From Pseudoruegeria sp. SK021 (GTDB lineage Bacteria; Pseudomonadota; Alphaproteobacteria; Rhodobacterales; Rhodobacteraceae): DNA of 64,000 nucleotides. Location of the stretch: positions 55,573 through 119,572 of the forward strand of contig NZ_MTBG01000007.1 in assembly GCF_002119405.1 (NCBI RefSeq), read 5' to 3'. The notes under the pieces are model-generated. The model was not told where the DNA came from, ran no database searches, and saw only the letters and a list, made by a program, of their open reading frames with translations. The first letter of the stretch is position 1. Each line of letters starts with the position of its first letter. Shown piece after piece: positions 1 to 64,000 of the stretch. Both the position numbers and the translations under genes were made by a program.

Positions 1-868
1 TCAGCGGGCCGGGGGTGGTTTCCGCAAGACCGAGACCGTCCATCATTTGTGCGGTGGAAATCCAGCCCAGATCGGTGACGACGCGCTGGGTCATATAGGC
101 CAACACCGAATAAGCGCCGCCAAAAGTCACGACGGCCAGTTTGGAAAAGAACAGTGCCAGTTCTGTCAGGAAAGTGGCACCCGACGCCCATAGCAGCGCG
201 ACCGGAGCCAGCCACAAGCCACCCCAGATCGCCACCGTCCGCAGGGTGCGCGGCGATGCCAGATCCGGCGGCGGCAGGGTGGCCGCCGGGGCGCGCCAGT
301 ACCCATAGGCGCCAGCCGCCAGAATGATCAGCGGAAACGGCAAGTTCAGGGCAAAGATGCCCACAAAAGACAGGCCGGCAATGACCCAGCGATCCGTTGA
401 TTTCAAGGCGCGCTGGCTGACTTTCAAAAGCGCCTGCAATACGATGATGACCACCGTTGCCTTGATGCCCAAGAACATTGCCGCTGCAAGTGGCACCGCG
501 CCGTACCACGCATAACAGAGCGAAACCAATGCCATGACCGCCGCGCCGGGCAAGACGAACAGCAACCCGCCGATCAATCCGCCAAGGGTGCCGCGCAGCC
601 GCCATCCGGCATAGGTGACCAGTTGCATCGCTTCGGGGCCGGGCAGCAGCATGCAAAACGACAGCGCCCCGAGGTATTGGTCCTCGGTCAGCCAGCGCCG
701 CTCCTCGACCAGTTCGCGATGCATCACCGCAATTTGCGCGGCAGGTCCGCCGAACGACAGCAGGCCGATACGGAGAAACACCCGCACCAACTCGCGCAAA
801 GGAATGATGGATGTGTCCGGCGCGGCCTTTGGTTGGGGCGGCGGGTTGGTCGTCGCATGGGCGGCCAT
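1..868 (-). CDS. chrA: Chromate transporter ChrA, partial (C-terminus beyond left edge)
   Basis: This gene reads leftward from an ATG at 868 and stays open to base 1, so the stop lies outside the window. The translation has the CHR-family signature LSFGGPAAQIAVMHRELVEE near residues 31-48, then LLPGPEAMQLVTYAG, and a second CHR half starting LAVVTFGGAYSVLAYMTQ near residue 250. This duplicated-domain architecture belongs to long-chain ChrA inner-membrane proteins of about 400 residues, which export chromate. Hydrophobic stretches around residues 90-150 and 170-200 support a polytopic membrane protein. No ChrB regulator is visible in the window. The family call is firm; the substrate is inferred from the family. 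Confidence 0.85.
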   Translation of the reverse strand, partial: MAAHATTNPPPQPKAAPDTSIIPLRELVRVFLRIGLLSFGGPAAQIAVMHRELVEERRWLTEDQYLGALSFCMLLPGPEAMQLVTYAGWRLRGTLGGLIGGLLFVLPGAAVMALVSLCYAWYGAVPLAAAMFLGIKATVVIIVLQALLKVSQRALKSTDRWVIAGLSFVGIFALNLPFPLIILAAGAYGYWRAPAATLPPPDLASPRTLRTVAIWGGLWLAPVALLWASGATFLTELALFFSKLAVVTFGGAYSVLAYMTQRVVTDLGWISTAQMMDGLGLAETTPGPL

Positions 869-1054
869 CAGGGTCTCTTTCCCGGGATCAAGGGGATGTG
901 CGGGCCTGTTAAAGACAGGGTCGATGCGGCACCGACCCCGCAGGGTCGACCGCAGCCCCAGATGGCAAGTCCGGCCCATGTCTGTCAACACGCCATCTTG
1001 TGACAAGTTGACGACACGGCAAACCGGCCGTTCGATTGAATGAAGATGTGGGTG

Positions 1055-1410
1055 TAAGTGCAGGTTTCTGTTGCCAGGTACCTGCGAACCCCGCCTTACC
1101 CTGCTAGGGGCAAGGACTTAAGATTTGATATTGCGCACAGCTTACGCTGCGAGCGCCATCGGAGCTTTGTTGTCATTTGCAACTAGCTTTAACGGACCGA
1201 TAACGGTGGTTCCTCACCGGGCAAAAGCAAACCCCTTTAGACGTTCGTCGATCCTGTTTCGACCCCATGGCCCCAAATGAAGGGCGTTTGGTGGAGTCGC
1301 CGGGTACCGCCCCCGGGTCCGAGCCGCTTATTACGAGCGCGTTTATCACCATAGTTCCGAAGAACAATTCAGATTTAGGGTGGCGTGCCGGCATTTGCAA
1401 TCCCCTTCGA
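1055..1410 (-). ncRNA. ssrA: Transfer-messenger RNA, circularly permuted two-piece form
   Basis: The minus strand carries both tmRNA halves in permuted order. The acceptor piece comes first, with a T-arm-like segment ending in CCA at 1289. A short spacer of about 14 nt follows, then the coding piece starting near 1274 with GGGGCC and a GTCGAAACAGGATCGAC segment like the 5' end of ordinary tmRNA. The tag reading frame runs from 1180 to 1142 and encodes ANDNKAPMALAA followed by TAA. A hairpin GCAGGT/ACCTGC closes the 3' end near 1058. The mature RNA would rescue stalled ribosomes and mark nascent proteins for proteolysis. Permuted tmRNA is the alphaproteobacterial norm. The outer ends are approximate. 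Confidence 0.93.
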
Positions 1411-1460
1411 TGCAAAGATGCGGCTTTAAAGCTCTTGCATGCCGCCTAAAATGCTTTCAA

Positions 1461-1477
1461 CTTAGAACCATTCCAAA
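1461..1477 (+). promoter_or_regulatory. Irr (ICE-type) iron box upstream of mbfA
   Basis: The sequence CTTAGAACCATTCCAAA is a near match to the ICE palindrome TTTAGAA-N3-TTCTAAA bound by Irr in alphaproteobacteria. It ends 14 bp before the mbfA start, so bound Irr would block transcription. Irr repression of mbfA is established in Agrobacterium and Bradyrhizobium. Confidence 0.75.
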
Positions 1478-1491
1478 TTGATGGAGCGCCC

Positions 1492-2469
1492 ATGCTGTCC
1501 TATTTCTCGTCCCGCCGACGGTTTGCGGATCTCAGTGAACAAGAGGTTCTGGCCCTTGCGATTTCGTCCGAAGAAGACGACGCCCGGATTTACCGCAGTT
1601 TTGCGGCTCGGCTTAGGGCGGACTATGCGGCGACTGCGGCTATCTTCGATGGCATGGCCGCCGAGGAAGAGGGCCACAATCAGCGCCTGATCAAACTGCA
1701 TCAGCAGCGGTTTGGCGACACCATTCCCTTGATCCGGCGCGAACATGTGGCGGGGTATTACGCCCGCAAGCCGATCTGGTTGCTCGACAAGCTGTCATTG
1801 GATGATATTCGCGGACAAGCCGAAGGGATGGAGCAGGAAGCCCAGCGTTTTTATGAACTTGCGGCGCGACGCTCAAGTGATGCCAACACCCGTGCGCTGT
1901 TGAACGAGTTGGCCGCGGCCGAGGCTCAACATGAAAACATCGCTGCCGATCTGGCCGCAACGCACTTGCCTGACGACGCCCGTAGCCATGAGGACCAAAC
2001 CCGACATCGCAAGTTTGTTCTGACATGGGTGCAGCCGGGGCTGGCGGGCTTGATGGACGGGTCAGTGTCGACGCTTGCGCCGATTTTCGCGGCGGCTTTC
2101 GCGACTCAAGACACCTTTCAGACCTTTCAGGTCGGCCTTGCGGCGTCGATTGGTGCGGGCATTTCTATGGGCTTCACCGAGGCCGCGTCCGATGACGGCC
2201 AACTGTCAGGGCGGGGATCCGCGTTGAAGCGGGGGATCGCGTCAGGGGTCATGACGACCATCGGTGGCCTCGGTCACGCGCTTCCTTATCTCATTCCACA
2301 CTTCTGGACCGCAACCACCATCGCCGGGATCGTCGTGTTCGTCGAACTTTGGGCCATCGCATGGATCCAGAGCCGATATATGGACACGCCGTTTTTCCGG
2401 GCGTCGCTGCAAGTGGTGATCGGAGGCGCGCTAGTTCTGGCCGCTGGTGTCTTGATCGGTAGCGGATAA
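1492..2469 (+). CDS. mbfA: Membrane-bound ferritin A (erythrin-VIT1 iron exporter)
   Basis: The 325-residue protein joins an N-terminal ferritin-like di-iron domain (about residues 15-160) to a C-terminal VIT1-like membrane domain (about 175-325). The ferritin part shows EEDD at 27-30, EEEGHN at 58-63, GMEQEAQRFYEL and AEAQHEN at 143-149, supplying glutamate and ExxH ligands. The membrane part has GLAGLMDGSVSTLAP and several hydrophobic segments typical of the Ccc1/VIT1 fold. Family members export iron from the inner membrane and protect against iron-dependent peroxide stress. An Irr box lies directly upstream. It is a single gene, convergent with the next one over a hairpin at 2469-2489. Confidence 0.92.
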   Translation: MLSYFSSRRRFADLSEQEVLALAISSEEDDARIYRSFAARLRADYAATAAIFDGMAAEEEGHNQRLIKLHQQRFGDTIPLIRREHVAGYYARKPIWLLDKLSLDDIRGQAEGMEQEAQRFYELAARRSSDANTRALLNELAAAEAQHENIAADLAATHLPDDARSHEDQTRHRKFVLTWVQPGLAGLMDGSVSTLAPIFAAAFATQDTFQTFQVGLAASIGAGISMGFTEAASDDGQLSGRGSALKRGIASGVMTTIGGLGHALPYLIPHFWTATTIAGIVVFVELWAIAWIQSRYMDTPFFRASLQVVIGGALVLAAGVLIGSG

Positions 2470-2489
2470 CGCCCCGGTCAGCGGGGCGT
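2469..2489. terminator. Bidirectional hairpin between convergent genes
   Basis: ACGCCCCG and CGGGGCGT form a perfect 8-bp stem with a 5-nt loop between the convergent mbfA and solute-binding protein genes. A short T-rich stretch follows on the plus side. Confidence 0.65.
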
Positions 2490-2510
2490 CACCTGTTTGA
2501 AGTCAATTGG

Positions 2511-3566
2511 TTAGAAGCCGGCTTTAATGCGTTCGAAATCCGCAATCATCTTTTCGCGGATGGCGTTGTCCATGGGCAGTTGCGCAAGGATCGGCACGGA
2601 GATCGGGTTCAGTCCGGCTTCTTCCAGACGCATCGGATCGATGTCCGCCATGGCGTCTGTATTCGCGCTCGCATAGCCCAGTTCTTGCAGCATGTGGTCG
2701 GCAACGGACGGCTGCAGAAAACTCTCGACGAAGACGTTCGCCTTTTCTTCGCTGCCCGGGCCGTCCTTCAAGTTGACGTAACCACAGAACCACAGTGACG
2801 AGCCTTCGACGGGCTCGCGCTCAAAGGCGACGGGGAAATCCTCGGCCTTCAACATCGCTGGGGTTTCATTCCACGACCACGACACCAGAATTTCGCCGGT
2901 GGCCATCAGTTGGGCCAATTCCGCCCCATCGGTCCAATAAGCGCGCACGTTTTCATGAACTTGCCGCAACCACGCGCTTGCGGCCTCGACATCGTCTGGG
3001 GTGGCCGTGGTCCAGTCGGTCACACCATTGGCAAGAAAGGCCAAGGCGTAGATATCATCGACATTGTCGGGCAAAGACATCCGCCCGGCATATTTTGGAT
3101 CCTGAAAGACCTGCAAGGTTTGGACATCCGCCTCGGGCACTTCGGCGCTGTTATAGGCGATCCCGGTTGCGCCAAGGTCGGTGGGGATGAAATAAACCCC
3201 GCTGTCATCAGCGAAAATCGGGTTGGTCCGATAGACTTCGGCAACTGTTCCATAGCTGGGGATCAAGGACAGATCAAAGGGTTCGATCAGGTCTGCCGCA
3301 CGCCATTTCGAGATGGATTGCGTACAGGGATGCGCCACATCGGCGCGAAAGCCCGAACGTAGCTTTTGAAAGGCCTCTTCTTCGTCACCAAAGAACGTAT
3401 AGGTCGGGTGTACCCCGTAAGTCTCACCGTAAAGGGTTGAAAATCCGTCCGTTTCAAAGGCGGACCAGTCAAAGATCAAAAGCTCGGAATCGGCGGCCAG
3501 AAGCGGGCCGGACAGGCCCAGCACGACAGCGGTGCTGCAGAGGAAACGGGTGGAAAATGACGCCAT
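2511..3566 (-). CDS. PotD-type extracellular solute-binding protein (orphan)
   Basis: A 351-residue periplasmic binding protein of the spermidine/putrescine family. The ATG at 3566 is chosen because GGAGAG lies 7-12 bases upstream and a clean signal peptide follows (MASFSTRFLCSTAVVLGL... ending at LLAAD near residue 24). PotD-like segments include LLIFDWSAFE, PTDLGATGIAYNS and PVEGSSLWFCGYVNLKDG. It would capture a polyamine or similar cationic ligand for an ABC importer. No permease or ATPase genes adjoin it, which is unusual because this family normally sits in potABCD-like operons. An upstream extension of the frame to 3833 lacks a start signal and was not used. Confidence 0.85.
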   Translation of the reverse strand: MASFSTRFLCSTAVVLGLSGPLLAADSELLIFDWSAFETDGFSTLYGETYGVHPTYTFFGDEEEAFQKLRSGFRADVAHPCTQSISKWRAADLIEPFDLSLIPSYGTVAEVYRTNPIFADDSGVYFIPTDLGATGIAYNSAEVPEADVQTLQVFQDPKYAGRMSLPDNVDDIYALAFLANGVTDWTTATPDDVEAASAWLRQVHENVRAYWTDGAELAQLMATGEILVSWSWNETPAMLKAEDFPVAFEREPVEGSSLWFCGYVNLKDGPGSEEKANVFVESFLQPSVADHMLQELGYASANTDAMADIDPMRLEEAGLNPISVPILAQLPMDNAIREKMIADFERIKAGF

Positions 3567-3832
3567 GAAATCTCTCCGGATGTGAAGGCGTCCGAATCTA
3601 TAGGGGCAGGGTTGCCTTGCGGGAAGCGAAAACTCTTCGCTCAGGACAACTTCTGTGCCTTTCGCCTCAACACCCTTTAAAACGCCCGTAAAATGGGCCA
3701 ACTGTAGTCTCAGAACTTGGCCGGACCTGCGACAGGACTGCGGCTGGCACCAAACCGTTCGACGGTCGGGTCCGTGGATCCGCTTGATGGACCAATCCAG
3801 GCGTCGGTGTGACGTCACACAGGAGGACACCA

Positions 3833-4822
3833 ATGTTCAGGGCATTACTGGTCGAAAAATCCGACAGCGGCGACACCACAGCATCGGTGCAATCCCTGTC
3901 CGAAGATCGTTTGCCTGCGGGCGAGGTGACCGTTGCCGTCGAATATTCCACGGTCAATTACAAAGACGGCTTGTGTATCGGTCCGGGTGGCGGGTTGGTG
4001 CGGACCTATCCGCATGTGCCCGGAATTGACTTCGCCGGGACGGTCGAGACGTCGGATGATCCGCGCTACAGCCCCGGTGACAAGGTGGTGCAGACGGGGT
4101 GGCGCGTTGGCGAGGCGCATTGGGGGGGCTATGCCGAAAAGGCCCGGGTCAAGGCCGACTGGTTGGTGCCATTGCCCGAGGGGCTGAGCACAGCGCAAGC
4201 CATGGCCGTGGGCACCGCCGGGTTTACTGCGATGTTGGCGGTGATGGCTTTAGAAGATCACGGGTTGAAGCCGGGGACCGGTCCGGTGCTGGTCACTGGG
4301 GCCTCTGGTGGCGTCGGCTCGGTTGCGACCGCCATTCTGGCCAATCTTGGGTATGAGGTGGCAGCGGTGACAGGGCGGCCAGAGGGCGGCGATTATCTGC
4401 GCGGCCTTGGCACCAGCCAAATCATTCCGCGCGCTGATCTGGCCGACACCATCAAACGCCCGTTGGAAAGTGAAACGTGGTCAGGCTGCATTGATGCGGT
4501 GGGCGGCGCGATGCTGGCTCGGATCCTTGGACAGATGAAATATGGGGCGTCGGTGGCGGCGGTGGGTCTGGCCGGCGGCACCGCGCTGCCTGCAACCGTA
4601 ATCCCGTTCCTGCTGCGCGGCGTTAACTTGCTGGGGATCGACAGCGTGATGAAACCCTATCCTGATCGCCTGCGGGCTTGGCAACGGGTGGCGGCTGATC
4701 TGCCGATGGACAAGCTTGAGGCGATGGTTCAGCCCGCAACCTTGGCCGATCTGCCGCAACTTGGCGCTGATATCCTGAAGGGCCAGGTGCAAGGGCGCGT
4801 GGTCGTTGATGTCCGGAAATGA
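3833..4822 (+). CDS. acuI: AcuI-type acrylyl-CoA reductase / MDR-family quinone oxidoreductase
   Basis: A 329-residue zinc-free medium-chain dehydrogenase. AGGAGG at 3821-3826 fixes the ATG at 3833. It has the YhdH/AcuI-type STVNYKDGL near residue 40, PGIDFAGTV near 65, and the nucleotide-binding motif VLVTGASGGVGSVA near 155. AcuI reduces acryloyl-CoA to propionyl-CoA with NADPH in the cytoplasm; in marine Rhodobacteraceae it detoxifies acrylate produced from DMSP and supports propionate metabolism. No DMSP lyase or demethylase gene is nearby, so the role here is inferred from similarity alone. It diverges from the orphan binding protein gene across a 266-bp promoter region. Confidence 0.82.
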   Translation: MFRALLVEKSDSGDTTASVQSLSEDRLPAGEVTVAVEYSTVNYKDGLCIGPGGGLVRTYPHVPGIDFAGTVETSDDPRYSPGDKVVQTGWRVGEAHWGGYAEKARVKADWLVPLPEGLSTAQAMAVGTAGFTAMLAVMALEDHGLKPGTGPVLVTGASGGVGSVATAILANLGYEVAAVTGRPEGGDYLRGLGTSQIIPRADLADTIKRPLESETWSGCIDAVGGAMLARILGQMKYGASVAAVGLAGGTALPATVIPFLLRGVNLLGIDSVMKPYPDRLRAWQRVAADLPMDKLEAMVQPATLADLPQLGADILKGQVQGRVVVDVRK

Positions 4823-4873
4823 GTTGCGATCCGGACATGGTCCCCGTGTGCTGGGTCCCGGTGCGCTGGTGCC

Positions 4874-6316
4874 ATGATGGCTGATCGGGCGCCGGTAATT
4901 TGGTGGGTGCGCCGCGATCTGCGGTTGGCCGATAACCCGGCGCTGACGGCGGCTGTGGCCACAGGTCGGCCAGTGATCCCGGTGTTTGTGCTGGATGCGG
5001 AAACCGAGGACCTTGGCGCGGCGCCCCGCTGGCGTCTGGGGCTGGGGCTTGACGTCTTTGCCACGACACTCAACGATCATGGAAGCGGTTTGGTCCTGCG
5101 ACGCGGCGTGGCGTTGGACTGTTTGCGCGCACTCATCGCCGAGACCGGGGCAAAGGCGGTCTATTGGTCGCGTCTGGTTGATCCTGCCGCAATCGCCCGT
5201 GACACGGCGGTGAAAACCGCGCTGACCGCCGAGGGCGTCGAGGCGCGCAGCTTTTCCGGCCATTTGTTGTTTGATCCGTGGACGGTCGCCACCAAGACCG
5301 GCGGCTATTACCGCGTCTTCACCCCCTATTGGCGCAACGTCCGCGACCGGCCAGTGGCCGAGCCGCAACCGGCACCGTGCAGATGGCCCAGCCCAGAGCG
5401 TTGGCCTGCCTCGGACGATTTGAACGCGTGGCAGTTGGGTGCTGGCATGCATCGCGGCGCCGCAATCGTTGCCCGTCATGCCCGCCCCGGCGCGGAGGCC
5501 GCTCAAGACCGGCTCGACACGTTCCTTGAGACACGGGTCGCCACCTATGCGCAAGACCGCGACCGGCCCGCTTTGGATGGGACCTCTGGCCTCAGTGAGC
5601 ATTTAACCTATGGCGAGATCAGCCCCGCCACCTGTTGGCACGCAGCCCGCCGTGCCCTTTATGACGGCGTGCCCGGGACCGAGACTTTCCTTCGGGAACT
5701 GGCATGGCGCGACTTCGCCCACCATCTGGCCTATCACACGCCGCATCTGATCACCGGCAATTGGAAACCCGACTGGGACGGCTTCCCGTGGACAACCGAT
5801 GCCAGCGATCCGGCGATCCGGGCGTGGCAGCAGGGCCGCACCGGCATTCCGTTCGTCGATGCCGGGATGCGCGAACTCTATGTGACCGGCACGATGCATA
5901 ATCGGGCCAGAATGATCACCGCCTCATATTTGACCAAGCATCTTCTGGCACATTGGAAGATCGGGCAGGCGTGGTTTGCCGCATGTCTGATCGACTGGGA
6001 CCCAGCCTCGAACGCCATGGGGTGGCAATGGGTGGCCGGATCGGGGCCCGATGCCTCGCCCTATTTCCGGATCTTCAATCCGGTGACCCAATTGGACAAG
6101 TTCGATCCCAAGGGCGGCTATGCCGACCGCTGGATCGCCGAAGGCCGGTCCCAGCCCGCACCCGAGGCGCTGTCCTACTTTGAGGCCATTCCTCAGTCAT
6201 GGGGGATGTCGCCCACCGATCCCTATCCTGATCCGGTCATCAGCCTGAAAGACGGGCGGGATCGGGCGCTGGAGGCCTATGCGGGCCGGAAAACCGACGC
6301 GTCCGACGATCTGTGA
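4874..6316 (+). CDS. phrB: Deoxyribodipyrimidine photolyase
   Basis: A 480-residue DNA photolyase. The N-terminal antenna domain begins with the typical VIWWVRRDLRLADNPAL. The C-terminal FAD domain contains TGIPFVDAGMRELYVTGTMHNRARM from about residue 323 and DWDPASNAMGWQWVAGSG from about residue 372, which bind FAD and the pyrimidine dimer. It uses blue light to split cyclobutane dimers. Two ATGs are possible (4874 or 4877); neither has a strong ribosome site. The cfa gene follows after 56 bp on the same strand. In Rhodobacter both genes belong to the singlet-oxygen stress regulon, but no convincing sigma-E promoter was seen here. Confidence 0.93.
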   Translation: MMADRAPVIWWVRRDLRLADNPALTAAVATGRPVIPVFVLDAETEDLGAAPRWRLGLGLDVFATTLNDHGSGLVLRRGVALDCLRALIAETGAKAVYWSRLVDPAAIARDTAVKTALTAEGVEARSFSGHLLFDPWTVATKTGGYYRVFTPYWRNVRDRPVAEPQPAPCRWPSPERWPASDDLNAWQLGAGMHRGAAIVARHARPGAEAAQDRLDTFLETRVATYAQDRDRPALDGTSGLSEHLTYGEISPATCWHAARRALYDGVPGTETFLRELAWRDFAHHLAYHTPHLITGNWKPDWDGFPWTTDASDPAIRAWQQGRTGIPFVDAGMRELYVTGTMHNRARMITASYLTKHLLAHWKIGQAWFAACLIDWDPASNAMGWQWVAGSGPDASPYFRIFNPVTQLDKFDPKGGYADRWIAEGRSQPAPEALSYFEAIPQSWGMSPTDPYPDPVISLKDGRDRALEAYAGRKTDASDDL

Positions 6317-6372
6317 TCTTGCCAACTGGGCCGCGCGCCTCACATTGTTGACCGAACCCTATCGGAGCGCCC

Positions 6373-7599
6373 ATGACCTCGTCTATGCCCCCCCTGACCA
6401 GTGTTGCCGGCCAAGCTGATCTGCCTCGTTATTTCGCCGCGGTTTTCAGCCAAGCCGCTGCCATGCAAAATGGCCGTCTCGAAGTGATCTTGCCTGATGG
6501 TCGCCGCTTTCGGATCGAAGGATCGCAGCCCGGGCCGGTGGCGGAAGTGACCGTGCACAATCCCGATCTGTTCGCACGGCTGCTTCGTGACGGCGATCTC
6601 GGCTTTTCCGAGGCCTATATGGATGGTTGGTGGTCGACCCCAGACCTGCAAGCCTTTATGGATATGATCCACTCTGAGAACGACGCAATGCTGTCGGGCT
6701 TTCCCGGCATTGCGCTGGTGCGCGCGGTCGAACGGGTGCGGTTCTGGCTGGCGCGCAATACCCGCAGTCAGGCCCGGCGCAACATCGCCCAACACTATGA
6801 TCTCGGAAACGATTTCTACGGGGCATGGCTGGACGAGACGATGACCTATTCTTCGGCGCTGTTTCAGACGGGACAGGAAAGCCTCGAGGCGGCGCAAACC
6901 GCGAAATATGCATCGCTCGTGGATCGGATGGGGGCGAATCCCGGCGATCATGTGCTTGAAATTGGCTGCGGCTGGGGTGGATTTGCCGAATATGCGGCCC
7001 GCGAACGAGGGCTCACGGTCACCGCGTTGACCATCAGTGCGGCGCAACATGACTATGCCCGGGCGCGTATCGCCGCAGCGGGCCTGTCAGATCGGGTGGA
7101 GATTAAGCTTCAGGATTATCGCGACGAACGCGGGCAATATGACGGCATCGCCTCGATCGAAATGTTCGAGGCCGTGGGCGAGCGCTTTTGGCCGGTCTAT
7201 TTTCAGACCCTGCGCCGCAACTTGAAACCTGACCGCGCGGCCACCCTTCAGGTCATCACGGTCGAAGATAGGCGCTTTAAGACATACAGAAAACAAATTG
7301 ATTTTATTCAAAAATATATTTTTCCCGGTGGGTTTCTTCCCAGCCCATCGGTGCTGCAAGCGCAGATTGAACACGCCGGGCTTCTGTTGGACGGTTCGAT
7401 CGAATTTGGCCCGAGCTACAGCCAAACCCTGCGCCGTTGGAGTGATCGGTTCAACAGTCGCTGGGATGATCTGGCCCAGATCGGCTTTGACGAGCGGTTT
7501 CGGCGAATGTGGACCTACTATCTGACCTCCTGCGCTGCCGCGTTTGAAAGCGGCGTCTGTGATGTGACGCAAATTACCATGCGTGCACCTTCCCGCTGA
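6373..7599 (+). CDS. cfa: Cyclopropane-fatty-acyl-phospholipid synthase family protein
   Basis: A 408-residue SAM-dependent methyltransferase of the CFA synthase family. The N-terminal domain (about 1-140) is followed by QHYDLGNDFYGAWLDETMTYSSA near residue 140 and the SAM motif VLEIGCGWGGFAEYAA near 194. SIEMFEAVG and YIFPGGFLPS later in the protein are also family hallmarks. It would methylenate unsaturated membrane lipids at the inner membrane face. Homologues that make furan fatty acids or other modified lipids exist in this group, so the exact product is uncertain. GGAG precedes the ATG. Confidence 0.88.
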   Translation: MTSSMPPLTSVAGQADLPRYFAAVFSQAAAMQNGRLEVILPDGRRFRIEGSQPGPVAEVTVHNPDLFARLLRDGDLGFSEAYMDGWWSTPDLQAFMDMIHSENDAMLSGFPGIALVRAVERVRFWLARNTRSQARRNIAQHYDLGNDFYGAWLDETMTYSSALFQTGQESLEAAQTAKYASLVDRMGANPGDHVLEIGCGWGGFAEYAARERGLTVTALTISAAQHDYARARIAAAGLSDRVEIKLQDYRDERGQYDGIASIEMFEAVGERFWPVYFQTLRRNLKPDRAATLQVITVEDRRFKTYRKQIDFIQKYIFPGGFLPSPSVLQAQIEHAGLLLDGSIEFGPSYSQTLRRWSDRFNSRWDDLAQIGFDERFRRMWTYYLTSCAAAFESGVCDVTQITMRAPSR

Positions 7600-7698
7600 A
7601 CCGGTAGGCCAACGCCGCCTGCAACCATCTGTCAACTGGACGCCGCTGCGCCCGTGCCACAGAGGGGGCGCTGTGCCGTTTTTGACTGGAGTGCAGCG

Positions 7699-8769
7699 AT
7701 GTCCCGCTATGTGATTGCCGAGTTTCCGTTTGATGATGAGGCGCTGGTTCAGGGGCTGGCCAGCGCACCGACAAGCGATGCGACCAAGGACGCGCAGGAA
7801 CCGTCACCGCGTTACGTTGCCATGGCGGGACCGGATCAGTCTTGGCCGCTATGGCAAGTGTCCGAAACGGTCGCAACGCGGGCCGGGTATCTGGCGGCGG
7901 TGTTCGGACTGGACCCCGCGACGGTTGAAGTCACGCGGGACGGTACAGCCATCCCGGCAATTCAGTTCAAGGTCGACCCGGCAGCCGCGAAATCGGTCCG
8001 CCGCGACGGGCGATGGCCCGCGATCTTGCGCGAGGCATCGACCGAGATCCTGACCTATCTGGGCGATCGCACACCGCAGCAGGTGGCAGCGCGTCTTGGC
8101 ATGATCTTGTCCCGTGCCGATGCCAAGGTTCTGGCGCAACAGACAACCCATGGCGGGGAAAGCGGTCTGGATCACAGCGATATTCATATGGTGACGGTGC
8201 GCCGGCCTTATTCTGAGTATTTCGCGCTGGAAGAATACGTCTTTAGCCATACCCGTTTTGACGGCGGCGAAAGCCCCGTCGTTGAGCGGGCCGCAATGAT
8301 TGCGGCGGATGCGGTGACGGTACTGCCCTATGATCCTGTCCGCGACCGGGTGCTGCTGGTGGAACAGGTCCGGGTTGCCCCCATTGCCCGGGGCGACCGG
8401 CAGCCGTGGGTGCTGGAAGCTGTGGCTGGCAGGATCGAACCGGGTGATACCCCTGAGCAGACCGCCCATAAAGAAGCGCAAGAAGAAGCCGGTGTGACGC
8501 TCAGCCAGCTCTTTTCGGTGGCGGATTACTATCCGTCGACGGGCTGCTTTTCGGAATTTGTCTATTCTTATATCGGCCTGACGGATTTGCCGGATGGGGC
8601 CGCGGGTTTGGGCGGGGTCGCCGCCGAGGGCGAGGATATCCGTGGCCATATCCTGCCGCGCACCGTGTTTATGGACCGCGTGCGCGCCGGTCAGATCCGC
8701 AACGCGCCATTGCTGATTTCCGCCTATTGGCTTGAGGCTAATCTGAGCCGGGTGCGCGGCGCTGGTTGA
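7699..8769 (+). CDS. trgB: Nudix hydrolase, TrgB-like tellurite-resistance protein
   Basis: A 356-residue protein with a Nudix domain in its C-terminal half. The Nudix box spans about residues 244-266; the usual first glutamate is aspartate (GRIEPGD) and the REUXEEXGU core reads KEAQEEAGV. The N-terminal 190 residues form a separate domain. The ATG at 7699 has GGAG eight bases upstream. The next gene is cysK, the arrangement known from the Rhodobacter sphaeroides trgB-cysK tellurite-resistance region. The enzyme probably hydrolyses ADP-ribose-like nucleotides in the cytoplasm. TrgB identity rests on neighbourhood and domain layout; trgA is not visible. Confidence 0.75.
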   Translation: MSRYVIAEFPFDDEALVQGLASAPTSDATKDAQEPSPRYVAMAGPDQSWPLWQVSETVATRAGYLAAVFGLDPATVEVTRDGTAIPAIQFKVDPAAAKSVRRDGRWPAILREASTEILTYLGDRTPQQVAARLGMILSRADAKVLAQQTTHGGESGLDHSDIHMVTVRRPYSEYFALEEYVFSHTRFDGGESPVVERAAMIAADAVTVLPYDPVRDRVLLVEQVRVAPIARGDRQPWVLEAVAGRIEPGDTPEQTAHKEAQEEAGVTLSQLFSVADYYPSTGCFSEFVYSYIGLTDLPDGAAGLGGVAAEGEDIRGHILPRTVFMDRVRAGQIRNAPLLISAYWLEANLSRVRGAG

Positions 8770-8779
8770 ATCCCTCCGC

Positions 8780-8803
8780 GTCCCTGCCTAGACAGGCAGG
8801 GAC
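8780..8803. terminator. Perfect hairpin between trgB and cysK
   Basis: GTCCCTGCCT and AGGCAGGGAC form a perfect 10-bp stem with the tetraloop AGAC, 17 bp before the cysK start. It lacks a T tract, so it could be an attenuator or an RNA-stability element rather than a full terminator. The cysK ribosome site GGAGG follows directly. Confidence 0.55.
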
Positions 8804-8820
8804 AACTTTCGGAGGTCACC

Positions 8821-9855
8821 ATGGACGTCTATAACGATCTGGCCTCGGCCATCGGCAATACCCCCCTGATCCGCCTGAACGCAGTCAGCGACGCGACGGG
8901 GTGTGAAATTCTCGGTAAGGCCGAATTTCTGAACCCCGGTCAGTCGGTGAAGGATCGCGCCGCGCTTTATATCATCCGCGATGCGGTGGCCCGCGGCGAC
9001 CTGCGTCCGGGGGGCACCATCGTCGAAGGGACCGCAGGCAATACCGGCATCGGTCTGGCGCTGGTCGGGGCCTCCATGGGGTTCAAGACGGTGATCGTCA
9101 TTCCCGAAACCCAGAGCCAGGAAAAGAAGGATATGATCCGTCTGGCCGGGGCGGAACTGGTGCAGGTGCCCGCGGCGCCGTACCGCAATCCCAACAACTA
9201 TATCCGCTACTCCGAACGATTGGCGGCCGAACTGGCCCGGACCGAGCCGAACGGAGTGATCTGGGCCAATCAGTTCGACAACGTCGCCAACCGCCAAGCC
9301 CATATCGAGACTACGGGTCCAGAGATCTGGGCCCAGACCGAGGGCCGGGTCGATGGCTTCACCTGCGCCGTTGGCTCGGGCGGGACCTTGGCCGGGGTGG
9401 CAGCGGCGCTGCAACCCAAGGGCGTCAAGATTGCACTGGCTGATCCCGAAGGCGCGGCGCTGTACAGCTATTACACGACCGGCACCTTGGCCTCCGAGGG
9501 CGACTCGATCACCGAAGGCATCGGGCAGGGCCGCATCACCGCCAATCTGGAAGGGTTCACCCCAGACCTTTGCTATCGGATCCCGGACAGCGAAGCGCTG
9601 CCCTATGTCTTTGACCTGCTGGCGCATGAAGGGTTGGTTCTTGGCGGGTCGTCGGGCATTAATATCGCCGCCGCCGTGCGGATGGCCCGTGATATGGGCC
9701 CCGGCCACACCATCGTCACGGTGCTGTGTGATTACGGGTCACGCTATCAGTCCAAACTGTTCAACCCAGCGTTCCTGAAGTCCAAAGGCTTGCCCGTACC
9801 GCGCTGGCTGGATGGGCCGTGGCGCCAATTGCCGGACGCCTTCGAGGACCAATGA
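8821..9855 (+). CDS. cysK: Cysteine synthase A (O-acetylserine sulfhydrylase)
   Basis: A 344-residue PLP enzyme that makes cysteine from O-acetylserine and sulfide. The PLP lysine is K44 in NPGQSVKDRAALYII; the substrate loop EGTAGNTGIGLALV follows near residue 68, and GSGGTLAG and GSSGINIAAAV bind phosphate and cofactor. GGAGG lies just before the ATG. Its stop codon overlaps the start of the downstream mechanosensitive channel gene (ATGA), so the two are translationally coupled. In Rhodobacter, cysK contributes to tellurite resistance, consistent with the trgB gene upstream. Confidence 0.93.
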   Translation: MDVYNDLASAIGNTPLIRLNAVSDATGCEILGKAEFLNPGQSVKDRAALYIIRDAVARGDLRPGGTIVEGTAGNTGIGLALVGASMGFKTVIVIPETQSQEKKDMIRLAGAELVQVPAAPYRNPNNYIRYSERLAAELARTEPNGVIWANQFDNVANRQAHIETTGPEIWAQTEGRVDGFTCAVGSGGTLAGVAAALQPKGVKIALADPEGAALYSYYTTGTLASEGDSITEGIGQGRITANLEGFTPDLCYRIPDSEALPYVFDLLAHEGLVLGGSSGINIAAAVRMARDMGPGHTIVTVLCDYGSRYQSKLFNPAFLKSKGLPVPRWLDGPWRQLPDAFEDQ

Positions 9856-12296
9856 TGTCACAATCGCAGACCGTGCGTTCATTCTGGGCGCCGGTTGTGC
9901 TGGCCCTGACCCTTTGCTTCAGCTTGCTGCTTGGTGCGGGCGCAGGGTTGGCGCAGGACCAAACCGCGAGCCCTGATTACGACAATTGGCTCACCTTCGT
10001 GGACCGGGTTGAAGAGGTCTTCGAGAGAGATGAGGCCAAAGAGGTCACGCTGCAACGCTTACGCAGCGAACTGATTGGATATCGCGACAAGTTCAATTCT
10101 GCCGAGAACGTCAATCGCACCCAAGTCGATCAGGTTGCCAAACAGATCAGCGCGCTGGGGCCTGTGCCCGAAGACGGGGAAAGCGATCCGCCCGAAGTGG
10201 CGCTGCGCCGGCAACAGCTGTCGGATCAGATGGCCAGTCTCAATGCGCCGATGTTGCGGGCCAATGAGGCCTATGTTCAGGCCGATGCCTTGGTCTCTCG
10301 GGTTGATCGCACCATCCGCGATCGTGCCGCACGGGAAACCCTTAGTCGGGGACCAAGTCCCCTCAACCTGCTGAACTGGGGGGCGCCGCTGGCCGATGTG
10401 GAAGCGGTTGTGGTGCAGCTCTGGTCCGAAGCAAGGGCGAACCTCGCGTCCGAGGAGGATACAAACACGATCCTCGGGAACACACCCGCCGCCATCGCAG
10501 CCCTGTTGCTGGGCATGGTTTTGGTGTTCCGGCCACGGGCTTGGGCCCTGCACTTTGAACCCACCATCGGACGGGTGAAATCCAAGGCCTCGCGCCGTTT
10601 GCTGCGCCTGCTCAGCGCTTTGCTGCAACTGGCGCTGCCTTGGGGCGGGCTGGTCCTTATTCTGCAGGCGATCAACCTGACCGGGGTGCTCGGCATCACC
10701 GGCTCGGCCACGCTTTATAGTCTCGGCGTCTTTGGCCTTTGTGTAATCACCGGCATCTGGCTAGTGCGGCAGATGTTCCCGTTGGATGACGACGGCGACA
10801 GTCCGTTTGGCTTCAAGCCCAGTCGGATGGCGTTCGCGCGGTGGATTTCGACAATCCTGGTGATCACCCTGTCGCTTGGTCGCGGCTTTTCGGCGATGTC
10901 CGAACAGGTCGATCTGCCCGAACTGAGCGAAAACTTTCTGTTCTTTCCGCTAACGGTGGTGTCGTCCTACGCGCTGTTCCTTATCGCGCGGATCTTTAAG
11001 CGCAACTATCGTCACGTCACAGGCAGTTCGGACGAAGTGTCGTTCATGGCACGGGTCCACGTGGTACTGGCCAATTTGGGCATGGCGATCGGCTTGTTCG
11101 CGCCGGTCGCGGGCGCGGTTGGCTATCTGGCGCTGAGTGAACGTCTGATTTTCGCCAGCGGGTTTAGCTTTTTGCTGTTTGGCTTGGTGGCGGTGCTGCA
11201 GCGCGGCGTCGATGAATTCTATGATCTCGTGTTTCCGCCCGAAACCCCGAACGAGAGCGCGCTCTTGCCGACCTTGGTTGGCGCTGCATTGGGGTTGGCC
11301 TCACTGCCGTTCCTAGTGTTGCTTTGGGGCGGACGGGTTACCGATCTGACGGAAGCTTGGACCAAGTTTAAGGCGGGTTTGGTGGTCGGCGGTGTGACCG
11401 TGTCACCGGGAGTGATCTTTTCCTTCCTGCTGGTCTTCATGGCGATGCTTATTGCCACGCGCGTTCTGCAAAGCGCACTGCGCAATACCATCCTGCCAAA
11501 GACCAAGTTGGATCTTGGGGCGCGAACAGCCCTCGATTCCGGGATCGGCTATATCGGTGTCTTTCTTGCCGGTCTGATCGCCTTCACCACGGCGGGGATC
11601 GATCTGTCGTCTTTGGCCATTTTGGCCAGCGCCTTGGCCGTCGGCATCGGCTTCGGCCTGCAAACCATCGTCTCTAATTTCGTGTCGGGCATCATCTTGT
11701 TGATTGAGCGCCCGGTGTCAGAGGGCGACTGGATCGAGGTCAGCGGCCAGATGGGCATCGTTAAGCGAATCTCGGTGCGCGCGACGCGGATCGAAACCTT
11801 CGACCGAACCGATGTGATCGTGCCGAACGCGGATTTGGTCTCAGGGATGGTCACGAACTGGACCCGGGGCAATCTGATTGGGCGGGCCATTGTGCCAGTC
11901 AGGGTCGCTTTCGACAGCGATACTCGGCAAGTAGAACGGATTCTAAACGAAATCGCTGAAGACCAACCACTTGTGGTGATGAACCCGGCACCTCAAATTT
12001 TGTTCCGGGGTATTGGCGAACATGCGCTGAACTTCGAAGTGCGGGTCATTCTGCGCGATGTGAATTTCCTGTTGAACGTTCAATCGGACATCAACCATGC
12101 CATTGCCAAGCGATTTGCCGAAGAAGGCATCGTGATTCCGTTCCCGCAACGGGATATTTGGTTGCGCGGCGGTGAAGGACTGGCGCAGGTTGCGGCCCGA
12201 GACGGTCAGGGAGCGAAGTTCGGTCCATACCAGCCGCTGGCCCAAACGGCCGCCCAATTTGATTCCGGCGGCGATGGTGGCGACGGCGATCACTAA
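9852..12296 (+). CDS. DUF3772 / MscS-family mechanosensitive channel
   Basis: An 814-residue inner-membrane protein. A signal peptide (residues about 1-34, ending GAGLAQ) leads into a periplasmic DUF3772-type region that is mostly helical (about 40-220). Several membrane spans cover about 215-590. The MscS pore and beta domain follows (about 600-690), including GLQTIVSNFVSGIILLIERP and VPNADLVSGMVTNWT. The C-terminal tail is rich in glycine and aspartate. Such long MscS/MscK relatives release solutes on hypo-osmotic shock. The ATG overlaps the cysK stop by four bases, which settles the start against an in-frame ATG at 9819 inside cysK. A link to sulfur or tellurite stress is only suggested by the coupling. 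Confidence 0.88.
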   Translation: MMSQSQTVRSFWAPVVLALTLCFSLLLGAGAGLAQDQTASPDYDNWLTFVDRVEEVFERDEAKEVTLQRLRSELIGYRDKFNSAENVNRTQVDQVAKQISALGPVPEDGESDPPEVALRRQQLSDQMASLNAPMLRANEAYVQADALVSRVDRTIRDRAARETLSRGPSPLNLLNWGAPLADVEAVVVQLWSEARANLASEEDTNTILGNTPAAIAALLLGMVLVFRPRAWALHFEPTIGRVKSKASRRLLRLLSALLQLALPWGGLVLILQAINLTGVLGITGSATLYSLGVFGLCVITGIWLVRQMFPLDDDGDSPFGFKPSRMAFARWISTILVITLSLGRGFSAMSEQVDLPELSENFLFFPLTVVSSYALFLIARIFKRNYRHVTGSSDEVSFMARVHVVLANLGMAIGLFAPVAGAVGYLALSERLIFASGFSFLLFGLVAVLQRGVDEFYDLVFPPETPNESALLPTLVGAALGLASLPFLVLLWGGRVTDLTEAWTKFKAGLVVGGVTVSPGVIFSFLLVFMAMLIATRVLQSALRNTILPKTKLDLGARTALDSGIGYIGVFLAGLIAFTTAGIDLSSLAILASALAVGIGFGLQTIVSNFVSGIILLIERPVSEGDWIEVSGQMGIVKRISVRATRIETFDRTDVIVPNADLVSGMVTNWTRGNLIGRAIVPVRVAFDSDTRQVERILNEIAEDQPLVVMNPAPQILFRGIGEHALNFEVRVILRDVNFLLNVQSDINHAIAKRFAEEGIVIPFPQRDIWLRGGEGLAQVAARDGQGAKFGPYQPLAQTAAQFDSGGDGGDGDH

Positions 12297-12447
12297 TCGG
12301 TCGTCGTGCACTGTTACACTTTAACGGTCAGCGCTTCTCGGCGCGCCCGCGTTGGCCTGTTCGAACCACACGGCTGCCTGCGCTGTGCCCGTGGGTTGCC
12401 GAAATCCCTCGTGTGACGGGCGTCACCCGCACAGATAATGGGTCAGC

Positions 12448-12478
12448 AAAAAGCCCCCCGGAATGACCGAGGGGCTTT
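12448..12478 (-). terminator. Rho-independent terminator of typA
   Basis: Read on the minus strand, a stem of AAAGCCCCTCGG pairs with CCGGGGGGCTTT and is followed by a run of T. It lies 23 bp after the typA stop codon. Confidence 0.85.
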
Positions 12479-12500
12479 GAAAAGCTCTTGCTGCGTGGCC

Positions 12501-14321
12501 TTAGCCTGCGGCGCGGGACATGCGCTTGCGCTCGTTCGGGTCGAGATACCGCTTGCGCAGACGGATGGCGTTCGGGGTCACTTCGACCAGTTCGTCATCG
12601 TCGATATAGGCAATGGCCTGTTCCAGCGTCATGGTGATCGGCGTGGTCAGGCGGACGGCTTCGTCCGTACCCGATGCGCGGACGTTGGTCAGCTTCTTGC
12701 CCTTCAGCGGGTTCACTTCCAGATCGTTCTCACGGCTGTGTTCGCCAATGATCATGCCGGTGTAAAGCGGCACCTGCGCGCCAATGAACATCCGACCACG
12801 ATCTTCGAGGTTGAACAGAGCGTACGGCACCGAGTTGCCGTTCTCCATCGAGATCAGCACACCGGCACGGCGGCCCGGGATCGACCCGCGATGCGGCGCC
12901 CATGCGTGGAACACCCGGTTCAGCACGCCAGTGCCGCGGGTGTCGGTCAGAAACTCGCCATGATAGCCGATCAAACCGCGCGACGGCACATGCGCAATGA
13001 TGCGGGTCTTGCCAGCACCGGCTTGACGCATTTCCACCAGATCGCCCTTGCGGGGACCGGTCAGCTTTTCGATCACGACGCCGGAATATTCATCATCGAC
13101 ATCGATGGTGACTTCTTCGATCGGCTCGTGGCGCTGACCGTCGATTTCTTGGAACAGAACCTGCGGACGCGAGATCGACAGCTCAAACCCCTCACGGCGC
13201 ATGTTCTCAATCAGAACGCCCATCTGAAGTTCGCCGCGACCGGCAACTTCGAAGGCTTCGCCGCCGGGGGTGTCGGTCACTTTAATGGCGACGTTGGTTT
13301 CGGCTTCTTTCAACAGACGGTCACGGATGACGCGCGATTGAACTTTCTTGCCGTCACGGCCTGCCAGTGGGCTGTCATTGATGCCGAAGGTCACAGTGAT
13401 CGTGGGCGGATCGATCGGCTGCGCCGGGATAGGCGTGGTCAGGGACGCATCGCCAAGCGTGTCGGCCACGGTTGCCTTGCTCATGCCAGCAATGGAAACG
13501 ATGTCGCCGGCAACCGCTTCATCGATGGGCTGTTGTGACAGGCCACGGAAAGCGAGAATTTTTGTCACGCGGAAGGATTCGACTTTCTCGCCGGTGACGC
13601 TGAGTGCGTTCAGCGATGCGCCGGTCTTCAGCGTGCCGGATTCGACCCGGCCAGTCAGCAGGCGGCCAATGAACGGATCGGCGCCAAGGGTCACAGCCAA
13701 CATTTGGAACGGCTCGTCCTTGCGCGCAACCTGGCTGGGGGCGGGCACGTGCTTGATGATCAGATCGAACAGCGCCGACAGATCCTTGCGGGGACCGTCC
13801 AGTTCCATATCCGCCCAACCCGACCGGCCAGAGGCGTACATGTGCGGGAATTCTAGCTGCTCGTCATTGGCATCCAGCGCAGCAAACAGGTCAAAGCATT
13901 CGTCCAACGCACGGTCCGGCTCGGCGTCAGGCTTGTCGACTTTGTTCAGCACCACGATTGGGCGCAGGCCCAGCTTCAGTGCTTTCGAGGTAACGAATTT
14001 GGTCTGGGGCATCGGGCCTTCGGCCGCGTCAACCAGCAGAACAACGCCGTCGACCATCGACAGGATGCGTTCGACTTCGCCGCCGAAATCGGCGTGACCG
14101 GGAGTGTCCACGATGTTAATGCGGATGCCGTTCCAAACCACCGAGGTCGCCTTGGCAAGAATCGTGATGCCGCGCTCGCGTTCCAGATCATTGCTGTCCA
14201 TCGCGCGTTCGGTCGTCGCTTGATTCTCGCGATAGGTGCCCGATTGTTTGAGTAGCTCGTCCACCAGAGTTGTCTTGCCGTGGTCGACGTGCGCAATGAT
14301 TGCGATGTTTCGCAGGTCCAT
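12501..14321 (-). CDS. typA: Ribosome-associated GTPase TypA/BipA
   Basis: A 606-residue translational GTPase of normal family length. G1 is [10 protein letters not shown] at about residues 10-19, followed by the switch region RERGITI, G3 [14 protein letters not shown] and G4 NKVDKPDA. Elongation-factor-like domains II, III and V follow, then the BipA-specific C-terminal domain ending near [13 protein letters not shown]. It binds the 70S ribosome and is needed for growth under stress and at low temperature. The gene stands alone on the minus strand with its own terminator. Confidence 0.96.
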
Positions 14322-14429
14322 GAGTATTGTGCCTTGAAGGGGTAAGTTGACCGCTCGTTAATGCGGCGACGCGGCGTTGGCCAGTGGGAATCGGGTCGCA
14401 GGGGGGGATTTACTGCGGAAACGTTGCGT

Positions 14430-14765
14430 TTAATGCACTGTACTGGACGAAAATAGGTTGATGACCAGAACGCCGCACAGGATCATCACCATGCCAAGAA
14501 TGGCGGGCATATCCAATGTTTGCGCAAAAACAACATAGCCAATGACGGCAATCGAGACGATCCCGACCCCGGACCAGATGGCATACGCGACGCCAACAGG
14601 AATGTGATTTAACGTGAGCGACAGGAAGTAAAACGACAGCGCATAGGACAGCGCAACGAAGATCGACGGCCCCAGCCGGGTAAATTGCTGCGTCGATTGC
14701 AACGCAACCGTGCCCATCACCTCGGACGCGATGGCGAGAATCAAAAAGAAATAGGGCAGGGCCAT
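14430..14765 (-). CDS. Small multidrug resistance (SMR) family transporter
   Basis: A 111-residue, four-helix membrane protein. The first helix carries the essential glutamate in ILAIASEVMGTVAL (E15), and AYAIWSGVGIV and GVLVINL match the EmrE-type drug/proton antiporters rather than the SugE/Gdx guanidine exporters. It would dimerise in the inner membrane and export quaternary cations. The start lies 6 bp after the stop of the upstream Lrp-type regulator gene, so the two form one transcript and the regulator probably controls the exporter. Confidence 0.86.
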   Translation of the reverse strand: MALPYFFLILAIASEVMGTVALQSTQQFTRLGPSIFVALSYALSFYFLSLTLNHIPVGVAYAIWSGVGIVSIAVIGYVVFAQTLDMPAILGMVMILCGVLVINLFSSSTVH

Positions 14766-14771
14766 TCTGTG

Positions 14772-15227
14772 TCAGACCGGAAGAGCGGTCGTGTCCTTTA
14801 TACGTTCCATCACGAAGTTCGCAGATATATCGCTTAGATCCAGTCTGGCAATCAACTCTTTCCGAAGTCGGTCGTAATCGACCAGACTTTCGACCTGCGC
14901 TCGCATCAGATAGTCCTGATCACCGGTCATGCGAAACAGGCCGGTGACCTCGGGGATGGTGTCGATTTTCTGATGCAGGCTGTTGACCCACTCTTGATCG
15001 CGGCGTCCGGAGCGAATCTGGATGAACACCGTCAATGGCCGCCCGATGGCATCGGCATCAAGAATGGCGACCCTGCGGGTGATGATCCCGCTGCTTTCCA
15101 GCATTTTGACCCGGCGCCAACAGGCATTTCGGGACAGTCCGATCCGCTCACCCAAGGTTTCCAAAGCGAGACTTGCGTCCACCTGCAACTCGGACAGAAT
15201 TCTTCGGTCAATATCATCTAGTTTCAT
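14772..15227 (-). CDS. Lrp/AsnC family transcriptional regulator
   Basis: A 151-residue regulator. The N-terminal helix-turn-helix (LDDIDRRILSELQVDASLALETLGERIGLSRNACWRRVKMLE) is followed by a RAM ligand domain (about residues 65-145). The ATG at 15227 matches the usual family start; a longer reading frame begins at 15374 but the added residues are not Lrp-like. It would bind DNA as an oligomer, often responding to an amino acid. It is cotranscribed with the SMR exporter gene immediately downstream. The signal it senses is unknown. Confidence 0.9.
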   Translation of the reverse strand: MKLDDIDRRILSELQVDASLALETLGERIGLSRNACWRRVKMLESSGIITRRVAILDADAIGRPLTVFIQIRSGRRDQEWVNSLHQKIDTIPEVTGLFRMTGDQDYLMRAQVESLVDYDRLRKELIARLDLSDISANFVMERIKDTTALPV

Positions 15228-15453
15228 GCGGTCAGAAACCTCACTCGTCAAAAAATACTCAAAAAATAACCGGACCCCACGTACGACAGGGCGCACTTTC
15301 GGGCGGATGCCGGTCAAGCCATGCTGGAAGCTGCCGCTATAGTAGACTGCATCAGTGTCCAGTGCGAACCGCATTTTGTCGCGCTTTCCAATGACTTCTG
15401 GTCTTAGTGGTTACTCGGCTTGGCCTGCCGTGAATGGCAAGGCCTGCGACAGA

Positions 15454-16080
15454 TCACGGGGCGATATAGCGGTCTCGGCGATGATTGAACGTGATCACGC
15501 CATTCAGGCAGATCGCCCCAAGTAAAGAAAACAAAACCACCCGCGTGTCGAACAAGAACAAAGCCACCGTGAAGATAATAGCATCGACGATGAACTGGAC
15601 ATAGCCGGCCTTAAATCCGGTGCTGTCTTGAATCATCAAGGCAACAACACCAATGCCGCCCATGCTGCCCTTGTGCCGGAATAGCGCCAGCAGACCCAGG
15701 CCGACCATCACGCCAAACAGCAAAGCGCCCAGATAGGGGTTCAGGTAATTGAACGATACCCAGTGGGGCATGGCTTCGGTTAACACCGACAGGGCCGCGA
15801 CGCAGCCCAAGGATTTAAGAGTAAATTCCCAACCCAACCGCTGTTTTGCAAGCCAATAGAACGGCAGGTTGATGGTAAAGAAGACCCATCCAAACGGCAG
15901 GCCAGTGACGTAGGACACGATCAGCGCAATGCCTGCGGTCTGCCCGGTGAAAAACCCCAGTTGGGCCAACAGGACAATCCCAAACGAGCTTAACAGCACG
16001 CCGATGCTGAGACCTTGGAGGTCCTCAAGCGGCGTGTGGCGGACGGTATGAGGAACCGGGATGGGGACGGATGCAGGCAT
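15454..16080 (-). CDS. YitT family membrane protein
   Basis: A 208-residue polytopic inner-membrane protein of the YitT/DUF161 family, with about five or six hydrophobic segments. GIALIVSYVTGLPFGWVFFTINLPFYW and FNYLNPYLGALLFGVMVGLGLLALFRHKGSMGG are typical family segments. The C-terminal DUF2179 domain found in many Bacillus members is absent, giving the shorter proteobacterial form. Function is not established; members are proposed transporters. It stands alone between icd and the Lrp gene. Confidence 0.8.
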   Translation of the reverse strand: MPASVPIPVPHTVRHTPLEDLQGLSIGVLLSSFGIVLLAQLGFFTGQTAGIALIVSYVTGLPFGWVFFTINLPFYWLAKQRLGWEFTLKSLGCVAALSVLTEAMPHWVSFNYLNPYLGALLFGVMVGLGLLALFRHKGSMGGIGVVALMIQDSTGFKAGYVQFIVDAIIFTVALFLFDTRVVLFSLLGAICLNGVITFNHRRDRYIAP

Positions 16081-16201
16081 AAGTCTGATCTACGCGAGAG
16101 ATACAGGCCGGGACAGAGATTCGTTATCGCCTGTGACCACGTAAGGGTGCCGCGCCACAGAAATGGGCAAACCATGTTCGTGCTTGGACATTGCGCTTAT
16201 G

Positions 16202-16231
16202 AAAAAGGCCACCCCGGAGGGTGACCTTTCG
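16202..16231 (-). terminator. Rho-independent terminator of icd
   Basis: On the minus strand AAAGGTCACCC pairs with GGGTGGCCTTT (one mismatch), with a TCCG loop and trailing Ts, 26 bp after the icd stop. Confidence 0.8.
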
Positions 16232-16256
16232 CGCAATCAATCAGGATCGGACCAGA

Positions 16257-17471
16257 TCAGCCGGCCAAAGCCTTATTCAGGTTCTCGTCGATCTTCTCAA
16301 GGAAGCCCATGGTCGAGAGCCATTTCTGCTCAGGTCCAACCAGAAGCGCCAGATCCTTGGTCATGAAGCCGGACTCCACGGTGTCGACGATGACTTTTTC
16401 CAGCGTTTCTGCAAAGTTCATCAGCGGCGTGTTGTTGTCCAGCTTGGCGCGGTGCTTCAGACCACCGGTCCACGCATAGATCGACGCGATCGAGTTGGTC
16501 GAGGTTTCCTTGCCAGCCTGATGCTGACGGTAGTGACGGGTCACGGTGCCGTGGGCCGCTTCGGCTTCGACAGTCTGTCCGTCCGGGGTCATCAGAACCG
16601 AAGTCATCAACCCGAGCGAGCCAAAGCCCTGTGCCACGGTGTCGGACTGAACGTCGCCATCGTAGTTTTTACAGGCCCAGACGTAACCGCCGCTCCATTT
16701 CATGGCGCAAGCAACCATGTCATCGATCAGGCGGTGCTCATAGGTGATGCCAGCCGCTTTGAACTTGTCGGCGAACTCTTCCTCATAAACCTTCTGGAAC
16801 AGGTCCTTGAAGCGGCCGTCATAGGCCTTGAGGATGGTGTTCTTGGTCGACAGGTAAACGGGCCAACCCAAGTTCAGGCCATAGTTCATCGACGCGCGCG
16901 CGAAATCGATGATCGAGGCGTCGAGGTTGTACATGCCCATGGCAACGCCCGAGGTCGGCGCGTCGAACACTTCGCGTTCAATCGTGGTGCCATCCTCGCC
17001 AACGAATTTCATCGTCAGCTTGCCCTTGCCGGGAAACAGGAAGTCGGTGGCGCGGTACTGGTCGCCAAAGGCATGACGGCCAACGACGATCGGCTTGGTC
17101 CAACCGGGCACAAGGCGCGGCACGTTCTGGCAGATGATCGGCTGACGGAAAATGACGCCGCCAAGGATGTTGCGGATCGTGCCGTTGGGCGAGCGATACA
17201 TGCGCTTGAGGCCGAATTCCTCGACGCGGTCTTCATCCGGTGTGATGGTCGCACATTTGACGCCAACGCCGTATTTCTTGATCGCTTCAGCCGCGTCCAC
17301 GGTGATCTGGTCGTCGGTTTCGTCGCGCGCTTCGATCCCAAGGTCGTAATACTTCAGGTCGATGTCCAGATACGGCAGGATCAGCTTGTCCTTGATGAAC
17401 TGCCAGATGATCCGGGTCATTTCATCGCCGTCCAGTTCGACGACCGGGTTGTCCACCTTAATCTTGGTCAC
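16257..17471 (-). CDS. icd: NADP-dependent isocitrate dehydrogenase
   Basis: A 404-residue enzyme of the eukaryote-like type II (homodimeric) family that oxidises isocitrate to 2-oxoglutarate in the TCA cycle. It begins [22 protein letters not shown] and contains [27 protein letters not shown] and [15 protein letters not shown]. The start is a GTG at 17471 with GGAGG ten bases upstream (17481-17485). An open frame continues upstream to 17690 but its residues are not part of the family and no ribosome site precedes them. Confidence 0.96.
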
Positions 17472-17591
17472 TGGGGAGAGCCTCCTGCTATTTGGGTGAG
17501 TCGTGTTCACCCGCCTGATAACGCATTCGATGCGGCCTGCAAAGCGCGGTATGCCATTGTATACTTCTAGGCGGCGGGTGTCATTGTCACA

Positions 17592-17613
17592 GCCTGCCGG
17601 GATCCCGGCAGGC
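17592..17613 (-). terminator. Perfect palindrome after the HD-domain gene
   Basis: GCCTGCCGGGA and its exact reverse complement TCCCGGCAGGC abut, giving a 22-bp perfect palindrome 10 bp beyond the HD gene stop. It could act as a terminator stem, although no T run follows. Confidence 0.5.
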
Positions 17614-17622
17614 GTGGGTCCC

Positions 17623-18204
17623 TTATCGGGAGAAGAACGGGGCGATCCGGGCGCGCACGAACGTCCACAACTTCGGGGCGCCTTTGGCAACCTTCACCCC
17701 AACCCGGCTGTCGATCTGGTCCAGCGTGACGTTATATTCCGTCCAGCTGCCGCCGCCGGAGGATTCGTTCAACAGCAAAGGCTGAACCCGGTCGATGGAT
17801 TTGGCGAACACGGCATCCGGGGTTGTCGCGGCCTCAAACTCGTCCCACAACGCCCGAAAGCTGACCGCCTGATCGGGCGGCAGTAGGCCGAACAGGCGGT
17901 CAGCCGCCGCCCGTTCCTTGGCCTCTTGGGCTGCGACATCGAACTTGCCGTGAATTGGCGCGTCTCCGGCGTCGATCTCGACAATGTCATGGATCAGCAG
18001 CATTCGGATCACGCGATCAATTTGCACATCTGGCCCGGCCTGATCGGCAAGAACCATCGCAAATAACGCAATATGCCACGAATGCTCGCCGGAATTTTCC
18101 CGGCGAGAATTGTCACAAAGCGGCGATGCCCTCAGCACCTGTTTCAGCTTGTCCGCTTCCAGAAGAAAGGTCAGTTGCTGAGACAGGCGCGTATCTTGGG
18201 TCAT
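17623..18204 (-). CDS. HD-domain phosphohydrolase (YfbR-like)
   Basis: A 193-residue protein with an HD domain: [11 protein letters not shown] (H41, H44) and [13 protein letters not shown] (H72, D73), then a later aspartate in SIDRVQPLL. These supply the divalent-metal site of HD phosphohydrolases such as 5'-deoxynucleotidases. It is cytoplasmic, with no signal peptide. Its ATG overlaps the stop of the upstream alpha/beta hydrolase gene by four bases, indicating coupled expression. The substrate cannot be read from the sequence; nucleotide monophosphates are the most likely. Confidence 0.82.
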
Positions 18205-18854
18205 CGGGACGTTTCAGTCAGGCGTTTCTTCACATAGCCGCCGACGGAATCGATCAGCGTGTCCATATGCGGATCTTCGAAGAAGTGCCCAGCACCTTCG
18301 ACTTCCTGATGGGTGATCGTGATGCCCTTTTGCTCGTGCAACTTGCCGACAAGGGTTTTCGTATCCGCTGGTGGCGCAACCCGGTCCGACAGACCATTGA
18401 TCATCAGACCTGAAGACGGGCAGGGCGCAAGGAACGAAAAGTCATACATGTTCGCGGGCGGTGATACCGAAATAAAGCCGGTGATCTCAGGACGGCGCAT
18501 CAGCAATTGCATTCCGATCCACGCGCCAAAGGAAAAGCCTGCAACCCAGCAATGCTTGGCATTCTGGTTCATCGACTGCAAATAATCCAGCGCAGAGGCA
18601 GCATCGCTCAATTCGCCGATGCCTTGGTCGTATTCACCCTGGCTGCGCCCAACGCCACGGAAATTGAAGCGTAGGACGGTAAAGCCCATGTTATAAAAGG
18701 CATAATGCAGGTTATAGACCACACGATTGTTCATCGTGCCGCCGAATTGTGGGTGGGGGTGCAGCACGATCGCGATCGGCGCATCCTTTGCCTTCTGAGG
18801 ATGATAGCGTCCTTCAAGGCGGCCTTCTGGGCCGGGGAAGATTACCTCTGGCAT
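18201..18854 (-). CDS. Alpha/beta hydrolase, serine type
   Basis: A 217-residue soluble hydrolase. It carries LHPHPQFGGTMNNRVV near residues 31-46, FNFRGVGRSQG (oxyanion-region motif) and the nucleophile elbow GFSFG with S108. LSDRVAPP and EGAGHFFE supply the aspartate and histidine of the triad. The family resembles dienelactone-hydrolase-like enzymes with no agreed substrate. It is the first gene of a two-gene operon with the HD phosphohydrolase, and diverges from iscR across a region holding an Irr box. Confidence 0.85.
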   Translation of the reverse strand: MPEVIFPGPEGRLEGRYHPQKAKDAPIAIVLHPHPQFGGTMNNRVVYNLHYAFYNMGFTVLRFNFRGVGRSQGEYDQGIGELSDAASALDYLQSMNQNAKHCWVAGFSFGAWIGMQLLMRRPEITGFISVSPPANMYDFSFLAPCPSSGLMINGLSDRVAPPADTKTLVGKLHEQKGITITHQEVEGAGHFFEDPHMDTLIDSVGGYVKKRLTETSR

Positions 18855-18921
18855 GGTCGGATTGGTCTCTCTTTGCCTGTGTGGGTCTTGGTCTTCTGTC
18901 TTGACGACCCTCGGAGCCCGT

Positions 18922-18938
18922 TTTAGAACTATTCTAAC
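18922..18938. promoter_or_regulatory. Irr (ICE-type) iron box upstream of iscR-suf
   Basis: TTTAGAACTATTCTAAC matches the palindromic ICE consensus TTTAGAA-N3-TTCTAAA at all but the last base. It lies about 87 bp upstream of iscR and 68 bp upstream of the divergent hydrolase gene, a position suited to iron control of the suf operon. Confidence 0.78.
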
Positions 18939-19024
18939 TTACTGGGTTCGGACAGATCTTTTCCGGGAGTTTTGGAAGTAACTATCCTGTAGAGATTGGT
19001 CAATGGGACAGCGAGGGTACATCC

Positions 19025-19483
19025 ATGAAACTTAGCACAAAAGGTCGGTACGCCATGGTGGCATTGACCGATCTGGCGCTTCAAAGCGCCGAAGGGCTGG
19101 TGACATTGGCCGAAATCGCCAAGAGGCAGAACATCTCCTTGGCGTATCTAGAGCAATTGTTTGTCAAGCTGCGGCGGGCCGGGCTGGTCGACTCTGTGCG
19201 CGGGCCAGGTGGCGGCTATCGTCTGGCGCGGGCGCCAAGCGAGATTCGGGTCAGCCAAATTTTCGAAGCCGTCGATGAAACCGTCAGCGCACTACATACC
19301 GGACTGGGCGCGTCGGGCGGCTTGTCGGGCAGTCGGGCGCAATCCCTGACCAATCGGTTGTGGGAAGGCTTCAGCGCCAATGTCTATGTGTTTTTGCATC
19401 AAACGCGTTTGTCGGATGTGATTGCCAATGATCTTGCGCCCTGTCCGGCGGTGCCAAATATCTTTGCGATTGTCGACGAATGA
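19025..19483 (+). CDS. iscR: Rrf2-family regulator IscR (cysteine-poor form)
   Basis: A 152-residue Rrf2 regulator. The winged helix starts MKLSTKGRYAMVALTDLA and includes SLAYLEQLFVKLRRAGLVDSVRGPGGGYRLAR. Canonical IscR binds a 2Fe-2S cluster through three cysteines near residues 92-104 and a histidine. Here that segment contains no cysteine at all; the only cysteine is C140 near the C-terminus. Rhodobacter IscR is known to share this loss. It is the first gene of the suf operon and probably represses or tunes it according to Fe-S status, together with Irr. Its stop overlaps the iscS start (ATGA). Confidence 0.93.
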   Translation: MKLSTKGRYAMVALTDLALQSAEGLVTLAEIAKRQNISLAYLEQLFVKLRRAGLVDSVRGPGGGYRLARAPSEIRVSQIFEAVDETVSALHTGLGASGGLSGSRAQSLTNRLWEGFSANVYVFLHQTRLSDVIANDLAPCPAVPNIFAIVDE

Positions 19484-20532
19484 CCAAAGCTGGACGCACA
19501 TATCTGGATTGGAACGCCACGGCGCCGTTACGGCCAGAGGCCCGTGCGGCGATGATCGACGCAATGGATTTGGTGGGCAACCCGTCCTCGGTGCATGCCG
19601 AGGGGCGGGCGGCGACCTCTGTGATGGAACGGGCACGGCAGCAAGTGGCGGTGGCCTTCGGGGCGCAAGCTGCGGACATCATCTTTACCTCTGGCGCGAC
19701 CGAGGCCGCCGCTCTGGCGCTGGCCGGTCGGTCGTTGTCGGGTGGCGAGATTGAGCACGACGCGGTGCACAGTTGGATAACGGCGGACTTGCCGATGGGC
19801 CCGGATGGGCAGATAAAGATCCCCGACCCGGCGCGGTCGTGTGTGCAGGCGGCCAACAGCGAGACGGGCATCTTACAAACGGTACCGCCGGGACTGGCCG
19901 TGTGTGATTTCACCCAAGCCTTTGGCAAAGTGCCGGTCAGCTTTGACTGGTCGGGGGTCGAGATGGCGCTGATATCGTCCCATAAAATCGGTGGGCCAAA
20001 GGGGGTTGGCGCGCTTGTGGTGCGGCGCGGTACCGAAGTGCCGGCCCAAATTCGCGGCGGCGGGCAGGAAATGGGCCGCCGGTCGGGCACCGAAAACCTG
20101 ATTGGCATCGCTGGATTCGGCGCGGCAGCGGCGGCGGCGCAGCGGGATCTTGACGCTGGACGCTGGGACGAAGTGGCCCAACTTAGAAACATTCTAGAAT
20201 TAGAACTGGACGACGCCGCAAATAAGACTATTTTACTCGGGAAAGGTGCGCCGCGTTTGCCGAACACCACATGTCTGGCAACGCCGGGCTGGAAGGGTGA
20301 AACGCAGGTCATGCAAATGGATCTGGCGGGATTTGCCGTTTCAGCGGGGTCGGCCTGTTCCTCCGGCAAGGTTCGGACAAGCCGGGTGCTGCGTGCGATC
20401 GGGCTTGACGATACGGCGGCCGCTTCGGCGCTGCGGGTGTCGATCGGCCCCGACACAACCGAAGATCAGGTCCGGCGCTTTGCGCAGGCTTGGTTGAAAA
20501 GCTTTGCTCGCCACGATGCGCGGGCAGCCTGA
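19480..20532 (+). CDS. iscS: Cysteine desulfurase, IscS/NifS class
   Basis: A 350-residue class V aminotransferase fold enzyme that takes sulfur from cysteine for Fe-S cluster assembly. The PLP lysine is K169 in [10 protein letters not shown] and the persulfide cysteine is C293 in [11 protein letters not shown], a flexible-loop arrangement typical of group I (NifS/IscS) desulfurases. It is shorter than E. coli IscS (404 residues). No iscU follows; instead sufB comes next, so it serves a hybrid Isc/Suf operon. A second, SufS-type desulfurase lies at the end of the operon. An Irr-box-like palindrome is embedded in the gene near 20182-20198. Confidence 0.93.
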
Positions 20533-20606
20533 TAGCCCGGATTTATCTGGGGTTGGGCACTAACTGTTACCGGCACGAATGCGTGCCAGACGAAGGGAAA
20601 GACGGC

Positions 20607-22133
20607 ATGACTGCCTTGGATAACCAGACTGAAGTGCGCGACGGCGTCGACCGCGAGACCGTCGAAACGGTGCAGTCGATGGCTGGCACCTACAAATACG
20701 GCTGGAATACAGATATCGAGATGGATTACGCCCCCAAAGGCGTGAACACCGATATCGTACGTCTGATTTCCGGCAAGAATGAAGAGCCGGAGTGGATGAC
20801 CGATTGGCGTCTGTCGGCCTACGCGCGCTGGGAAAAAATGACCGAGCCGACATGGGCGATGGTCCATTATCCGCCGATCGACTACCAAGACCAGTATTAC
20901 TACGCCCGTCCAAAAAGCATGGACGTCAAGCCGAAGTCGTTGGACGATGTCGACCCGAAATTGCTGGCGACCTACGAAAAGCTGGGCATTCCGCTGAAAG
21001 AGCAGATGGTCCTTGCTGGCGTCGAAGGGGCGGAAGATGTGCCCGCAGAAGGCCGTAAAGTGGCTGTCGATGCAGTGTTCGACTCTGTCTCGGTTGGCAC
21101 CACCTTTCAGGCCGAGTTAAAAAAGGCCGGCGTGATCTTTTGTTCGATCTCGGAAGCCATCCGCGAGCATCCCGAACTGGTCAAAAAATATCTTGGAACA
21201 GTCGTGCCGCCGTCGGATAACTTCTTTGCAACGTTGAATTCGGCGGTCTTCTCGGATGGCTCGTTCGTCTATGTGCCGCCCGGTGTCCGCTGCCCGATGG
21301 AACTGTCGACCTATTTTCGGATCAACGCCGAGAATACCGGCCAGTTCGAACGCACCCTGATCATCGCCGATAAGGGCTCGTATGTCAGCTATCTTGAAGG
21401 CTGCACCGCCCCTAAGCGCGACACCACCCAGTTGCACGCGGCAGTCGTCGAGATCATCATCGAAGAAGATGCCGAGGTGAAGTACTCCACCGTCCAGAAC
21501 TGGTATCCGGGCGATGAGAACGGCAAAGGCGGCATTTTCAACTTCGTGACCAAACGTGCCGATTGCCGGGGGGACCGGGCCAAGGTGATGTGGACGCAGG
21601 TTGAGACCGGCTCGGCCGTGACGTGGAAATACCCATCTTGCATTCTGCGCGGCGATGACAGCCAGGGCGAGTTCTATTCCATCGCCATCGCCAACAACTA
21701 CCAGCAGGCTGATACCGGCACCAAGATGGTGCATTTGGGTAAGAACACTAAATCGCGGATCGTGTCTAAAGGCATCAGCGCCGGCAAAGCCCAGAACACC
21801 TATCGCGGTCTGGTGTCGATGCACCCCAAGGCCAAGAACAGCCGCAATTACACCCAGTGCGACAGCTTGCTGATCGGTGGCGATTGCGGGGCGCATACGG
21901 TGCCGTACATCGAGGTCCGCAACAACTCGTCCCGGGTTGAGCATGAGGCGACGACATCGAAAGTTGATGACGATCAGCTGTTCTATTGCCGTCAGCGCGG
22001 CATGGACGAGGAAGAAGCCGTCGCCTTGGTGGTGAACGGGTTCTGCCGCGAGGTGCTTCAAGCCTTGCCGATGGAATTTGCCATGGAAGCACAGGCGCTT
22101 GTGGCGATCAGCCTTGAAGGGTCGGTTGGGTGA
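20607..22133 (+). CDS. sufB: Fe-S cluster assembly scaffold SufB
   Basis: A 508-residue SufB. GAAGG lies upstream of the ATG at 20607; a longer frame from 20490 overlaps iscS and was not used. Family segments include [57 protein letters not shown] and [28 protein letters not shown]. It forms the SufBC2D complex, which builds clusters in the cytoplasm using sulfur from a desulfurase. The next gene, sufC, follows after 94 bp. Confidence 0.96.
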
Positions 22134-22227
22134 CGGGCCGCACGGCCTGACCTGACGTCCCTGACGCAACCTCAGACAATCACCGCCGCTTACATGCGGC
22201 GAGACGAATTTCGGAACGGAAAAGAAA

Positions 22228-22983
22228 ATGTTGGAAATCAAAAACCTGCACGTCAAACTTGAAGAAGAAGACAAGCAGATCCTGAAAGGTGTCAACCTGA
22301 CCGTGGGCGCAGGCCAAGTGCACGCGATCATGGGCCCCAACGGGTCGGGCAAATCGACCTTGTCCTACGTCCTGTCCGGGCGTGGCGGCTATGAGGTCAC
22401 CGAAGGTGCGGCGACCCTGAATGGCACCGATCTTTTGGACCTCGAGCCGGAAGAGCGCGCTGCGGCAGGTCTGTTCTTGGCGTTCCAATACCCAGTTGAG
22501 ATCCCGGGCGTTGGCAACATGACCTTCCTGCGCACGGCCGTGAATGCACAACGCAAGGCACGCGGCGAAGACGAGTTAAGCGCGACGGATTTTCTTAAGG
22601 TAATTCGTGCGAAAGCCAAGGACCTTCAGATCGACGCAGAGATGCTGAAGCGTCCGGTCAATGTCGGGTTTTCGGGCGGCGAGAAAAAGCGCAACGAAAT
22701 CCTTCAGATGGCGATGCTTGAGCCCAAGATGTGCATCTTGGACGAAACCGACAGCGGCCTTGATGTCGATGCGATGAAATTGGTGGCCGATGGGGTCAAT
22801 GCGCTGCGCGATGCGGGGCGGTCGTTCCTTGTGATCACCCACTACCAGCGGCTGCTGGATCACATCAAGCCGGATGTTGTGCACATCATGGCGGATGGAA
22901 AAATCATCAAGACCGGTGGACCCGAGCTGGCGCTTGAAGTTGAAAACAACGGCTATGCCGATCTTCTGGAGGAGCGGGTCTGA
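22228..22983 (+). CDS. sufC: Fe-S cluster assembly ATPase SufC
   Basis: A 251-residue ABC-type ATPase without membrane partners. Walker A is GPNGSGKST near residue 37, the signature is FSGGEKKRNEI near 149, and Walker B is CILDETDSGLD near 169, all in the SufC-specific forms. It drives conformational change of the SufBC2D scaffold. Its stop overlaps the sufD start by one base (TGATG). Confidence 0.97.
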   Translation: MLEIKNLHVKLEEEDKQILKGVNLTVGAGQVHAIMGPNGSGKSTLSYVLSGRGGYEVTEGAATLNGTDLLDLEPEERAAAGLFLAFQYPVEIPGVGNMTFLRTAVNAQRKARGEDELSATDFLKVIRAKAKDLQIDAEMLKRPVNVGFSGGEKKRNEILQMAMLEPKMCILDETDSGLDVDAMKLVADGVNALRDAGRSFLVITHYQRLLDHIKPDVVHIMADGKIIKTGGPELALEVENNGYADLLEERV

Positions 22984-24269
22984 TGGCGTTGAGCCAACCA
23001 AAAGACGCAGGCGTCGTCGCCTTGATCGACGCCCTTGGCGCGGTCTCGGACACGGGATGTCTGGCGGCTGCGCGGGCGGATGCCCTGACGCGGGTGCGCG
23101 CAACCGGATTGCCGACACGGCGGGACGAATATTGGCGCTATACCCGGCCCGACACCCTGACGCAGGCCGAAGTGCCAACCGCTGCGGTCTTCGCCCATGA
23201 CGACGCGCCGATGTTTGGCGAGATCGATCAGGTTCGTCTGGTGTTTGTCGACGGCGTCTTCGATCCGGCGGCGTCGGACGATCCGGCATTGGCCGGGATC
23301 GTGATCGAGCGGCTGGCAGAGGTGCAACAGCGCGACATCCACTGGGCGAAAGAGGTGTATGGCAAGCTGGAAACGGCAGGCCAGACACCCGTGGCCCGGC
23401 CCTTGGCGGCGCTGAACACCGCCTTTGCCACTGATGGGATCGTGCTGCATGTGACAGGCAAGGCGGGAAAGCCGGTTTCGATCAGCTATCTGCATGAGAA
23501 CGACACATCGGATGCGATTTTGCATCATGTGATCCGGATTGACGCGGGCGCAGACCTGACCTTGCTGGAGCAAGGCCCCGGTGCGGCCCGTCTCAACAAG
23601 GTCATGGAAGTCGAAATCGGCGATGGCGGGGCGTTCCATCACGTTCAGGCGCAAGGGCGCGACCACGAACGTCGGGCCGTGACCCACACGTTTGCGCGCC
23701 TGGGCACGGAAAGCCGGTTCAAATCGTTTACCCTGACGGTGAATGGGGTGATGACCCGCAATGAATGCATCATCGAACTGACTGGCGACGATGCGGTGGC
23801 GCATGTGGCCGGTGCTAGTGTCGGCGATGGCAACTTTCACCATGATGACACCGTGTTCGTTACCCATGATGCCTTGAATTGCGAAAGCCGTCAGGTGTTC
23901 AAAAAAGTGCTGCGCAACGGCGCGACCGGGGTGTTTCAGGGCAAGATTCTTGTCAAGAAAGACGCCCAGAAAACGGATGGCTATCAGATCAGTCAAGCCT
24001 TGCTGCTGGACGGGGACAGTCAGTTTCTAGCCAAGCCGGAGCTGGAAATCTATGCCGATGACGTGGTTTGTTCACACGGATCGACCTCTGGGGCGATTGA
24101 TACCGACAGCTTGTTCTACCTCCGCTCGCGCGGGGTTCCCGTGGCTGAAGCAACCGATCTGATGACGCTGGCGTTTCTGGCCGAGGCCATCGACGAGATC
24201 GATGACCCCGCTTTGGCGGCTGATCTGTTGTCGCGGCTTCAGGGCTGGCTGGCACGTCGACGGTCCTGA
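22983..24269 (+). CDS. sufD: Fe-S cluster assembly protein SufD
   Basis: A 428-residue SufD, related to SufB by the shared beta-helix. The conserved C-terminal segment reads VFQGKILVKKDAQKTDGYQISQALLL followed by PELEIYADDVVCSHGSTSGAIDTDSLFYLRSRGV, containing the histidine and cysteine used in cluster assembly. It joins SufB and SufC in the scaffold complex. Its start overlaps the sufC stop, and its stop overlaps the start of the following Yip1-type gene, showing tight operon packing. Confidence 0.95.
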   Translation: MALSQPKDAGVVALIDALGAVSDTGCLAAARADALTRVRATGLPTRRDEYWRYTRPDTLTQAEVPTAAVFAHDDAPMFGEIDQVRLVFVDGVFDPAASDDPALAGIVIERLAEVQQRDIHWAKEVYGKLETAGQTPVARPLAALNTAFATDGIVLHVTGKAGKPVSISYLHENDTSDAILHHVIRIDAGADLTLLEQGPGAARLNKVMEVEIGDGGAFHHVQAQGRDHERRAVTHTFARLGTESRFKSFTLTVNGVMTRNECIIELTGDDAVAHVAGASVGDGNFHHDDTVFVTHDALNCESRQVFKKVLRNGATGVFQGKILVKKDAQKTDGYQISQALLLDGDSQFLAKPELEIYADDVVCSHGSTSGAIDTDSLFYLRSRGVPVAEATDLMTLAFLAEAIDEIDDPALAADLLSRLQGWLARRRS

Positions 24270-24793
24270 TGTCGGTCACGTCGGACATGCTGGCGGCCTA
24301 TCGGCACCCCCGCCGGGTTGTCCGTCGCCAATTACAGAGCGGCGTCCGGGATGACCGGGCGCTGGTCTATCTGATGTTGGCCTGCGGCATGATTTTTGTC
24401 GCCCAGTGGCCGCGCCTGTCGCGTGACGTGGCCATGGGCAGCGACGTGCCGATGGATGCGATGATCGGCGCAACCATGTTCTCATGGGTGTTTTTCATGC
24501 CGCTGGTGTTCTACCTTCTGGCGGCGCTGAGTCATCTGGTGGCACGGATGTTCGGCGGCGGCGGAACGTGGTTTTCGGCCCGTTTCGCGCTGTTCTGGAC
24601 CTTGCTGGTTGTCAGCCCGATATGGCTGTTGCAGGGTCTGGTTGCGGGGTTTATCGGTGCCGGACCGGCGTTGACTGCTACGGGTGCTTTGTTGCTCGGC
24701 GTGTTCTCAATTTTGTGGATCTCGGCGCTGATCGAAGCTGAACAGACCCCGGACCGCAAGGGCAACGGTGCTCAGATAAAGGAACGGGCATGA
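24269..24793 (+). CDS. Yip1-type integral membrane protein (first copy)
   Basis: A 174-residue protein with about four membrane spans after a basic N-terminus (residues 1-28). ATMFSWVFFMPLVFYLLAALSHLVARMFGG-like segments match the bacterial YIP1 family (split here: MPLVFYLLAALSHLVAR then ARFALFWTLLVVSPIWLLQG). No catalytic motif is visible and function is unknown. It starts at the sufD stop and overlaps the second Yip1-type gene by four bases. The placement inside the suf operon suggests coexpression under iron control; whether it takes part in Fe-S metabolism is not known. Confidence 0.72.
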   Translation: MSVTSDMLAAYRHPRRVVRRQLQSGVRDDRALVYLMLACGMIFVAQWPRLSRDVAMGSDVPMDAMIGATMFSWVFFMPLVFYLLAALSHLVARMFGGGGTWFSARFALFWTLLVVSPIWLLQGLVAGFIGAGPALTATGALLLGVFSILWISALIEAEQTPDRKGNGAQIKERA

Positions 24794-25407
24794 CCCCGCA
24801 ACATTTGGAATTCTCTCTGCCGGCTTTGACGCGCGCGGCAATTGCCACAATGACCAACCCGCAAGAGGGTGCGCGTCTCATCATGGCTCAGAAGTTTTCC
24901 GGCCGGGTCTTGTGGCTTGGCTTGCAAACCGTGGTCGTCGTGTCGGTCCTGATGTTGTATATTCATGGACTTGCGCTGGTTCTGCGCGGCGATGTCGAAG
25001 GTCCGGTTGTGATCTTGGCAAGCCCCTTCGCCATGTGCGTGCTGATGTTTGCCATCCTCGCCGTGGTCGCCGTGGCCATTCACCGGATCGGCCGAGCTTT
25101 TGGCGGCACTGGGCAGTTTTATGACTCGCTGGCGTTGATCGTCTGGCTGCAAGTGGTGTTGCTTGGGGTGCAGACGCTTCAGACCGTGGTGGTTGTGATT
25201 TCGCCGCTGTTTGCCGATCTGATTGGCATCGTCGGTCTGGTGATGTTCCTTTGGCTGCTGACCAATTTCGTCGCCGTCCAACACGGATTCAAAGCGTTGA
25301 CGCCAGTCTTTGTCATGATCGTTGTCAGCACCTTTGGACTGGTTTTCGCCCTTACATTGCTGCTGACCTTGGTCGGCGTCATAACCCCCGGAGTGCCGAA
25401 TGTTTGA
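24790..25407 (+). CDS. Yip1-type integral membrane protein (second copy)
   Basis: A 205-residue protein with about five membrane spans. Like its neighbour it begins with a short soluble stretch containing MTNPQEGARLIM, a phrase often seen at the start of bacterial YIP1 proteins (P-x-x-ar-i). IHRIGRAFGGTGQFYDSLALIVWLQVVLLG links two central spans. It overlaps the first copy by four bases and sufS by eight, so it is fully embedded in the suf operon. Function unknown; a duplication of the previous gene is possible but the two are now quite different. Confidence 0.72.
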   Translation: MTPQHLEFSLPALTRAAIATMTNPQEGARLIMAQKFSGRVLWLGLQTVVVVSVLMLYIHGLALVLRGDVEGPVVILASPFAMCVLMFAILAVVAVAIHRIGRAFGGTGQFYDSLALIVWLQVVLLGVQTLQTVVVVISPLFADLIGIVGLVMFLWLLTNFVAVQHGFKALTPVFVMIVVSTFGLVFALTLLLTLVGVITPGVPNV

Positions 25408-26620
25408 CGTCCAGACCATCCGTGCCGACTTTCCGATTTTAACACGAGAAGTCAACGGCAAGCCACTGGTTTACTTGGATAATGGTGCGTCAGCCCAGAA
25501 ACCGCAAGTGGTGATTGACGCGGTAACACAGGCCTATTCGATGGAATATGCCAATGTGCATCGCGGCCTGCATTATCTGTCGAACCTTGCAACCGATCGC
25601 TATGAAGCGGTGCGCGGCACCATCGCGCGGTTTTTAAACGCACCCAGCGAAAATGACATCGTGATGAACTCCGGCACCACGGAAGGCATCAACATGGTTG
25701 CCTATAGCTGGGCCATGCCGCGGATGCAGGCCGGGGACGAGATTGTCCTCAGCGTGATGGAACACCACGCCAATATCGTTCCGTGGCATTTTTTACGGGA
25801 ACGTCAGGGTGTCGTTCTGAAATGGGTCGATGTGGACGCCGCAGGCAATCTTGATCCGCAACAGGTGATTGACGCCATCGGCCCTAAGACCAAATTGGTG
25901 GCGATAACTCAAGTTTCCAATGTCTTAGGGACAATAGTTGATGTGAAATCCATCACCCGAGCGGCGCAAGAACGCGGCGTTCCGGTTCTGGTTGATGGCT
26001 CGCAAGCCGCCGTGCACATGCCGGTGGATGTTCAAGAAATCGGTTGTGATTTCTATGCGATCACCGGACACAAGCTTTATGGCCCCTCAGGGTCCGGCGC
26101 AATGTATGTCACGCCCGAGCGGATGGCGGAAATGCGACCGTTTCTGGGCGGTGGCGACATGATCCGCGAAGTTCACCGCGACAGCGTGACCTATAACGAC
26201 CCGCCGATGAAGTTCGAAGCCGGAACCCCCGGGATCGTGCAGATGATCGGGCTTGGCGCCGCGCTGGATTATATGATGGCGCTTGGTATGGAGAACATCG
26301 CGGCCCATGAGGCGCAGTTACGGGATTATGCCATGTCTCGGCTCTCGGGACTGAATTGGTTGAACCTGCAAGGCACCGCTGCCGACAAAGCTGCGATCTT
26401 CTCATTCACCTTGAACGGCAGCGCGCATCCCCATGATATCTCGACCATTCTGGATAAAAGGGGCATTGCGGTTCGGGCTGGCCATCATTGCGCGCAGCCG
26501 TTGATGGAGCATCTGAATGTTAGTGCTACCTGCCGCGCCTCGTTCGGGCTTTACAATACCGAAGCCGAGGTAGACGTCCTGCTGGATGCGCTGGAACTGT
26601 GTCAGGAACTGCTCGGCTGA
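25400..26620 (+). CDS. sufS: Cysteine desulfurase SufS
   Basis: A 406-residue group II desulfurase. The PLP lysine is K225 in ITGHKLYGPSG, and the persulfide cysteine C364 lies in RAGHHCAQPLMEHL, the RxGHHCA signature of SufS. It supplies sulfur to SufBCD and normally needs SufE or SufU as a partner; neither is present in this window, nor is sufA or a DUF59 gene. It ends the operon; a T-rich stretch follows the stop. Confidence 0.95.
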   Translation: MFDVQTIRADFPILTREVNGKPLVYLDNGASAQKPQVVIDAVTQAYSMEYANVHRGLHYLSNLATDRYEAVRGTIARFLNAPSENDIVMNSGTTEGINMVAYSWAMPRMQAGDEIVLSVMEHHANIVPWHFLRERQGVVLKWVDVDAAGNLDPQQVIDAIGPKTKLVAITQVSNVLGTIVDVKSITRAAQERGVPVLVDGSQAAVHMPVDVQEIGCDFYAITGHKLYGPSGSGAMYVTPERMAEMRPFLGGGDMIREVHRDSVTYNDPPMKFEAGTPGIVQMIGLGAALDYMMALGMENIAAHEAQLRDYAMSRLSGLNWLNLQGTAADKAAIFSFTLNGSAHPHDISTILDKRGIAVRAGHHCAQPLMEHLNVSATCRASFGLYNTEAEVDVLLDALELCQELLG

Positions 26621-26658
26621 TTTTTTTGTAGCTGGGCCAAGGAATTTACACCCAAAGC

Positions 26659-27483
26659 TCACCCCATCAGGGCCTTGCGCAACATATTTCCGGCCAGGAT
26701 CAGCACGGTCAGGGCAAACACCAGTCGCAGCCGGGCTGGGCTAAGCCGGTGCGCCAACGCGACGCCGATCGGGACCGTCACCACCGACATGGCCATGATC
26801 AGCGCGACGGCTGGCAGGTTGACATACCCCACTGTGAAGGGCGGTTTGTCAGGCAGGCCCCAGCCGGTCAGAAGAAACGTGATGAAGCCGGGAACGGCGA
26901 TCATCAGCCCGAACCCCGGTGAAGTGCCCACGGCCCGGTGCGGCGGCACGTTATAGGCAGTCAGCAACGGCACTGTGAAACTGCCGCCGCCGATCCCCAT
27001 CAGCGCCGAGAAAAACCCGATAAGCGTGCCATAGACGGCGCTTAATATCCGGCCCGGCAAGGCCTCTGAAATCCGCCAGCTACGCTTTCCCAGCAGCATA
27101 TATAGGCCAAGGCTGACCCCAATGCCGCCAAAGACAAGCTGAAGTTGTTGGCTGCGCAGGCTGGCGGCGGCTAAGACGCCAAGGATCGACCCCAACGCCA
27201 CGAACGGTCCCCAATCGAGGATCAGCTCAAGACTGACCGCGCCGCGCTTGAAATGTGATGTAACCGAACGAAGCGAGGTGACGATGATCGTCCCCGTAGA
27301 TGTCGCAACACAGATTTGCATGAGTTGGTCGGGGTGAAAGCCCAGTCCGTTGAAGGCGTAATAGAAGGCGGGCACAAGAATAATGCCGCCGCCCACGCCG
27401 AGCAATCCCGAGATGATGCCAGCGATGGCCCCAGCCGCGCATAATACTAGAAACAGGCTGAAAATGACCATTGGATCAGGCAT
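26659..27483 (-). CDS. TSUP (TauE/SafE) family transporter
   Basis: A 274-residue membrane protein. The N-terminal repeat contains GIISGLLGVGGGIILVPAFYY and the second repeat GFFSALMGIGGGSFTVPLL, the paired glycine-rich motifs of the TSUP family of sulfite/sulfonate or organic-anion exporters. About eight membrane spans are predicted by eye. ATG 27483 was chosen for the AGGGA ten bases upstream; an alternative ATG at 27516 has no ribosome site. The gene converges on sufS with a 38-bp gap. The substrate is unknown. Confidence 0.85.
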   Translation of the reverse strand: MPDPMVIFSLFLVLCAAGAIAGIISGLLGVGGGIILVPAFYYAFNGLGFHPDQLMQICVATSTGTIIVTSLRSVTSHFKRGAVSLELILDWGPFVALGSILGVLAAASLRSQQLQLVFGGIGVSLGLYMLLGKRSWRISEALPGRILSAVYGTLIGFFSALMGIGGGSFTVPLLTAYNVPPHRAVGTSPGFGLMIAVPGFITFLLTGWGLPDKPPFTVGYVNLPAVALIMAMSVVTVPIGVALAHRLSPARLRLVFALTVLILAGNMLRKALMG

Positions 27484-27792
27484 TTTGCCGGTCCCTGCAG
27501 TAAATGTTTGAGCCATTAAGCGACGGCGCGTGTCTTTGGGGACTTCCGAGCTGACAGAAGATGGCGAGCAGGACACGGGGCGCGGCACTCGGAAACATCG
27601 GGAGGTCTTTCATGGGAGAGCGTCTTTCCCCAAGTGCCACCGTCGCCGCTGGGTGTAAATGTCTCGCCCTACGCATCGGACGCTTTGCTTGGGCGCAAAG
27701 CCGACGCGCCCGGAAATAGAACGCGGCAGGTCGGCAGAGGTGTTGGCGACCAGAGGGCGCTGGGATGGCGCGTGGCTCCGGTCGCCAAAGGT

Positions 27793-29277
27793 TTACTGCT
27801 GCATCGTCCGCAGGGCTTCTTGGCGGATAGCCGCGTGGCAACCATCGGCCAGTGCCACGGACAGAACATCCTCAATATGCCCGCGCCAGAGCGGATTGCC
27901 AGCTAGGGCGTCGGGGATCAGATGCGCAAGCTTGTGAAACCCTTCGGACAGCGCGGGCGCGGTCTGTTCGGTCTGGCGGATCATCGCCATCACCTCGTCC
28001 GCGCGCGGGTCGCGCAAGGCGTACTCGGTGCCGTCATCCAGGTGTCCTATGCAGAACCGCATCCACATGGCGGTGGCAAAGGCGAAGGGGCGGAGGTCTT
28101 GCCCGGCCTCCATCGCCGATAGCGCCGGTTGGAAAATCCGCTGGGTCAGCTTTTGCGTGCCGTCGGTCGCGATCTGAAAGGTCTCATGGGCAATCGCGGG
28201 GTTGGCAAACCGGTCGGCCAAGGCGGCGGCGTAATCGTCGAAATCCACCCCCGGCAGCGGGGACAACAGCCCAGCCGCAGCGCCCAGATGCCGTTTGACC
28301 AGTGCCGACAGGTCTGGGTCAGTCATCACATCGCGCACAAAAGATCGTCCGGACAGAAAACCCGCATAGGCCAGCATGGAATGACTGCCGTTCAGCATCG
28401 TCAGCTTCATGCGCTCATAGGGCGTCACATCAGCCGCAAACAGCGCCCCCCCGGCTTCCCAGTTGGGGCGGCCTGACGGGAAATGATCTTCGATGACCCA
28501 TTGGGTAAAGGGTTCGGTTTCGATTGCCGCCAAATCGGTACAGCCGGTCTGGTGCCGCGCTTCGGCCAGTGTTGCATCGGTCGACGCCGGTGTGATCCGG
28601 TCTACCATCGACGAGGGAAAGGCGATGGTGGCCGCAATCCAATCGGCCAACGCGTCGTCTTGCAATGCGCGGGCGAAACCGACGACGCCGTCACGCAGGA
28701 ACGCGCCGTTTTCTGGCAGGTTGTCACAAGACAAGAAGGTTAAGGGCACCGACCCATCAGCGCGGCGGCGGCGGATTGCGGCCACCAAAAGCCCCAAAAC
28801 ACCCTGCGGCGTGTCCGGTGCTGCCAGATCAGCCGCAATCACTGGGTTGGTCTGGTCGGGCAGGCGGCTGGCATGGTCGATGCCATAGCCCTTTTCGGTG
28901 ACGGTCAACGTCACGATGCGAATGGCCGGCTCACACAGCGCGGCGAGTGTGGCCTCGGCATCGGCGGCAATGACGTGGTCAATCGCAGCAATCACCCGGG
29001 CCGAGGTTCCCGATGCGCCCCGCTCAATCAGCGTATAAAGGCCGTTCTGGGCGTTCAAGTTCTCGGCGATCTCTTTTGAGCGCAAGCTGACGCCGATGAT
29101 ACGCCAGTCGCCGCCCTCTGCCGCCAGCGCGTCATCTGTCATCGCGGCCTGATGCGCCCGGTGGAAGGCGCCGATCCCCAGATGGACGATGCCCGCGCCA
29201 TGGGCCTGCGGGTCATAGGCCGGACGGGTTGCGGGACCGGTCAGATCGGTCAGCTGTGTCAATCGTGCGGCGGTCAT
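27793..29277 (-). CDS. uxuB: Fructuronate reductase (mannitol dehydrogenase family)
   Basis: A 494-residue long-chain polyol dehydrogenase. The Rossmann start IVHLGIGAFHRAHQA is at about residues 30-44, and TPYERMKLTMLNGSHSMLAYAG carries the lysine and catalytic motifs of the family. Next to uxuA it most likely interconverts D-fructuronate and D-mannonate with NADH. The gene is second in a two-gene operon: its ATG overlaps the uxuA stop by four bases. Mannitol or arabinitol dehydrogenases have the same fold, so the substrate is inferred from context. Confidence 0.86.
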   Translation of the reverse strand: MTAARLTQLTDLTGPATRPAYDPQAHGAGIVHLGIGAFHRAHQAAMTDDALAAEGGDWRIIGVSLRSKEIAENLNAQNGLYTLIERGASGTSARVIAAIDHVIAADAEATLAALCEPAIRIVTLTVTEKGYGIDHASRLPDQTNPVIAADLAAPDTPQGVLGLLVAAIRRRRADGSVPLTFLSCDNLPENGAFLRDGVVGFARALQDDALADWIAATIAFPSSMVDRITPASTDATLAEARHQTGCTDLAAIETEPFTQWVIEDHFPSGRPNWEAGGALFAADVTPYERMKLTMLNGSHSMLAYAGFLSGRSFVRDVMTDPDLSALVKRHLGAAAGLLSPLPGVDFDDYAAALADRFANPAIAHETFQIATDGTQKLTQRIFQPALSAMEAGQDLRPFAFATAMWMRFCIGHLDDGTEYALRDPRADEVMAMIRQTEQTAPALSEGFHKLAHLIPDALAGNPLWRGHIEDVLSVALADGCHAAIRQEALRTMQQ

Positions 29278-30491
29278 AGCGGGGTGCCTTGGCTTGAGTG
29301 TTCAAGTGCCGTCATAATGCCGCGCAATTCGGCCAAGCCCTTGAGGCGACCGATGGCGGGATAGCCGGGCTGGGTCCGGCGCGTCAGATCGTCAAGAATA
29401 TTCTGACCGTGATCGGGCCGAAACGGGATGGACGCATCACGCCGCCCAGCGGCACGCCGCTTGCGTTCTTCGCGCACGACGGCGGCAATCAGGGCCACCA
29501 TGTCAGTGTTGCCGCCCAGATGTTCGGCCTCATGGAAGCTTCCCATCACGTCCGGGCTTTCCAGTTGGACGTTGCGCAGATGTAGGAAATGCACACGATC
29601 CCCAAGCCGCTCCATCGCGCCGGGCAGATCGTTGTCGGGCCGCGCCCCCAGCGAGCCAGAACAAAGCGTGACCCCATTTGCCGCCAGATCGACGGCATCC
29701 AAAACCTGACGGTAATCGGCTTCGGTCGACATCACGCGCGGCAGGCCGAGCAGCGGAAAGGGCGGGTCATCGGGGTGACAGCACAGCCGCATGCCAAGGT
29801 CTTGGGCGACCGGTGCAACCTCGGACAGGAAGTCAATCAGATTGGCGCGCAGGCGTTCGGCAGAGACGTGATCATAGGCCGACAAATGGCGGCGGACGTC
29901 TTCAAGCGTTAGGGCTTCTGCCGCGCCGGGCAAGCCGCAGACGACGTTTCCAGCCAGAGCAGTGCGTTGATCGTCTGTCATGGCCGCGAAGCGTTCTGCG
30001 GCGGCGGCGACAACCGCCTCGGGGAAGTCGTTCACTGCCTCGGGCCGTTGCAGAATATGAAGATCGAAGGCTGCGAAGTCGATCAGGTCGAACCGCATGC
30101 AGGTGGCGCCATTATCCAGCCGATAGGCCAGATCGGTGCGGGTCCAATCAAGCACCGGCATGAAGTTATAGCACACCACCTCAATCCCAGCCGCGTGCAG
30201 ATTTTTCAGGCTGGTTTTATAGATCTCAAGATGGGCCTTCCAATCGCCGGTTTGGCGTTTGATGTCTTCGGAAACCGGCAGGCTTTCGACAACGTCCCAG
30301 CCCAGACCGGACGGCGTTCCATCCTGCATTGTGGCAATTTCGGACTGCCTCTGGGCGATCTCGGACGCCGACCAAACCACGCCGGGCGGCAGGTGATGCA
30401 AGGCCGAGACGACGCCTTGCACGCCTGCCTGCCGCATATCATCAATGGAAACCGGGTCATTCGGCCCAAACCAGCGCCACGTTTGCTGCAT
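29274..30491 (-). CDS. uxuA: Mannonate dehydratase UxuA
   Basis: A 405-residue TIM-barrel enzyme that dehydrates D-mannonate to 2-keto-3-deoxy-D-gluconate. It starts MQQTWRWFGPNDPVSIDDMRQAG; the core includes LCCHPDDPPFPLLGLPR and LCSGSLGARPDNDLPG, with VHFLHLRNV near the end, all typical of UxuA and containing metal-binding residues. AGGAGG precedes the ATG at 30491. It heads the uxuA-uxuB operon, divergent from a GntR gene over a long inverted repeat. A second, unrelated mannonate dehydratase (ManD type) lies at 43922-45148. Confidence 0.94.
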   Translation of the reverse strand: MQQTWRWFGPNDPVSIDDMRQAGVQGVVSALHHLPPGVVWSASEIAQRQSEIATMQDGTPSGLGWDVVESLPVSEDIKRQTGDWKAHLEIYKTSLKNLHAAGIEVVCYNFMPVLDWTRTDLAYRLDNGATCMRFDLIDFAAFDLHILQRPEAVNDFPEAVVAAAAERFAAMTDDQRTALAGNVVCGLPGAAEALTLEDVRRHLSAYDHVSAERLRANLIDFLSEVAPVAQDLGMRLCCHPDDPPFPLLGLPRVMSTEADYRQVLDAVDLAANGVTLCSGSLGARPDNDLPGAMERLGDRVHFLHLRNVQLESPDVMGSFHEAEHLGGNTDMVALIAAVVREERKRRAAGRRDASIPFRPDHGQNILDDLTRRTQPGYPAIGRLKGLAELRGIMTALEHSSQGTPL

Positions 30492-30526
30492 CGATCGTCC
30501 TCCTGCAAGTGTTGGGCTGGCGCTAA

Positions 30527-30562
30527 CATACTTCCATACCAGTTGACAAGTATGGAAGTATG
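30527..30562. promoter_or_regulatory. GntR-type operator in the uxuA/gntR divergent promoter
   Basis: CATACTTCCATAC and its exact reverse complement GTATGGAAGTATG flank a 10-bp centre that contains TTGACA, a possible -35 element. The perfect 13-bp arms lie midway between the uxuA and gntR starts, so one bound dimer could repress both directions. The GntR gene at 30598 is the obvious candidate ligand. Confidence 0.8.
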
Positions 30563-30597
30563 GCGGTACATGGCCCGCAATCCAAGGAGCCACGCCC

Positions 30598-31299
30598 ATG
30601 AGGATCGACGCAGTCGCGCCATTGCCACAGGAGGGTGCGGTCGCGCCTCAGCTACACAGGCAGTTGCGCAACCGGATCATCAGTTGTGAGTTGGAACCGG
30701 GGCAACGCATTTCCGAAACCGACATCGCCGCCGGGTATCGGGTGTCACGCCAACCAGTGCGCGAAGCGTTCATCAAACTGGCCGGTGAGAACCTTGTCAG
30801 CGTCCGCCCACAACGCGGCACCTATGTCGGGCTGATCTCGGTCTCGGCGGCACTGTCGGCGCGGTTTATCCGTGAAGCGGTCGAGGCCGATCTGGTGCGG
30901 CGGGTGGTTGAGCGTGCGACGCCGGAAATGGTGACGGCGCTGGAAGACCAAGTCGTGCAACAGCGCGGCACCGCCGAAGCCGGGGATCCGTCTGGTTTCA
31001 TGCGCCTTGATGAGACGTTTCACCGGATGTTGGCCGCCTTCGCTGATGCCCCCGATGTCTCGGACTATCTGGACAATCTGAACGTTCAGATGAACCGGGT
31101 GCGCAACATCAGCGCCCGGCAGTTTGCCCCCGGAAAACTGGTCGATCAGCATGGGGCCGTAGTGGACGCCATCCGCCGCGGTGACGCGGATGCGGCCGAT
31201 CAGGCGATGCGCATCCACCTGCGGGAATTCAAAAAGGATTTGCCGCGGATCGTCGACGCATATCCGGATTATTTTGACCATATTGAGGCCCTCACGTGA
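30598..31299 (+). CDS. GntR family regulator, FadR/FCD subfamily (uxu control)
   Basis: A 233-residue regulator. The N-terminal winged helix contains LHRQLRNRIISCELEPGQRISETDIAAGYRVSRQPVREAFIKLAGENLVSVRPQRGTYV, and the C-terminal FCD helical domain (about 90-225) has the ligand-site histidines in DETFHRML and AVVDAIRRGDADAADQAMRIHL. AAGGAG precedes the ATG. It is divergent from uxuAB and cotranscribed with an AGE isomerase gene. By analogy with UxuR/ExuR-type control it probably senses a hexuronate or aldonate. Confidence 0.88.
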   Translation: MRIDAVAPLPQEGAVAPQLHRQLRNRIISCELEPGQRISETDIAAGYRVSRQPVREAFIKLAGENLVSVRPQRGTYVGLISVSAALSARFIREAVEADLVRRVVERATPEMVTALEDQVVQQRGTAEAGDPSGFMRLDETFHRMLAAFADAPDVSDYLDNLNVQMNRVRNISARQFAPGKLVDQHGAVVDAIRRGDADAADQAMRIHLREFKKDLPRIVDAYPDYFDHIEALT

Positions 31300-32522
31300 C
31301 CCAGACCCCCTTAAATTCCGGCGACGCCATCGCCGCGCATCCTCAAAACAACCCGACCTCCGCGCAAGACTGGGTCGACTGGTATTGGGCGACGTTCCTG
31401 CCCGGATGGATTGACCGCGCCCAAGATTCCGACGGCCTTGGCTTTTTCGATCTTTTGGATGCGCAGGCGCAGCCGTTGCAGCCCGATCGGCGCACTCTGC
31501 TGGCGCAGGCCCGGCTGTTGTTTACGTTTTCTCATCTGGCGCTGGTGTCTGGTAATTTAGCCTATCGCGACGCGGCACAGATTGCCCGGAATGCGCTGCC
31601 GGCCTTCCGCAAGGCGCCGGGGCTGTATTGCCGCGCCACAACCCGGACCGGTCAGGCGACCGGTAATTCCGACGACGCCCTGGCAACCAGCTATGATCAG
31701 AGTTTTGTGGTGCTCGGATTGGCGACATGGGGCAAGTTGAACCCGGACGAGGACGTAGAACCGGAACTGGAAGCCTGCTGGTCCGCCGTCGAGACATTGC
31801 TGACCGATCCGGTGACCGGGCTGATGCTGGAACATGACGGGGTGGGTGATCCGGCGGCAGACGAGGCCCCCAATCGGGCGCAGAATCCGCATATGCATCT
31901 TTATGAAGCTGCGCTTCAAGCCTATGAAATGACCGGAAAGCCGGTCTGGATGGACCGGGCGGCGGCGAAACGCGCCAAAGGTTTGGAGTATTTCCTCGAC
32001 CCTGAAACGGGCACGATCACCGAATTTCTGGCCCCGGCACTGACGATCTTGCCCGGGCGCGATGGCCAGCGCCGCGAGATTGGCCATCAATGCGAATGGG
32101 CGTGGCTGCTGATCCGCGAGGCGGATTTGGGCGGCGATCCGGCGATGCGTCAGGTCGCGGCTCGGATGTTGGCCTTTGCCGACCAGCATGGCTTTGCAAA
32201 AACCGGGGTCATGCAGGGCGCGGCCTTTGATGCGGTCTCTGCCGATGTCAGCTGGCGCGAAGACCGGTTCCTGCTCTGGCCGCAGACCGAAGCCATCAAA
32301 GCGCATGCGGTGCGTGCCGGGCAGGGCGATTACGCCGATAAAGCGCAGGCGTTGGCCTTGGTGATGTTCCAGCAGTATTTCGCCGGGCGCGCCGGGTTTA
32401 TCAATCAAGTGGATGCAAGCGGGCAGGCGGTCTGGCCAGAAGGTTTGAGCCGGCTACACTATCACATCGTGCTGGGTCTGACCGAGGGCGCCCGCGCCGG
32501 TCTTTGGCGCTATCCGGCATAG
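31296..32522 (+). CDS. AGE family epimerase/isomerase
   Basis: A 408-residue (alpha/alpha)6-barrel protein of the N-acylglucosamine 2-epimerase superfamily. ARLLFTFSHLAL, QNPHMHLYEAALQAYE, GHQCEWAWLLIREAD and WPQTEAIKAHAVR are the repeated helices carrying the conserved histidines, arginine and glutamate. Members interconvert mannose/fructose, mannose/glucose or similar sugars. The start is a GTG whose GTGA overlaps the gntR stop, so it is translationally coupled to the regulator. Its presence with uxuAB suggests a sugar feeding into or leaving the uronate pathway, but the substrate is not determined. Confidence 0.85.
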   Translation: MTQTPLNSGDAIAAHPQNNPTSAQDWVDWYWATFLPGWIDRAQDSDGLGFFDLLDAQAQPLQPDRRTLLAQARLLFTFSHLALVSGNLAYRDAAQIARNALPAFRKAPGLYCRATTRTGQATGNSDDALATSYDQSFVVLGLATWGKLNPDEDVEPELEACWSAVETLLTDPVTGLMLEHDGVGDPAADEAPNRAQNPHMHLYEAALQAYEMTGKPVWMDRAAAKRAKGLEYFLDPETGTITEFLAPALTILPGRDGQRREIGHQCEWAWLLIREADLGGDPAMRQVAARMLAFADQHGFAKTGVMQGAAFDAVSADVSWREDRFLLWPQTEAIKAHAVRAGQGDYADKAQALALVMFQQYFAGRAGFINQVDASGQAVWPEGLSRLHYHIVLGLTEGARAGLWRYPA

Positions 32523-32576
32523 GCCGCATTCGCCGGGCGTGCACACAGGCCGCGCCCGGCACACACGCGTGTTGCC

Positions 32577-33941
32577 TCACTGGGGGATCGGCGCCCGCTT
32601 CCACGATCCTTTGCGCATCCGCAGGTGGAACGGCGGAAACTTGACCAGCTCTTCCATCAGCAAAAGCGAGAACACCAACGTCACCGATACGTCGAGGTAC
32701 AACACCATCACCGCCGTCGCCGGGACGCGGAACAGCCATTGCGACCAGATGAAGATGTGCATGACATAGACCGTATCATCCCCAGCCCGCAGCGCGTTGC
32801 CGCAGATGGAGTTCAATCCTTTCGGAAAGGGCAAGATCAGCAGAACGGGCAGGAAGCTGAGCAAGGTTTTCTGCGTATCAGGGTGTAGATCCGCATAAAC
32901 CCACGGCGACGACAAGCAAACAGCAGCAAAGATCACGGCCACAATGGCGGCGGCGATCAACGCCCCCTTTCGGGCCATTGCGATGAAGCCGTCCATCAGG
33001 TCCTCAGGGGTACGCCGCGCCAGCAGTTGCGCCACGACAATTCCCACGGCCTGCGCCCAAGACATGCCAACCGTACCCGCCACATTGACCCACGGCATGA
33101 TGATCGTCATGGCGGCGAATTGATTGATGGGCAATGTGGCGTAGATCAACCCGCTGACATTCACGGCAATGACCGCGCTGGCAAACGTGGCGGCGATGGG
33201 CAGGGCGAAAATCAGGTGGCGACGTACCGAGGCGGCGAAAGTTCCATTGCGCCAGCCGGTGACGCGCAAAAGTTGGGCGCGCCGGATCAGCAAGGCGGTC
33301 ACCAGGAAACCGACCTGCAACACCGATGCGACCGCGCTGCCGATCGCCGCGCCCACGACCCCCATCTCTGGCGCGCCGAGCAAACCGTGGATCAGAACGA
33401 CGCTGACCGCGACATTGACTGGAACCGCCACCAAATAACTCAACGCAGGCATGCGGGTCTCGCCGCACCCATTGAAGAAACTGGTCAGGCATTGACCGAC
33501 GGACTCAGCCAGAATGACAATCGCGAATACAAGAAGATAGCGCCGCGCTTCGGCCGCGATCCATGGGTCATGGGCCAGACCGTCGATGACCGTCCCAGCA
33601 AACAGGCCCAATCCGATCAGCCCGAACAGCACGACGGTGACGTTGATCGTCAAGCCGCACAGCAGGGCCGATTTCAGAAAGACCGGATCGTCCGACCCGT
33701 AGGCCTGCGCGATTCGAATTTGCGTCGCATTGGAAAAGGCGATGACAAGCCCGATCAGAAGGCCGGCAATCGTTGCCGACAGGCCCAATACGGCCACCGC
33801 AGATTCGCCAAGGGACGAGACAAGGAACGTGTCGATCACCACAATCCCGTACAGCATGATGGCCTTAAAGGTCATCGGCCAAGCAAGGCTAAAAACGGCA
33901 CGCGACGACGGGATGTCGTGGATGCGCGGGTGGATGATCAT
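32577..33941 (-). CDS. MATE family efflux transporter
   Basis: A 454-residue membrane protein with about twelve spans. It shows the MATE N-terminal region SLAWPMTFKAIMLYGIVVIDTFLVSSLGESAVAVLGLS and the second-half counterpart around residues 240-330 (NQFAAMTIIMPWVNVAGTVGMSWAQAVGIVVAQLLAR). MATE proteins exchange drugs or metabolites for Na+ or H+. It lies between the uronate regulator block and the second GntR gene, on the opposite strand, and is not obviously part of either operon. Confidence 0.88.
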   Translation of the reverse strand: MIIHPRIHDIPSSRAVFSLAWPMTFKAIMLYGIVVIDTFLVSSLGESAVAVLGLSATIAGLLIGLVIAFSNATQIRIAQAYGSDDPVFLKSALLCGLTINVTVVLFGLIGLGLFAGTVIDGLAHDPWIAAEARRYLLVFAIVILAESVGQCLTSFFNGCGETRMPALSYLVAVPVNVAVSVVLIHGLLGAPEMGVVGAAIGSAVASVLQVGFLVTALLIRRAQLLRVTGWRNGTFAASVRRHLIFALPIAATFASAVIAVNVSGLIYATLPINQFAAMTIIMPWVNVAGTVGMSWAQAVGIVVAQLLARRTPEDLMDGFIAMARKGALIAAAIVAVIFAAVCLSSPWVYADLHPDTQKTLLSFLPVLLILPFPKGLNSICGNALRAGDDTVYVMHIFIWSQWLFRVPATAVMVLYLDVSVTLVFSLLLMEELVKFPPFHLRMRKGSWKRAPIPQ

Positions 33942-34084
33942 TGGGTCAGTCTTTCGCAGGCCGGTCAGGCCGAATGTTCACTGCGTCAAGGCCGCCACCG
34001 CAGGCGCGGCAGGCCGGGTGACTTGACGCTAAAGCGGGAAGGGCGCGCGGGTGCGGACCTGCTCTAGGGTCGACCTCGGGCCTC

Positions 34085-34858
34085 TTAGGGCTCGAAGTAC
34101 CGCGCATTGGTTGTCTCGATCATCTCGATGGTGGCGTCGAGCCGCGACAAATGCAGCATGCCAACCTCAACGGCCCCATCTCCGTCGCCAGCGATGATCG
34201 CGGCGGCAATGGCCTCATGATCTTCCAGAAGCTGGGGCATCCGGTCTTCTTTGGCGAGACCTAGCATGCAGAGCCGATCAACCTTGGCTTTCTCGGCCGA
34301 AATGACTTCGAAGGCAAAGTCCACGCCAGCAAGATCGCATAAACACTGGTGGAACTCGTAGTCGAGCTTGCCGAACGCGTGATAATCCGCTTTCGCGATG
34401 GCGGCGCGTTGCCGTTGCAAGCACGCATCGATCCGGTCCTTGCCCGCCGCATCGATGCGGTGCGCGGCGCGGCGCAAGACTTCGGCTTCGACCGAGGCGC
34501 GGACAAAGCGGGACTTTTCAATTTCACGTGACGAGAAGTTTTTGACTTCGGTGGCCCGTTGCGGGCGAATTAACAGAAGGTCAAGGTTAGCAAGGCGGGT
34601 AAAGGCGTCGCGCACCGGTTGGCGCGACACGCCAAATTGCGCCGCAACCTCTGCTTCCGAGATCCGGTCCCCGGGCAATAGGCGTAGCGCATTGATCTCG
34701 GAAAAGAGATGGTCAAAAATTTCATCAACTGTTGTTCGGCGGTCCGTGCCCGAGCCTTGCTGCATTCGTCGGTTTTCCCTTTGTATCGCCCGCTTATAGT
34801 CATGTTTTCCGGAATCGCCAATTGCCGAGTTTTCGGTGCTATCGCGGGGGCTTTCCAT
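34085..34858 (-). CDS. GntR family regulator, FCD subfamily (uronide operon control)
   Basis: A 257-residue regulator. The winged helix has DRISEAEVAAQFGVSRQPVRDAFTRLANLDLLLIRPQRATEV and the FCD domain has LDYEFHQCLCDLAG and LLEDHEAIAAAIIAGDGDGAVEVGMLHL. ATG 34858 is preceded by GAGAGG; a second ATG at 34765 would give the more usual 226-residue length but lacks a good ribosome site. It diverges from the ABC importer operon. The TACTAGTAT repeats in the 429-bp gap between them are the likely binding sites. Confidence 0.85.
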   Translation of the reverse strand: MESPRDSTENSAIGDSGKHDYKRAIQRENRRMQQGSGTDRRTTVDEIFDHLFSEINALRLLPGDRISEAEVAAQFGVSRQPVRDAFTRLANLDLLLIRPQRATEVKNFSSREIEKSRFVRASVEAEVLRRAAHRIDAAGKDRIDACLQRQRAAIAKADYHAFGKLDYEFHQCLCDLAGVDFAFEVISAEKAKVDRLCMLGLAKEDRMPQLLEDHEAIAAAIIAGDGDGAVEVGMLHLSRLDATIEMIETTNARYFEP

Positions 34859-35287
34859 TTGGGAACCTCTCGAATGAAATCGGGGACTTAAGTCAGCATC
34901 ACGTCCGTTAATATGCAGGTTCCGTCCGTCGCGGGCCGGGCGGTAATGAAGTGGTCTATGGCGTTTTTCAGCCCAGTATGACTAGGCTCAAAACTGCGAA
35001 GGTACGCATGGGGTGACAGCAATTTGTTCGCGGTAGACATCGCGCCGATAAGGGTCACAGTCCACGTCGCGGTGCCGGTTGTCATTGCCGCCCTTTCGTC
35101 CGGATTCAGACCGGTTTTGCTGTGTCAGATCATCGAGTTTCTACTAGTATTCCAGATTCCTTACTAGTATACCAGTCGAAAGTTTTCTACGAATCGCCTT
35201 ACTTTTCCATCAGAATGCTGGTGGCTTTACGTGGGGCTGCGAATGTCGCCCATAAGCCGGACGTTAGTCCCTACAGGAGGAGAAAAG
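34859..35287. other. Intergenic region between GntR gene and ABC operon
   Basis: A 429-bp divergent promoter region. It contains the TACTAGTAT operator pair (35141-35175) and the AGGAGGAG ribosome site of the ABC ATPase gene. A possible minus-strand reading frame of 65 codons (34888-35085) has a weak AAAGGG before its ATG but no recognisable similarity, and is not called as a gene. Confidence 0.6.
35141..35175. promoter_or_regulatory. Tandem GntR operators, TACTAGTAT-N-CCAG
   Basis: TACTAGTATTCCAG (35142-35155) and TACTAGTATACCAG (35162-35175) are direct repeats with a 20-bp period, about two helical turns, so two bound dimers would lie on the same DNA face. The same core occurs upstream of the manD gene at 45316. 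Confidence 0.75.
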
Positions 35288-36391
35288 ATGTCAGGAGTAC
35301 GTTTGGAGGGCATCGTAAAGGCCTATGGTGAAGTGCGGGTGGTGCATGGAATCGACCTTGAGGTGCAGGAAAAGGAATTCGTCGTGCTGGTTGGCCCTTC
35401 GGGTTGCGGCAAGTCCACGACACTGCGGATGATCGCAGGGCTGGAAGAAATCAGCGGCGGCGACCTGACGATTGACGGCCGCCACGTGAACCGCGTCGCC
35501 CCGAAAGATCGGGATGTGGCGATGGTGTTCCAGAACTACGCGCTGTACCCGCATCTTAATGTCGCCGAAAACATCGCCTTTGGCCTGCGCATTCGCAAAG
35601 AAAGCAAAGAGCACATCGCCGCCTCGGTAGAGGAGGTCGGGACGATCCTTGGCCTGACGCCCTATTTGGAACGTCGTCCGGCCGACCTGTCGGGTGGTCA
35701 GCGTCAGCGCGTCGCCATGGGCCGCGCGATTGTACGCCGCCCGAAAGTCTTCCTGTTTGACGAGCCGCTGTCAAACCTCGACGCCAAACTGCGGACGCAG
35801 ATGCGGGCCGAAATCAAGCGGTTGCACAAGCGTCTTGGTGTGACCTCCATCTATGTGACCCACGATCAGGTCGAAGCAATGACGCTGGCTGACCGGATTG
35901 TCGTCATGCATGACGGCCGGATCGAGCAGGTCGGCACGCCGATGGAATTGTTCCTCAATCCCGCCAACACCTTCGTTGCTGGCTTCCTCGGCTCACCGCC
36001 GATGAACATGGTAAAGGCAACCATCGTTGCCGGAGAACATGGCCCGGTTGCGGAATTCAATGGCGAACGTCTGGCCTTGCAGGCGATCCCGTCGCTGCAA
36101 GACGCGGTCGGCAAACAGGTTACGCTGGGTATTCGCCCTGAATTCGTCAAAGTTGCGCCAGAAGGATCGACCGATCGCGTGACCATTGATGTGGATCTGA
36201 TCGAAACGCTGGGATCCGAAGCACTGATCCACGGCAGCCTGATGGGCGAGCCGTTTGTAGTGCGCACCGAAACCGTTGGCCAGATGAGTGTCCTTGATGG
36301 CATTTCCGGCATCACGATCGCACCGCATTTGATCCGCGTGTTCGACGCCAAAACCGGTGAGGCGCTGCCCGGACAGGTGCTGGCCCAATGA
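35288..36391 (+). CDS. ABC transporter ATPase, AlgS/MalK/UgpC type
   Basis: A 367-residue carbohydrate-importer ATPase. Walker A is GPSGCGKST near residue 37, the signature LSGGQRQRVAMGRA near 136, Walker B VFLFDEPLSNLD near 155, and a C-terminal OB/TOBE regulatory domain follows (about 245-360). GGAGGAG lies before the ATG at 35288. Its stop overlaps the first permease start (ATGA). Size and neighbours match AlgS, the ATPase of the Sphingomonas alginate importer. Confidence 0.92.
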   Translation: MSGVRLEGIVKAYGEVRVVHGIDLEVQEKEFVVLVGPSGCGKSTTLRMIAGLEEISGGDLTIDGRHVNRVAPKDRDVAMVFQNYALYPHLNVAENIAFGLRIRKESKEHIAASVEEVGTILGLTPYLERRPADLSGGQRQRVAMGRAIVRRPKVFLFDEPLSNLDAKLRTQMRAEIKRLHKRLGVTSIYVTHDQVEAMTLADRIVVMHDGRIEQVGTPMELFLNPANTFVAGFLGSPPMNMVKATIVAGEHGPVAEFNGERLALQAIPSLQDAVGKQVTLGIRPEFVKVAPEGSTDRVTIDVDLIETLGSEALIHGSLMGEPFVVRTETVGQMSVLDGISGITIAPHLIRVFDAKTGEALPGQVLAQ

Positions 36392-37383
36392 CCCGAGAGC
36401 AAGATCCCACCGTTGGGCAAACGGAGACGCTGGTTGTCGAGGCGCGCGAAGCACAGCGCCACCGCAAGGTCGGCCAATTGGAGCGGGTGGGCGACCACCT
36501 GAAGCGGGAATGGCAGCTTTATGTCATGTTGATCCCGACAATCCTGTGGTTGCTGGTCTTTCTCTACAAGCCCATGTACGGGCTTCAGATCGCGTTCAAA
36601 GATTATTCGATTTTCCGCGGTGTCGCGGGTAGCCCTTGGATCGGGCTGGAGCATTTCCAGACGCTCTTTGGAAATGATCAGTTCATTCGCGCCCTGAAAA
36701 ACACCATCATTATCAGCTTCTATGGTCTGATCTTCGGCTTTCCGATGCCGATTATCTTGGCGCTGATGTTCAACGAAATTCTGGTCCAGACGTTCAAGAA
36801 AACCGCGCAGACCATCGTCTATCTGCCGCACTTCGTGTCATCCGTGATTATCGCCGGGATCGTGATTACAGCCTTCTCTCCAAGTGCCGGTATCGTGAAT
36901 ACCTTCTTGGGGTGGTTCGGGATGGAGTCCATCTACTTCTTGACCAAGCCGGAATGGTTCCGTCCGATCTTTGTCGGGACGGGCATTTGGCAAGAGGCCG
37001 GTTTCCAGTCGATTGTTTATCTTGCGGCCATCGCAGGTGTCTCACCGACACTCTATGAATCCGCAGTGGTGGACGGGGCAAGCCGCTGGCAGATGATGTG
37101 GAAGATCACCGTTCCATCGATCTTGCCGACGATCATCATCATGTTGATCATCCGCATCGGCAACATGCTTGAAGTCAGCTTTGAGATGATCATCCTGCTG
37201 TATCAGCCAGCAACATACTCGACCGCCGACGTCGTCAACACGTTCATCTATCGTCAGGGTATTCAGGGCGGCCAATACGACCTTGCCGCAGCCGCAGGCC
37301 TGTTCAACGCCGTGGTGGCCTTCGTTCTGGTGATGACCGCGAACACGATCTCGAAGCGTTATTCGCGCACGTCGCTTTGGTAA
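36388..37383 (+). CDS. ABC transporter permease, AlgM1/LplB type
   Basis: A 331-residue inner-membrane permease with six spans after a long N-terminal cytoplasmic region (about 1-45). WQLYVMLIPTILWLLVFLYKPMYGLQIAFKDY opens the first span; the EAA coupling loop is YESAVVDGASRWQMMWKITVPSILPT near residues 220-245. This LplB-type permease class is used for oligosaccharides, including the AlgM1 subunit of the alginate importer (324 residues). It pairs with the next gene. Confidence 0.9.
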   Translation: MTREQDPTVGQTETLVVEAREAQRHRKVGQLERVGDHLKREWQLYVMLIPTILWLLVFLYKPMYGLQIAFKDYSIFRGVAGSPWIGLEHFQTLFGNDQFIRALKNTIIISFYGLIFGFPMPIILALMFNEILVQTFKKTAQTIVYLPHFVSSVIIAGIVITAFSPSAGIVNTFLGWFGMESIYFLTKPEWFRPIFVGTGIWQEAGFQSIVYLAAIAGVSPTLYESAVVDGASRWQMMWKITVPSILPTIIIMLIIRIGNMLEVSFEMIILLYQPATYSTADVVNTFIYRQGIQGGQYDLAAAAGLFNAVVAFVLVMTANTISKRYSRTSLW

Positions 37384-37395
37384 GGGGGGAAAACC

Positions 37396-38277
37396 ATGAC
37401 CAACATGAATCTCTATTCACGCGGCGACAAGCTATTCGTCATCATCAACATGGTGCTGATCGCGCTGTTCACGCTCTCGACGCTGTACCCGTTTATCTAC
37501 ATCGCATCCTTGTCGATGAGTACCGGGTTCGAGGCGCGGGCCGGGAACGTGATCCTGACCCCGGTTGGCTTCACGCTTGAGGCCTATAAGCAGGTCCTGT
37601 CGGAACCGTTGTTCTGGACGTCGTACATGAACACGTTCATCTACACGATCTTCGGGACATTGATGAGCCTCGCGTTCATCATTCCCGGTGCCTATGCCTT
37701 GTCCCGGTCGCAGCTTTATGGACGCCGGTTCTGGAACCTGATGGTCGCCTTTACCATGTGGTTCAATGCCGGCCTGATCCCCTTCTTCCTGAACATGCGG
37801 GATCTGGGGCTTTTGGACAGCTATTTCGGCATTATCATCGGCTTCGCGGTCAACGGCTTCAACATCATCCTGCTGCGCAACTTCTTCGAGGGCATTCCGC
37901 AATCGTTCGAAGAGGCCGCACGGATGGACGGCGCCAATGAGTTTCAGGTGCTGTGGAAAGTCTACATGCCCCTGTCGAAGCCTGCCATCGCGACGGTTGC
38001 GCTGTTCTGCATCGTATCACGCTGGAACGGGTTTTTCTGGGCGATGGTTCTGTTGCAGGACGAAGACAAGATCCCGCTTCAGGTCTATCTGCGGAAGGTC
38101 ATTGCCGATCTATCCGATGATGAAGAGTTCGCGAACACATTGCTGACATCGGCCTATTCGTTCGAGACCGTCAGTGCCGCGATCATCGTTTGCTCCATCA
38201 TTCCGATCTTGCTCATCTACCCTTTCCTCCAAAAGTACTTCTCGAAGGGTATCCTTCTGGGCGGAGTGAAAGAATGA
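37396..38277 (+). CDS. ABC transporter permease, AlgM2/YtcP type
   Basis: A 293-residue permease of the YtcP/LplC class. The first span is VIINMVLIALFTLSTLYPFIYI, and the EAA loop reads FEEAARMDGANEFQVLWKVYMPLSKP near residue 175. A GGGGGG ribosome site lies upstream of the ATG at 37396. The length equals that of AlgM2 of the alginate importer. Together with the ATPase and the large binding protein it makes a complete type I importer. Confidence 0.9.
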   Translation: MTNMNLYSRGDKLFVIINMVLIALFTLSTLYPFIYIASLSMSTGFEARAGNVILTPVGFTLEAYKQVLSEPLFWTSYMNTFIYTIFGTLMSLAFIIPGAYALSRSQLYGRRFWNLMVAFTMWFNAGLIPFFLNMRDLGLLDSYFGIIIGFAVNGFNIILLRNFFEGIPQSFEEAARMDGANEFQVLWKVYMPLSKPAIATVALFCIVSRWNGFFWAMVLLQDEDKIPLQVYLRKVIADLSDDEEFANTLLTSAYSFETVSAAIIVCSIIPILLIYPFLQKYFSKGILLGGVKE

Positions 38278-38306
38278 ATATCGAATATCGCAATAGGGAG
38301 GACACC

Positions 38307-39872
38307 ATGCGAAAACTGTCACTATCTTTGGCCATCCTCGGCACCACTGCGTTAACGGCTCCGGCATTCGCTGACGACACGCACATGATCGTTGACGAAC
38401 CGCTGGAACTGACCATCCACATGCATTGGCCCCGCGCGCAGGGCTACGGCGTTGGCGGTGATGTCGGCAAGATCTACCCGGTTGAGGAAGCCGCCCGCGA
38501 GATGACCGGCATCTCCCTGATCGATCAGACCTCTGGTCGGAACACCAAAGACAACTACGAGGCGATGAACCTGCTTCTGGCGCAGGGCAATCTGCCGGAT
38601 ATTGTTGGTGGCAACCGCATCCAGCAGCCGGTTAACCAATACGGTCCGGAAGGCGCATTTGTGCCACTGAATGACCTGGTGAAAGAGCACGCCCCGAACA
38701 TCCAGAAATTCTGGGATGAGCACCCCGGACTGGTCGAGGCGATTTCGGCCTATGACGGCAACTATTACTACATTCCCTACCTGCCGGACGGCAAATACGG
38801 TCGGGCATGGTACATCCGTCAAGACTGGCTCGACAAATTGGGGCTGGAACAGCCGGACAATGTCGACGAACTTCACGAAGTGCTGGTGGCGTTCCGTGAT
38901 CAGGATCCCAACGGCAACGGCCGCAAGGACGAAGTGCCCTATTTCGCCCGTGAATGGGAAGAAGTGCTGCGTCTGATGACGCTGTGGGATGCCCGGACTT
39001 CTGGGTCGGACACGTATCACGACTTCTATGTCACCCCAGACGGGAAGATCGCGCATCCCTATGCGCAACCGGCCTATCGCGACGCCATGGCCAATCTTGC
39101 CCAGTGGTACAGCGAAGGCCTGATCGACGCGGAGATCTTTACACGCGGCTCCAGCTCGCGGGATTATCTGCTGGGTGAAAACCTTGGTGGCATGACCCAT
39201 GACTGGTTTGCATCGACCTCGGGCTACAACGCGGCGCTTTCCGAAAAGATCGACGGCTTCAACTTCGTGCCCTACCTGCCTCCGAAATCGGCCAGTGGCG
39301 TCCGGATGGAAGAGCACCGTCGCATTCCGATCAAACCGGATGGATGGGCGATCAGCTATACCAACAAGCACCCTGTCGAAACGATCAAGTATTTTGACTT
39401 CTTCTTCTCCCCCGAAGGCAGCAACCTTGCCAACTTCGGTGTCGAAGGCAAGACATGGGACATGGTGGACGGCGAGCCGATCTATAAGGAAGAAGTGCTG
39501 ACCAGCGACTCTCCTGTGAACAGCCAGATGTATCTGGAAGGCGCACAGATCTATCGCGGGTATCCGCAGGACTACCGCTATGAGTGGCAGTGGACCTCGC
39601 CCGCAGCGCGTGAAGGCATCGAACTTTATGACACCGAAGACCTGCTGGTCGAGCAGTTCCTGGGTGTGGCCTTCAACAAGCAAGAACAGGAAGTCTACGA
39701 CAAGTACTGGCCGTCGATCCAAACCTACATGCTGGAGCGTCAGCAAGCTTGGATCTTGGGCTCGGGCGACGTCGAAGCCGATTGGGATGCGTATATCGCG
39801 ACCCTCAACAAGATGGGCTTCGAAAAAGTGATCGAGGTCATGAACACGGCTTATGAGCGTCAGTACGGTTAA
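38307..39872 (+). CDS. Large oligosaccharide-binding protein, AlgQ/LipO type
   Basis: A 521-residue periplasmic protein. The ATG at 38307 has GGGAGGA just upstream, and a signal peptide (MRKLSLSLAILGTTALTAP, cleavage after AFA near residue 22) follows; an earlier in-frame codon at 38190 falls inside the permease gene. The mature protein shows FWDEHPGLVEAISAYDGNYYYIPYLPDGKYGRAWYIRQDWLDKLG-type segments (YYYIPYLP, WYIRQDWLDKLGL) and a calcium-site-like DQDPNGNGRKDEVP near residue 200, as in AlgQ1/AlgQ2 and LipO proteins. It would deliver oligo-uronides to the importer. A hairpin follows the stop. Confidence 0.88.
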   Translation: MRKLSLSLAILGTTALTAPAFADDTHMIVDEPLELTIHMHWPRAQGYGVGGDVGKIYPVEEAAREMTGISLIDQTSGRNTKDNYEAMNLLLAQGNLPDIVGGNRIQQPVNQYGPEGAFVPLNDLVKEHAPNIQKFWDEHPGLVEAISAYDGNYYYIPYLPDGKYGRAWYIRQDWLDKLGLEQPDNVDELHEVLVAFRDQDPNGNGRKDEVPYFAREWEEVLRLMTLWDARTSGSDTYHDFYVTPDGKIAHPYAQPAYRDAMANLAQWYSEGLIDAEIFTRGSSSRDYLLGENLGGMTHDWFASTSGYNAALSEKIDGFNFVPYLPPKSASGVRMEEHRRIPIKPDGWAISYTNKHPVETIKYFDFFFSPEGSNLANFGVEGKTWDMVDGEPIYKEEVLTSDSPVNSQMYLEGAQIYRGYPQDYRYEWQWTSPAAREGIELYDTEDLLVEQFLGVAFNKQEQEVYDKYWPSIQTYMLERQQAWILGSGDVEADWDAYIATLNKMGFEKVIEVMNTAYERQYG

Positions 39873-39896
39873 TCTGCGCTGTACTTTCTGACTTTG

Positions 39897-39920
39897 GGTG
39901 CGGCCGACACAGGCCGCACC
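39897..39920 (+). terminator. Hairpin after the binding-protein gene
   Basis: GGTGCGGCC and GGCCGCACC form a perfect 9-bp stem with a 6-nt loop, followed by TTCCCTCTTT. Its place after the abundant binding protein suggests partial termination or 3' mRNA protection inside the operon. Confidence 0.6.
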
Positions 39921-39954
39921 TTCCCTCTTTCCGCCAGCAACAGGACACCGACAG

Positions 39955-42276
39955 ATGCCCGGCACCGCCACCATCAAACTTGACGAACCCAAGACCGGTC
40001 GCCTGACGATCCAATACGCGCCCGAAGCGACCACTGAAATTTTCGAGAACCCACCGCGCTTTACATGGCTACCGGTGATCGAGGACGAAGCCCAATACGT
40101 GCTGCGCGTCTCGACGGATCCGAAATTCCCCGAAACATCCACACAGGTTTTCCCCGGAATTCCGCTGAATTTCTTTACCCCAGACGTGGCGTTTGCGCCG
40201 GGGGACTATTATTGGACCTACGCGGTCTACGATCCAGCCACCGGCAAGCCCGCGACGACTTGGAGCTCGACCCGAACCTTCACCATCACCGCAGAACTGC
40301 CGGAAACGCCGCTACCGGCCCGCGACGTTCGGTTTGCCGCGTCGACGCTTGACCATCCGCGGCTCTGGCTGACCGCCGATCGCTTGAAAGACTTCCGCGC
40401 GGCGGTCAAGGCCGATCCAAACCATTGCAGCTGGGCCAATTTCTACGAGAAATCCGTCCTGCCTTGGATGGACCGTGAGATCACTCCGGAGCCAGCAGGC
40501 TACCCGGGCCACCAGCGCACCGCACCGGTGTGGCGTCAGACCTATATCGACCTGCAAGAGGTGATGTATGCGATCCGCCATCTTGCCATCGGCGGGCAGG
40601 TGACACAGGATGCGGCCATGTTGGCCCGCGCCAAGGAATGGCTGTTGTCGGTTGCCGAATGGGACCCCATGGGCACCACGTCGCGCGCTTATACCGACGA
40701 ATGGGCCTATCGGACCACCAACGCGCTGACATGGGGCTATGACTGGCTTTACGACCAAATGGACGAGGCCGAGCGCGCCAAAGTTCGCGCCGCCTTGTTA
40801 GAGCGCACCCGTGATATCGCTGAGCACGCGATCATCAGCGCCAAAATCCATCTGTTCCCCTATGACAGCCATGCGGTACGGTCGGTGTCGCTGACCTTGG
40901 TTCCGGCCTTGATTGCGTTGCTCGGCGATGACGAGACCGATGAAGCCCGGGATTGGCTGAATTACTGCATCGAGTTTTTGTCGACGGTCTATTCCCCTTG
41001 GGGCGACAGCGATGGCGGTTGGGCTGAAGGCACCAACTATTGGATGATGGGCATGGCCTATCTGATCGAAGCCGCGAACCGTCTGAAATCCTATACCGGG
41101 ATCGATCTTTATAAGCGGCCGTTCTTCCGCAATACCGGGGACTTCCCGCTGTTCTGCAAAGCACCGGGCACCCGCCGCGCGACCTTTGGCGATGACAGCA
41201 CCCAAGGCGATCTGCCTTGCGTGAAGACCGGTATCAACCTGCGCCAATATGCAGGCGTGACCGGGAACGGCGCCTATCAGTGGTATTTCGAGGAACTGAA
41301 CCGTCTCAACCCCGGCACTGAAATGGCGTTCTATAACTGGGGATGGTGGGACACCAATTTCGACGAGTTGACCTATCTCACCGATTACCCGCAAGTTGAG
41401 GCCACCGCACCTGAAAGCGGGATGCGCCACTTCAAAGGGATCGGCTGGGTCGGCATTCAGCACGAAATGGCGGACCCGGACAAGCACGTTCAGTTTGTGA
41501 TGAAGTCGTCGCCGTTCGGGTCTATCAGCCACAGCCACGGCGATCAGAATGCGTTCTGCATGGCCGCCTATGGCGAAGATCTGGCGATTCAGTCGGGCTA
41601 CTATGTGGCGTTCAATTCGACCATGCACCAGAAATGGCGGCGCCAGACCGTGTCCAAAAACGCGATCCTGATCAACGGCAAGGGTCAGTACGCGGACAAG
41701 GACAAGTCCAAGGCGATGGCGTCCACCGGCAAGATCGTTACCGCCGAACAGCGCGAAGATCACATCTATATCAAGGGCGACGCGACGGCGGCTTACCAAA
41801 GCCTGTCGCCTGAAGTGACGCTGGCCGAGCGCGAAGTCTATTTCGTCCGCAACAGCTATTTCGTGATCGTTGACAAGGTGGATGCCGCCACACCGGTGAC
41901 CATCGACTGGCTGCTGCATGCCAACGCACCCTATGACCTTGGCAAAACCTCGTTCCGCTATTCCGGCGAACGGGCAGGGTTTTACGGGCAGGTGGTCTGG
42001 TCCGAGGCCGGCAAACCGGAACTCAGCCAAGTGACCGGCTTCCCCGAGGTCGATCCGAAAGAATACGAAGGCCTGCCGGTCAGCACCTGCTTGCACGCCA
42101 AATACCCGGCATCGACGCGGCACCGGATTGCAACCTTGCTGGTGCCCTACAAACTGGACGATCCGAAGCGGATTTTCCACTTCATGGACGATCAGGGCTA
42201 TGACGCCGATCTCTATTTCACCGATGTCGACGAAAACACCTTCAAGGTGGTGATGAAGAAACTGGCAAACACCTGA
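39955..42276 (+). CDS. DUF4962/heparinase II-III lyase, PL15 oligoalginate lyase-like
   Basis: A 773-residue cytoplasmic protein (no signal peptide). An N-terminal DUF4962 domain with Fn3-like strands (about 1-130) precedes an (alpha/alpha) barrel and a C-terminal heparinase II/III beta domain starting with SHSHGDQNAFCMAAYGEDLAIQ near 525. The length and order match PL15 exo-oligoalginate lyases such as Atu3025 (about 776 residues). As I recall its catalytic residues (His311, Tyr365, His531), the counterparts here are H306 in YDSHAVRS, Y362 in EGTNYWM and H526/H528. It would release unsaturated uronate monomers from imported oligosaccharides. Other uronides, such as heparin-like ones, cannot be excluded. 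Confidence 0.8.
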   Translation: MPGTATIKLDEPKTGRLTIQYAPEATTEIFENPPRFTWLPVIEDEAQYVLRVSTDPKFPETSTQVFPGIPLNFFTPDVAFAPGDYYWTYAVYDPATGKPATTWSSTRTFTITAELPETPLPARDVRFAASTLDHPRLWLTADRLKDFRAAVKADPNHCSWANFYEKSVLPWMDREITPEPAGYPGHQRTAPVWRQTYIDLQEVMYAIRHLAIGGQVTQDAAMLARAKEWLLSVAEWDPMGTTSRAYTDEWAYRTTNALTWGYDWLYDQMDEAERAKVRAALLERTRDIAEHAIISAKIHLFPYDSHAVRSVSLTLVPALIALLGDDETDEARDWLNYCIEFLSTVYSPWGDSDGGWAEGTNYWMMGMAYLIEAANRLKSYTGIDLYKRPFFRNTGDFPLFCKAPGTRRATFGDDSTQGDLPCVKTGINLRQYAGVTGNGAYQWYFEELNRLNPGTEMAFYNWGWWDTNFDELTYLTDYPQVEATAPESGMRHFKGIGWVGIQHEMADPDKHVQFVMKSSPFGSISHSHGDQNAFCMAAYGEDLAIQSGYYVAFNSTMHQKWRRQTVSKNAILINGKGQYADKDKSKAMASTGKIVTAEQREDHIYIKGDATAAYQSLSPEVTLAEREVYFVRNSYFVIVDKVDAATPVTIDWLLHANAPYDLGKTSFRYSGERAGFYGQVVWSEAGKPELSQVTGFPEVDPKEYEGLPVSTCLHAKYPASTRHRIATLLVPYKLDDPKRIFHFMDDQGYDADLYFTDVDENTFKVVMKKLANT

Positions 42277-42348
42277 CCTGTCGCGACCAGAGGCACGGGC
42301 CCGCATGGGCCGGTGCCTGACCGCAAAATACGTCCCGGAGATTCAAGA

Positions 42349-42681
42349 ATGACTGTAAAGAACTACTTCCCCGCTGCTGAAAATACGCTTGTCGATGTCG
42401 GGGGCGGACTGACACGGAAGGTTGCCGCCTATAACGACAACGCGATGTGCGTCGAAGTCCATTTCGAGACGGGCACTGTGGCGGCGCGTCACCACCATCC
42501 GCACGAACAGATTACCTATGTCATTTCAGGTAAGTTCGAATTCACCGTTGGCGACGACACCTACATCGTGTCCGCCGGCGACTCGCTTTATAAGCAACCC
42601 AACATCGAACACGGCGCTACCTGCCTCGAGGCAGGCACGCTTTTGGATATCTTCACGCCACACCGCGAAGACTTCCTCTGA
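42349..42681 (+). CDS. kdgF: KdgF-like cupin, unsaturated uronate ring opening
   Basis: A 110-residue single-domain cupin. The metal site motif is AARHHHPHEQITYVISG with H48, H50 and Q54, and H88 in KQPNIEHGATC. This spacing is that of KdgF, which converts 4,5-unsaturated uronates to 4-deoxy-L-erythro-5-hexoseulose uronate (DEH). GGAG precedes the ATG at 42349. Its place right after the lyase gene matches its product-processing role in alginate and pectin loci. Confidence 0.85.
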   Translation: MTVKNYFPAAENTLVDVGGGLTRKVAAYNDNAMCVEVHFETGTVAARHHHPHEQITYVISGKFEFTVGDDTYIVSAGDSLYKQPNIEHGATCLEAGTLLDIFTPHREDFL

Positions 42682-42719
42682 TCCAACACATCTCAAGAAC
42701 AATTTACGGAGAATACGGC

Positions 42720-43601
42720 ATGACCAAACCCGTCATCGGCTTTATCGGCCTCGGCCTCATGGGCGCCAACATGGTAGAAAACCTTCAGAAGAAGGGCTAC
42801 GAACTGGTCGTCATGGACCTGAACAAGGACGCCGTGAAGGCTGCCACCGACCGTGGCAACACACGCGAAGCCGCATCGGCCAAAGAACTGGCCGAGGTCA
42901 GCGACATCGTGATGCTGTGCCTCACCAAGTCCGAAGTCGTCGAAAAGGTCGTCTATGCCGATGACGGGCTTCTGGCGGGCTTTAAGGACGGCATGACCCT
43001 GATCGATTTCGGCACGTCGATCCCGGCCTCGACCCGCAAGATTGGCGCCGACTTGGCCAAGAAAGGCGTCGGCATGCTGGACGCGCCTTTGGGACGCACG
43101 CCTGCGCATGCGACGGACGGCCTGCTCAACATCATGGTTGGCGGTGACAAAGAGACCTTCGAAAAGGTCAAGCCCGTGCTTGAAGATCAGGGCGAGAACA
43201 TCTTCTACCTCGGCGCTCTGGGTGCCGGTCACACGACCAAGTTGATCAACAATTTCATGGGCATGACCACCGTTTGCGCGATGAGCCAAGCCTTTGCCGT
43301 GGCCGAGCGCGCCGGCGTTGATCGCCAGCAGTTGTTCGACATCATGTCGACCGGTCCGTCGAATTCGCCCTTCATGGGGTTCTGTAAGAATTACGCCGTG
43401 GATGGGGTCAGCAATCTGGGCTTCTCGATCAACAACGCCAACAAGGACTTGGGCTATTTCCTCAAGATGGCCGAGGATCTGGGCACACGGGCCGAGATTG
43501 CCGAGGGCACATCGCACAACCTTCAGGCCGCTGTTGAGGCCGGACTGGGTGACGGCAACGTCCCGGAAATTTTTGATTATTTCCTGAAGCTCGAAAAGTA
43601 A
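42720..43601 (+). CDS. Beta-hydroxyacid dehydrogenase family, possible DEH reductase
   Basis: A 293-residue enzyme of the 3-hydroxyisobutyrate/2-hydroxy-3-oxopropionate dehydrogenase family. The Rossmann motif is GFIGLGLMGANMVENL, the substrate motif near residue 115 is LDAPLGRTPAHATDG (family form D-A-P-V-S-G), and the catalytic lysine lies in GAGHTTKLINNFMG. GGAG precedes the ATG. As the last gene of the operon after lyase and kdgF it probably reduces DEH to 2-keto-3-deoxygluconate, a role that Vibrio members of this family have been reported to play. Tartronate semialdehyde reduction is the alternative. Confidence 0.8.
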   Translation: MTKPVIGFIGLGLMGANMVENLQKKGYELVVMDLNKDAVKAATDRGNTREAASAKELAEVSDIVMLCLTKSEVVEKVVYADDGLLAGFKDGMTLIDFGTSIPASTRKIGADLAKKGVGMLDAPLGRTPAHATDGLLNIMVGGDKETFEKVKPVLEDQGENIFYLGALGAGHTTKLINNFMGMTTVCAMSQAFAVAERAGVDRQQLFDIMSTGPSNSPFMGFCKNYAVDGVSNLGFSINNANKDLGYFLKMAEDLGTRAEIAEGTSHNLQAAVEAGLGDGNVPEIFDYFLKLEK

Positions 43602-43698
43602 GTCTGATGCCCGCGCCGCACGTCGAACCGATGACGGGCGCGGGCACCCAGGCCAGCCGCAGTCAGATTTTCGTCTGATTGCATCAAAAACCTAAGTT

Positions 43699-43720
43699 GG
43701 CCCCGGTGATCTTCGGGGCC
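43699..43720 (+). terminator. Terminator-like hairpin after the uronide operon
   Basis: GGCCCCG and CGGGGCC pair around an 8-nt loop, followed by TATGGTCTTT. It is the likely end of the plus-strand operon beginning at 35288. Confidence 0.55.
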
Positions 43721-43838
43721 TATGGTCTTTCTGCGGCCTTTGGCAGATCACCACGCACAGAATGAGCCAGCACATCCACCGATGCGTCATGCGCAGCGGG
43801 GAGTTATGGGCGAACGCGCCCCATAGGAAATGCCCGGA

Positions 43839-43867
43839 AGGCCCCGGCTTGGCGTTGCCGGGGCTTG
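43839..43867 (-). terminator. Terminator-like hairpin after manD
   Basis: On the minus strand AAGCCCCGGC pairs with GCCGGGGCCTT (small bulge) about 55 bp beyond the manD stop codon. Confidence 0.5.
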
Positions 43868-43921
43868 GCGAAGGGCAGGGATGCCCCTGCCGCTAACAAC
43901 CGCCTTATCGTGGGTCTGGTT

Positions 43922-45148
43922 TCAGTAGTTCCAAAGCGTGCCATCTTCCAATCGGACGATCGGATGGCTGCCGGGTTTATAGGAATACCGCGCCACTTCT
44001 TTTTCGTCGAAATCCACGCCCAGACCCGGCGCATCGCTGACATAGACCATGCCATTTTCCATGCGGTGCTCAGAGGGGAACAGGGCGTCACATTCGGGCG
44101 TGCCCAGAACAAGATATTCCTGAATGCCAAAATTCGGCGCCCATGCGTTCAAGTGGGCTTGCGCCGCCATGCACAGCGGCGAATGGCTGGGTGCGCCGTG
44201 GAACCCGGTGCGCACATGATGCAGGCCCGCCAGTTCGACGATGCGTTTGACGTGGGTGATGCCGCCCGCATAGGTGACGGCGACGCGAATGAAATCGATT
44301 AGTTCGTTTTCAATCAGCTTGTTACAATCCCAGATCGAATTGAACACCTCACCAATGGCGATGGGAACGGTGGAATGCTGGCGCAGGAATTTCAGGGCGT
44401 CCTGATCGTCGGCGGGGGTCGGGTCCTCCAGCCAGTACAGACCGACCGGTTCGACCGCTTTGGCAAACTCGGCGGCTTCGCGCGGCAGCAGGCGATGATG
44501 CACGTCGTGCAGAATGTTCAGGTCCGGGCCAAAGCGTGCACGGATCTCGGCCAGTGCGCCGGGCATATACCGCATGTATCGGCCACTATCCCACGTTTCG
44601 ACCTTGGGCCGAATGCCGCTGAAATCGCTGATGTAATGCTTTCCCTCACCGGGTTTCTCTGGAACGGCGTAGCTTGCACTGGGCATGCCGGGAATGCCAC
44701 ATTGGACCCGAACCGCCTTGTAGCCTTGTTCGACATAATGGGCGATGCTGTCCATCAGGTCTTCCAGATCAGAGCCGGTCGCATGGGCATAGACCATCGC
44801 GCCCTCGCGGCTTTTGCCACCAAAGAGCTGATACAGGGGCATATTCGCCAGCTTGCCCTTGATGTCCCACAGCGCCATGTCGATGGCACCATAGGCGGCC
44901 ATCGCGATTGGACCACGGCGGAAATAGGCGCCGCGATAGAGGTATTGCCAGATGTCTTCGCTGTTGCGTGGGTCCATCCCGATCAGCGCCGGGATCAGAT
45001 ACTCTTGAAGATAGGTGGCCGGCAGGGTTTCACGGTTGTTCAGCGTCGCATCGCCCAAGCCATAAATGCCCTGATCCGTCATGATTTTCAGGGTCACATA
45101 GTTTTTGCCGGGCCCGCCGACGAACACTTTTGCATCGGTAATTTTCAT
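43922..45148 (-). CDS. manD: D-mannonate dehydratase, enolase superfamily (ManD/RspA type)
   Basis: A 408-residue enolase-superfamily protein. Metal ligands D215 (HDVHHR), E241 (YWLEDPTP) and E267 (AIGEVFN) are present, with R147, Y160, H217 and H317 at the positions expected for catalysis in Novosphingobium ManD. It ends VRLEDGTLWNY, close to the ManD C-terminus. It would dehydrate D-mannonate, or in low-activity relatives D-gluconate, to 2-keto-3-deoxygluconate. ATG 45148 is used; the frame is open to 45427 but the extra residues are not family-like. It is a single gene with its own TACTAGTAT operator. Confidence 0.88.
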   Translation of the reverse strand: MKITDAKVFVGGPGKNYVTLKIMTDQGIYGLGDATLNNRETLPATYLQEYLIPALIGMDPRNSEDIWQYLYRGAYFRRGPIAMAAYGAIDMALWDIKGKLANMPLYQLFGGKSREGAMVYAHATGSDLEDLMDSIAHYVEQGYKAVRVQCGIPGMPSASYAVPEKPGEGKHYISDFSGIRPKVETWDSGRYMRYMPGALAEIRARFGPDLNILHDVHHRLLPREAAEFAKAVEPVGLYWLEDPTPADDQDALKFLRQHSTVPIAIGEVFNSIWDCNKLIENELIDFIRVAVTYAGGITHVKRIVELAGLHHVRTGFHGAPSHSPLCMAAQAHLNAWAPNFGIQEYLVLGTPECDALFPSEHRMENGMVYVSDAPGLGVDFDEKEVARYSYKPGSHPIVRLEDGTLWNY

Positions 45149-45312
45149 GGGAGTGCTTTCTGTTGAAAGAGGGCGGTACGGGCGCTTGGGGTCTGCCTTC
45201 GGCCAATGCGGGTCGGATCCGTGCAGACAGGACCATTCCGGTGCCGGTCTTGCGATCCAGTGGCGGAAAACGGGACGGTCCCTGAACGACTCCCTCGGAT
45301 GGACATTGCTTA

Positions 45313-45326
45313 GGATACTAGTATCC
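45313..45326. promoter_or_regulatory. GntR-type operator upstream of manD
   Basis: GGATACTAGTATCC is a perfect 14-bp palindrome 165 bp upstream of the manD start. Its core TACTAGTAT, followed by CCA, is shared with the tandem operators of the uronide importer operon, suggesting one regulator for both. Confidence 0.75.
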
Positions 45327-45401
45327 ATAGCGATGCCGCATGGTTTGGCAACCGGGAAGTTCGCCGGGTCCCATCGTACACATCCCGGCCTCGTCAGGGG
45401 G

Positions 45402-47003
45402 TCACAGGCTTGGACCCCATTTGCCAATCATGATGCCTGAATTATCTTCGTCCCGGCGCATGGCAAAGACAGCGGCGTCGGTCATGGAAACTCGGTTTTT
45501 GCGCCCCGTCAGCCGATCAAGAAGCGCCGATTGCATCTGGTTGCGCACGCCGTCATAGGCCGGATCGCGGCCCAGATCGCAGAACTCGTCAGGATCGGCC
45601 TCCAGATCGAACAATTGTGGCGGGAACCCCCGGAAATAAACGTATTTCCATCGCGCGCTCCGCAGCATGTAGGCCCGGGCATCAGATGGGCCGACGTCCA
45701 ACGCCTCGCGCACGGCGTAGAAAGCGTAGTCGATTTCCGAAAACACCGAATCGCGCCAATCTGCCGGTGTCTCGCCGCAGATCAGGGGCATCAGGGACCG
45801 GCCTTCGAGACGGTGATCCGCCGGCGGCGCGCCAGTGGCATCAAGGAACGTCGGGACAAGATCGATGGCTTCGACCAAGGCGTCGGTGGCGGTGCCGCGG
45901 GTTGCGTCGGCTTCAGGGCGGGGATCATAGATGATCAGCGGCACCCGAACCGAGGCTTCGTGGAACAGTTCTTTTTCGCCCATCCAGTGGTCGCCCAAGT
46001 AGTCACCATGATCCGAGGTAAAGACGATCATGGTCTCTTGATCCTTGCCGGTCTCTTCCAACATGGCAAACACGCGGCCCAAATGATCGTCGATCTGGGT
46101 GATCATGCCCATATAGGCCGGCATCACCACGTCACGGGCGCCGTCCATCGAAAAGGTCTGGCTGACCTCCATGTCCATGAAGGCAGCGTAGACCGGGTTT
46201 GGATTCCGGCGCTCGGCCTCGTCGCGGTGGACGGGCAGGAACGTCTCGGGGCCATACATGTCATGATAGGGGGCCGGGGCCATATAGGGCCAATGCGGCT
46301 TGATATAACTAAGGTGACAGAGCCAAGGCTGCTCGCCGGTCTCGGCAATAAATTCGAGGGCGCGGTCGGTCATATAGGCGGTCTCGGAATGCTCTTCCTT
46401 GACCCGGGCCGGACGGTTTGAATGTTGCAGGTGCCAGCCAGACAACAACGCGCCGTCCGGGCCTTCTGCCGAATTGGCATAATCGTTCCAAGGGTTTTCG
46501 CCGCAATAGCCGTGGTCGCGCAGCCAATCGTTATAGCGCAGCTTGCCGCCCTTGTTCCGCAACAGCGGCGTCGGATGCAGGCCGTCATCCCGCTCATAGG
46601 ATTCGAACCCGGGCTGACTGACGATCATGCCGATCTCGGTCTTAGGGTCGATGCCCAGCCGCGCCATCGCGTCCCGATCCGGCATCATATGGGTCTTTCC
46701 GACCACAGCAGTGCGCATGCCCAAGGGCCGCAGATAATCCCCAAGGGTCAGCTCGCCGATGGGCAGCGGCACCCGGTTCCATGTCGCGCCGTGGCTGAAC
46801 GCAGTACGCCCAGTGTAGCACGACGCCCGCGACGGCCCGCAGACCGGCGATTGCACAAAGGCCCGGTCAAAGCGCAGGCCTTTCGCTGCCAGCTTGTCGA
46901 TATTGGGCGTCTTCAAGTGCGGATGACCATAGCACCCCAGATAATCCCAGCGCAGTTGGTCTGCCATGATGAACAGGATATTCTTGATCTTGATCTTGGT
47001 CAT
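45402..47003 (-). CDS. Sulfatase superfamily hydrolase, phosphonate monoester hydrolase-like
   Basis: A 533-residue cytoplasmic hydrolase of the alkaline-phosphatase superfamily. The formylglycine site is C55 in VCGPSRASCYTGR (CxPxR), and FIMADQLRWDYLGCYG and FTSDHGDYLGDHWMGEKELFHE supply metal ligands. The middle (LSYIKPHWPYMAPAPYHDMYGPE) and the C-terminal KYVYFRGFPPQLFDLEADPDEFCDLG resemble Rhizobium phosphonate monoester hydrolase/phosphodiesterase more than classical arylsulfatases. It needs a formylglycine-generating enzyme encoded elsewhere. It is the last gene of the long minus-strand operon, 4 bp after the TRAP permease gene. Confidence 0.85.
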   Translation of the reverse strand: MTKIKIKNILFIMADQLRWDYLGCYGHPHLKTPNIDKLAAKGLRFDRAFVQSPVCGPSRASCYTGRTAFSHGATWNRVPLPIGELTLGDYLRPLGMRTAVVGKTHMMPDRDAMARLGIDPKTEIGMIVSQPGFESYERDDGLHPTPLLRNKGGKLRYNDWLRDHGYCGENPWNDYANSAEGPDGALLSGWHLQHSNRPARVKEEHSETAYMTDRALEFIAETGEQPWLCHLSYIKPHWPYMAPAPYHDMYGPETFLPVHRDEAERRNPNPVYAAFMDMEVSQTFSMDGARDVVMPAYMGMITQIDDHLGRVFAMLEETGKDQETMIVFTSDHGDYLGDHWMGEKELFHEASVRVPLIIYDPRPEADATRGTATDALVEAIDLVPTFLDATGAPPADHRLEGRSLMPLICGETPADWRDSVFSEIDYAFYAVREALDVGPSDARAYMLRSARWKYVYFRGFPPQLFDLEADPDEFCDLGRDPAYDGVRNQMQSALLDRLTGRKNRVSMTDAAVFAMRRDEDNSGIMIGKWGPSL

Positions 47004-47007
47004 GGGA

Positions 47008-48303
47008 TTACCTCATCAGACCCGGAAGGAAGGTCGCAATGCCGGGCAGCATCAGAACCATTAACAGCGCCAGAACCAGCGCGCCAATATAAGGCAAAAC
47101 GCCATTGAAAATCGCGCCAAGCCGCACATCCGGCAGCACCGATTTGACCACAAAGACATTCATCCCGATGGGCGGCGTGATCAGGCCAATCTCGGACACC
47201 AGAACCACAAGGATCCCGAACCAGATCATATCGACGCCGCTGATCGACAGTGCAGGCAGGAACACCGGCACCAACAAGACCAGAATGCCAATCGATTCAA
47301 AGACCATGCCCATAACGATCGCGATCAGGCAGACAAACAGCACCAGATGGAACGGCGACATCTGCCACGCATCGACAAGGTCCAACAGATCATAGGGCAG
47401 GCCCGACAGGTTGATGAATTGTGAAAACACGATGGCGCCAAGCAGCACGATAAAGATCGTCGCGGTGGTGGTTGTGGCATCGACAAGGCAGGCGCGCCAT
47501 TCGGCCAGACTGCGCATATGGCCGCGTAGGAAGGCAATCACCGCCGCGCCGAATGACCCGATCCCGGCGGCCTCGGTCGCCGTGAAGGCTCCGGTGTAAA
47601 TCCCGCCCAGAACCACCAGAAACAGGATCAAAACCGGCATGGTGCCGCGCACCGCTTGCTTGTGCCGTGCGGCATCCAGCGGCGGGGCTGGCGGAGCGGA
47701 GGCCGGGTTGCGGCGCACGGTGATCCCGACCGCGATCATGAACAAGGTGACCAGCAACAGTCCCGGCAAAATCCCGGCGATGAACAGCAGACCGATATCC
47801 TGCTCGGCGATCAACCCATAGATCACCAGTGGCACAGAGGGCGGGATCATGATCCCCAACGTGCCGCCAGCGGCAATAGTCCCCGCCGCAAGCTGATCGG
47901 AATATTTATAGTGGCGCATGGGCGGCATTGCGACCTTGGCCATAGTGGCCGCGGTGGCCAGCGTTGATCCGCAGACCGACGAAAACCCGCCCGCCGCCAG
48001 CACCGTGGCCAGCGCGAGCCCGCCGCGAAACCGCCCAAGTGCGCCATAAGCCGCATCATAAAGATCGCTGCTGATCCGGGCATGGACAATGAACACGCCC
48101 ATCAGAATGAATAGCGGGATCACGCTGAGATTGTAGTTCATGCTGTCGTGAAAGACCTGCTGACCGACCATGGCCAGCGATGGCCCAATGCCGCGGATAT
48201 AGGCAAAACCAAGAAAGCCAACGATAAGGGTCGCAAATCCGACACGAAACCCCAAGAAACACAGGGTGAGCAGCAGGGCGAAGCCCACCAGCGCGATAGC
48301 CAT
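47008..48303 (-). CDS. TRAP transporter large permease, DctM family
   Basis: A 431-residue inner-membrane protein with about twelve spans. It has FSSVCGSTLATAATMAKVAMPPMRHYKYSDQLAAGTIAAGGTLGIMIPPSVPLVIYG, the conserved DctM core, and GLITPPIGMNVFVVKS near the C-terminus. It is the Na+-driven translocating subunit of a TRAP importer. Its ATG at 48303 overlaps the small permease stop by one base (TAATG); an upstream extension of the frame lies within that gene. Confidence 0.93.
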   Translation of the reverse strand: MAIALVGFALLLTLCFLGFRVGFATLIVGFLGFAYIRGIGPSLAMVGQQVFHDSMNYNLSVIPLFILMGVFIVHARISSDLYDAAYGALGRFRGGLALATVLAAGGFSSVCGSTLATAATMAKVAMPPMRHYKYSDQLAAGTIAAGGTLGIMIPPSVPLVIYGLIAEQDIGLLFIAGILPGLLLVTLFMIAVGITVRRNPASAPPAPPLDAARHKQAVRGTMPVLILFLVVLGGIYTGAFTATEAAGIGSFGAAVIAFLRGHMRSLAEWRACLVDATTTTATIFIVLLGAIVFSQFINLSGLPYDLLDLVDAWQMSPFHLVLFVCLIAIVMGMVFESIGILVLLVPVFLPALSISGVDMIWFGILVVLVSEIGLITPPIGMNVFVVKSVLPDVRLGAIFNGVLPYIGALVLALLMVLMLPGIATFLPGLMR

Positions 48304-48800
48304 TAAAGGGTCTCCGGGGTTGGGTCTGAGGAGGGTGGTTTGCCGACAATCAGGCCCAGAACCTGACACAGGACACTAAGCGCAGCTAAGGCGGCGACAC
48401 TGCCTGAAATCCATGGCAGCGGCCATTCTAGAACGATGGTTGTCGATCCGCGGTGGGCCGCTTCACTGGCCTGGTTGAACAGGACATAGACGATCAGGCA
48501 CATGGTCAGGATCGAAAAGCCCTGTACGAGGATGTCATACAGGCGGGGCGCAAGCTGGCGCACCCTGCCATCGACCAGTTCAACCACCACGTGCTTATCT
48601 TGGGCATTGGCAAGTCCAAGGCCAAGAAAAATCACCAGCGCCAGCATGGTGCTGATCATTTCAGTTGCGCCAAAGATCGGCGCGCCGAACACATATCTGC
48701 CGACCACATCGACAAAGGTGAGAAGCATCATGCCGGCAAGCACCAGACTCGCAAGGACTTCGAGTGTTTGAACGATGCGGGTCAGGATAATTGCCGCCAT
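48303..48800 (-). CDS. TRAP transporter small permease, DctQ family
   Basis: A 165-residue protein with four membrane spans. LEVLASLVLAGMMLLTFVDVVGRYVFGAPIFGATEM at the start is the DctQ signature region, and LALVIFLGLGLANAQDKHVVVELV is the second conserved block. It assembles with the DctM subunit downstream and lies between it and the binding-protein gene, completing a three-gene TRAP set. Confidence 0.92.
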   Translation of the reverse strand: MAAIILTRIVQTLEVLASLVLAGMMLLTFVDVVGRYVFGAPIFGATEMISTMLALVIFLGLGLANAQDKHVVVELVDGRVRQLAPRLYDILVQGFSILTMCLIVYVLFNQASEAAHRGSTTIVLEWPLPWISGSVAALAALSVLCQVLGLIVGKPPSSDPTPETL

Positions 48801-48833
48801 GATCTTACTCCATCTAACTGGGGAAACGGACGA

Positions 48834-49841
48834 TCACTCGGCCAGTTGCGCTTGGTAGAAACCCAACGCGGCTTGCGCATCGATGCCGGTCGCGGTTGCA
48901 TCCGCAATCCAGCCTTCGGTGACGAAAGCAGACGCATCGACCAGAGCGGCCTCAAATGCCGGGTCCGCCTGAACCACGGTCAATCCAGCCTCTGGATAGG
49001 CCGCCTCGGCCACGGCGGCGGCGGCGTTCCAGCGCGCCCCGAAAGATGCGCCCAACACGTCGCCGGAGATGCTCATGATCGCTTCTTGATCTTCGGGGGA
49101 AATGCTGGCCCAGGTATTGGCGTTCATCACCACTGAGAAGGACGTGGTGTAAACCGCAGCCTCAAATGCGGTGTTGGATTTGGTGTAGGGCATCAACTGG
49201 AACGCCTGAAGCGCCTGCGGGTCCAGCCCGATATGGCCGTCGACCACCCCGCGCGAGATGATCTCGCTTGCCGCAACCGCCGGGGTCGAGACGACACCGG
49301 ACCCCAGTTGCTTGAGGATCTCGGCCAATGGCCCCGGCAGCGCCCACATCTTGCGCGCCGTCAGATCCGCAATCGACGTAATCGGCGCCGAGGTCTGGCT
49401 GTACAACTCGCCCGGTGAAATCACGAACTGCGACAGCAACTGCACGCTGTCAAACTCGTCCGGGAAATAGGCGCGGTTGGTTGCCCACAGCGCCCGGGAC
49501 ATCTGCTCGGCGTCATGTGTGCCGATGAACGGCTGCATCGCCACCAGTGGGCCTTGTACGCGATTGGCGATCAAGCCGTTAAACTGCACGGCCACATCGA
49601 CGATGCCATTTTCCACCGAGGACAGTTGATCCGGTGGCGGCGCAACCGAATTGGGCGGGATGTTGCCCTTCACCCGGCCATCGGTCACCCGCTCAACCTC
49701 ATCCAGCCAACCGGGCAGGATTTCGCTACAGGCAAAATGGCTCGACGGCCAAAAGCAATTGACCAACAGGCGGGTATTGGCCGAAGCGGTGTTTGCGCCG
49801 ACCAGAAGCGCAGCGATCGCAACAGTTGTTCTCAGTGTCAT
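48834..49841 (-). CDS. TRAP transporter substrate-binding protein, DctP family
   Basis: A 335-residue periplasmic protein with a signal peptide (MTLRTTVAIAALLVGANTASA, cleavage near residue 21). DctP features include NSVAPPPDQLSSVENGIVDVAVQF near 65-90, ITSIADLTARKMWALPG with the ligand-contacting arginine region, and GVVDGHIGLDP. TRAP binding proteins usually take organic acids. It follows the BKACE gene by 36 bp, so it belongs to the same operon. The ligand is unknown. Confidence 0.92.
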   Translation of the reverse strand: MTLRTTVAIAALLVGANTASANTRLLVNCFWPSSHFACSEILPGWLDEVERVTDGRVKGNIPPNSVAPPPDQLSSVENGIVDVAVQFNGLIANRVQGPLVAMQPFIGTHDAEQMSRALWATNRAYFPDEFDSVQLLSQFVISPGELYSQTSAPITSIADLTARKMWALPGPLAEILKQLGSGVVSTPAVAASEIISRGVVDGHIGLDPQALQAFQLMPYTKSNTAFEAAVYTTSFSVVMNANTWASISPEDQEAIMSISGDVLGASFGARWNAAAAVAEAAYPEAGLTVVQADPAFEAALVDASAFVTEGWIADATATGIDAQAALGFYQAQLAE

Positions 49842-49877
49842 TGGTGTTCTCCTCCCAGAGATGTGGAACGTTGATGC

Positions 49878-50813
49878 TTAGAACGCCACGCGATCGCCGC
49901 CCTTCAGCGCAAGGATGTCGCGGGCTTCGTCTGGGGTTGCGACCTCGCAGCCAAGGTCTTCGACAATCCGGCGGATCTTGGTGACCTGCGCTGCGTTGCT
50001 TTCAGCCAGTTTGCCCCGCGACAGAAACAGGCTGTCTTCCAGCCCGACCCGCACATTGCCGCCCATCTGGCTGGCGGTGGTGGCAAGCGGCATTTGCGCG
50101 CCGCCTGCACCCAGCACCGACCAGCGATAATCGGTGCCGAACAGCCGGTCGGCGGTGCGCTTCATGAAGACCAAATTGTCGACCTCAGGGCCAATGCCAC
50201 CAAGAATGCCAAAGATGAACTGGATAAAGACCGGGGCTTTGAACAGCCCGATATCCATGCAGAATTTCAGGTTATAGAGATGGCCGACATCATAGCATTC
50301 ATGTTCGAACTTGATGTCATGCGGGGCCAGCGTATCGGCGGCTTCCTTGATGTCGCGGAACGTATTGCGGAAGATGTTGCCGTCCGAATTCTTGACGTAA
50401 TCCTTTTCCCAGTCAAACTTCCAATCGTCGTCGCTGTAGCGGTTGGCAAGCGGATGGAACGAAAAATTCATTGACCCCATGTTCAGCGAACACATTTCAG
50501 GGCTGAAGGTTTTTGCCGGGGTGATCCGATCCTGAATCGACAGACTAAGCGAACCCCCGGTCGAGATGTTGATCACCGCATCGGTCGCCTGTTTGACCCG
50601 TGGCAAGAAGGGCGAGAAATCCGCGATATCGACCGAAGGCGCGCCGGTCTCAGGATTGCGTGCGTGCAGGTGCAAGATCGACGCGCCAGCCTCGGCAGCC
50701 TCAATCGCCTGTTTGGCGATGTCATCATAGGTATAGGGCAGGGAGTCTGACATCGTTGGGGTATGAATGGCCCCGGTGATTGCGCAGGTGATGATTGTTT
50801 TCTGGCGTGCCAT
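49878..50813 (-). CDS. Beta-keto acid cleavage enzyme (BKACE, DUF849)
   Basis: A 311-residue TIM-barrel enzyme. KTIITCAITGAIHTPTMS at the start, AEAGASILHLHARNPETGAPS near residues 40-60, and ISTGGS carry the zinc histidines and substrate residues of DUF849 proteins such as Kce. These enzymes transfer the acyl part of a beta-keto acid to acetyl-CoA, releasing acetoacetate. Its substrate depends on the pathway and is unknown here. The neighbouring 3-hydroxyacyl-CoA-dehydrogenase-like gene could produce the beta-keto acid. It is 3 bp from the permease gene upstream in the operon. Confidence 0.92.
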   Translation of the reverse strand: MARQKTIITCAITGAIHTPTMSDSLPYTYDDIAKQAIEAAEAGASILHLHARNPETGAPSVDIADFSPFLPRVKQATDAVINISTGGSLSLSIQDRITPAKTFSPEMCSLNMGSMNFSFHPLANRYSDDDWKFDWEKDYVKNSDGNIFRNTFRDIKEAADTLAPHDIKFEHECYDVGHLYNLKFCMDIGLFKAPVFIQFIFGILGGIGPEVDNLVFMKRTADRLFGTDYRWSVLGAGGAQMPLATTASQMGGNVRVGLEDSLFLSRGKLAESNAAQVTKIRRIVEDLGCEVATPDEARDILALKGGDRVAF

Positions 50814-50815
50814 GG

Positions 50816-51856
50816 TCAGGCTCCTTTTTGGTCGTCGCGGGTGCTGTCGGGGCGCACAACGCGATACCCGAGCGGAAAGAGTTGAAGGTTGAACCGGTCT
50901 TTGATCAGGCCCCAGATGCCCTTGGGCGCCTTCAGCATGATCACGATGGCGACCAGCCCCAGAACCATCAGATAGATCGTCCCGAGATCGGCCAGCGTCT
51001 CGCGCAGGGCAAAGAACACCAAGGTGCCGATGATCGGACCCTCAATGGTGCCAATGCCGCCGATGACGACGATAAAGATCACGAACGCGGTCCAGTCATT
51101 GACGCTGAATGCGGCGTCGGGCGAGATCCGAAGCTTTTGCAGAAAGATCAACGCGCCGACCATGGCGGTCATCGCAGAGGTCACGATATAGACCAGAAAC
51201 TTGGTGCGGAAGATGTCGATACCAAGGCTGCGCGCCGCCAGTTCGTTGTCACGGATCGCGGTCAGGGCAAGCCCGTTGCGCGACCGCAGAAACAGGTAGA
51301 CCGCGGCGACCACCAGAACGGCCATGCCCAGTGCCAGCCAATAGCTTAGCGCCTCACGCGCGTCGCGGCCATCGGCCATGGCGCGAACGATGTTTGCGGG
51401 CAACGACGTCCCGGATCCGCCGCCAAGCGCGGACACTTGGGCAAAGCTCAGGCGGAAAACCTCGGCCATCACCCATGTGCCGATGGCGAAATAGGCCCCG
51501 CGCAACCGAAAGATCAGTGCCGCCACCGGAACCGAGATCGCCGCCCCCAACAGGCCCGCAATCGCAATTGCTACCACCGGGTTTAACCCGCCAAAGATCG
51601 TCAACGCGAACAACATGTAGCCGCCGAACCCGACATAGGCCTGCTGGCCTACGGACACCAATCCGGCATATCCGGCCATCAGGTTCCACAAGCTTGCCAG
51701 CGCGAGATACAAGAATACCTCACCCATCAAGCGCATATCGGCGCGGCCTGCCCACCACGGGGCGGCGATCAGGATCAGCAGGATGATCAGGCCAAGCAGC
51801 CCCGCCAACCGGGAGGCGTTGGATCCGCGCGTGACGCGATAGCCTTGCACGCTCAT
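50816..51856 (-). CDS. Branched-chain amino acid-type ABC permease, LivM family
   Basis: A 346-residue permease. It contains YAGLVSVGQQAYVGFGGYMLFAL, the LivM-type GRALTAIRDNELAARSLGID motif (here GLALTAIRDNELAARSLGID) and GGIGTIEGPIIGTLVFF. ATG 51856 overlaps the upstream LivH stop by four bases; the open frame extends to 52006 but that part lies in livH. LIV-type importers in this group often take aromatic or short organic acids or amides rather than amino acids. Confidence 0.92.
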   Translation of the reverse strand: MSVQGYRVTRGSNASRLAGLLGLIILLILIAAPWWAGRADMRLMGEVFLYLALASLWNLMAGYAGLVSVGQQAYVGFGGYMLFALTIFGGLNPVVAIAIAGLLGAAISVPVAALIFRLRGAYFAIGTWVMAEVFRLSFAQVSALGGGSGTSLPANIVRAMADGRDAREALSYWLALGMAVLVVAAVYLFLRSRNGLALTAIRDNELAARSLGIDIFRTKFLVYIVTSAMTAMVGALIFLQKLRISPDAAFSVNDWTAFVIFIVVIGGIGTIEGPIIGTLVFFALRETLADLGTIYLMVLGLVAIVIMLKAPKGIWGLIKDRFNLQLFPLGYRVVRPDSTRDDQKGA

Positions 51857-52716
51857 GCCGACACCCGTGGGAACAGACCATTGGGACGCACCGCAAGGAT
51901 CAGAAGAAAGACGATGTGGCCCGCCAATATTTGCCAGCCGGGATCGATCTTGGCCCCGACGGTCTGCGCGACCCCCAAGATGACGCCACCCGCCAACGTG
52001 CCCCACAGATTGCCAAGGCCGCCGATGATCACCGCTTCAAACCCGAAGATTAGCCGCCCGCCGCCGATGGACGGATCAAAGCTGGTGCGGATACCCAGAA
52101 AAATCCCGCCAATCGCGGTGACTGCCAGCGCCAGTGCCATGGCCAGACCAAAGATGTGCCGTTTGTTCAGCCCCATCAGTTGGGCGATGTCCTGATTGTC
52201 AGAAACCGCCCGGAACGACCGACCAAGCGCGGTGTGGTAGAACATCCACTGCAATCCGGCGATCACCCCGACAGCGACAACGAATGTCAAGATCGGCAGC
52301 AGGCCCAGCGACAAGCTTCCGACCGACACGCTGGCCGTTTCCAAGGCGCCGCCGTTCATCTTTTGCGGATCGGCGGAATAGCCTTCCAAAAGCACGTTTT
52401 GGATGATGACCGACAGACCGAACGTAACCAGAAGCGGCGGCAAAAGATCATCGCCCAGCGTGTGGTTCAGGATGCCCCGTTGCAGGACATAGCCAATGGC
52501 GGCCATCATTGGGATCACCAGCACAAGCGCCAGAAGCGGATGCACGCCAAGCGCGACCGAGGTGGTCAGCCCAAGATAGGCCGCCATAACGATCAGATCG
52601 CCATGAGCAATATTGACCAGTCGCATGACCCCAAAGATCAGCGACAACCCGGCGGCAAACAACGCATAGAGCCCGCCCAGCAATGCCCCTTGAATGACAG
52701 CGTTTACCCAGTCCAT
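51853..52716 (-). CDS. Branched-chain amino acid-type ABC permease, LivH family
   Basis: A 287-residue permease that begins MDWVNAVIQGALLGGLYALFAAGLSLIFGVMRLVNIAHGD, the LivH hallmark. The EAA-like loop is YHTALGRSFRAVSDNQDIAQLMGLN near residue 185, and GGLGNLWGTLAGGVILG lies near the end. ATG 52716 is the family start; the longer frame to 52776 is not. It is followed by livM with a four-base overlap and preceded by the livF ATPase gene one base away. Confidence 0.92.
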   Translation of the reverse strand: MDWVNAVIQGALLGGLYALFAAGLSLIFGVMRLVNIAHGDLIVMAAYLGLTTSVALGVHPLLALVLVIPMMAAIGYVLQRGILNHTLGDDLLPPLLVTFGLSVIIQNVLLEGYSADPQKMNGGALETASVSVGSLSLGLLPILTFVVAVGVIAGLQWMFYHTALGRSFRAVSDNQDIAQLMGLNKRHIFGLAMALALAVTAIGGIFLGIRTSFDPSIGGGRLIFGFEAVIIGGLGNLWGTLAGGVILGVAQTVGAKIDPGWQILAGHIVFLLILAVRPNGLFPRVSA

Positions 52717-52717
52717 G

Positions 52718-53425
52718 TCATGCGATCCCGAAATAGGCGCGACTGATGTCGTCGCGCGATACAGTTGCAGAGTCACCTTCCAGCGAGACTCGGCCTTCTT
52801 GCAGGCAATAGACGCGGCTCGATACCGACAACGCCTTGCTGATGTCTTGCTCGACGATGACCGCGCTCATACCGCCGCCAACGATGCCGGGCAGGGCGGC
52901 GTAAATGTCCCGGATGATAATCGGCGCAAGGCCAAGGCTGATCTCGTCGAACAGGATCAGGTCCGGATTGGCCATCAGCGCCCGACCGATAGCCACCATC
53001 TGTTGCTGCCCGCCGGACAACGAGGTTGAGGCCTGATGCCGCCGGTCTTGCAAGATCGGAAACAACTCATAGACTTTGGACAAGGACCACGGGCCAGCCC
53101 GTTTGACGCGCCCACCGATCAGCAGGTTTTCCTCGACCGACAGTGACGGGAAAAGCTGCCGGCCTTCGGGGACAAGGGCGATGCCAAGACTGGCCACCTG
53201 ATCGGCCCGCAACGCACCAATGGGCGTGCCGCGATACCGGATTTGCGCTGCCCCGTTGGACATCAGGCCTGAGATCGAGCGCAGCAATGTGGTCTTGCCC
53301 GCGCCGTTCGATCCGATGATCGCCAGCACCTCGCCGGGGGCAAGTGTCAGGTTCAGCCCATAGAGCGCCTGAAAATCGCCGTAATGGGCATCCAGCCCAC
53401 GGATGTCGAGAATGGGCTCAGGCAT
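52718..53425 (-). CDS. LIV-type ABC transporter ATPase, LivF family
   Basis: A 235-residue ATPase. Walker A GSNGAGKTT near 37, signature SLSGGQQQMVAIGRALM near 134, Walker B LILFDEISLGLAP near 153, the last being the typical LivF variant. ATG 53425 lies inside the final codons of livG (8-bp overlap), so the two ATPases are coupled. A TTG nine bases upstream is a less likely start. Confidence 0.92.
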   Translation of the reverse strand: MPEPILDIRGLDAHYGDFQALYGLNLTLAPGEVLAIIGSNGAGKTTLLRSISGLMSNGAAQIRYRGTPIGALRADQVASLGIALVPEGRQLFPSLSVEENLLIGGRVKRAGPWSLSKVYELFPILQDRRHQASTSLSGGQQQMVAIGRALMANPDLILFDEISLGLAPIIIRDIYAALPGIVGGGMSAVIVEQDISKALSVSSRVYCLQEGRVSLEGDSATVSRDDISRAYFGIA

Positions 53426-54146
53426 CAATTTCAATCCCCAGATAGATTTCCTGCACGTCGCGGCTGGCCATGACAGTTTTGGGATCGCCCTCGGCGATCT
53501 TCTTGCCGAAATCGATAACGATCAGCCGATCGACAACCGCCAGCAAGGCATGCACCACATGCTCGATCCAGATGATCGACACGCCGGATGCGTGAATGTC
53601 TTTGATGGTGCGGACCAGCGATGTGCATTCCGCCTCGGTCAGTCCGCCGGCGATTTCATCCAGCAACAGCAGCTTGGGCTTGGCACAAAGCGCCCGGGTC
53701 ATTTCCAGCCGCTTGCGATCAAGCAGCGTCAGTTTGCCGGCCAGCGTATTGGCTTTGGCCAACAGCTCGGTCTGGTCCAGCACCTCAAGGCAAAGGCGCT
53801 CTGCCGCCGCGCCGGAGAGGCCCGCCGCCTGCGTTGCGGCCACCATCGCGTTCTCGAATACCGTCAGGCCAGAGAACGGTTGCGGCACCTGAAAGCTGCG
53901 CGCGATCCCGGCGCGGCTGCGGGTAGCGGCCGATTGGCCGGTGACATCGCGGCCATCGAACTGCACCCGGCCACTGTCGGGCATCAACGTGCCGGTAATC
54001 AGGTTGAACATGGAGGTCTTGCCCGCACCGTTCGGTCCGATCACGCCCAGCGCTTCGCCTTGCGCCAAGGTAAAACTTTGATTGTCCGCAACGGTGACCG
54101 CGCCGAAGGACTTGGCCACGTTGTCCAATTTCAAAATCGTCGACAT
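53418..54146 (-). CDS. LIV-type ABC transporter ATPase, LivG family
   Basis: A 242-residue ATPase beginning MSTILKLDNVAKSFGAVTVADN. Walker A GPNGAGKTSMFN near 39, LDRKRLEMTRALCAKPKLLLLDEIAGGLTEAE for the signature/Walker B region near 145-170, and IIWIEHVVHALLAVVDR for the H loop. The usual signature LSxGxQ is degenerate (LTLLDRKRLEMTRAL), a variant seen in some LivG proteins. GAGG precedes the ATG at 54146. Confidence 0.9.
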   Translation of the reverse strand: MSTILKLDNVAKSFGAVTVADNQSFTLAQGEALGVIGPNGAGKTSMFNLITGTLMPDSGRVQFDGRDVTGQSAATRSRAGIARSFQVPQPFSGLTVFENAMVAATQAAGLSGAAAERLCLEVLDQTELLAKANTLAGKLTLLDRKRLEMTRALCAKPKLLLLDEIAGGLTEAECTSLVRTIKDIHASGVSIIWIEHVVHALLAVVDRLIVIDFGKKIAEGDPKTVMASRDVQEIYLGIEIDA

Positions 54147-54201
54147 TTCGGTCCTCGGAGGTTGTGACGCGGGCACCGGAACGGCCGGTGCCCGCCGACG
54201 A

Positions 54202-55476
54202 TCAGTTGAGCAGGACCAATTCACCGGTCAGCGGGATCTCAGGGGCCAAGGCGTTCGCCACGATCTTCAGATCGAAACCGTCGCCGTCATTTTGCCATTG
54301 TCCAGCCACCAGCGGGGTCTTTGTGACGTTGTTGATCGGACCGGTTGCCCAATCCACGTTCCCGACAATGGTGTTGAGGTTGGTCGTGGCAATCGCCTCG
54401 ACGATGGCTTCGGGGTCTTCCAGATCAGAGGCGCGTTGGATCACGTCGGCCACCACTTCAAACAGCGCGTGTTTGAACCCGATGGGTTGGGTCCAAGGCC
54501 GCCCCGTCGCGAGCGTATATCCCTCCGCCAATTCCCGGGCACTGGCCCCGGTCAGCGACGACGCGAACGGATGGTTCGGCGACCACCAGACTTCAGACGA
54601 CAGGCCATTGCCCCGGGCCCCAAGGCTGTCGATGACCGATGGGAACAACAGCGCCTTGCCGATGGTGACAATCTTGGGGTTGAAGCCTTGCTGGGCTGCC
54701 TGGCTCCAGAAGGTGGCAAAGTCCGGCGGGATCATGTTGCCGGTGACAATCTCACATCCAGCCGCCTTGAATGCCGCGATCTGGTTGCTGAAATCATCCG
54801 ACAATGGCTGATACCGGCCCGGATCGATCAGCGTATAGCCCGCCGCTGCCAGCGGTGTCGGCAAGCCAAGCTCGGCGTCGCCCCATGCGTTGCCGTCGGC
54901 GTCGTTCGGGAACAGGCCGCCGACCGTCTTAGGCACGCCCGATCCGTCCCACATATCAAGGAACGCGCCGATGACATCCTCAAGACCCCAGAAGAAGTGA
55001 TAGGTAGACCGGAATCCTTCGCCCGGAATGCCGTTGCGGCCAAAGAAATAAGGCTGCCACGGGCAATCCGTGGTGAGGCAGGGTACGTCGTTAATCTCGG
55101 CCTGATCCGCGACCGGGTTCACCGTATCGGGGGTTGAGGCGGCAACGATGATATCAACCTCATCACCAAGGATCAGGTCCGCGGCCACCTCGGCGGCGCG
55201 GTTCGGGTTCGACTGGCTGTCCTTCGAGATGATCTCGACCGTCCAGGTCTTGCCGTTATTGTCCAGTCCGGCGGCAAAGGCCTCTTGAATGGCGCTGAGG
55301 ACGTAATCGTCCGCCTCGGCGAAGCCCGCCAGCGGGCCTGTGCGCGGACTGACATGGCCGATGCGCAGGGTCGGGGTAGCGGCATAGGCGCGTGTGCTGC
55401 GCAGGATCGCCGGGGCGGCGATCAGGGCGGTTGCCCCGGTTAAAAAGCTGCGGCGCGATGGATATGTTATCTTCAT
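54202..55476 (-). CDS. LIV-type ABC substrate-binding protein with Tat signal
   Basis: A 424-residue periplasmic ligand-binding protein of the ANF-receptor fold. The N-terminus MKITYPSRRSFLTGATALIAAPAIL is a twin-arginine signal (R8, R9), implying export in a folded state, which is unusual but known for this class. Mature segments include RIGHVSPRTGPLAGFAEAD and ADLILGDEVDIIVAASTPDTVNPVADQAE. It initiates import through the LivFGHM proteins encoded downstream. The ligand is unknown but probably the pathway's starting compound or a derivative. Confidence 0.9.
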   Translation of the reverse strand: MKITYPSRRSFLTGATALIAAPAILRSTRAYAATPTLRIGHVSPRTGPLAGFAEADDYVLSAIQEAFAAGLDNNGKTWTVEIISKDSQSNPNRAAEVAADLILGDEVDIIVAASTPDTVNPVADQAEINDVPCLTTDCPWQPYFFGRNGIPGEGFRSTYHFFWGLEDVIGAFLDMWDGSGVPKTVGGLFPNDADGNAWGDAELGLPTPLAAAGYTLIDPGRYQPLSDDFSNQIAAFKAAGCEIVTGNMIPPDFATFWSQAAQQGFNPKIVTIGKALLFPSVIDSLGARGNGLSSEVWWSPNHPFASSLTGASARELAEGYTLATGRPWTQPIGFKHALFEVVADVIQRASDLEDPEAIVEAIATTNLNTIVGNVDWATGPINNVTKTPLVAGQWQNDGDGFDLKIVANALAPEIPLTGELVLLN

Positions 55477-55520
55477 CTCTCTCTCCTCCCAGAAAGTGGC
55501 ACCTTGTGGCGGTGCCTGCG

Positions 55521-56447
55521 TTAGTCGTGCAGAATCCCTTCAAGCCGGGTCAAGTGTCGCGCGACCCGGGCACGAACCTCATCGGCCTCTTCCGGGGTCC
55601 ATGTGCGGAACCCTTCCCCTGATTTCATGCCCAGCCGTCCCTCCGTGACAAGCTGTTGCAAATAGGGCGAGGGGCCTTGTCGGCTTTCAAGGTCGAACAG
55701 GACGTTCTCATGAATATCCAGCGTCAGGTCCGTGCCGACGAGATCGGCGTTCTCTAGCGGGCCAAGCACTGCCAGTCTGCGGCCAAAACTGGATTTGATG
55801 ACCGTATCGACAGCGGCGGCATCACAGATTCCGTTTTCGACCAGACTGATCGCCTCGCGCCAAAGCGCGTGTTGCAGGCGGTTGCCAATGAACCCCGGCA
55901 CATCCTTTTCGACCATCACCGGCGTCTTGCCGGCGTCAGCCAGCAGTGCCAGCATCCGATCGGCCACAGCGGCGTCGGTCCACTCGGTCTTGATCACCTC
56001 GACGAGGGGGATCATGTGCGGCGGGTTCCACCAATGGGTGCCAAGGGCGCGGTGGCGACCGGAAAGCCCGTCCATGATCTTGGTGATCTGGATGACCGAG
56101 GTGTTGGACGCAAGGATCGCTTCGGCTGGCGCAGACGCCTCGATCTCAGCAAAGATCGCCTGCTTCAGCGCCAGTTTTTCAGGCGCGGCTTCAAACACGA
56201 CATCCGCTTTACCCACTGCCGCCTCGACCGTGGCGCTAAGGGTAACGTTTGCCAGCGCTGCGCCGGTCTCAGCATCTGACGCCCCCAACGCTTTCAGGCT
56301 GGCCGAGATGCGGGCAGGGGCGCTGTGTAGGGTGTCGTCATGCGGGTCGGTAAGAGTGACACTGTGCCCGGCCCGTGCCAGCGTCAGGGCAATGCCGTGC
56401 CCCATTAGCCCGGCGCCGATCACGGCGATCTGAAGGTGCGTGTCCAT
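55521..56447 (-). CDS. 3-hydroxyacyl-CoA dehydrogenase family NAD-dependent dehydrogenase
   Basis: A 308-residue enzyme. The Rossmann motif is IAVIGAGLMGHGIALTLARAGH; ASNTSVIQITKI and GTHWWNPPHMIPLVEVIKTEWT provide the active-site histidine region, and VPGFIGNRLQHALWREAISLVENG begins the C-terminal domain. Length and motifs fit single-substrate relatives such as L-carnitine or L-gulonate 3-dehydrogenases rather than beta-oxidation enzymes. With BKACE in the same operon, it probably oxidises a free beta-hydroxy acid to the beta-keto acid that BKACE cleaves. The gene follows the SDR gene by 3 bp. Confidence 0.87.
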   Translation of the reverse strand: MDTHLQIAVIGAGLMGHGIALTLARAGHSVTLTDPHDDTLHSAPARISASLKALGASDAETGAALANVTLSATVEAAVGKADVVFEAAPEKLALKQAIFAEIEASAPAEAILASNTSVIQITKIMDGLSGRHRALGTHWWNPPHMIPLVEVIKTEWTDAAVADRMLALLADAGKTPVMVEKDVPGFIGNRLQHALWREAISLVENGICDAAAVDTVIKSSFGRRLAVLGPLENADLVGTDLTLDIHENVLFDLESRQGPSPYLQQLVTEGRLGMKSGEGFRTWTPEEADEVRARVARHLTRLEGILHD

Positions 56448-56450
56448 GGA

Positions 56451-57248
56451 TCAACCCGCCGTATAGCCGCCATCGGCGTATAGAATGTGCCCGGTGTAGA
56501 AATCGCTGGCCTTCGAGACGAGAAACAGCAGCGGCCCGGCAAGGTCTTCGGGTTCGCCCAGACGGCCCTTGGGCACGCGTGCCAGAAATCCGGCGCGCAC
56601 TGCCGCAGCCTTTTCGGTGTCTTCAAACATCCAAGCGGTCAGGGGCGAGCGGAATACCGTCGGCGCAATGGCGTTCACCGTAATGCCGGTCGCACCAAGT
56701 TCACAGCCAAGCGCCTTGACCATGCCATCTGTCGCCGCCTTTGAGGCGCAATAGGCAGTATAGCCTGCCGGATGACCCAGAAGCCCGCGTGCCGAAGACA
56801 CCAGAACGATCTTGCCGCCATGGCCCTGCGCTTTCATCTGACCGGCGGCGGCCCGGGCCAAAAGCCAGCTTTGGGTGACGTTGGCATCCATGACCGAGGT
56901 GAAGGTCTCTGGCGTCATGTCGTTGATCAGCGCCACTTTGTTCATGCCCGACGCCACAACCAGAATGTCGAGCTTGCCATAGGCCGCGATCGCCTGTGCC
57001 ACCAGATCGGCGCAGATGTCTTCGTCGGTGGGGCGGGTGTTGATCGCCGTGACCTCGGCCCCCATGCCGCGGCATACTTCCGCGATATCCGTGAGGGCGG
57101 CTTGGTTGCCTGCGACCAGAACCAGCTTACAGCCAGCGCCTGCCAGAATTCGGGCCGCGACCATGCCGAAGGCCCCAGAGGCGCCAGTGATCAGCGCCAC
57201 CTGATCTTTCACCTCGAACATGGAAAGGGGGTTTGCCATTGCAGTCAT
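56451..57248 (-). CDS. Short-chain dehydrogenase/reductase
   Basis: A 265-residue SDR. The cofactor motif is ALITGASGAFGMVAARILAG, the structural motif VVASGMNK, and the catalytic YxxxK is in GYTAYCASKAATDGMVKALG with a serine about 13 residues earlier (VLVSSARG). GGAGG lies ten bases before the ATG at 57248; a second ATG at 57239 is possible. It closely resembles gluconate 5-dehydrogenase-like SDRs. In this operon it may oxidise or reduce an intermediate upstream of the beta-keto acid step. Confidence 0.9.
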   Translation of the reverse strand: MTAMANPLSMFEVKDQVALITGASGAFGMVAARILAGAGCKLVLVAGNQAALTDIAEVCRGMGAEVTAINTRPTDEDICADLVAQAIAAYGKLDILVVASGMNKVALINDMTPETFTSVMDANVTQSWLLARAAAGQMKAQGHGGKIVLVSSARGLLGHPAGYTAYCASKAATDGMVKALGCELGATGITVNAIAPTVFRSPLTAWMFEDTEKAAAVRAGFLARVPKGRLGEPEDLAGPLLFLVSKASDFYTGHILYADGGYTAG

Positions 57249-57263
57249 GTCTTTGGCCTCCGT

Positions 57264-57608
57264 TCAGGTTGTCGAGGGGTAGGGGATAACGACGAGCATC
57301 TTGCAGACATCGTTGCTGCGGTTCTCGATCTTGCGCACTTCTATCGGGGGGATGGTGCAGCTGTCGTACTTGCGCAGAACGGTTTCGACGCCGTCGACGA
57401 TCACGGTCATTTCGCCCTCAAGAACGATATAGACCTTCTCGAACGGGGTTGAATCCGGCCCTGCGCCGCCACCGGGCAGAAACTGACTGAAGCCGATCCA
57501 CTGGTTCTTTGGACCGTTGTCCTCAAAACCCTGTAACCGCAGACCGTGACAGCCGAAATGGTTCACAGCGTTGTATGGCTGTGCGTCCTGAAATCGCTTC
57601 AGGTGCAT
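57264..57608 (-). CDS. Small cupin-domain protein
   Basis: A 114-residue single cupin. The first cupin box is reduced: FLPGGGAGPDSTPFEKVYIVLEGEMTVIVDG lacks the usual HxH pair, keeping only the glutamate/lysine positions; the second box CTIPPIEVRKIEN has lost its histidine as well. GGGAGGAG precedes ATG 57608. With few metal ligands left, it may be an isomerase-like or binding protein rather than a metal oxygenase. It lies between the cyclase and SDR genes of the operon. Confidence 0.82.
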   Translation of the reverse strand: MHLKRFQDAQPYNAVNHFGCHGLRLQGFEDNGPKNQWIGFSQFLPGGGAGPDSTPFEKVYIVLEGEMTVIVDGVETVLRKYDSCTIPPIEVRKIENRSNDVCKMLVVIPYPSTT

Positions 57609-57679
57609 GGTATCTCCTCCCTTGATCACCCCGGTTGGAAGACCGGCCACCCCTCCTCGGGCGGCCGGTCAACGGGTCT

Positions 57680-58516
57680 TTAGAACTCGGCGCCGTCGTC
57701 GATGCGGAAGTTCTGGCTTTTGTCGATCATCGCCACGAGCCGGATGATGCAGCCATCGCCACGGTCCCAGTTCCATGGGAAGAACGCGAAGGTGCAACGT
57801 TTTCCGGTAACCGCATCCAGATCGCCGCCGACGTTTTCGATGCCGAGAATGCCATTCTTGAACAGGATCTGGTGCACCGGTTCCCATTTCGGGAAGGCGT
57901 CTTTCCAATCCACGCCGCCGGACCATTCCTTGTACTCTTCTTCCAGATGCGGCAGCAGCGGACCGTTGCGCTGTGGGCCGATCGCGGTGGCCAGCGGGTG
58001 GTCATTGGCCTGCGTATCGTGGCCGACAACCTTGATGCCTTTTTCGACCATCCATTCGCCGGCCGTTTCCACGAAGCCGGGGCAATAGGCGAAATAATCA
58101 CCGTCCTCGTAGTCGTGATGCCAGCCGGTATTGATGATCAGGACATCGTTTTTGCGGATGACATGGCCACATGCCTTTTCCAGATCCTCGCCGGTGATCG
58201 GCTCCCATTTCTTTTTGGGCAAGCTGACCACGATGCCGGTGCCAAAGAAATGTGGCAGCGGCACTTCATCGATAAACGGCGTGCCCTGAACCACATGTGC
58301 AGGGGCGTCGATATGGGTGGTGGCATGCATGGTTGTGGTGATGCGTTGGCTCAGCACACCGGATTTGGCCATGTAATGGATCCGCTCGATTTTCGTGTCC
58401 TGAAAATACGGCCAGTTCGGGTTCTGAAAGCCGAAGCGGTGGCTTAGATTATAGAACTCGAGCCCCATGTCATTGTCGGTGTTTCCCTGAAACTCGATCC
58501 CGCGCACTTTGACCAT
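57680..58516 (-). CDS. Cyclase family metal hydrolase (kynurenine formamidase / isatin hydrolase fold)
   Basis: A 278-residue protein of the Cyclase family (PF04199 type). The metal motif reads MHATTHIDAPAHV (H64, H68, D70, H74 from this start); the family consensus HxGTHxDxPxH has glycine where this has threonine. VLIINTGWH and VVGHDTQANDH match later conserved blocks. Members hydrolyse cyclic amides, formamides or lactone-like rings with Mn or Zn. ATG 58516 is preferred since AAGGGG lies about nine bases upstream, too close to the ATG at 58525. It is the first gene of the 14-gene operon. Confidence 0.87.
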   Translation of the reverse strand: MVKVRGIEFQGNTDNDMGLEFYNLSHRFGFQNPNWPYFQDTKIERIHYMAKSGVLSQRITTTMHATTHIDAPAHVVQGTPFIDEVPLPHFFGTGIVVSLPKKKWEPITGEDLEKACGHVIRKNDVLIINTGWHHDYEDGDYFAYCPGFVETAGEWMVEKGIKVVGHDTQANDHPLATAIGPQRNGPLLPHLEEEYKEWSGGVDWKDAFPKWEPVHQILFKNGILGIENVGGDLDAVTGKRCTFAFFPWNWDRGDGCIIRLVAMIDKSQNFRIDDGAEF

Positions 58517-58609
58517 TGGATACATCCCCTTGTTCGCCCGAAAGGCGTCTTTGCGTCCTGAAATTGCAGAGAAGCTCCTCCCCTCTAGCCCGTATAGTGA
58601 TACATACCC

Positions 58610-58622
58610 ACCGCATCGCGGT
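58610..58622. promoter_or_regulatory. IclR-type operator, copy 1
   Basis: ACCGCATCGCGGT, a near-perfect dyad, lies in the divergent promoter of the cyclase operon and the iclR gene. A second copy is 43 bp away. Confidence 0.72.
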
Positions 58623-58652
58623 CAATAAAGACTTCACTTATGGTTGCTTTGC

Positions 58653-58665
58653 ACCGCATTGCGGT
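58653..58665. promoter_or_regulatory. IclR-type operator, copy 2
   Basis: ACCGCATTGCGGT differs from copy 1 at one base. Both are followed by NNATAA, so the repeat unit is longer than the dyad. The 43-bp spacing is about four helical turns. Confidence 0.72.
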
Positions 58666-58724
58666 ACATAAGGTAAGAAATCTCAAACAAAGACGTGTTC
58701 CTGCAAACAGAGGCCCAGACGTGA

Positions 58725-59492
58725 ATGGTTGACATGGTAGAGAAAACAGATCGGTCCGGCATTCAGGTCATCGCCCGCGCTGCGGCCATCCTGCGGGTTC
58801 TGAAAGATCACCGCTCAGGGCTGAGCCTTGGCCAGATCGCTGCGGCCGTCAGTCTGCCCCGATCCACCGTGCAAAGAATCACCGGCGCATTGGCGACCGA
58901 AGGGCTGATCATCAGTGATCCTTCGGGGGGCGGCTTGCGGCTGGGGCCGGAACTGGGTTCCTTGGCCGAGGCCGCCAATTACAGCATTGTCGAACGGTGC
59001 CGCCTTCTGTTGACCGAAATCACGAATCAAACCGGCGAGACCACTGACCTTGCGGTGGTGCGCGGCGAGGGGATGGTGTTCCTCGATCAGGTGCCCGGCC
59101 TGCATCGGTTGCGCACGGTCTCGTCCGTCGGGGACGTGTTCCCGCTGACGTCGACCGCCAATGGCCGCGCCTGCCTTGCGATGATGCCTGAAAGTGACGC
59201 CTTGCAGCTTGCGACCCAAGAATGGCGCCGCAGTGGGCAGCATGGGGATTTGGCTGATCTGCGGGCACTTCTGGCCATCATCCGCCAAACCGGGCTAGCC
59301 TATGATACCGACGAACACAGTCAGGGGATCTCTGCGATTGGCTTCGCGTTTCAAGATTGGAGCGGCAGTTACTACGCGATCTCGGTTCCGGTGCCGTCCA
59401 CACGATTTCCCGAGGTACGTGAGGATGTTAAAGGCGCGCTCCTGCGGGCCAGAAAAAACGTGGCCGACGTCTTTGGAACAGCGGTTCAATAA
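58725..59492 (+). CDS. IclR family transcriptional regulator
   Basis: A 255-residue IclR regulator. The winged helix covers about residues 10-75 (IQVIARAAAILRVLKDHRSGLSLGQIAAAVSLPRSTVQRITGAL), and the effector domain contains LLTEITNQTGETTDLAVVRGEGMVFLDQVPG and FPLTSTANGRACLAMM. It diverges from the 14-gene catabolic operon and most likely controls it in response to a pathway intermediate. The ATG at 58725 has no strong ribosome site; another lies at 58734. Confidence 0.92.
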   Translation: MVDMVEKTDRSGIQVIARAAAILRVLKDHRSGLSLGQIAAAVSLPRSTVQRITGALATEGLIISDPSGGGLRLGPELGSLAEAANYSIVERCRLLLTEITNQTGETTDLAVVRGEGMVFLDQVPGLHRLRTVSSVGDVFPLTSTANGRACLAMMPESDALQLATQEWRRSGQHGDLADLRALLAIIRQTGLAYDTDEHSQGISAIGFAFQDWSGSYYAISVPVPSTRFPEVREDVKGALLRARKNVADVFGTAVQ

Positions 59493-59817
59493 CAGGTCAG
59501 CCGCATGGCAGCGTCGGTGAGCAGCCTGTCAGCGCCCCTATATCACGCGCTGCCCGTCGCAGATGCGATGGTGGTCAGGGTGTCGGCGGAATACTTTCTG
59601 GGACTGGTCGTCATGCGATACACAGGGTGTATGGCGGAGGGACAGAATGCGGAGAATGGGGCTCAGTCGCCCCCGTAAACCCCCACAGGTTGCCTCGCAA
59701 AGCTCTGTATTCATATAGTTTTTATTCCTGATGCCGTCATGCGGCCCCAGCTTGCTCTGTGGCAGGCCAATGCCGTTTTGCACCCTGTTCTGGCGCTCGG
59801 GCGCAGGAGAAACAAGT
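59493..59817. other. Junction between the chromosome backbone and a decayed mobile element
   Basis: A 325-bp stretch between iclR and the integrase remnant. No tRNA gene, tRNA 3' end or credible reading frame was seen. The attachment site of the element would be expected here, next to the integrase start. The only clear signal is GGAGA before the integrase ATG at 59818. Confidence 0.5.
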
Positions 59818-61024
59818 ATGTTGACGGTGAAGCAGATCGAAGCTGCGCAGTATGGAAAATCGCCCATGCGTCTGTCGGATGGCAATGGGTTGTATGTGCG
59901 CCTCAACAAAGGCGGCAGCAAGATCTTTCAGTTGCGCATGACCTGCGCGGGGCGCAGCTGAATGGATCAGCCTTGGCGGTTACCCGGAGATGTCTTTGCG
60001 CGATGCGCGGGTGCGGGCGGCGTTGAAGCGGGCCGCAATTCTCGACCCTGATACGCCACGCTTGATAGGGGCGGCACTGACGCCCGATCTGCCTGAACCG
60101 GGTCCGCAGGTGCCGCTGTTTCGCGATTTCGCCAAGGTCTGGTTTGACCGTACGAAGCAGGGGCTGTCCAACGGCAAGCCCATCCAGCAGAACTGGACCA
60201 CGCTCACGACCTACGTGTTCCAATAACTGAGAAGGATGCCGCTCGACGAGATCAAGCAACGCCATGTGATCGCTGTCTTTGACCCGATCTGGCGGCTCAA
60301 GCATGAGACCGCCAAGCGGACGCTGGGCCGGTGCGAGAGGTCTTTGAACTGGCCCGACTGCTGGAGCATGTTGGGGCCAACCCGGCCGACTTCAATCAGC
60401 AGATCGCCTTTGGCCGCGTGATCAAAGAGACCCGCCACCAGCCCGCGCTGGACTGGCCCCGCGCGCCTGAGCTCTGGGCATGGCTGCTGCGGCACGATGT
60501 CGAGGAAGACGTGCGCCACGTGATGATGGCGATGGTTCTGAGCGGCAAGCGCACCAAGGAGATGCGGCTGCTCGAATGGGGGTGATCTCGATGTCGCCTC
60601 GCGGATCTGGACCAGCCAGGGCGAACACATGAAACGACGGCGTGCGCATCGCGTCCCGATCAGCGATCAGCTGGCCGTGATCTTCGAGAACATGCGCCTT
60701 CTGACGGGGGATGAGAAATGCGTCTTTGCCCGTCCCCGCAACAAGTCCGGGGTGCTGGACGAGAACCGCGCTTTGCGGGAGTTCAAGCTGTTCGATCCCG
60801 CGATCACCGGGCATGGGATGCGGACAACGTTCCGGACGTGGATGCGCAAAACCGGCAGCTATCCCCATGACGTTATGGAAACCGCGTTGTCGCACGAGAA
60901 GGATCAGCTGGTGCAGGCCGACATGCGCGACGACCTGCTCGAAGAGCGGCGCCCGGTGATGCAGGACTGGGCCGACTACTTGACGGGTGGCCAGATGCCG
61001 CCGCGCTTGCGCGACCAGCTGTAG
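59818..61024 (+). pseudogene. P4-type tyrosine integrase, multiply disrupted
   Basis: The reading order reconstructs one integrase of about 400 residues. The DUF4102 arm (MLTVKQIEAAQYGKSPMRLSDGNGLYVRL) is followed by a frameshift near 59955, a stop codon at 60224-60226, further frameshifts near 60330 and 60585, and a C-terminus with ITGHGMRTTFRTWMRKTG and METALSHEKD. In intact relatives the last block contains AYxRxD with the nucleophilic tyrosine; here it reads ADMRDDLLEERR, so the tyrosine is replaced by aspartate. The gene therefore cannot make an active recombinase. It marks the left end of a former mobilizable island. Confidence 0.85.
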
Positions 61025-61082
61025 CCGACCCTGCGGGCGGCCTGGACCCAGCCGCAGGGCATAGGACCGGGCCGTCTGCAGG

Positions 61083-61304
61083 TCAGTCATTTCCGGAGAA
61101 GTAGTCCACGAGCTCCAGGCCACGGATGTAGCCCTCGACCTCGTGCTGGAGCCAGCGGATGCTGCGCGTGCCGAGGCGGCGCGGCTGCGGAAACCGCTCG
61201 TCGTTGACCATCAGCCGTTCCAGCGTGGACTCGCTGATGCCAAGCATATCGATGACCGCCCAGCGGTCGATCAGGCGGAATTTCTGTTCAGTGTCAAAGG
61301 GCAT
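61083..61304 (-). CDS. AlpA-type DNA-binding regulator
   Basis: A 73-residue protein with a MerR-like winged helix: FRLIDRWAVIDMLGISESTLERLMVNDERFPQPRRLGTRSIRWLQHEVEGYI. This is the AlpA/excisionase-like pattern found in P4-type islands, where it usually activates the neighbouring integrase. AGGAGG lies upstream of ATG 61304. It remains intact although the integrase is broken, and it faces the integrase from the opposite strand. Confidence 0.85.
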   Translation of the reverse strand: MPFDTEQKFRLIDRWAVIDMLGISESTLERLMVNDERFPQPRRLGTRSIRWLQHEVEGYIRGLELVDYFSGND

Positions 61305-61435
61305 ATCGAAACCTCCTATGGTCATGCCGTAGGAGTCATATGTTGAACACCCGGTGTTTCACCAATCAGAACAGGAGGTTATCCCCAAAGTTTGGGAGAA
61401 CCGGGAATGGTTCCGGATAGCGAGTCTGGGGGTTT

Positions 61436-61506
61436 CGAAAGGGGGGCGCAGCGATCCCCCTTCGCCGGAAAGGCGTAACAGTGACCCGGAGGGCAGTGTT
61501 ACGCCT
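61436..61506. other. Candidate transfer origin (oriT): two inverted repeats upstream of the relaxase
   Basis: Two dyads lie just upstream of the relaxase gene. The first pairs CGAAAGGGGG with CCCCCTTCG around a 10-bp centre (61436-61464). The second is a perfect 10-bp repeat, AGGCGTAACA and TGTTACGCCT, around a 16-bp centre (61471-61506). MobV-type origins are normally inverted repeats directly upstream of the relaxase gene. The nick site itself cannot be fixed by eye. Confidence 0.55.
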
Positions 61507-61603
61507 AGTAGGTTAAACGATACCGCCAAACCTTCGGTCATTCCGGGAAAACTCGGCCCCAATTTCGTTTTGGATTTTCACCGATCCCGCCGAGTCTTTC
61601 CGC

Positions 61604-62626
61604 ATGAAACATGTGATATTCGAAACACCGGCAAAATCCGCAAAAGCCAACCCCTTGGCTGTTTCTGTCCGCATCAAGGCGCGCACCATGAGCCAAGCTC
61701 GGGGGCAGCACAGGCATGATTTCAGGATCGGACCACAGCCACAATACGTTGACGACAGGCGCAGCGACCTGAACCGGTGCTTGCTGGAGTTGCGCCCGCT
61801 GACCGAAATCTGGGATGACAACGCCGCCCTGAGACAAGAGCGAGGGGTGACACGGGCGATGAAATCCAACGCCGTTGTGACATCCGGGATCATCACTTTC
61901 GGGCATCAGGCGGCGGAGTTGTTCGGAGAGCTCACGCCCGACCAGCAAGATGCAGCGTTCCGGGAACTGGCGCAGGCCATTGCGGTCCGACTAAATACCT
62001 GCCTTGAATCTCTGGTCGTTCACCTCGACGAGACCACGCTCCACACGCATTTCATGATCCGGTCCTATACTGACGACGGCCACCCGGTCAGCAATATCAC
62101 CGGCAAGCGCACGAAGAGCGAACTTCAGGACATCGCGGCGGAGGTCATGCAGCGCTACCATCCCGGCATCCAGCGGGATCACCGCAAGACGGATCGTCTG
62201 GCGGCCGGGGCGGATTTTGCTGACACGTTGCATCGCAGTGTGAAGCAGTTGCACCGGGACCTGCCCGAAGAAATCGCGGAAAAGGAGGCCCGTCTCGAGG
62301 CACTTCGGCGCGAGGCCTCAGAACTGGAAGAGTCTGCCGCGAACACACGGCGTCACATGGAGAAACTGACCAGAAAAAGCGCGCTCAACGAAAAGGAGGA
62401 GAAGAGGCTGCAGGTCTATGCGGCCCGCTCGTCCAAAAAGGAGGAGGAGATGGCAGAGGTCGCGGCCCGGACGGCGCAGAGCCAGCAGGACCTCGCTGCA
62501 GCGCAGGAAGCGCTGGCAGGCAGACAGCACAAGCTGGCGCAAGACGAGATCGCGTCGCTCAAGAACGGAAGAACGTGGATGCAGATCGGGCGGACGCCGC
62601 GACAAAGCGGGCTGAGGCCAAGGTGA
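61604..62626 (+). CDS. MobV/Pre-type relaxase, N-terminal part
   Basis: A 340-codon frame whose first 200 residues resemble the Pre/Mob (MobV) relaxases of small mobilizable elements. RGQHRHDFRIGPQPQYVDDRRSDLNRCLLE matches the N-terminal conserved block, and LVVHLDETTLHTHFMIRSY matches the HxDE(T)xPHxH metal motif, with leucine in place of the usual proline. A long coiled coil follows (about residues 215-320). The last 20 residues are out of frame with the family: reading resumes in another frame at about 62560 (next entry), so the protein is probably truncated. The relaxase would nick oriT to start conjugal mobilisation. Confidence 0.65.
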   Translation: MKHVIFETPAKSAKANPLAVSVRIKARTMSQARGQHRHDFRIGPQPQYVDDRRSDLNRCLLELRPLTEIWDDNAALRQERGVTRAMKSNAVVTSGIITFGHQAAELFGELTPDQQDAAFRELAQAIAVRLNTCLESLVVHLDETTLHTHFMIRSYTDDGHPVSNITGKRTKSELQDIAAEVMQRYHPGIQRDHRKTDRLAAGADFADTLHRSVKQLHRDLPEEIAEKEARLEALRREASELEESAANTRRHMEKLTRKSALNEKEEKRLQVYAARSSKKEEEMAEVAARTAQSQQDLAAAQEALAGRQHKLAQDEIASLKNGRTWMQIGRTPRQSGLRPR

Positions 62627-62997
62627 CAAAACAACGGGCGCTTCAGGCAATCGATCAGGCAAGGACGTTGCAGGAAGAATGCGTGGCCGGGATCAAGGCC
62701 GTGGAAAGCGTCGTGGGGGAGATCGCGACTGGCACCATGCGTGTTGACCCGAACACCGGCAAGGTCCGCCTGGATAAACTCCCAGTTGTTTGGGCCGCCC
62801 CAAAGCCGCTGCGGGACCGCTTGATGGAAGGCGCAGTGCGGCTGGTGCGAAGGATCCACGAAACCGAAACCCGCAGCAGCGCTCTGGACCGGATGATGGA
62901 GCGGGTGCAGGCTTGGCTGAGGCGCGACGACCTGACCGAAACCGCGAGAGAGGAAGGGGAAGAACTGCACCGGGATGGCCCCGGCGGATTGGGGTGA
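62575..62997 (+). pseudogene. C-terminal part of the relaxase in a shifted frame
   Basis: This frame continues the coiled coil of the preceding gene (VDADRADAATKRAEAKVTKQRALQAIDQA) and ends with a charged tail. It has no good ribosome site and starts with GTG at 62575, overlapping the previous frame by 52 bases. The simplest reading is a single one-base shift near 62560 that splits one gene of about 460 codons. Programmed frameshifting cannot be excluded. Confidence 0.6.
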
Positions 62998-63489
62998 TCC
63001 GACACACCAAGGATCGGGCGGGGAGCGGGCCCGCGGGGGCGGCGTGGGGCGGCAACTGCAGCAAGACTCGCATAGCGGGCCTCATCGGGCTCACAGCTAT
63101 TCAAGTCTCGCCCTCTCGACTCTGGCGAGAGGGGCAACCTTCGCGTTACCGGACACGAGGATCGGCTGTACCCTGATATCGATCTCTCCAAAGTCGGCAC
63201 CGTAGGAAATACTGGACGGTGTGATCGGCCCTGTCCGGAAATTGGCATGCCGATTGGATGCCGCGTTGCAGCTTCACGAGACCGGCCATTCAATCACGGC
63301 GCAGCATTTTCGAAGGACGAGTGACGGCAGAGCCGGACTTTGTGGTCATTCGCTGCGGCAGCGCCAATGTCGGCTTTGAAATGAGTCAACGGTTTGCAGC
63401 AATCAGACACCCCAAGTTCGACAGCAAAACGAGTAAGTAATTGATATCGTTATAGCCGAATGGGCCAAAATGTAACTACACGAGCATGA
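62998..63489. other. Unassigned stretch inside the mobile region
   Basis: About 490 bp between the relaxase remnant and the transposase. Short reading frames such as 63258-63440 have no ribosome site or recognisable similarity. The part near 63400-63480 is AT-richer than its surroundings and may contain the end of the insertion sequence. No gene is called. Confidence 0.5.
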
Positions 63490-64000
63490 TCAGGCGGGTT
63501 TTGGCAGATTCAGGGTGTCGAATAGCTCCAGTTGTTGAGGGCTTGGGGTGGTGATGCCTTCGAGCTTGCGGTCCGCGATCTTGGCGTCATGGCGATGAAT
63601 GCGGGCGAGCAGGTCGAGCGCGGTGCGGGGGCTCGCGGAATGACCGCTGGCCTTCAGGCGCATGCGCATGATCCGGTAGAGCACGAGGGCGAGGAAGCAG
63701 ATCAGCGCGTGGGCGCGAATGCGATCGGGTAACCGGTGATGGACGGGCGCGATCTCGATATCGGATTTCAACACCCGGAAGCCGCGCTCGATGTCGGCGA
63801 GTGCCTTGTATCGGGCGACGGCGTCCTCAGGTGTGAGGTCGGTGGCGTTGGTGATCAGCGCGAGTTTGCCATCGAAGAGTTCCGCCCGGGCGATGGCGTC
63901 ATCGTCGACGCTCCAGCTGAACCGGTCGGCCTGCAGATCTGCCTTGAGGAAACGGGTCAGCTCAGCCTCGGCCACGGCGCGGGTGAAGCGGCTGTAGGCG
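63490..64000 (-). mobile_element. IS1634-like (IS4 superfamily) transposase, C-terminal part
   Basis: The minus-strand frame is open from 64000 to the stop at 63490, so the N-terminus is outside the window. It contains the DDE-transposase segment YKALADIERGFRVLKSDIEIAPVHHRLPDRIRAHALICFLALVLYRIM, with the glutamate of the catalytic triad in DIERGFR, typical of IS1634-related elements. Upstream residues LALITNATDLTPEDAVARY also match the family. The terminal inverted repeat should lie just beyond 63490 but could not be confirmed without the other end. Confidence 0.85.

What the first reader, a model, noticed from the sequence alone, without database searches (positions are those of the whole stretch)
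45402..58516. Fourteen-gene operon joining two importers, BKACE and a fGly hydrolase
Cyclase, cupin, SDR, 3-hydroxyacyl-CoA-dehydrogenase-like enzyme, LIV ABC importer, BKACE, TRAP importer and a sulfatase/PMH-like enzyme are packed on one strand with short gaps or overlaps. A plausible scheme is ester hydrolysis, ring or amide opening by the cyclase, oxidation to a beta-keto acid, and BKACE cleavage to acetoacetate and an acyl-CoA. I know no described pathway with this set; it is the best candidate for a new catabolic system in the window.
Basis: inference. Interest (0 to 1): 0.7.

Follow-up and report, generated by a model that had tools for sequence, protein, structure and literature searches.

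The report
Operon for sulfated phloroglucinol catabolism
A run of 14 genes packed on one strand of a likely marine bacterium is predicted to import and break down phloroglucinol, a seaweed and plant phenol, and likely its sulfate ester, by a ring-opening pathway already described in Clostridium, together with a small cupin protein whose predicted helper role is untested.

Summary
In detail: 14 genes on the minus strand, 58525 to 45402, with gaps of -8 to 71 bases. The pathway is not unknown: SDR, cyclase, 3HCDH-like enzyme and BKACE are the four classes that Zhou et al. 2023 (PMC10470551) showed to degrade phloroglucinol in Clostridium scatologenes. Residues agree in part: the cyclase W-P-Y and the dehydrogenase Ser-His-Asn spacing are kept; the BKACE passes an NCBI model named for 3,5-dioxohexanoate but lacks CsTAL's Trp16; the SDR is closest in the PDB to 5g4k (phloroglucinol reductase, recalled) but lacks its NADPH-motif Arg. 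Independent support: phloretin/DAPG-hydrolase-like genes lie inside 4 of 80 sister gene runs, gamma-resorcylate-decarboxylase-like genes near 13. Two parts go beyond the published text: a cupin without metal-site histidines, near the cyclase in 72 of 72 long-enough loci and found in exactly the same 9 of 101 genomes as the cyclase; and an optional TRAP-importer plus arylsulfatase module, predicted to bring in phloroglucinol sulfate, which is reported from brown seaweeds. I call it a new variant of a known pathway; substrates and the cupin's role are untested.

The parts
58725..59492 (+). Divergent IclR-family regulator
   Evidence: PF01614 106.9 bits; an IclR gene of 35% identity or more is near the cyclase in 66 of 72 loci
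58603..58662 (-). Predicted operator/promoter: two ATGCGGTG copies (in 58603-58616 and 58650-58662), the downstream one just after a conserved TTGACC
   Evidence: Similar but not identical sites in an alignment of 19 IclR-cyclase gaps; each pattern alone is expected 0.2-0.3 times in the window by chance; prediction
57680..58525 (-). Cyclase-family hydrolase, predicted dihydrophloroglucinol ring-opening enzyme
   Evidence: PF04199 110 bits; W38-P-Y40
57264..57608 (-). Cupin without the usual metal-ligand histidines, predicted helper (tautomerase or binding partner) of the cyclase
   Evidence: PF07883; near the cyclase in 72 of 72 loci; same 9 of 101 genomes as the cyclase; Arg92 invariant in 60 of 60
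56451..57248 (-). SDR, predicted phloroglucinol reductase
   Evidence: Best PDB match 5g4k 176 bits, next 139; NADPH-motif Arg absent
55521..56447 (-). 3HCDH-family dehydrogenase, predicted 3-hydroxy-5-oxohexanoate dehydrogenase
   Evidence: PF02737; Ser117/His138/Asn189 with the CsTfD spacing
54202..55476 (-). LIV-type ABC importer, binding protein
   Evidence: PF13458
53418..54146 (-). LIV-type ABC importer, ATPase 1
   Evidence: PF00005; start
52718..53425 (-). LIV-type ABC importer, ATPase 2
   Evidence: PF00005; start
51853..52716 (-). LIV-type ABC importer, permease 1
   Evidence: PF02653; start
50816..51856 (-). LIV-type ABC importer, permease 2
   Evidence: PF02653; start
49878..50813 (-). 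BKACE, predicted 3,5-dioxohexanoate:acetyl-CoA transferase (triacetate cleavage)
   Evidence: NF053538 530.4 bits, cut-off 430
48834..49841 (-). TRAP importer, binding protein DctP
   Evidence: PF03480
48303..48800 (-). TRAP importer, small permease DctQ
   Evidence: PF04290
47008..48303 (-). TRAP importer, large permease DctM
   Evidence: PF06808; start
45402..47003 (-). Formylglycine-type arylsulfatase, likely cytoplasmic
   Evidence: PF00884; 4upi 627 bits; AS-type Lys/His pair; C-x-P-x-R at residue 55; no signal peptide evident by eye

Best explanation
The 14 packed genes at 58525-45402 are predicted to encode catabolism of phloroglucinol by the pathway described in Clostridium scatologenes, with the last four genes likely importing and desulfating phloroglucinol sulfate. 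Predicted steps: (1) the TRAP importer brings in the sulfate ester and the LIV-type ABC importer the free phenol; (2) the arylsulfatase, likely cytoplasmic, releases phloroglucinol; (3) the SDR reduces it to dihydrophloroglucinol, likely with NADH rather than NADPH; (4) the cyclase opens the ring to 3-hydroxy-5-oxohexanoate, likely helped by the cupin, which would bind the diketone and ease its keto-enol change; (5) the 3HCDH-like enzyme oxidises this to 3,5-dioxohexanoate, returning the reduced cofactor; (6) the BKACE converts it with acetyl-CoA to acetoacetate and acetoacetyl-CoA, which enter central metabolism. Shown here: gene content, conservation, residues and gene linkage. Inferred: every substrate, the cofactor, the transport roles and the cupin's role.
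For: Same four enzyme classes as the reconstituted pathway (PMC10470551). SDR best PDB match 5g4k by 37 bits. Cyclase W38/Y40 as CsDPGC Trp20/Tyr22. Dehydrogenase Ser-His-Asn at 117/138/189, the spacing of CsTfD 122/143/194; its best PDB match, 4om8 at 188 bits against 145 for the next, acts on a free acid by name, not a CoA ester. BKACE over the cut-off of NF053538, named for 3,5-dioxohexanoate. DAPG/phloretin-hydrolase-like genes inside 4 of 80 sister gene runs and gamma-resorcylate-decarboxylase-like genes near 13 of 80. Arylsulfatase orthologs of 63% or more lie 8.8-13.5 kb from the cyclase in 7 of the 11 genomes that have one, of 49 searched. Two FGE-family loci and a CoA-transferase pair in the genome. 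Phloroglucinol sulfate reported from seaweeds, with phlorotannin sulfates in brown ones (PMC12432060, passages).
Against: SDR lacks the NADPH-motif Arg of the known reductases. BKACE has Ile16, not CsTAL's Trp16. The cyclase is only 35% identical to that of A. noterae, my stand-in for CsDPGC, and the A. noterae SDR is itself less like 5g4k (37%, no PTVFRS-LT-WMF stretch). 14 of 61 long loci lack this BKACE type and 2 of 72 lack the dehydrogenase nearby; SAR116 loci carry an intradiol dioxygenase there instead. The sulfatase ortholog is not near the cyclase in 4 of 11 genomes, and the nearest same-genus cluster (G006) has neither TRAP genes nor sulfatase beside it. The published pathway ran in vitro without a cupin. 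I saw no expression or growth data for this operon.
Confidence: 0.7

Rival explanations
1. The core degrades free phloroglucinol, but the TRAP importer and arylsulfatase are a general aryl-sulfate (or other) scavenging cassette that merely landed next to it.
For: TRAP-sulfatase cassettes stand alone in G135 (two) and G136; of 49 cyclase-bearing genomes 38 have no sulfatase of 63% or more; the same-genus cluster in G006 lacks the module.
Against: 7 of 11 genomes with this sulfatase have it 8.8-13.5 kb from the cyclase; more distant sulfatases (51-56%) sit beside the core in G133, G020 and L014, and G033 pairs its own TRAP and a 68% sulfatase with a sister cluster; in the window it is 4 bases from DctM in the same run.
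Confidence: 0.3
2. The operon uses a relative of phloroglucinol (a substituted phloroglucinol or another ring that becomes a 1,3-diketone on reduction), so the intermediates carry an extra group.
For: SDR and BKACE differ from the characterised enzymes at tested positions; the cyclase is far from the clostridial type (35%); sister two-cyclase clusters with other end genes exist.
Against: The BKACE passes a model named for the unsubstituted C6 product; the cyclase keeps W-P-Y; upstream genes in sister loci point to phloroglucinol itself.
Confidence: 0.15
3. One reading: a phosphodiester or phosphonate, a cyclic amide or a betaine pathway.
For: The cyclase family includes an isatin amide hydrolase (named in PMC10470551); BKACEs include carnitine-related members (recalled).
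Against: Sulfatase residues are of AS, not PMH type; the cyclase has Trp/Tyr, not the Ile/Leu of isatin hydrolase; the BKACE passes the 3,5-dioxohexanoate model while its three other BKACE matches stay below cut-off.
Confidence: 0.05

Closest known systems
Phloroglucinol gene cluster of Clostridium scatologenes: PGR, DPGC, TfD, TAL (Zhou et al. 2023, PMC10470551)
   Same: The same four enzyme classes, the cyclase W-P-Y, the dehydrogenase Ser-His-Asn spacing, and a regulator and transporter in the cluster.
   Different: ABC and TRAP importers instead of the MFS transporter; a cupin and an arylsulfatase, neither named in the paper's main text (its supplements were not seen); another BKACE subfamily; no NADPH-motif Arg in the SDR. 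The C. scatologenes proteins could not be compared directly.
Cluster of Acetoanaerobium noterae (L091, Clostridia)
   Same: Cupin, SDR, 3HCDH, cyclase and BKACE adjacent on one strand; W20/Y22 in the cyclase as in CsDPGC, and Trp in the BKACE at the position of CsTAL Trp16.
   Different: Cyclase 35% and BKACE 33% identical to the window's; SDR and dehydrogenase with Arg after the second strand; a weak DAPG-hydrolase match next to it.
Arylsulfatase SpAS1 (PDB 4upi)
   Same: 627 bits over nearly the whole length and the Lys/His pair that marks arylsulfatases.
   Different: Its natural substrate is not stated in the passages I read; the window's enzyme is linked to the phloroglucinol core.
Manganese cupin TM1459
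   Same: Nearest solved fold to the cupin model: TM-score 0.83, 26% identity.
   Different: The metal-ligand histidine positions are replaced in the operon's cupins (Asp, Thr or Ala, Lys, Arg in the alignment); that TM1459 uses four His is recalled.

Membership tests
Phloroglucinol reductase (SDR) | Closest to the characterised reductase among solved SDRs | tested here: met
   5g4k/5g4l 176 bits, next 139; 42% identity; that 5g4k is the Clostridium PGR is recalled
Phloroglucinol reductase (SDR) | TR(S/N) motif for the 2'-phosphate of NADPH | tested here: not met
   TGRN in 5g4k aligns with VAGN; so no claim of an NADPH-dependent PGR is made
Dihydrophloroglucinol cyclohydrolase | Trp20 and Tyr22 in place of Ile/Leu of isatin hydrolase | tested here: met
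   W38 and Y40 in W-P-Y-F; absent from both paralogs of the genome (by eye)
Dihydrophloroglucinol cyclohydrolase | Mn-dependent ring opening of dihydrophloroglucinol | not testable with these tools
   Needs an assay; the cyclase model was too poor to use (pLDDT 50)
Triacetate-forming dehydrogenase (TfD) | Catalytic His and substrate Ser/Asn at 122/143/194 | tested here: met
   117/138/189, same spacing
Triacetate-forming dehydrogenase (TfD) | Loss of the CoA-binding Lys56 and Asn221 of hydroxybutyryl-CoA dehydrogenase | not tested
   The clostridial enzymes are in the hit list but their alignments were not printed
Triacetate acetoacetate-lyase, CsTAL type | Trp16 in place of Glu14 of the lysine-pathway enzyme | tested here: not met
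   Ile16 in the window; not filed as CsTAL type
3,5-dioxohexanoate:acetyl-CoA acetone transferase (NF053538) | Score over the curated cut-off | tested here: met
   530.4 bits against 430; the experiment behind the model's name was not seen
Arylsulfatase (AS) rather than phosphonate monoester hydrolase (PMH) | Lys and His beside the nucleophile (Tyr and Thr or Asp in PMH) | tested here: met
   GKTHM aligns with GKTHM of 4upi and with Tyr/Thr of 2vqr
Arylsulfatase (AS) rather than phosphonate monoester hydrolase (PMH) | C-x-P-x-R formylglycine site | tested here: met
   CGPSR at residue 55
Metal-dependent cupin enzyme | His metal ligands (HxH and a later His) | tested here: not met
   The HxH reads D-S-T in the window and the second-motif His is Arg92, invariant in 60 of 60 cupins aligned

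The most novel reading that the evidence does not exclude
Phloroglucinol breakdown has a fifth dedicated protein: a metal-free cupin that acts as keto-enol tautomerase or ring-opening partner of the cyclase, from Alphaproteobacteria to Clostridia. In Rhodobacteraceae like this one the operon has been extended by a TRAP importer and a cytoplasmic arylsulfatase into a route for sulfated brown-algal phloroglucinol, run as a closed NADH loop between reductase and dehydrogenase.
Probability: 0.3. Interest if true: 0.7.

Novelty: new variant of a known kind. Interest (0 to 1): 0.5.

Why it matters
Phloroglucinol units build brown-algal phlorotannins and the A ring of flavonoids (recalled), and phloroglucinol and phlorotannin sulfates are reported from brown seaweeds (PMC12432060). 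If right, the operon gives a gene marker for bacteria that mineralise the monomer and its sulfate, and makes two questions directly testable: what the ever-present cupin does, and whether such bacteria take up aryl sulfates whole and desulfate them inside the cell. It would also correct annotation: relatives of the cyclase are named kynurenine formamidase, and of the BKACE 3-keto-5-aminohexanoate cleavage protein, in public records.

Tried and rejected
Considered and rejected: a new, undescribed pathway (the set is described in PMC10470551); phosphonate or phosphodiester hydrolysis by the sulfatase-like enzyme (AS residues); kynurenine formamidase for the cyclase (TIGR03035 41 bits against a cut-off of 223); beta-D-galactosidase for the cupin (NF050094 94 bits against 175).

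Tried, little gained: a structure of the cyclase from an 11-row alignment (pLDDT 50), not used further. Paper searches that combined phlorotannin or phloroglucinol with sulfatase, marine or Rhodobacteraceae terms listed 3, 7 and 4 papers, judged by title and abstract start not to cover this operon. Phloroglucinol plus cupin plus degradation plus cyclase gave 0 papers. The C. scatologenes proteins could not be fetched, so A. noterae (same W20/Y22 numbering) stands in for them; a search for relatives of its cyclase showed no protein named as C. scatologenes in the 120 of 909 listed.

Rows dropped before counts: 8 of 80 loci with under 2.5 kb 3' of the cyclase are left out of the 72, and 19 with under 9 kb out of the 61. 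In one search one weak decarboxylase match among the 80 (L055, 29%) is not counted; two of the 13 decarboxylase loci (L049, L077) and one of the four DAPG-hydrolase loci (L071) are the sources of the queries, and the match in L037 is only 38%. In one search, 50 of the 80 loci were given and 49 searched (L014 not held). The 11 genomes with a sulfatase of 63% or more include a partial copy at a contig edge (G114), counted as not near the cyclase. Of the two cyclases in L092 only the better match was checked for W-P-Y.

Full report
OBSERVATION. Pfam gives, in order of transcription: Cyclase, Cupin_2, SDR, 3HCDH, five LIV ABC importer genes, BKACE, DctP, DctQ, DctM and Sulfatase. A divergent IclR gene precedes them. 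Promoter-like and terminator-like patterns inside the run are not in clear excess over shuffles. The next gene on the strand, an enolase-family enzyme, starts 253 bases further on.

WHERE IT IS. The genome is G000, 3.97 Mb in 189 contigs. Genome G006, listed as the same genus, has its cyclase at the same coordinates, on a contig of the same length (134,567), as Fluviibacterium aquatile SM1902, now Meridianimarinicoccus aquatilis. So the window is from a close relative in the Rhodobacterales; a marine habitat is inferred.

THE FOUR ENZYMES. Zhou et al. 2023 (PMC10470551; Results, Discussion and cloning section read; other passages) purified a reductase (SDR, PGR), a cyclase-family hydrolase (DPGC), a 3HCDH-family dehydrogenase (TfD) and a BKACE (TAL) from C. 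scatologenes, and reconstituted phloroglucinol to dihydrophloroglucinol, 3-hydroxy-5-oxohexanoate, triacetate, then acetoacetate plus acetoacetyl-CoA. They report such clusters in marine alpha- and gammaproteobacteria, Mycobacterium and others. The window has the same four classes. Test by test: (a) SDR: best PDB match 5g4k/5g4l at 176 bits, the next at 139, 42% identical; 5g4k is the Clostridium PGR by recall. A stretch PTVFRS-x-LT-x-WMF is shared. The Arg of TGRN, part of the NADPH motif in the paper, is Gly here; 16 of 16 other SDRs that I aligned from proteobacterial and mycobacterial clusters also lack an Arg there, while that of the anaerobe A. noterae has it. In the 3HCDH rows in view (part of the output was cut), the window and eight others have Asp after the second strand, Novosphingobium has Glu, and A. 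noterae has Thr-Arg-Asn. I read this as a likely move to an NADH loop; the contrast rests on one anaerobe, and CsTfD itself is reported to prefer NADH. (b) Cyclase: W38-P-Y40 matches CsDPGC Trp20/Tyr22; both paralogs in the genome lack the pair, as do the sister two-cyclase clusters where checked. (c) 3HCDH: Ser117-His138-Asn189 with the spacing of CsTfD. (d) BKACE: 530 bits to NF053538, 3,5-dioxohexanoate:acetyl-CoA acetone transferase, cut-off 430, but Ile16 where CsTAL has Trp16. The A. noterae BKACE has the Trp and stays below the cut-off of NF053538 (228 bits). So two BKACE subfamilies may serve the same step.

CONSERVED CORE. Of 72 loci with at least 2.5 kb 3' of the cyclase, cupin and SDR are near in 72 and HCDH in 70. 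Of 61 with at least 9 kb, the LIV permease is near in 58 and this BKACE type in 47 (identity limits and a 12 kb distance in that script). Annotated plasmids show the same set, plus an MBL-fold gene, in Pacificitalea and Aminobacter. Novosphingobium has the five-gene core with an MFS transporter in place of the ABC genes. Mycobacterium riyadhense has SDR, cyclase, cupin, a different BKACE, and 3HCDH similarity in an unannotated gap. A wider draw found the cyclase in 7 of 398 genomes of the phylum, the window's own included, at E<=1e-40. I fetched five of the other six: all five have cupin, SDR and HCDH, and four have the BKACE (the fifth contig ends first), among them G432, listed only as the same phylum.

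INDEPENDENT SUPPORT FOR PHLOROGLUCINOL. Sister loci carry genes for likely sources of phloroglucinol. DAPG/phloretin-hydrolase-like genes lie inside the gene run in L027, L037, L039 and L071 (4 of 80; L071 PF18089 at 146.5 bits, cut-off 22.7; L037 only 38% identical to it) and in L157 of the fetched regions; a weak match (22.1 bits, below cut-off) follows the A. noterae cluster. Gamma-resorcylate-decarboxylase-like amidohydrolases (L077: best PDB match gamma-resorcylate decarboxylase, 220 bits) lie in the fetched flanks of 13 of 80 loci at 61% or more to one of two queries. None of these 17 loci is among the nine with a sulfatase of 51% or more linked to the core (L004, L005, L006, L014, L016, L044, L057, L064, L072). 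That these enzymes make phloroglucinol is inferred from their families.

THE CUPIN. It was the surprise. Among 101 genomes (the window's own plus 100 relatives) the cupin (E<=1e-8) and the cyclase (E<=1e-60) occur in exactly the same 9, and at these limits neither occurs in the other 92. In 8 of the 9 they are adjacent; in G046 they are on different contigs, the cyclase at a contig end. Cyclase-cupin fusions occur among database proteins: P0026, P0038 and P0052 read through both domains (P0083, P0095 and P0099, of the six fetched, look garbled or shortened). The A. noterae cluster begins with a cupin 48% identical to the window's. AF2 gives a confident barrel (pLDDT 93), nearest to the manganese cupin TM1459 (TM 0.83). 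The metal-ligand positions are not His: D-S-T for HxH in the window, and an Arg invariant in 60 of 60 cupins aligned. The paper's main text never names a cupin, and its pathway ran without one in vitro. A metal-free cupin beside a slow ring-opening hydrolase (CsDPGC kcat about 1 per second), with a substrate that changes between enol and ketone, suggests a tautomerase or binding helper. This is inference and my least certain step (about 0.3).

THE TRAP-SULFATASE MODULE. The sulfatase matches 4upi (SpAS1, so named in PMC5488252, passages) at 627 bits and has the arylsulfatase Lys/His pair, not the Tyr/Thr of a phosphonate monoester hydrolase. It has the C-x-P-x-R site, no signal peptide evident by eye, and the genome has two FGE-family loci. 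Orthologs of 63% identity or more occur in 11 of 49 cyclase-bearing genomes searched; seven lie 8.8-13.5 kb from the cyclase on the same contig, by matching contig lengths and coordinates. In five of these seven TRAP genes lie beside the sulfatase; in G139 and G146 they were not found beside it, and in G146 it is on the other strand. Four are not near: G112, G135, G136, and a partial copy in G114; TRAP-sulfatase cassettes stand alone in G135 (two) and G136. Other sulfatases, of 51-56%, sit beside the core in G133, G020 and L014, and G033 has a sister two-cyclase cluster with TRAP genes and a 68% sulfatase. In the 101-genome search only G000 and G033 have a copy of 63% or more. The module is thus an add-on that recurs with this core. 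Phloroglucinol sulfate was annotated by mass spectrometry in seaweeds and goes with the phlorotannin sulfates of brown ones, wakame excepted (PMC12432060, passages). That it is the natural substrate here is inferred.

REGULATION AND EXIT. The IclR-cyclase gap holds two copies of ATGCGGTG, with similar sites in an alignment of 19 such gaps, the downstream one just after a conserved TTGACC: a predicted operator and promoter. The consensus scan did not list a sigma-70 promoter there. A CoA-transferase pair is in the genome, fit to activate acetoacetate.

VERDICT. What is added is a variant: a conserved cupin that the published main text does not mention, another BKACE subfamily, a likely change of cofactor, and a TRAP-arylsulfatase entry module.

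Noticed in passing
27793-45148: A likely uronate or oligosaccharide cluster beside the operon: mannitol-dehydrogenase-family enzyme, UxuA mannonate dehydratase, two GntR-FCD regulators, an epimerase-family gene, a sugar-type ABC importer, a DUF4962 plus heparinase II/III protein, and an enolase-family enzyme on the operon's strand.
   Followed up: partly
60629-63975: Traces of mobile DNA upstream of the IclR gene: a weak integrase match, a Mob_Pre relaxase-type ORF and a DDE transposase fragment at the window edge.
   Followed up: no
L092 9171-12544 and L141 11666-15363: Sister clusters with two cyclase domains, no W-P-Y where checked, cupin, SDR and 3HCDH; no BKACE was found near, L092 has a fumarylacetoacetase-family gene, L141 TRAP genes and a 68% sulfatase. 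Possibly a related ring-opening pathway for another substrate.
   Followed up: partly
L068 17560-20265 and L072 12936-13802: SAR116 loci have an intradiol dioxygenase (and in L068 a FAD aromatic hydroxylase) next to the core and no BKACE of this type: a possible oxidative branch.
   Followed up: no
L085 18001-19104: On plasmid pSC52_2 a 97% identical cyclase start (first 115 residues) is followed at once by an IS5-family transposase gene.
   Followed up: no
L137 6521-7333 and L138 10706-11518: A glutathione-S-transferase-family gene (Pfam for L137; L138 by similar sequence start) lies between BKACE and sulfatase in these two loci.
   Followed up: no
1051-1381: tmRNA gene with tag ANDNKAPMALAA, listed by ARAGORN with an asterisk.
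   Followed up: no
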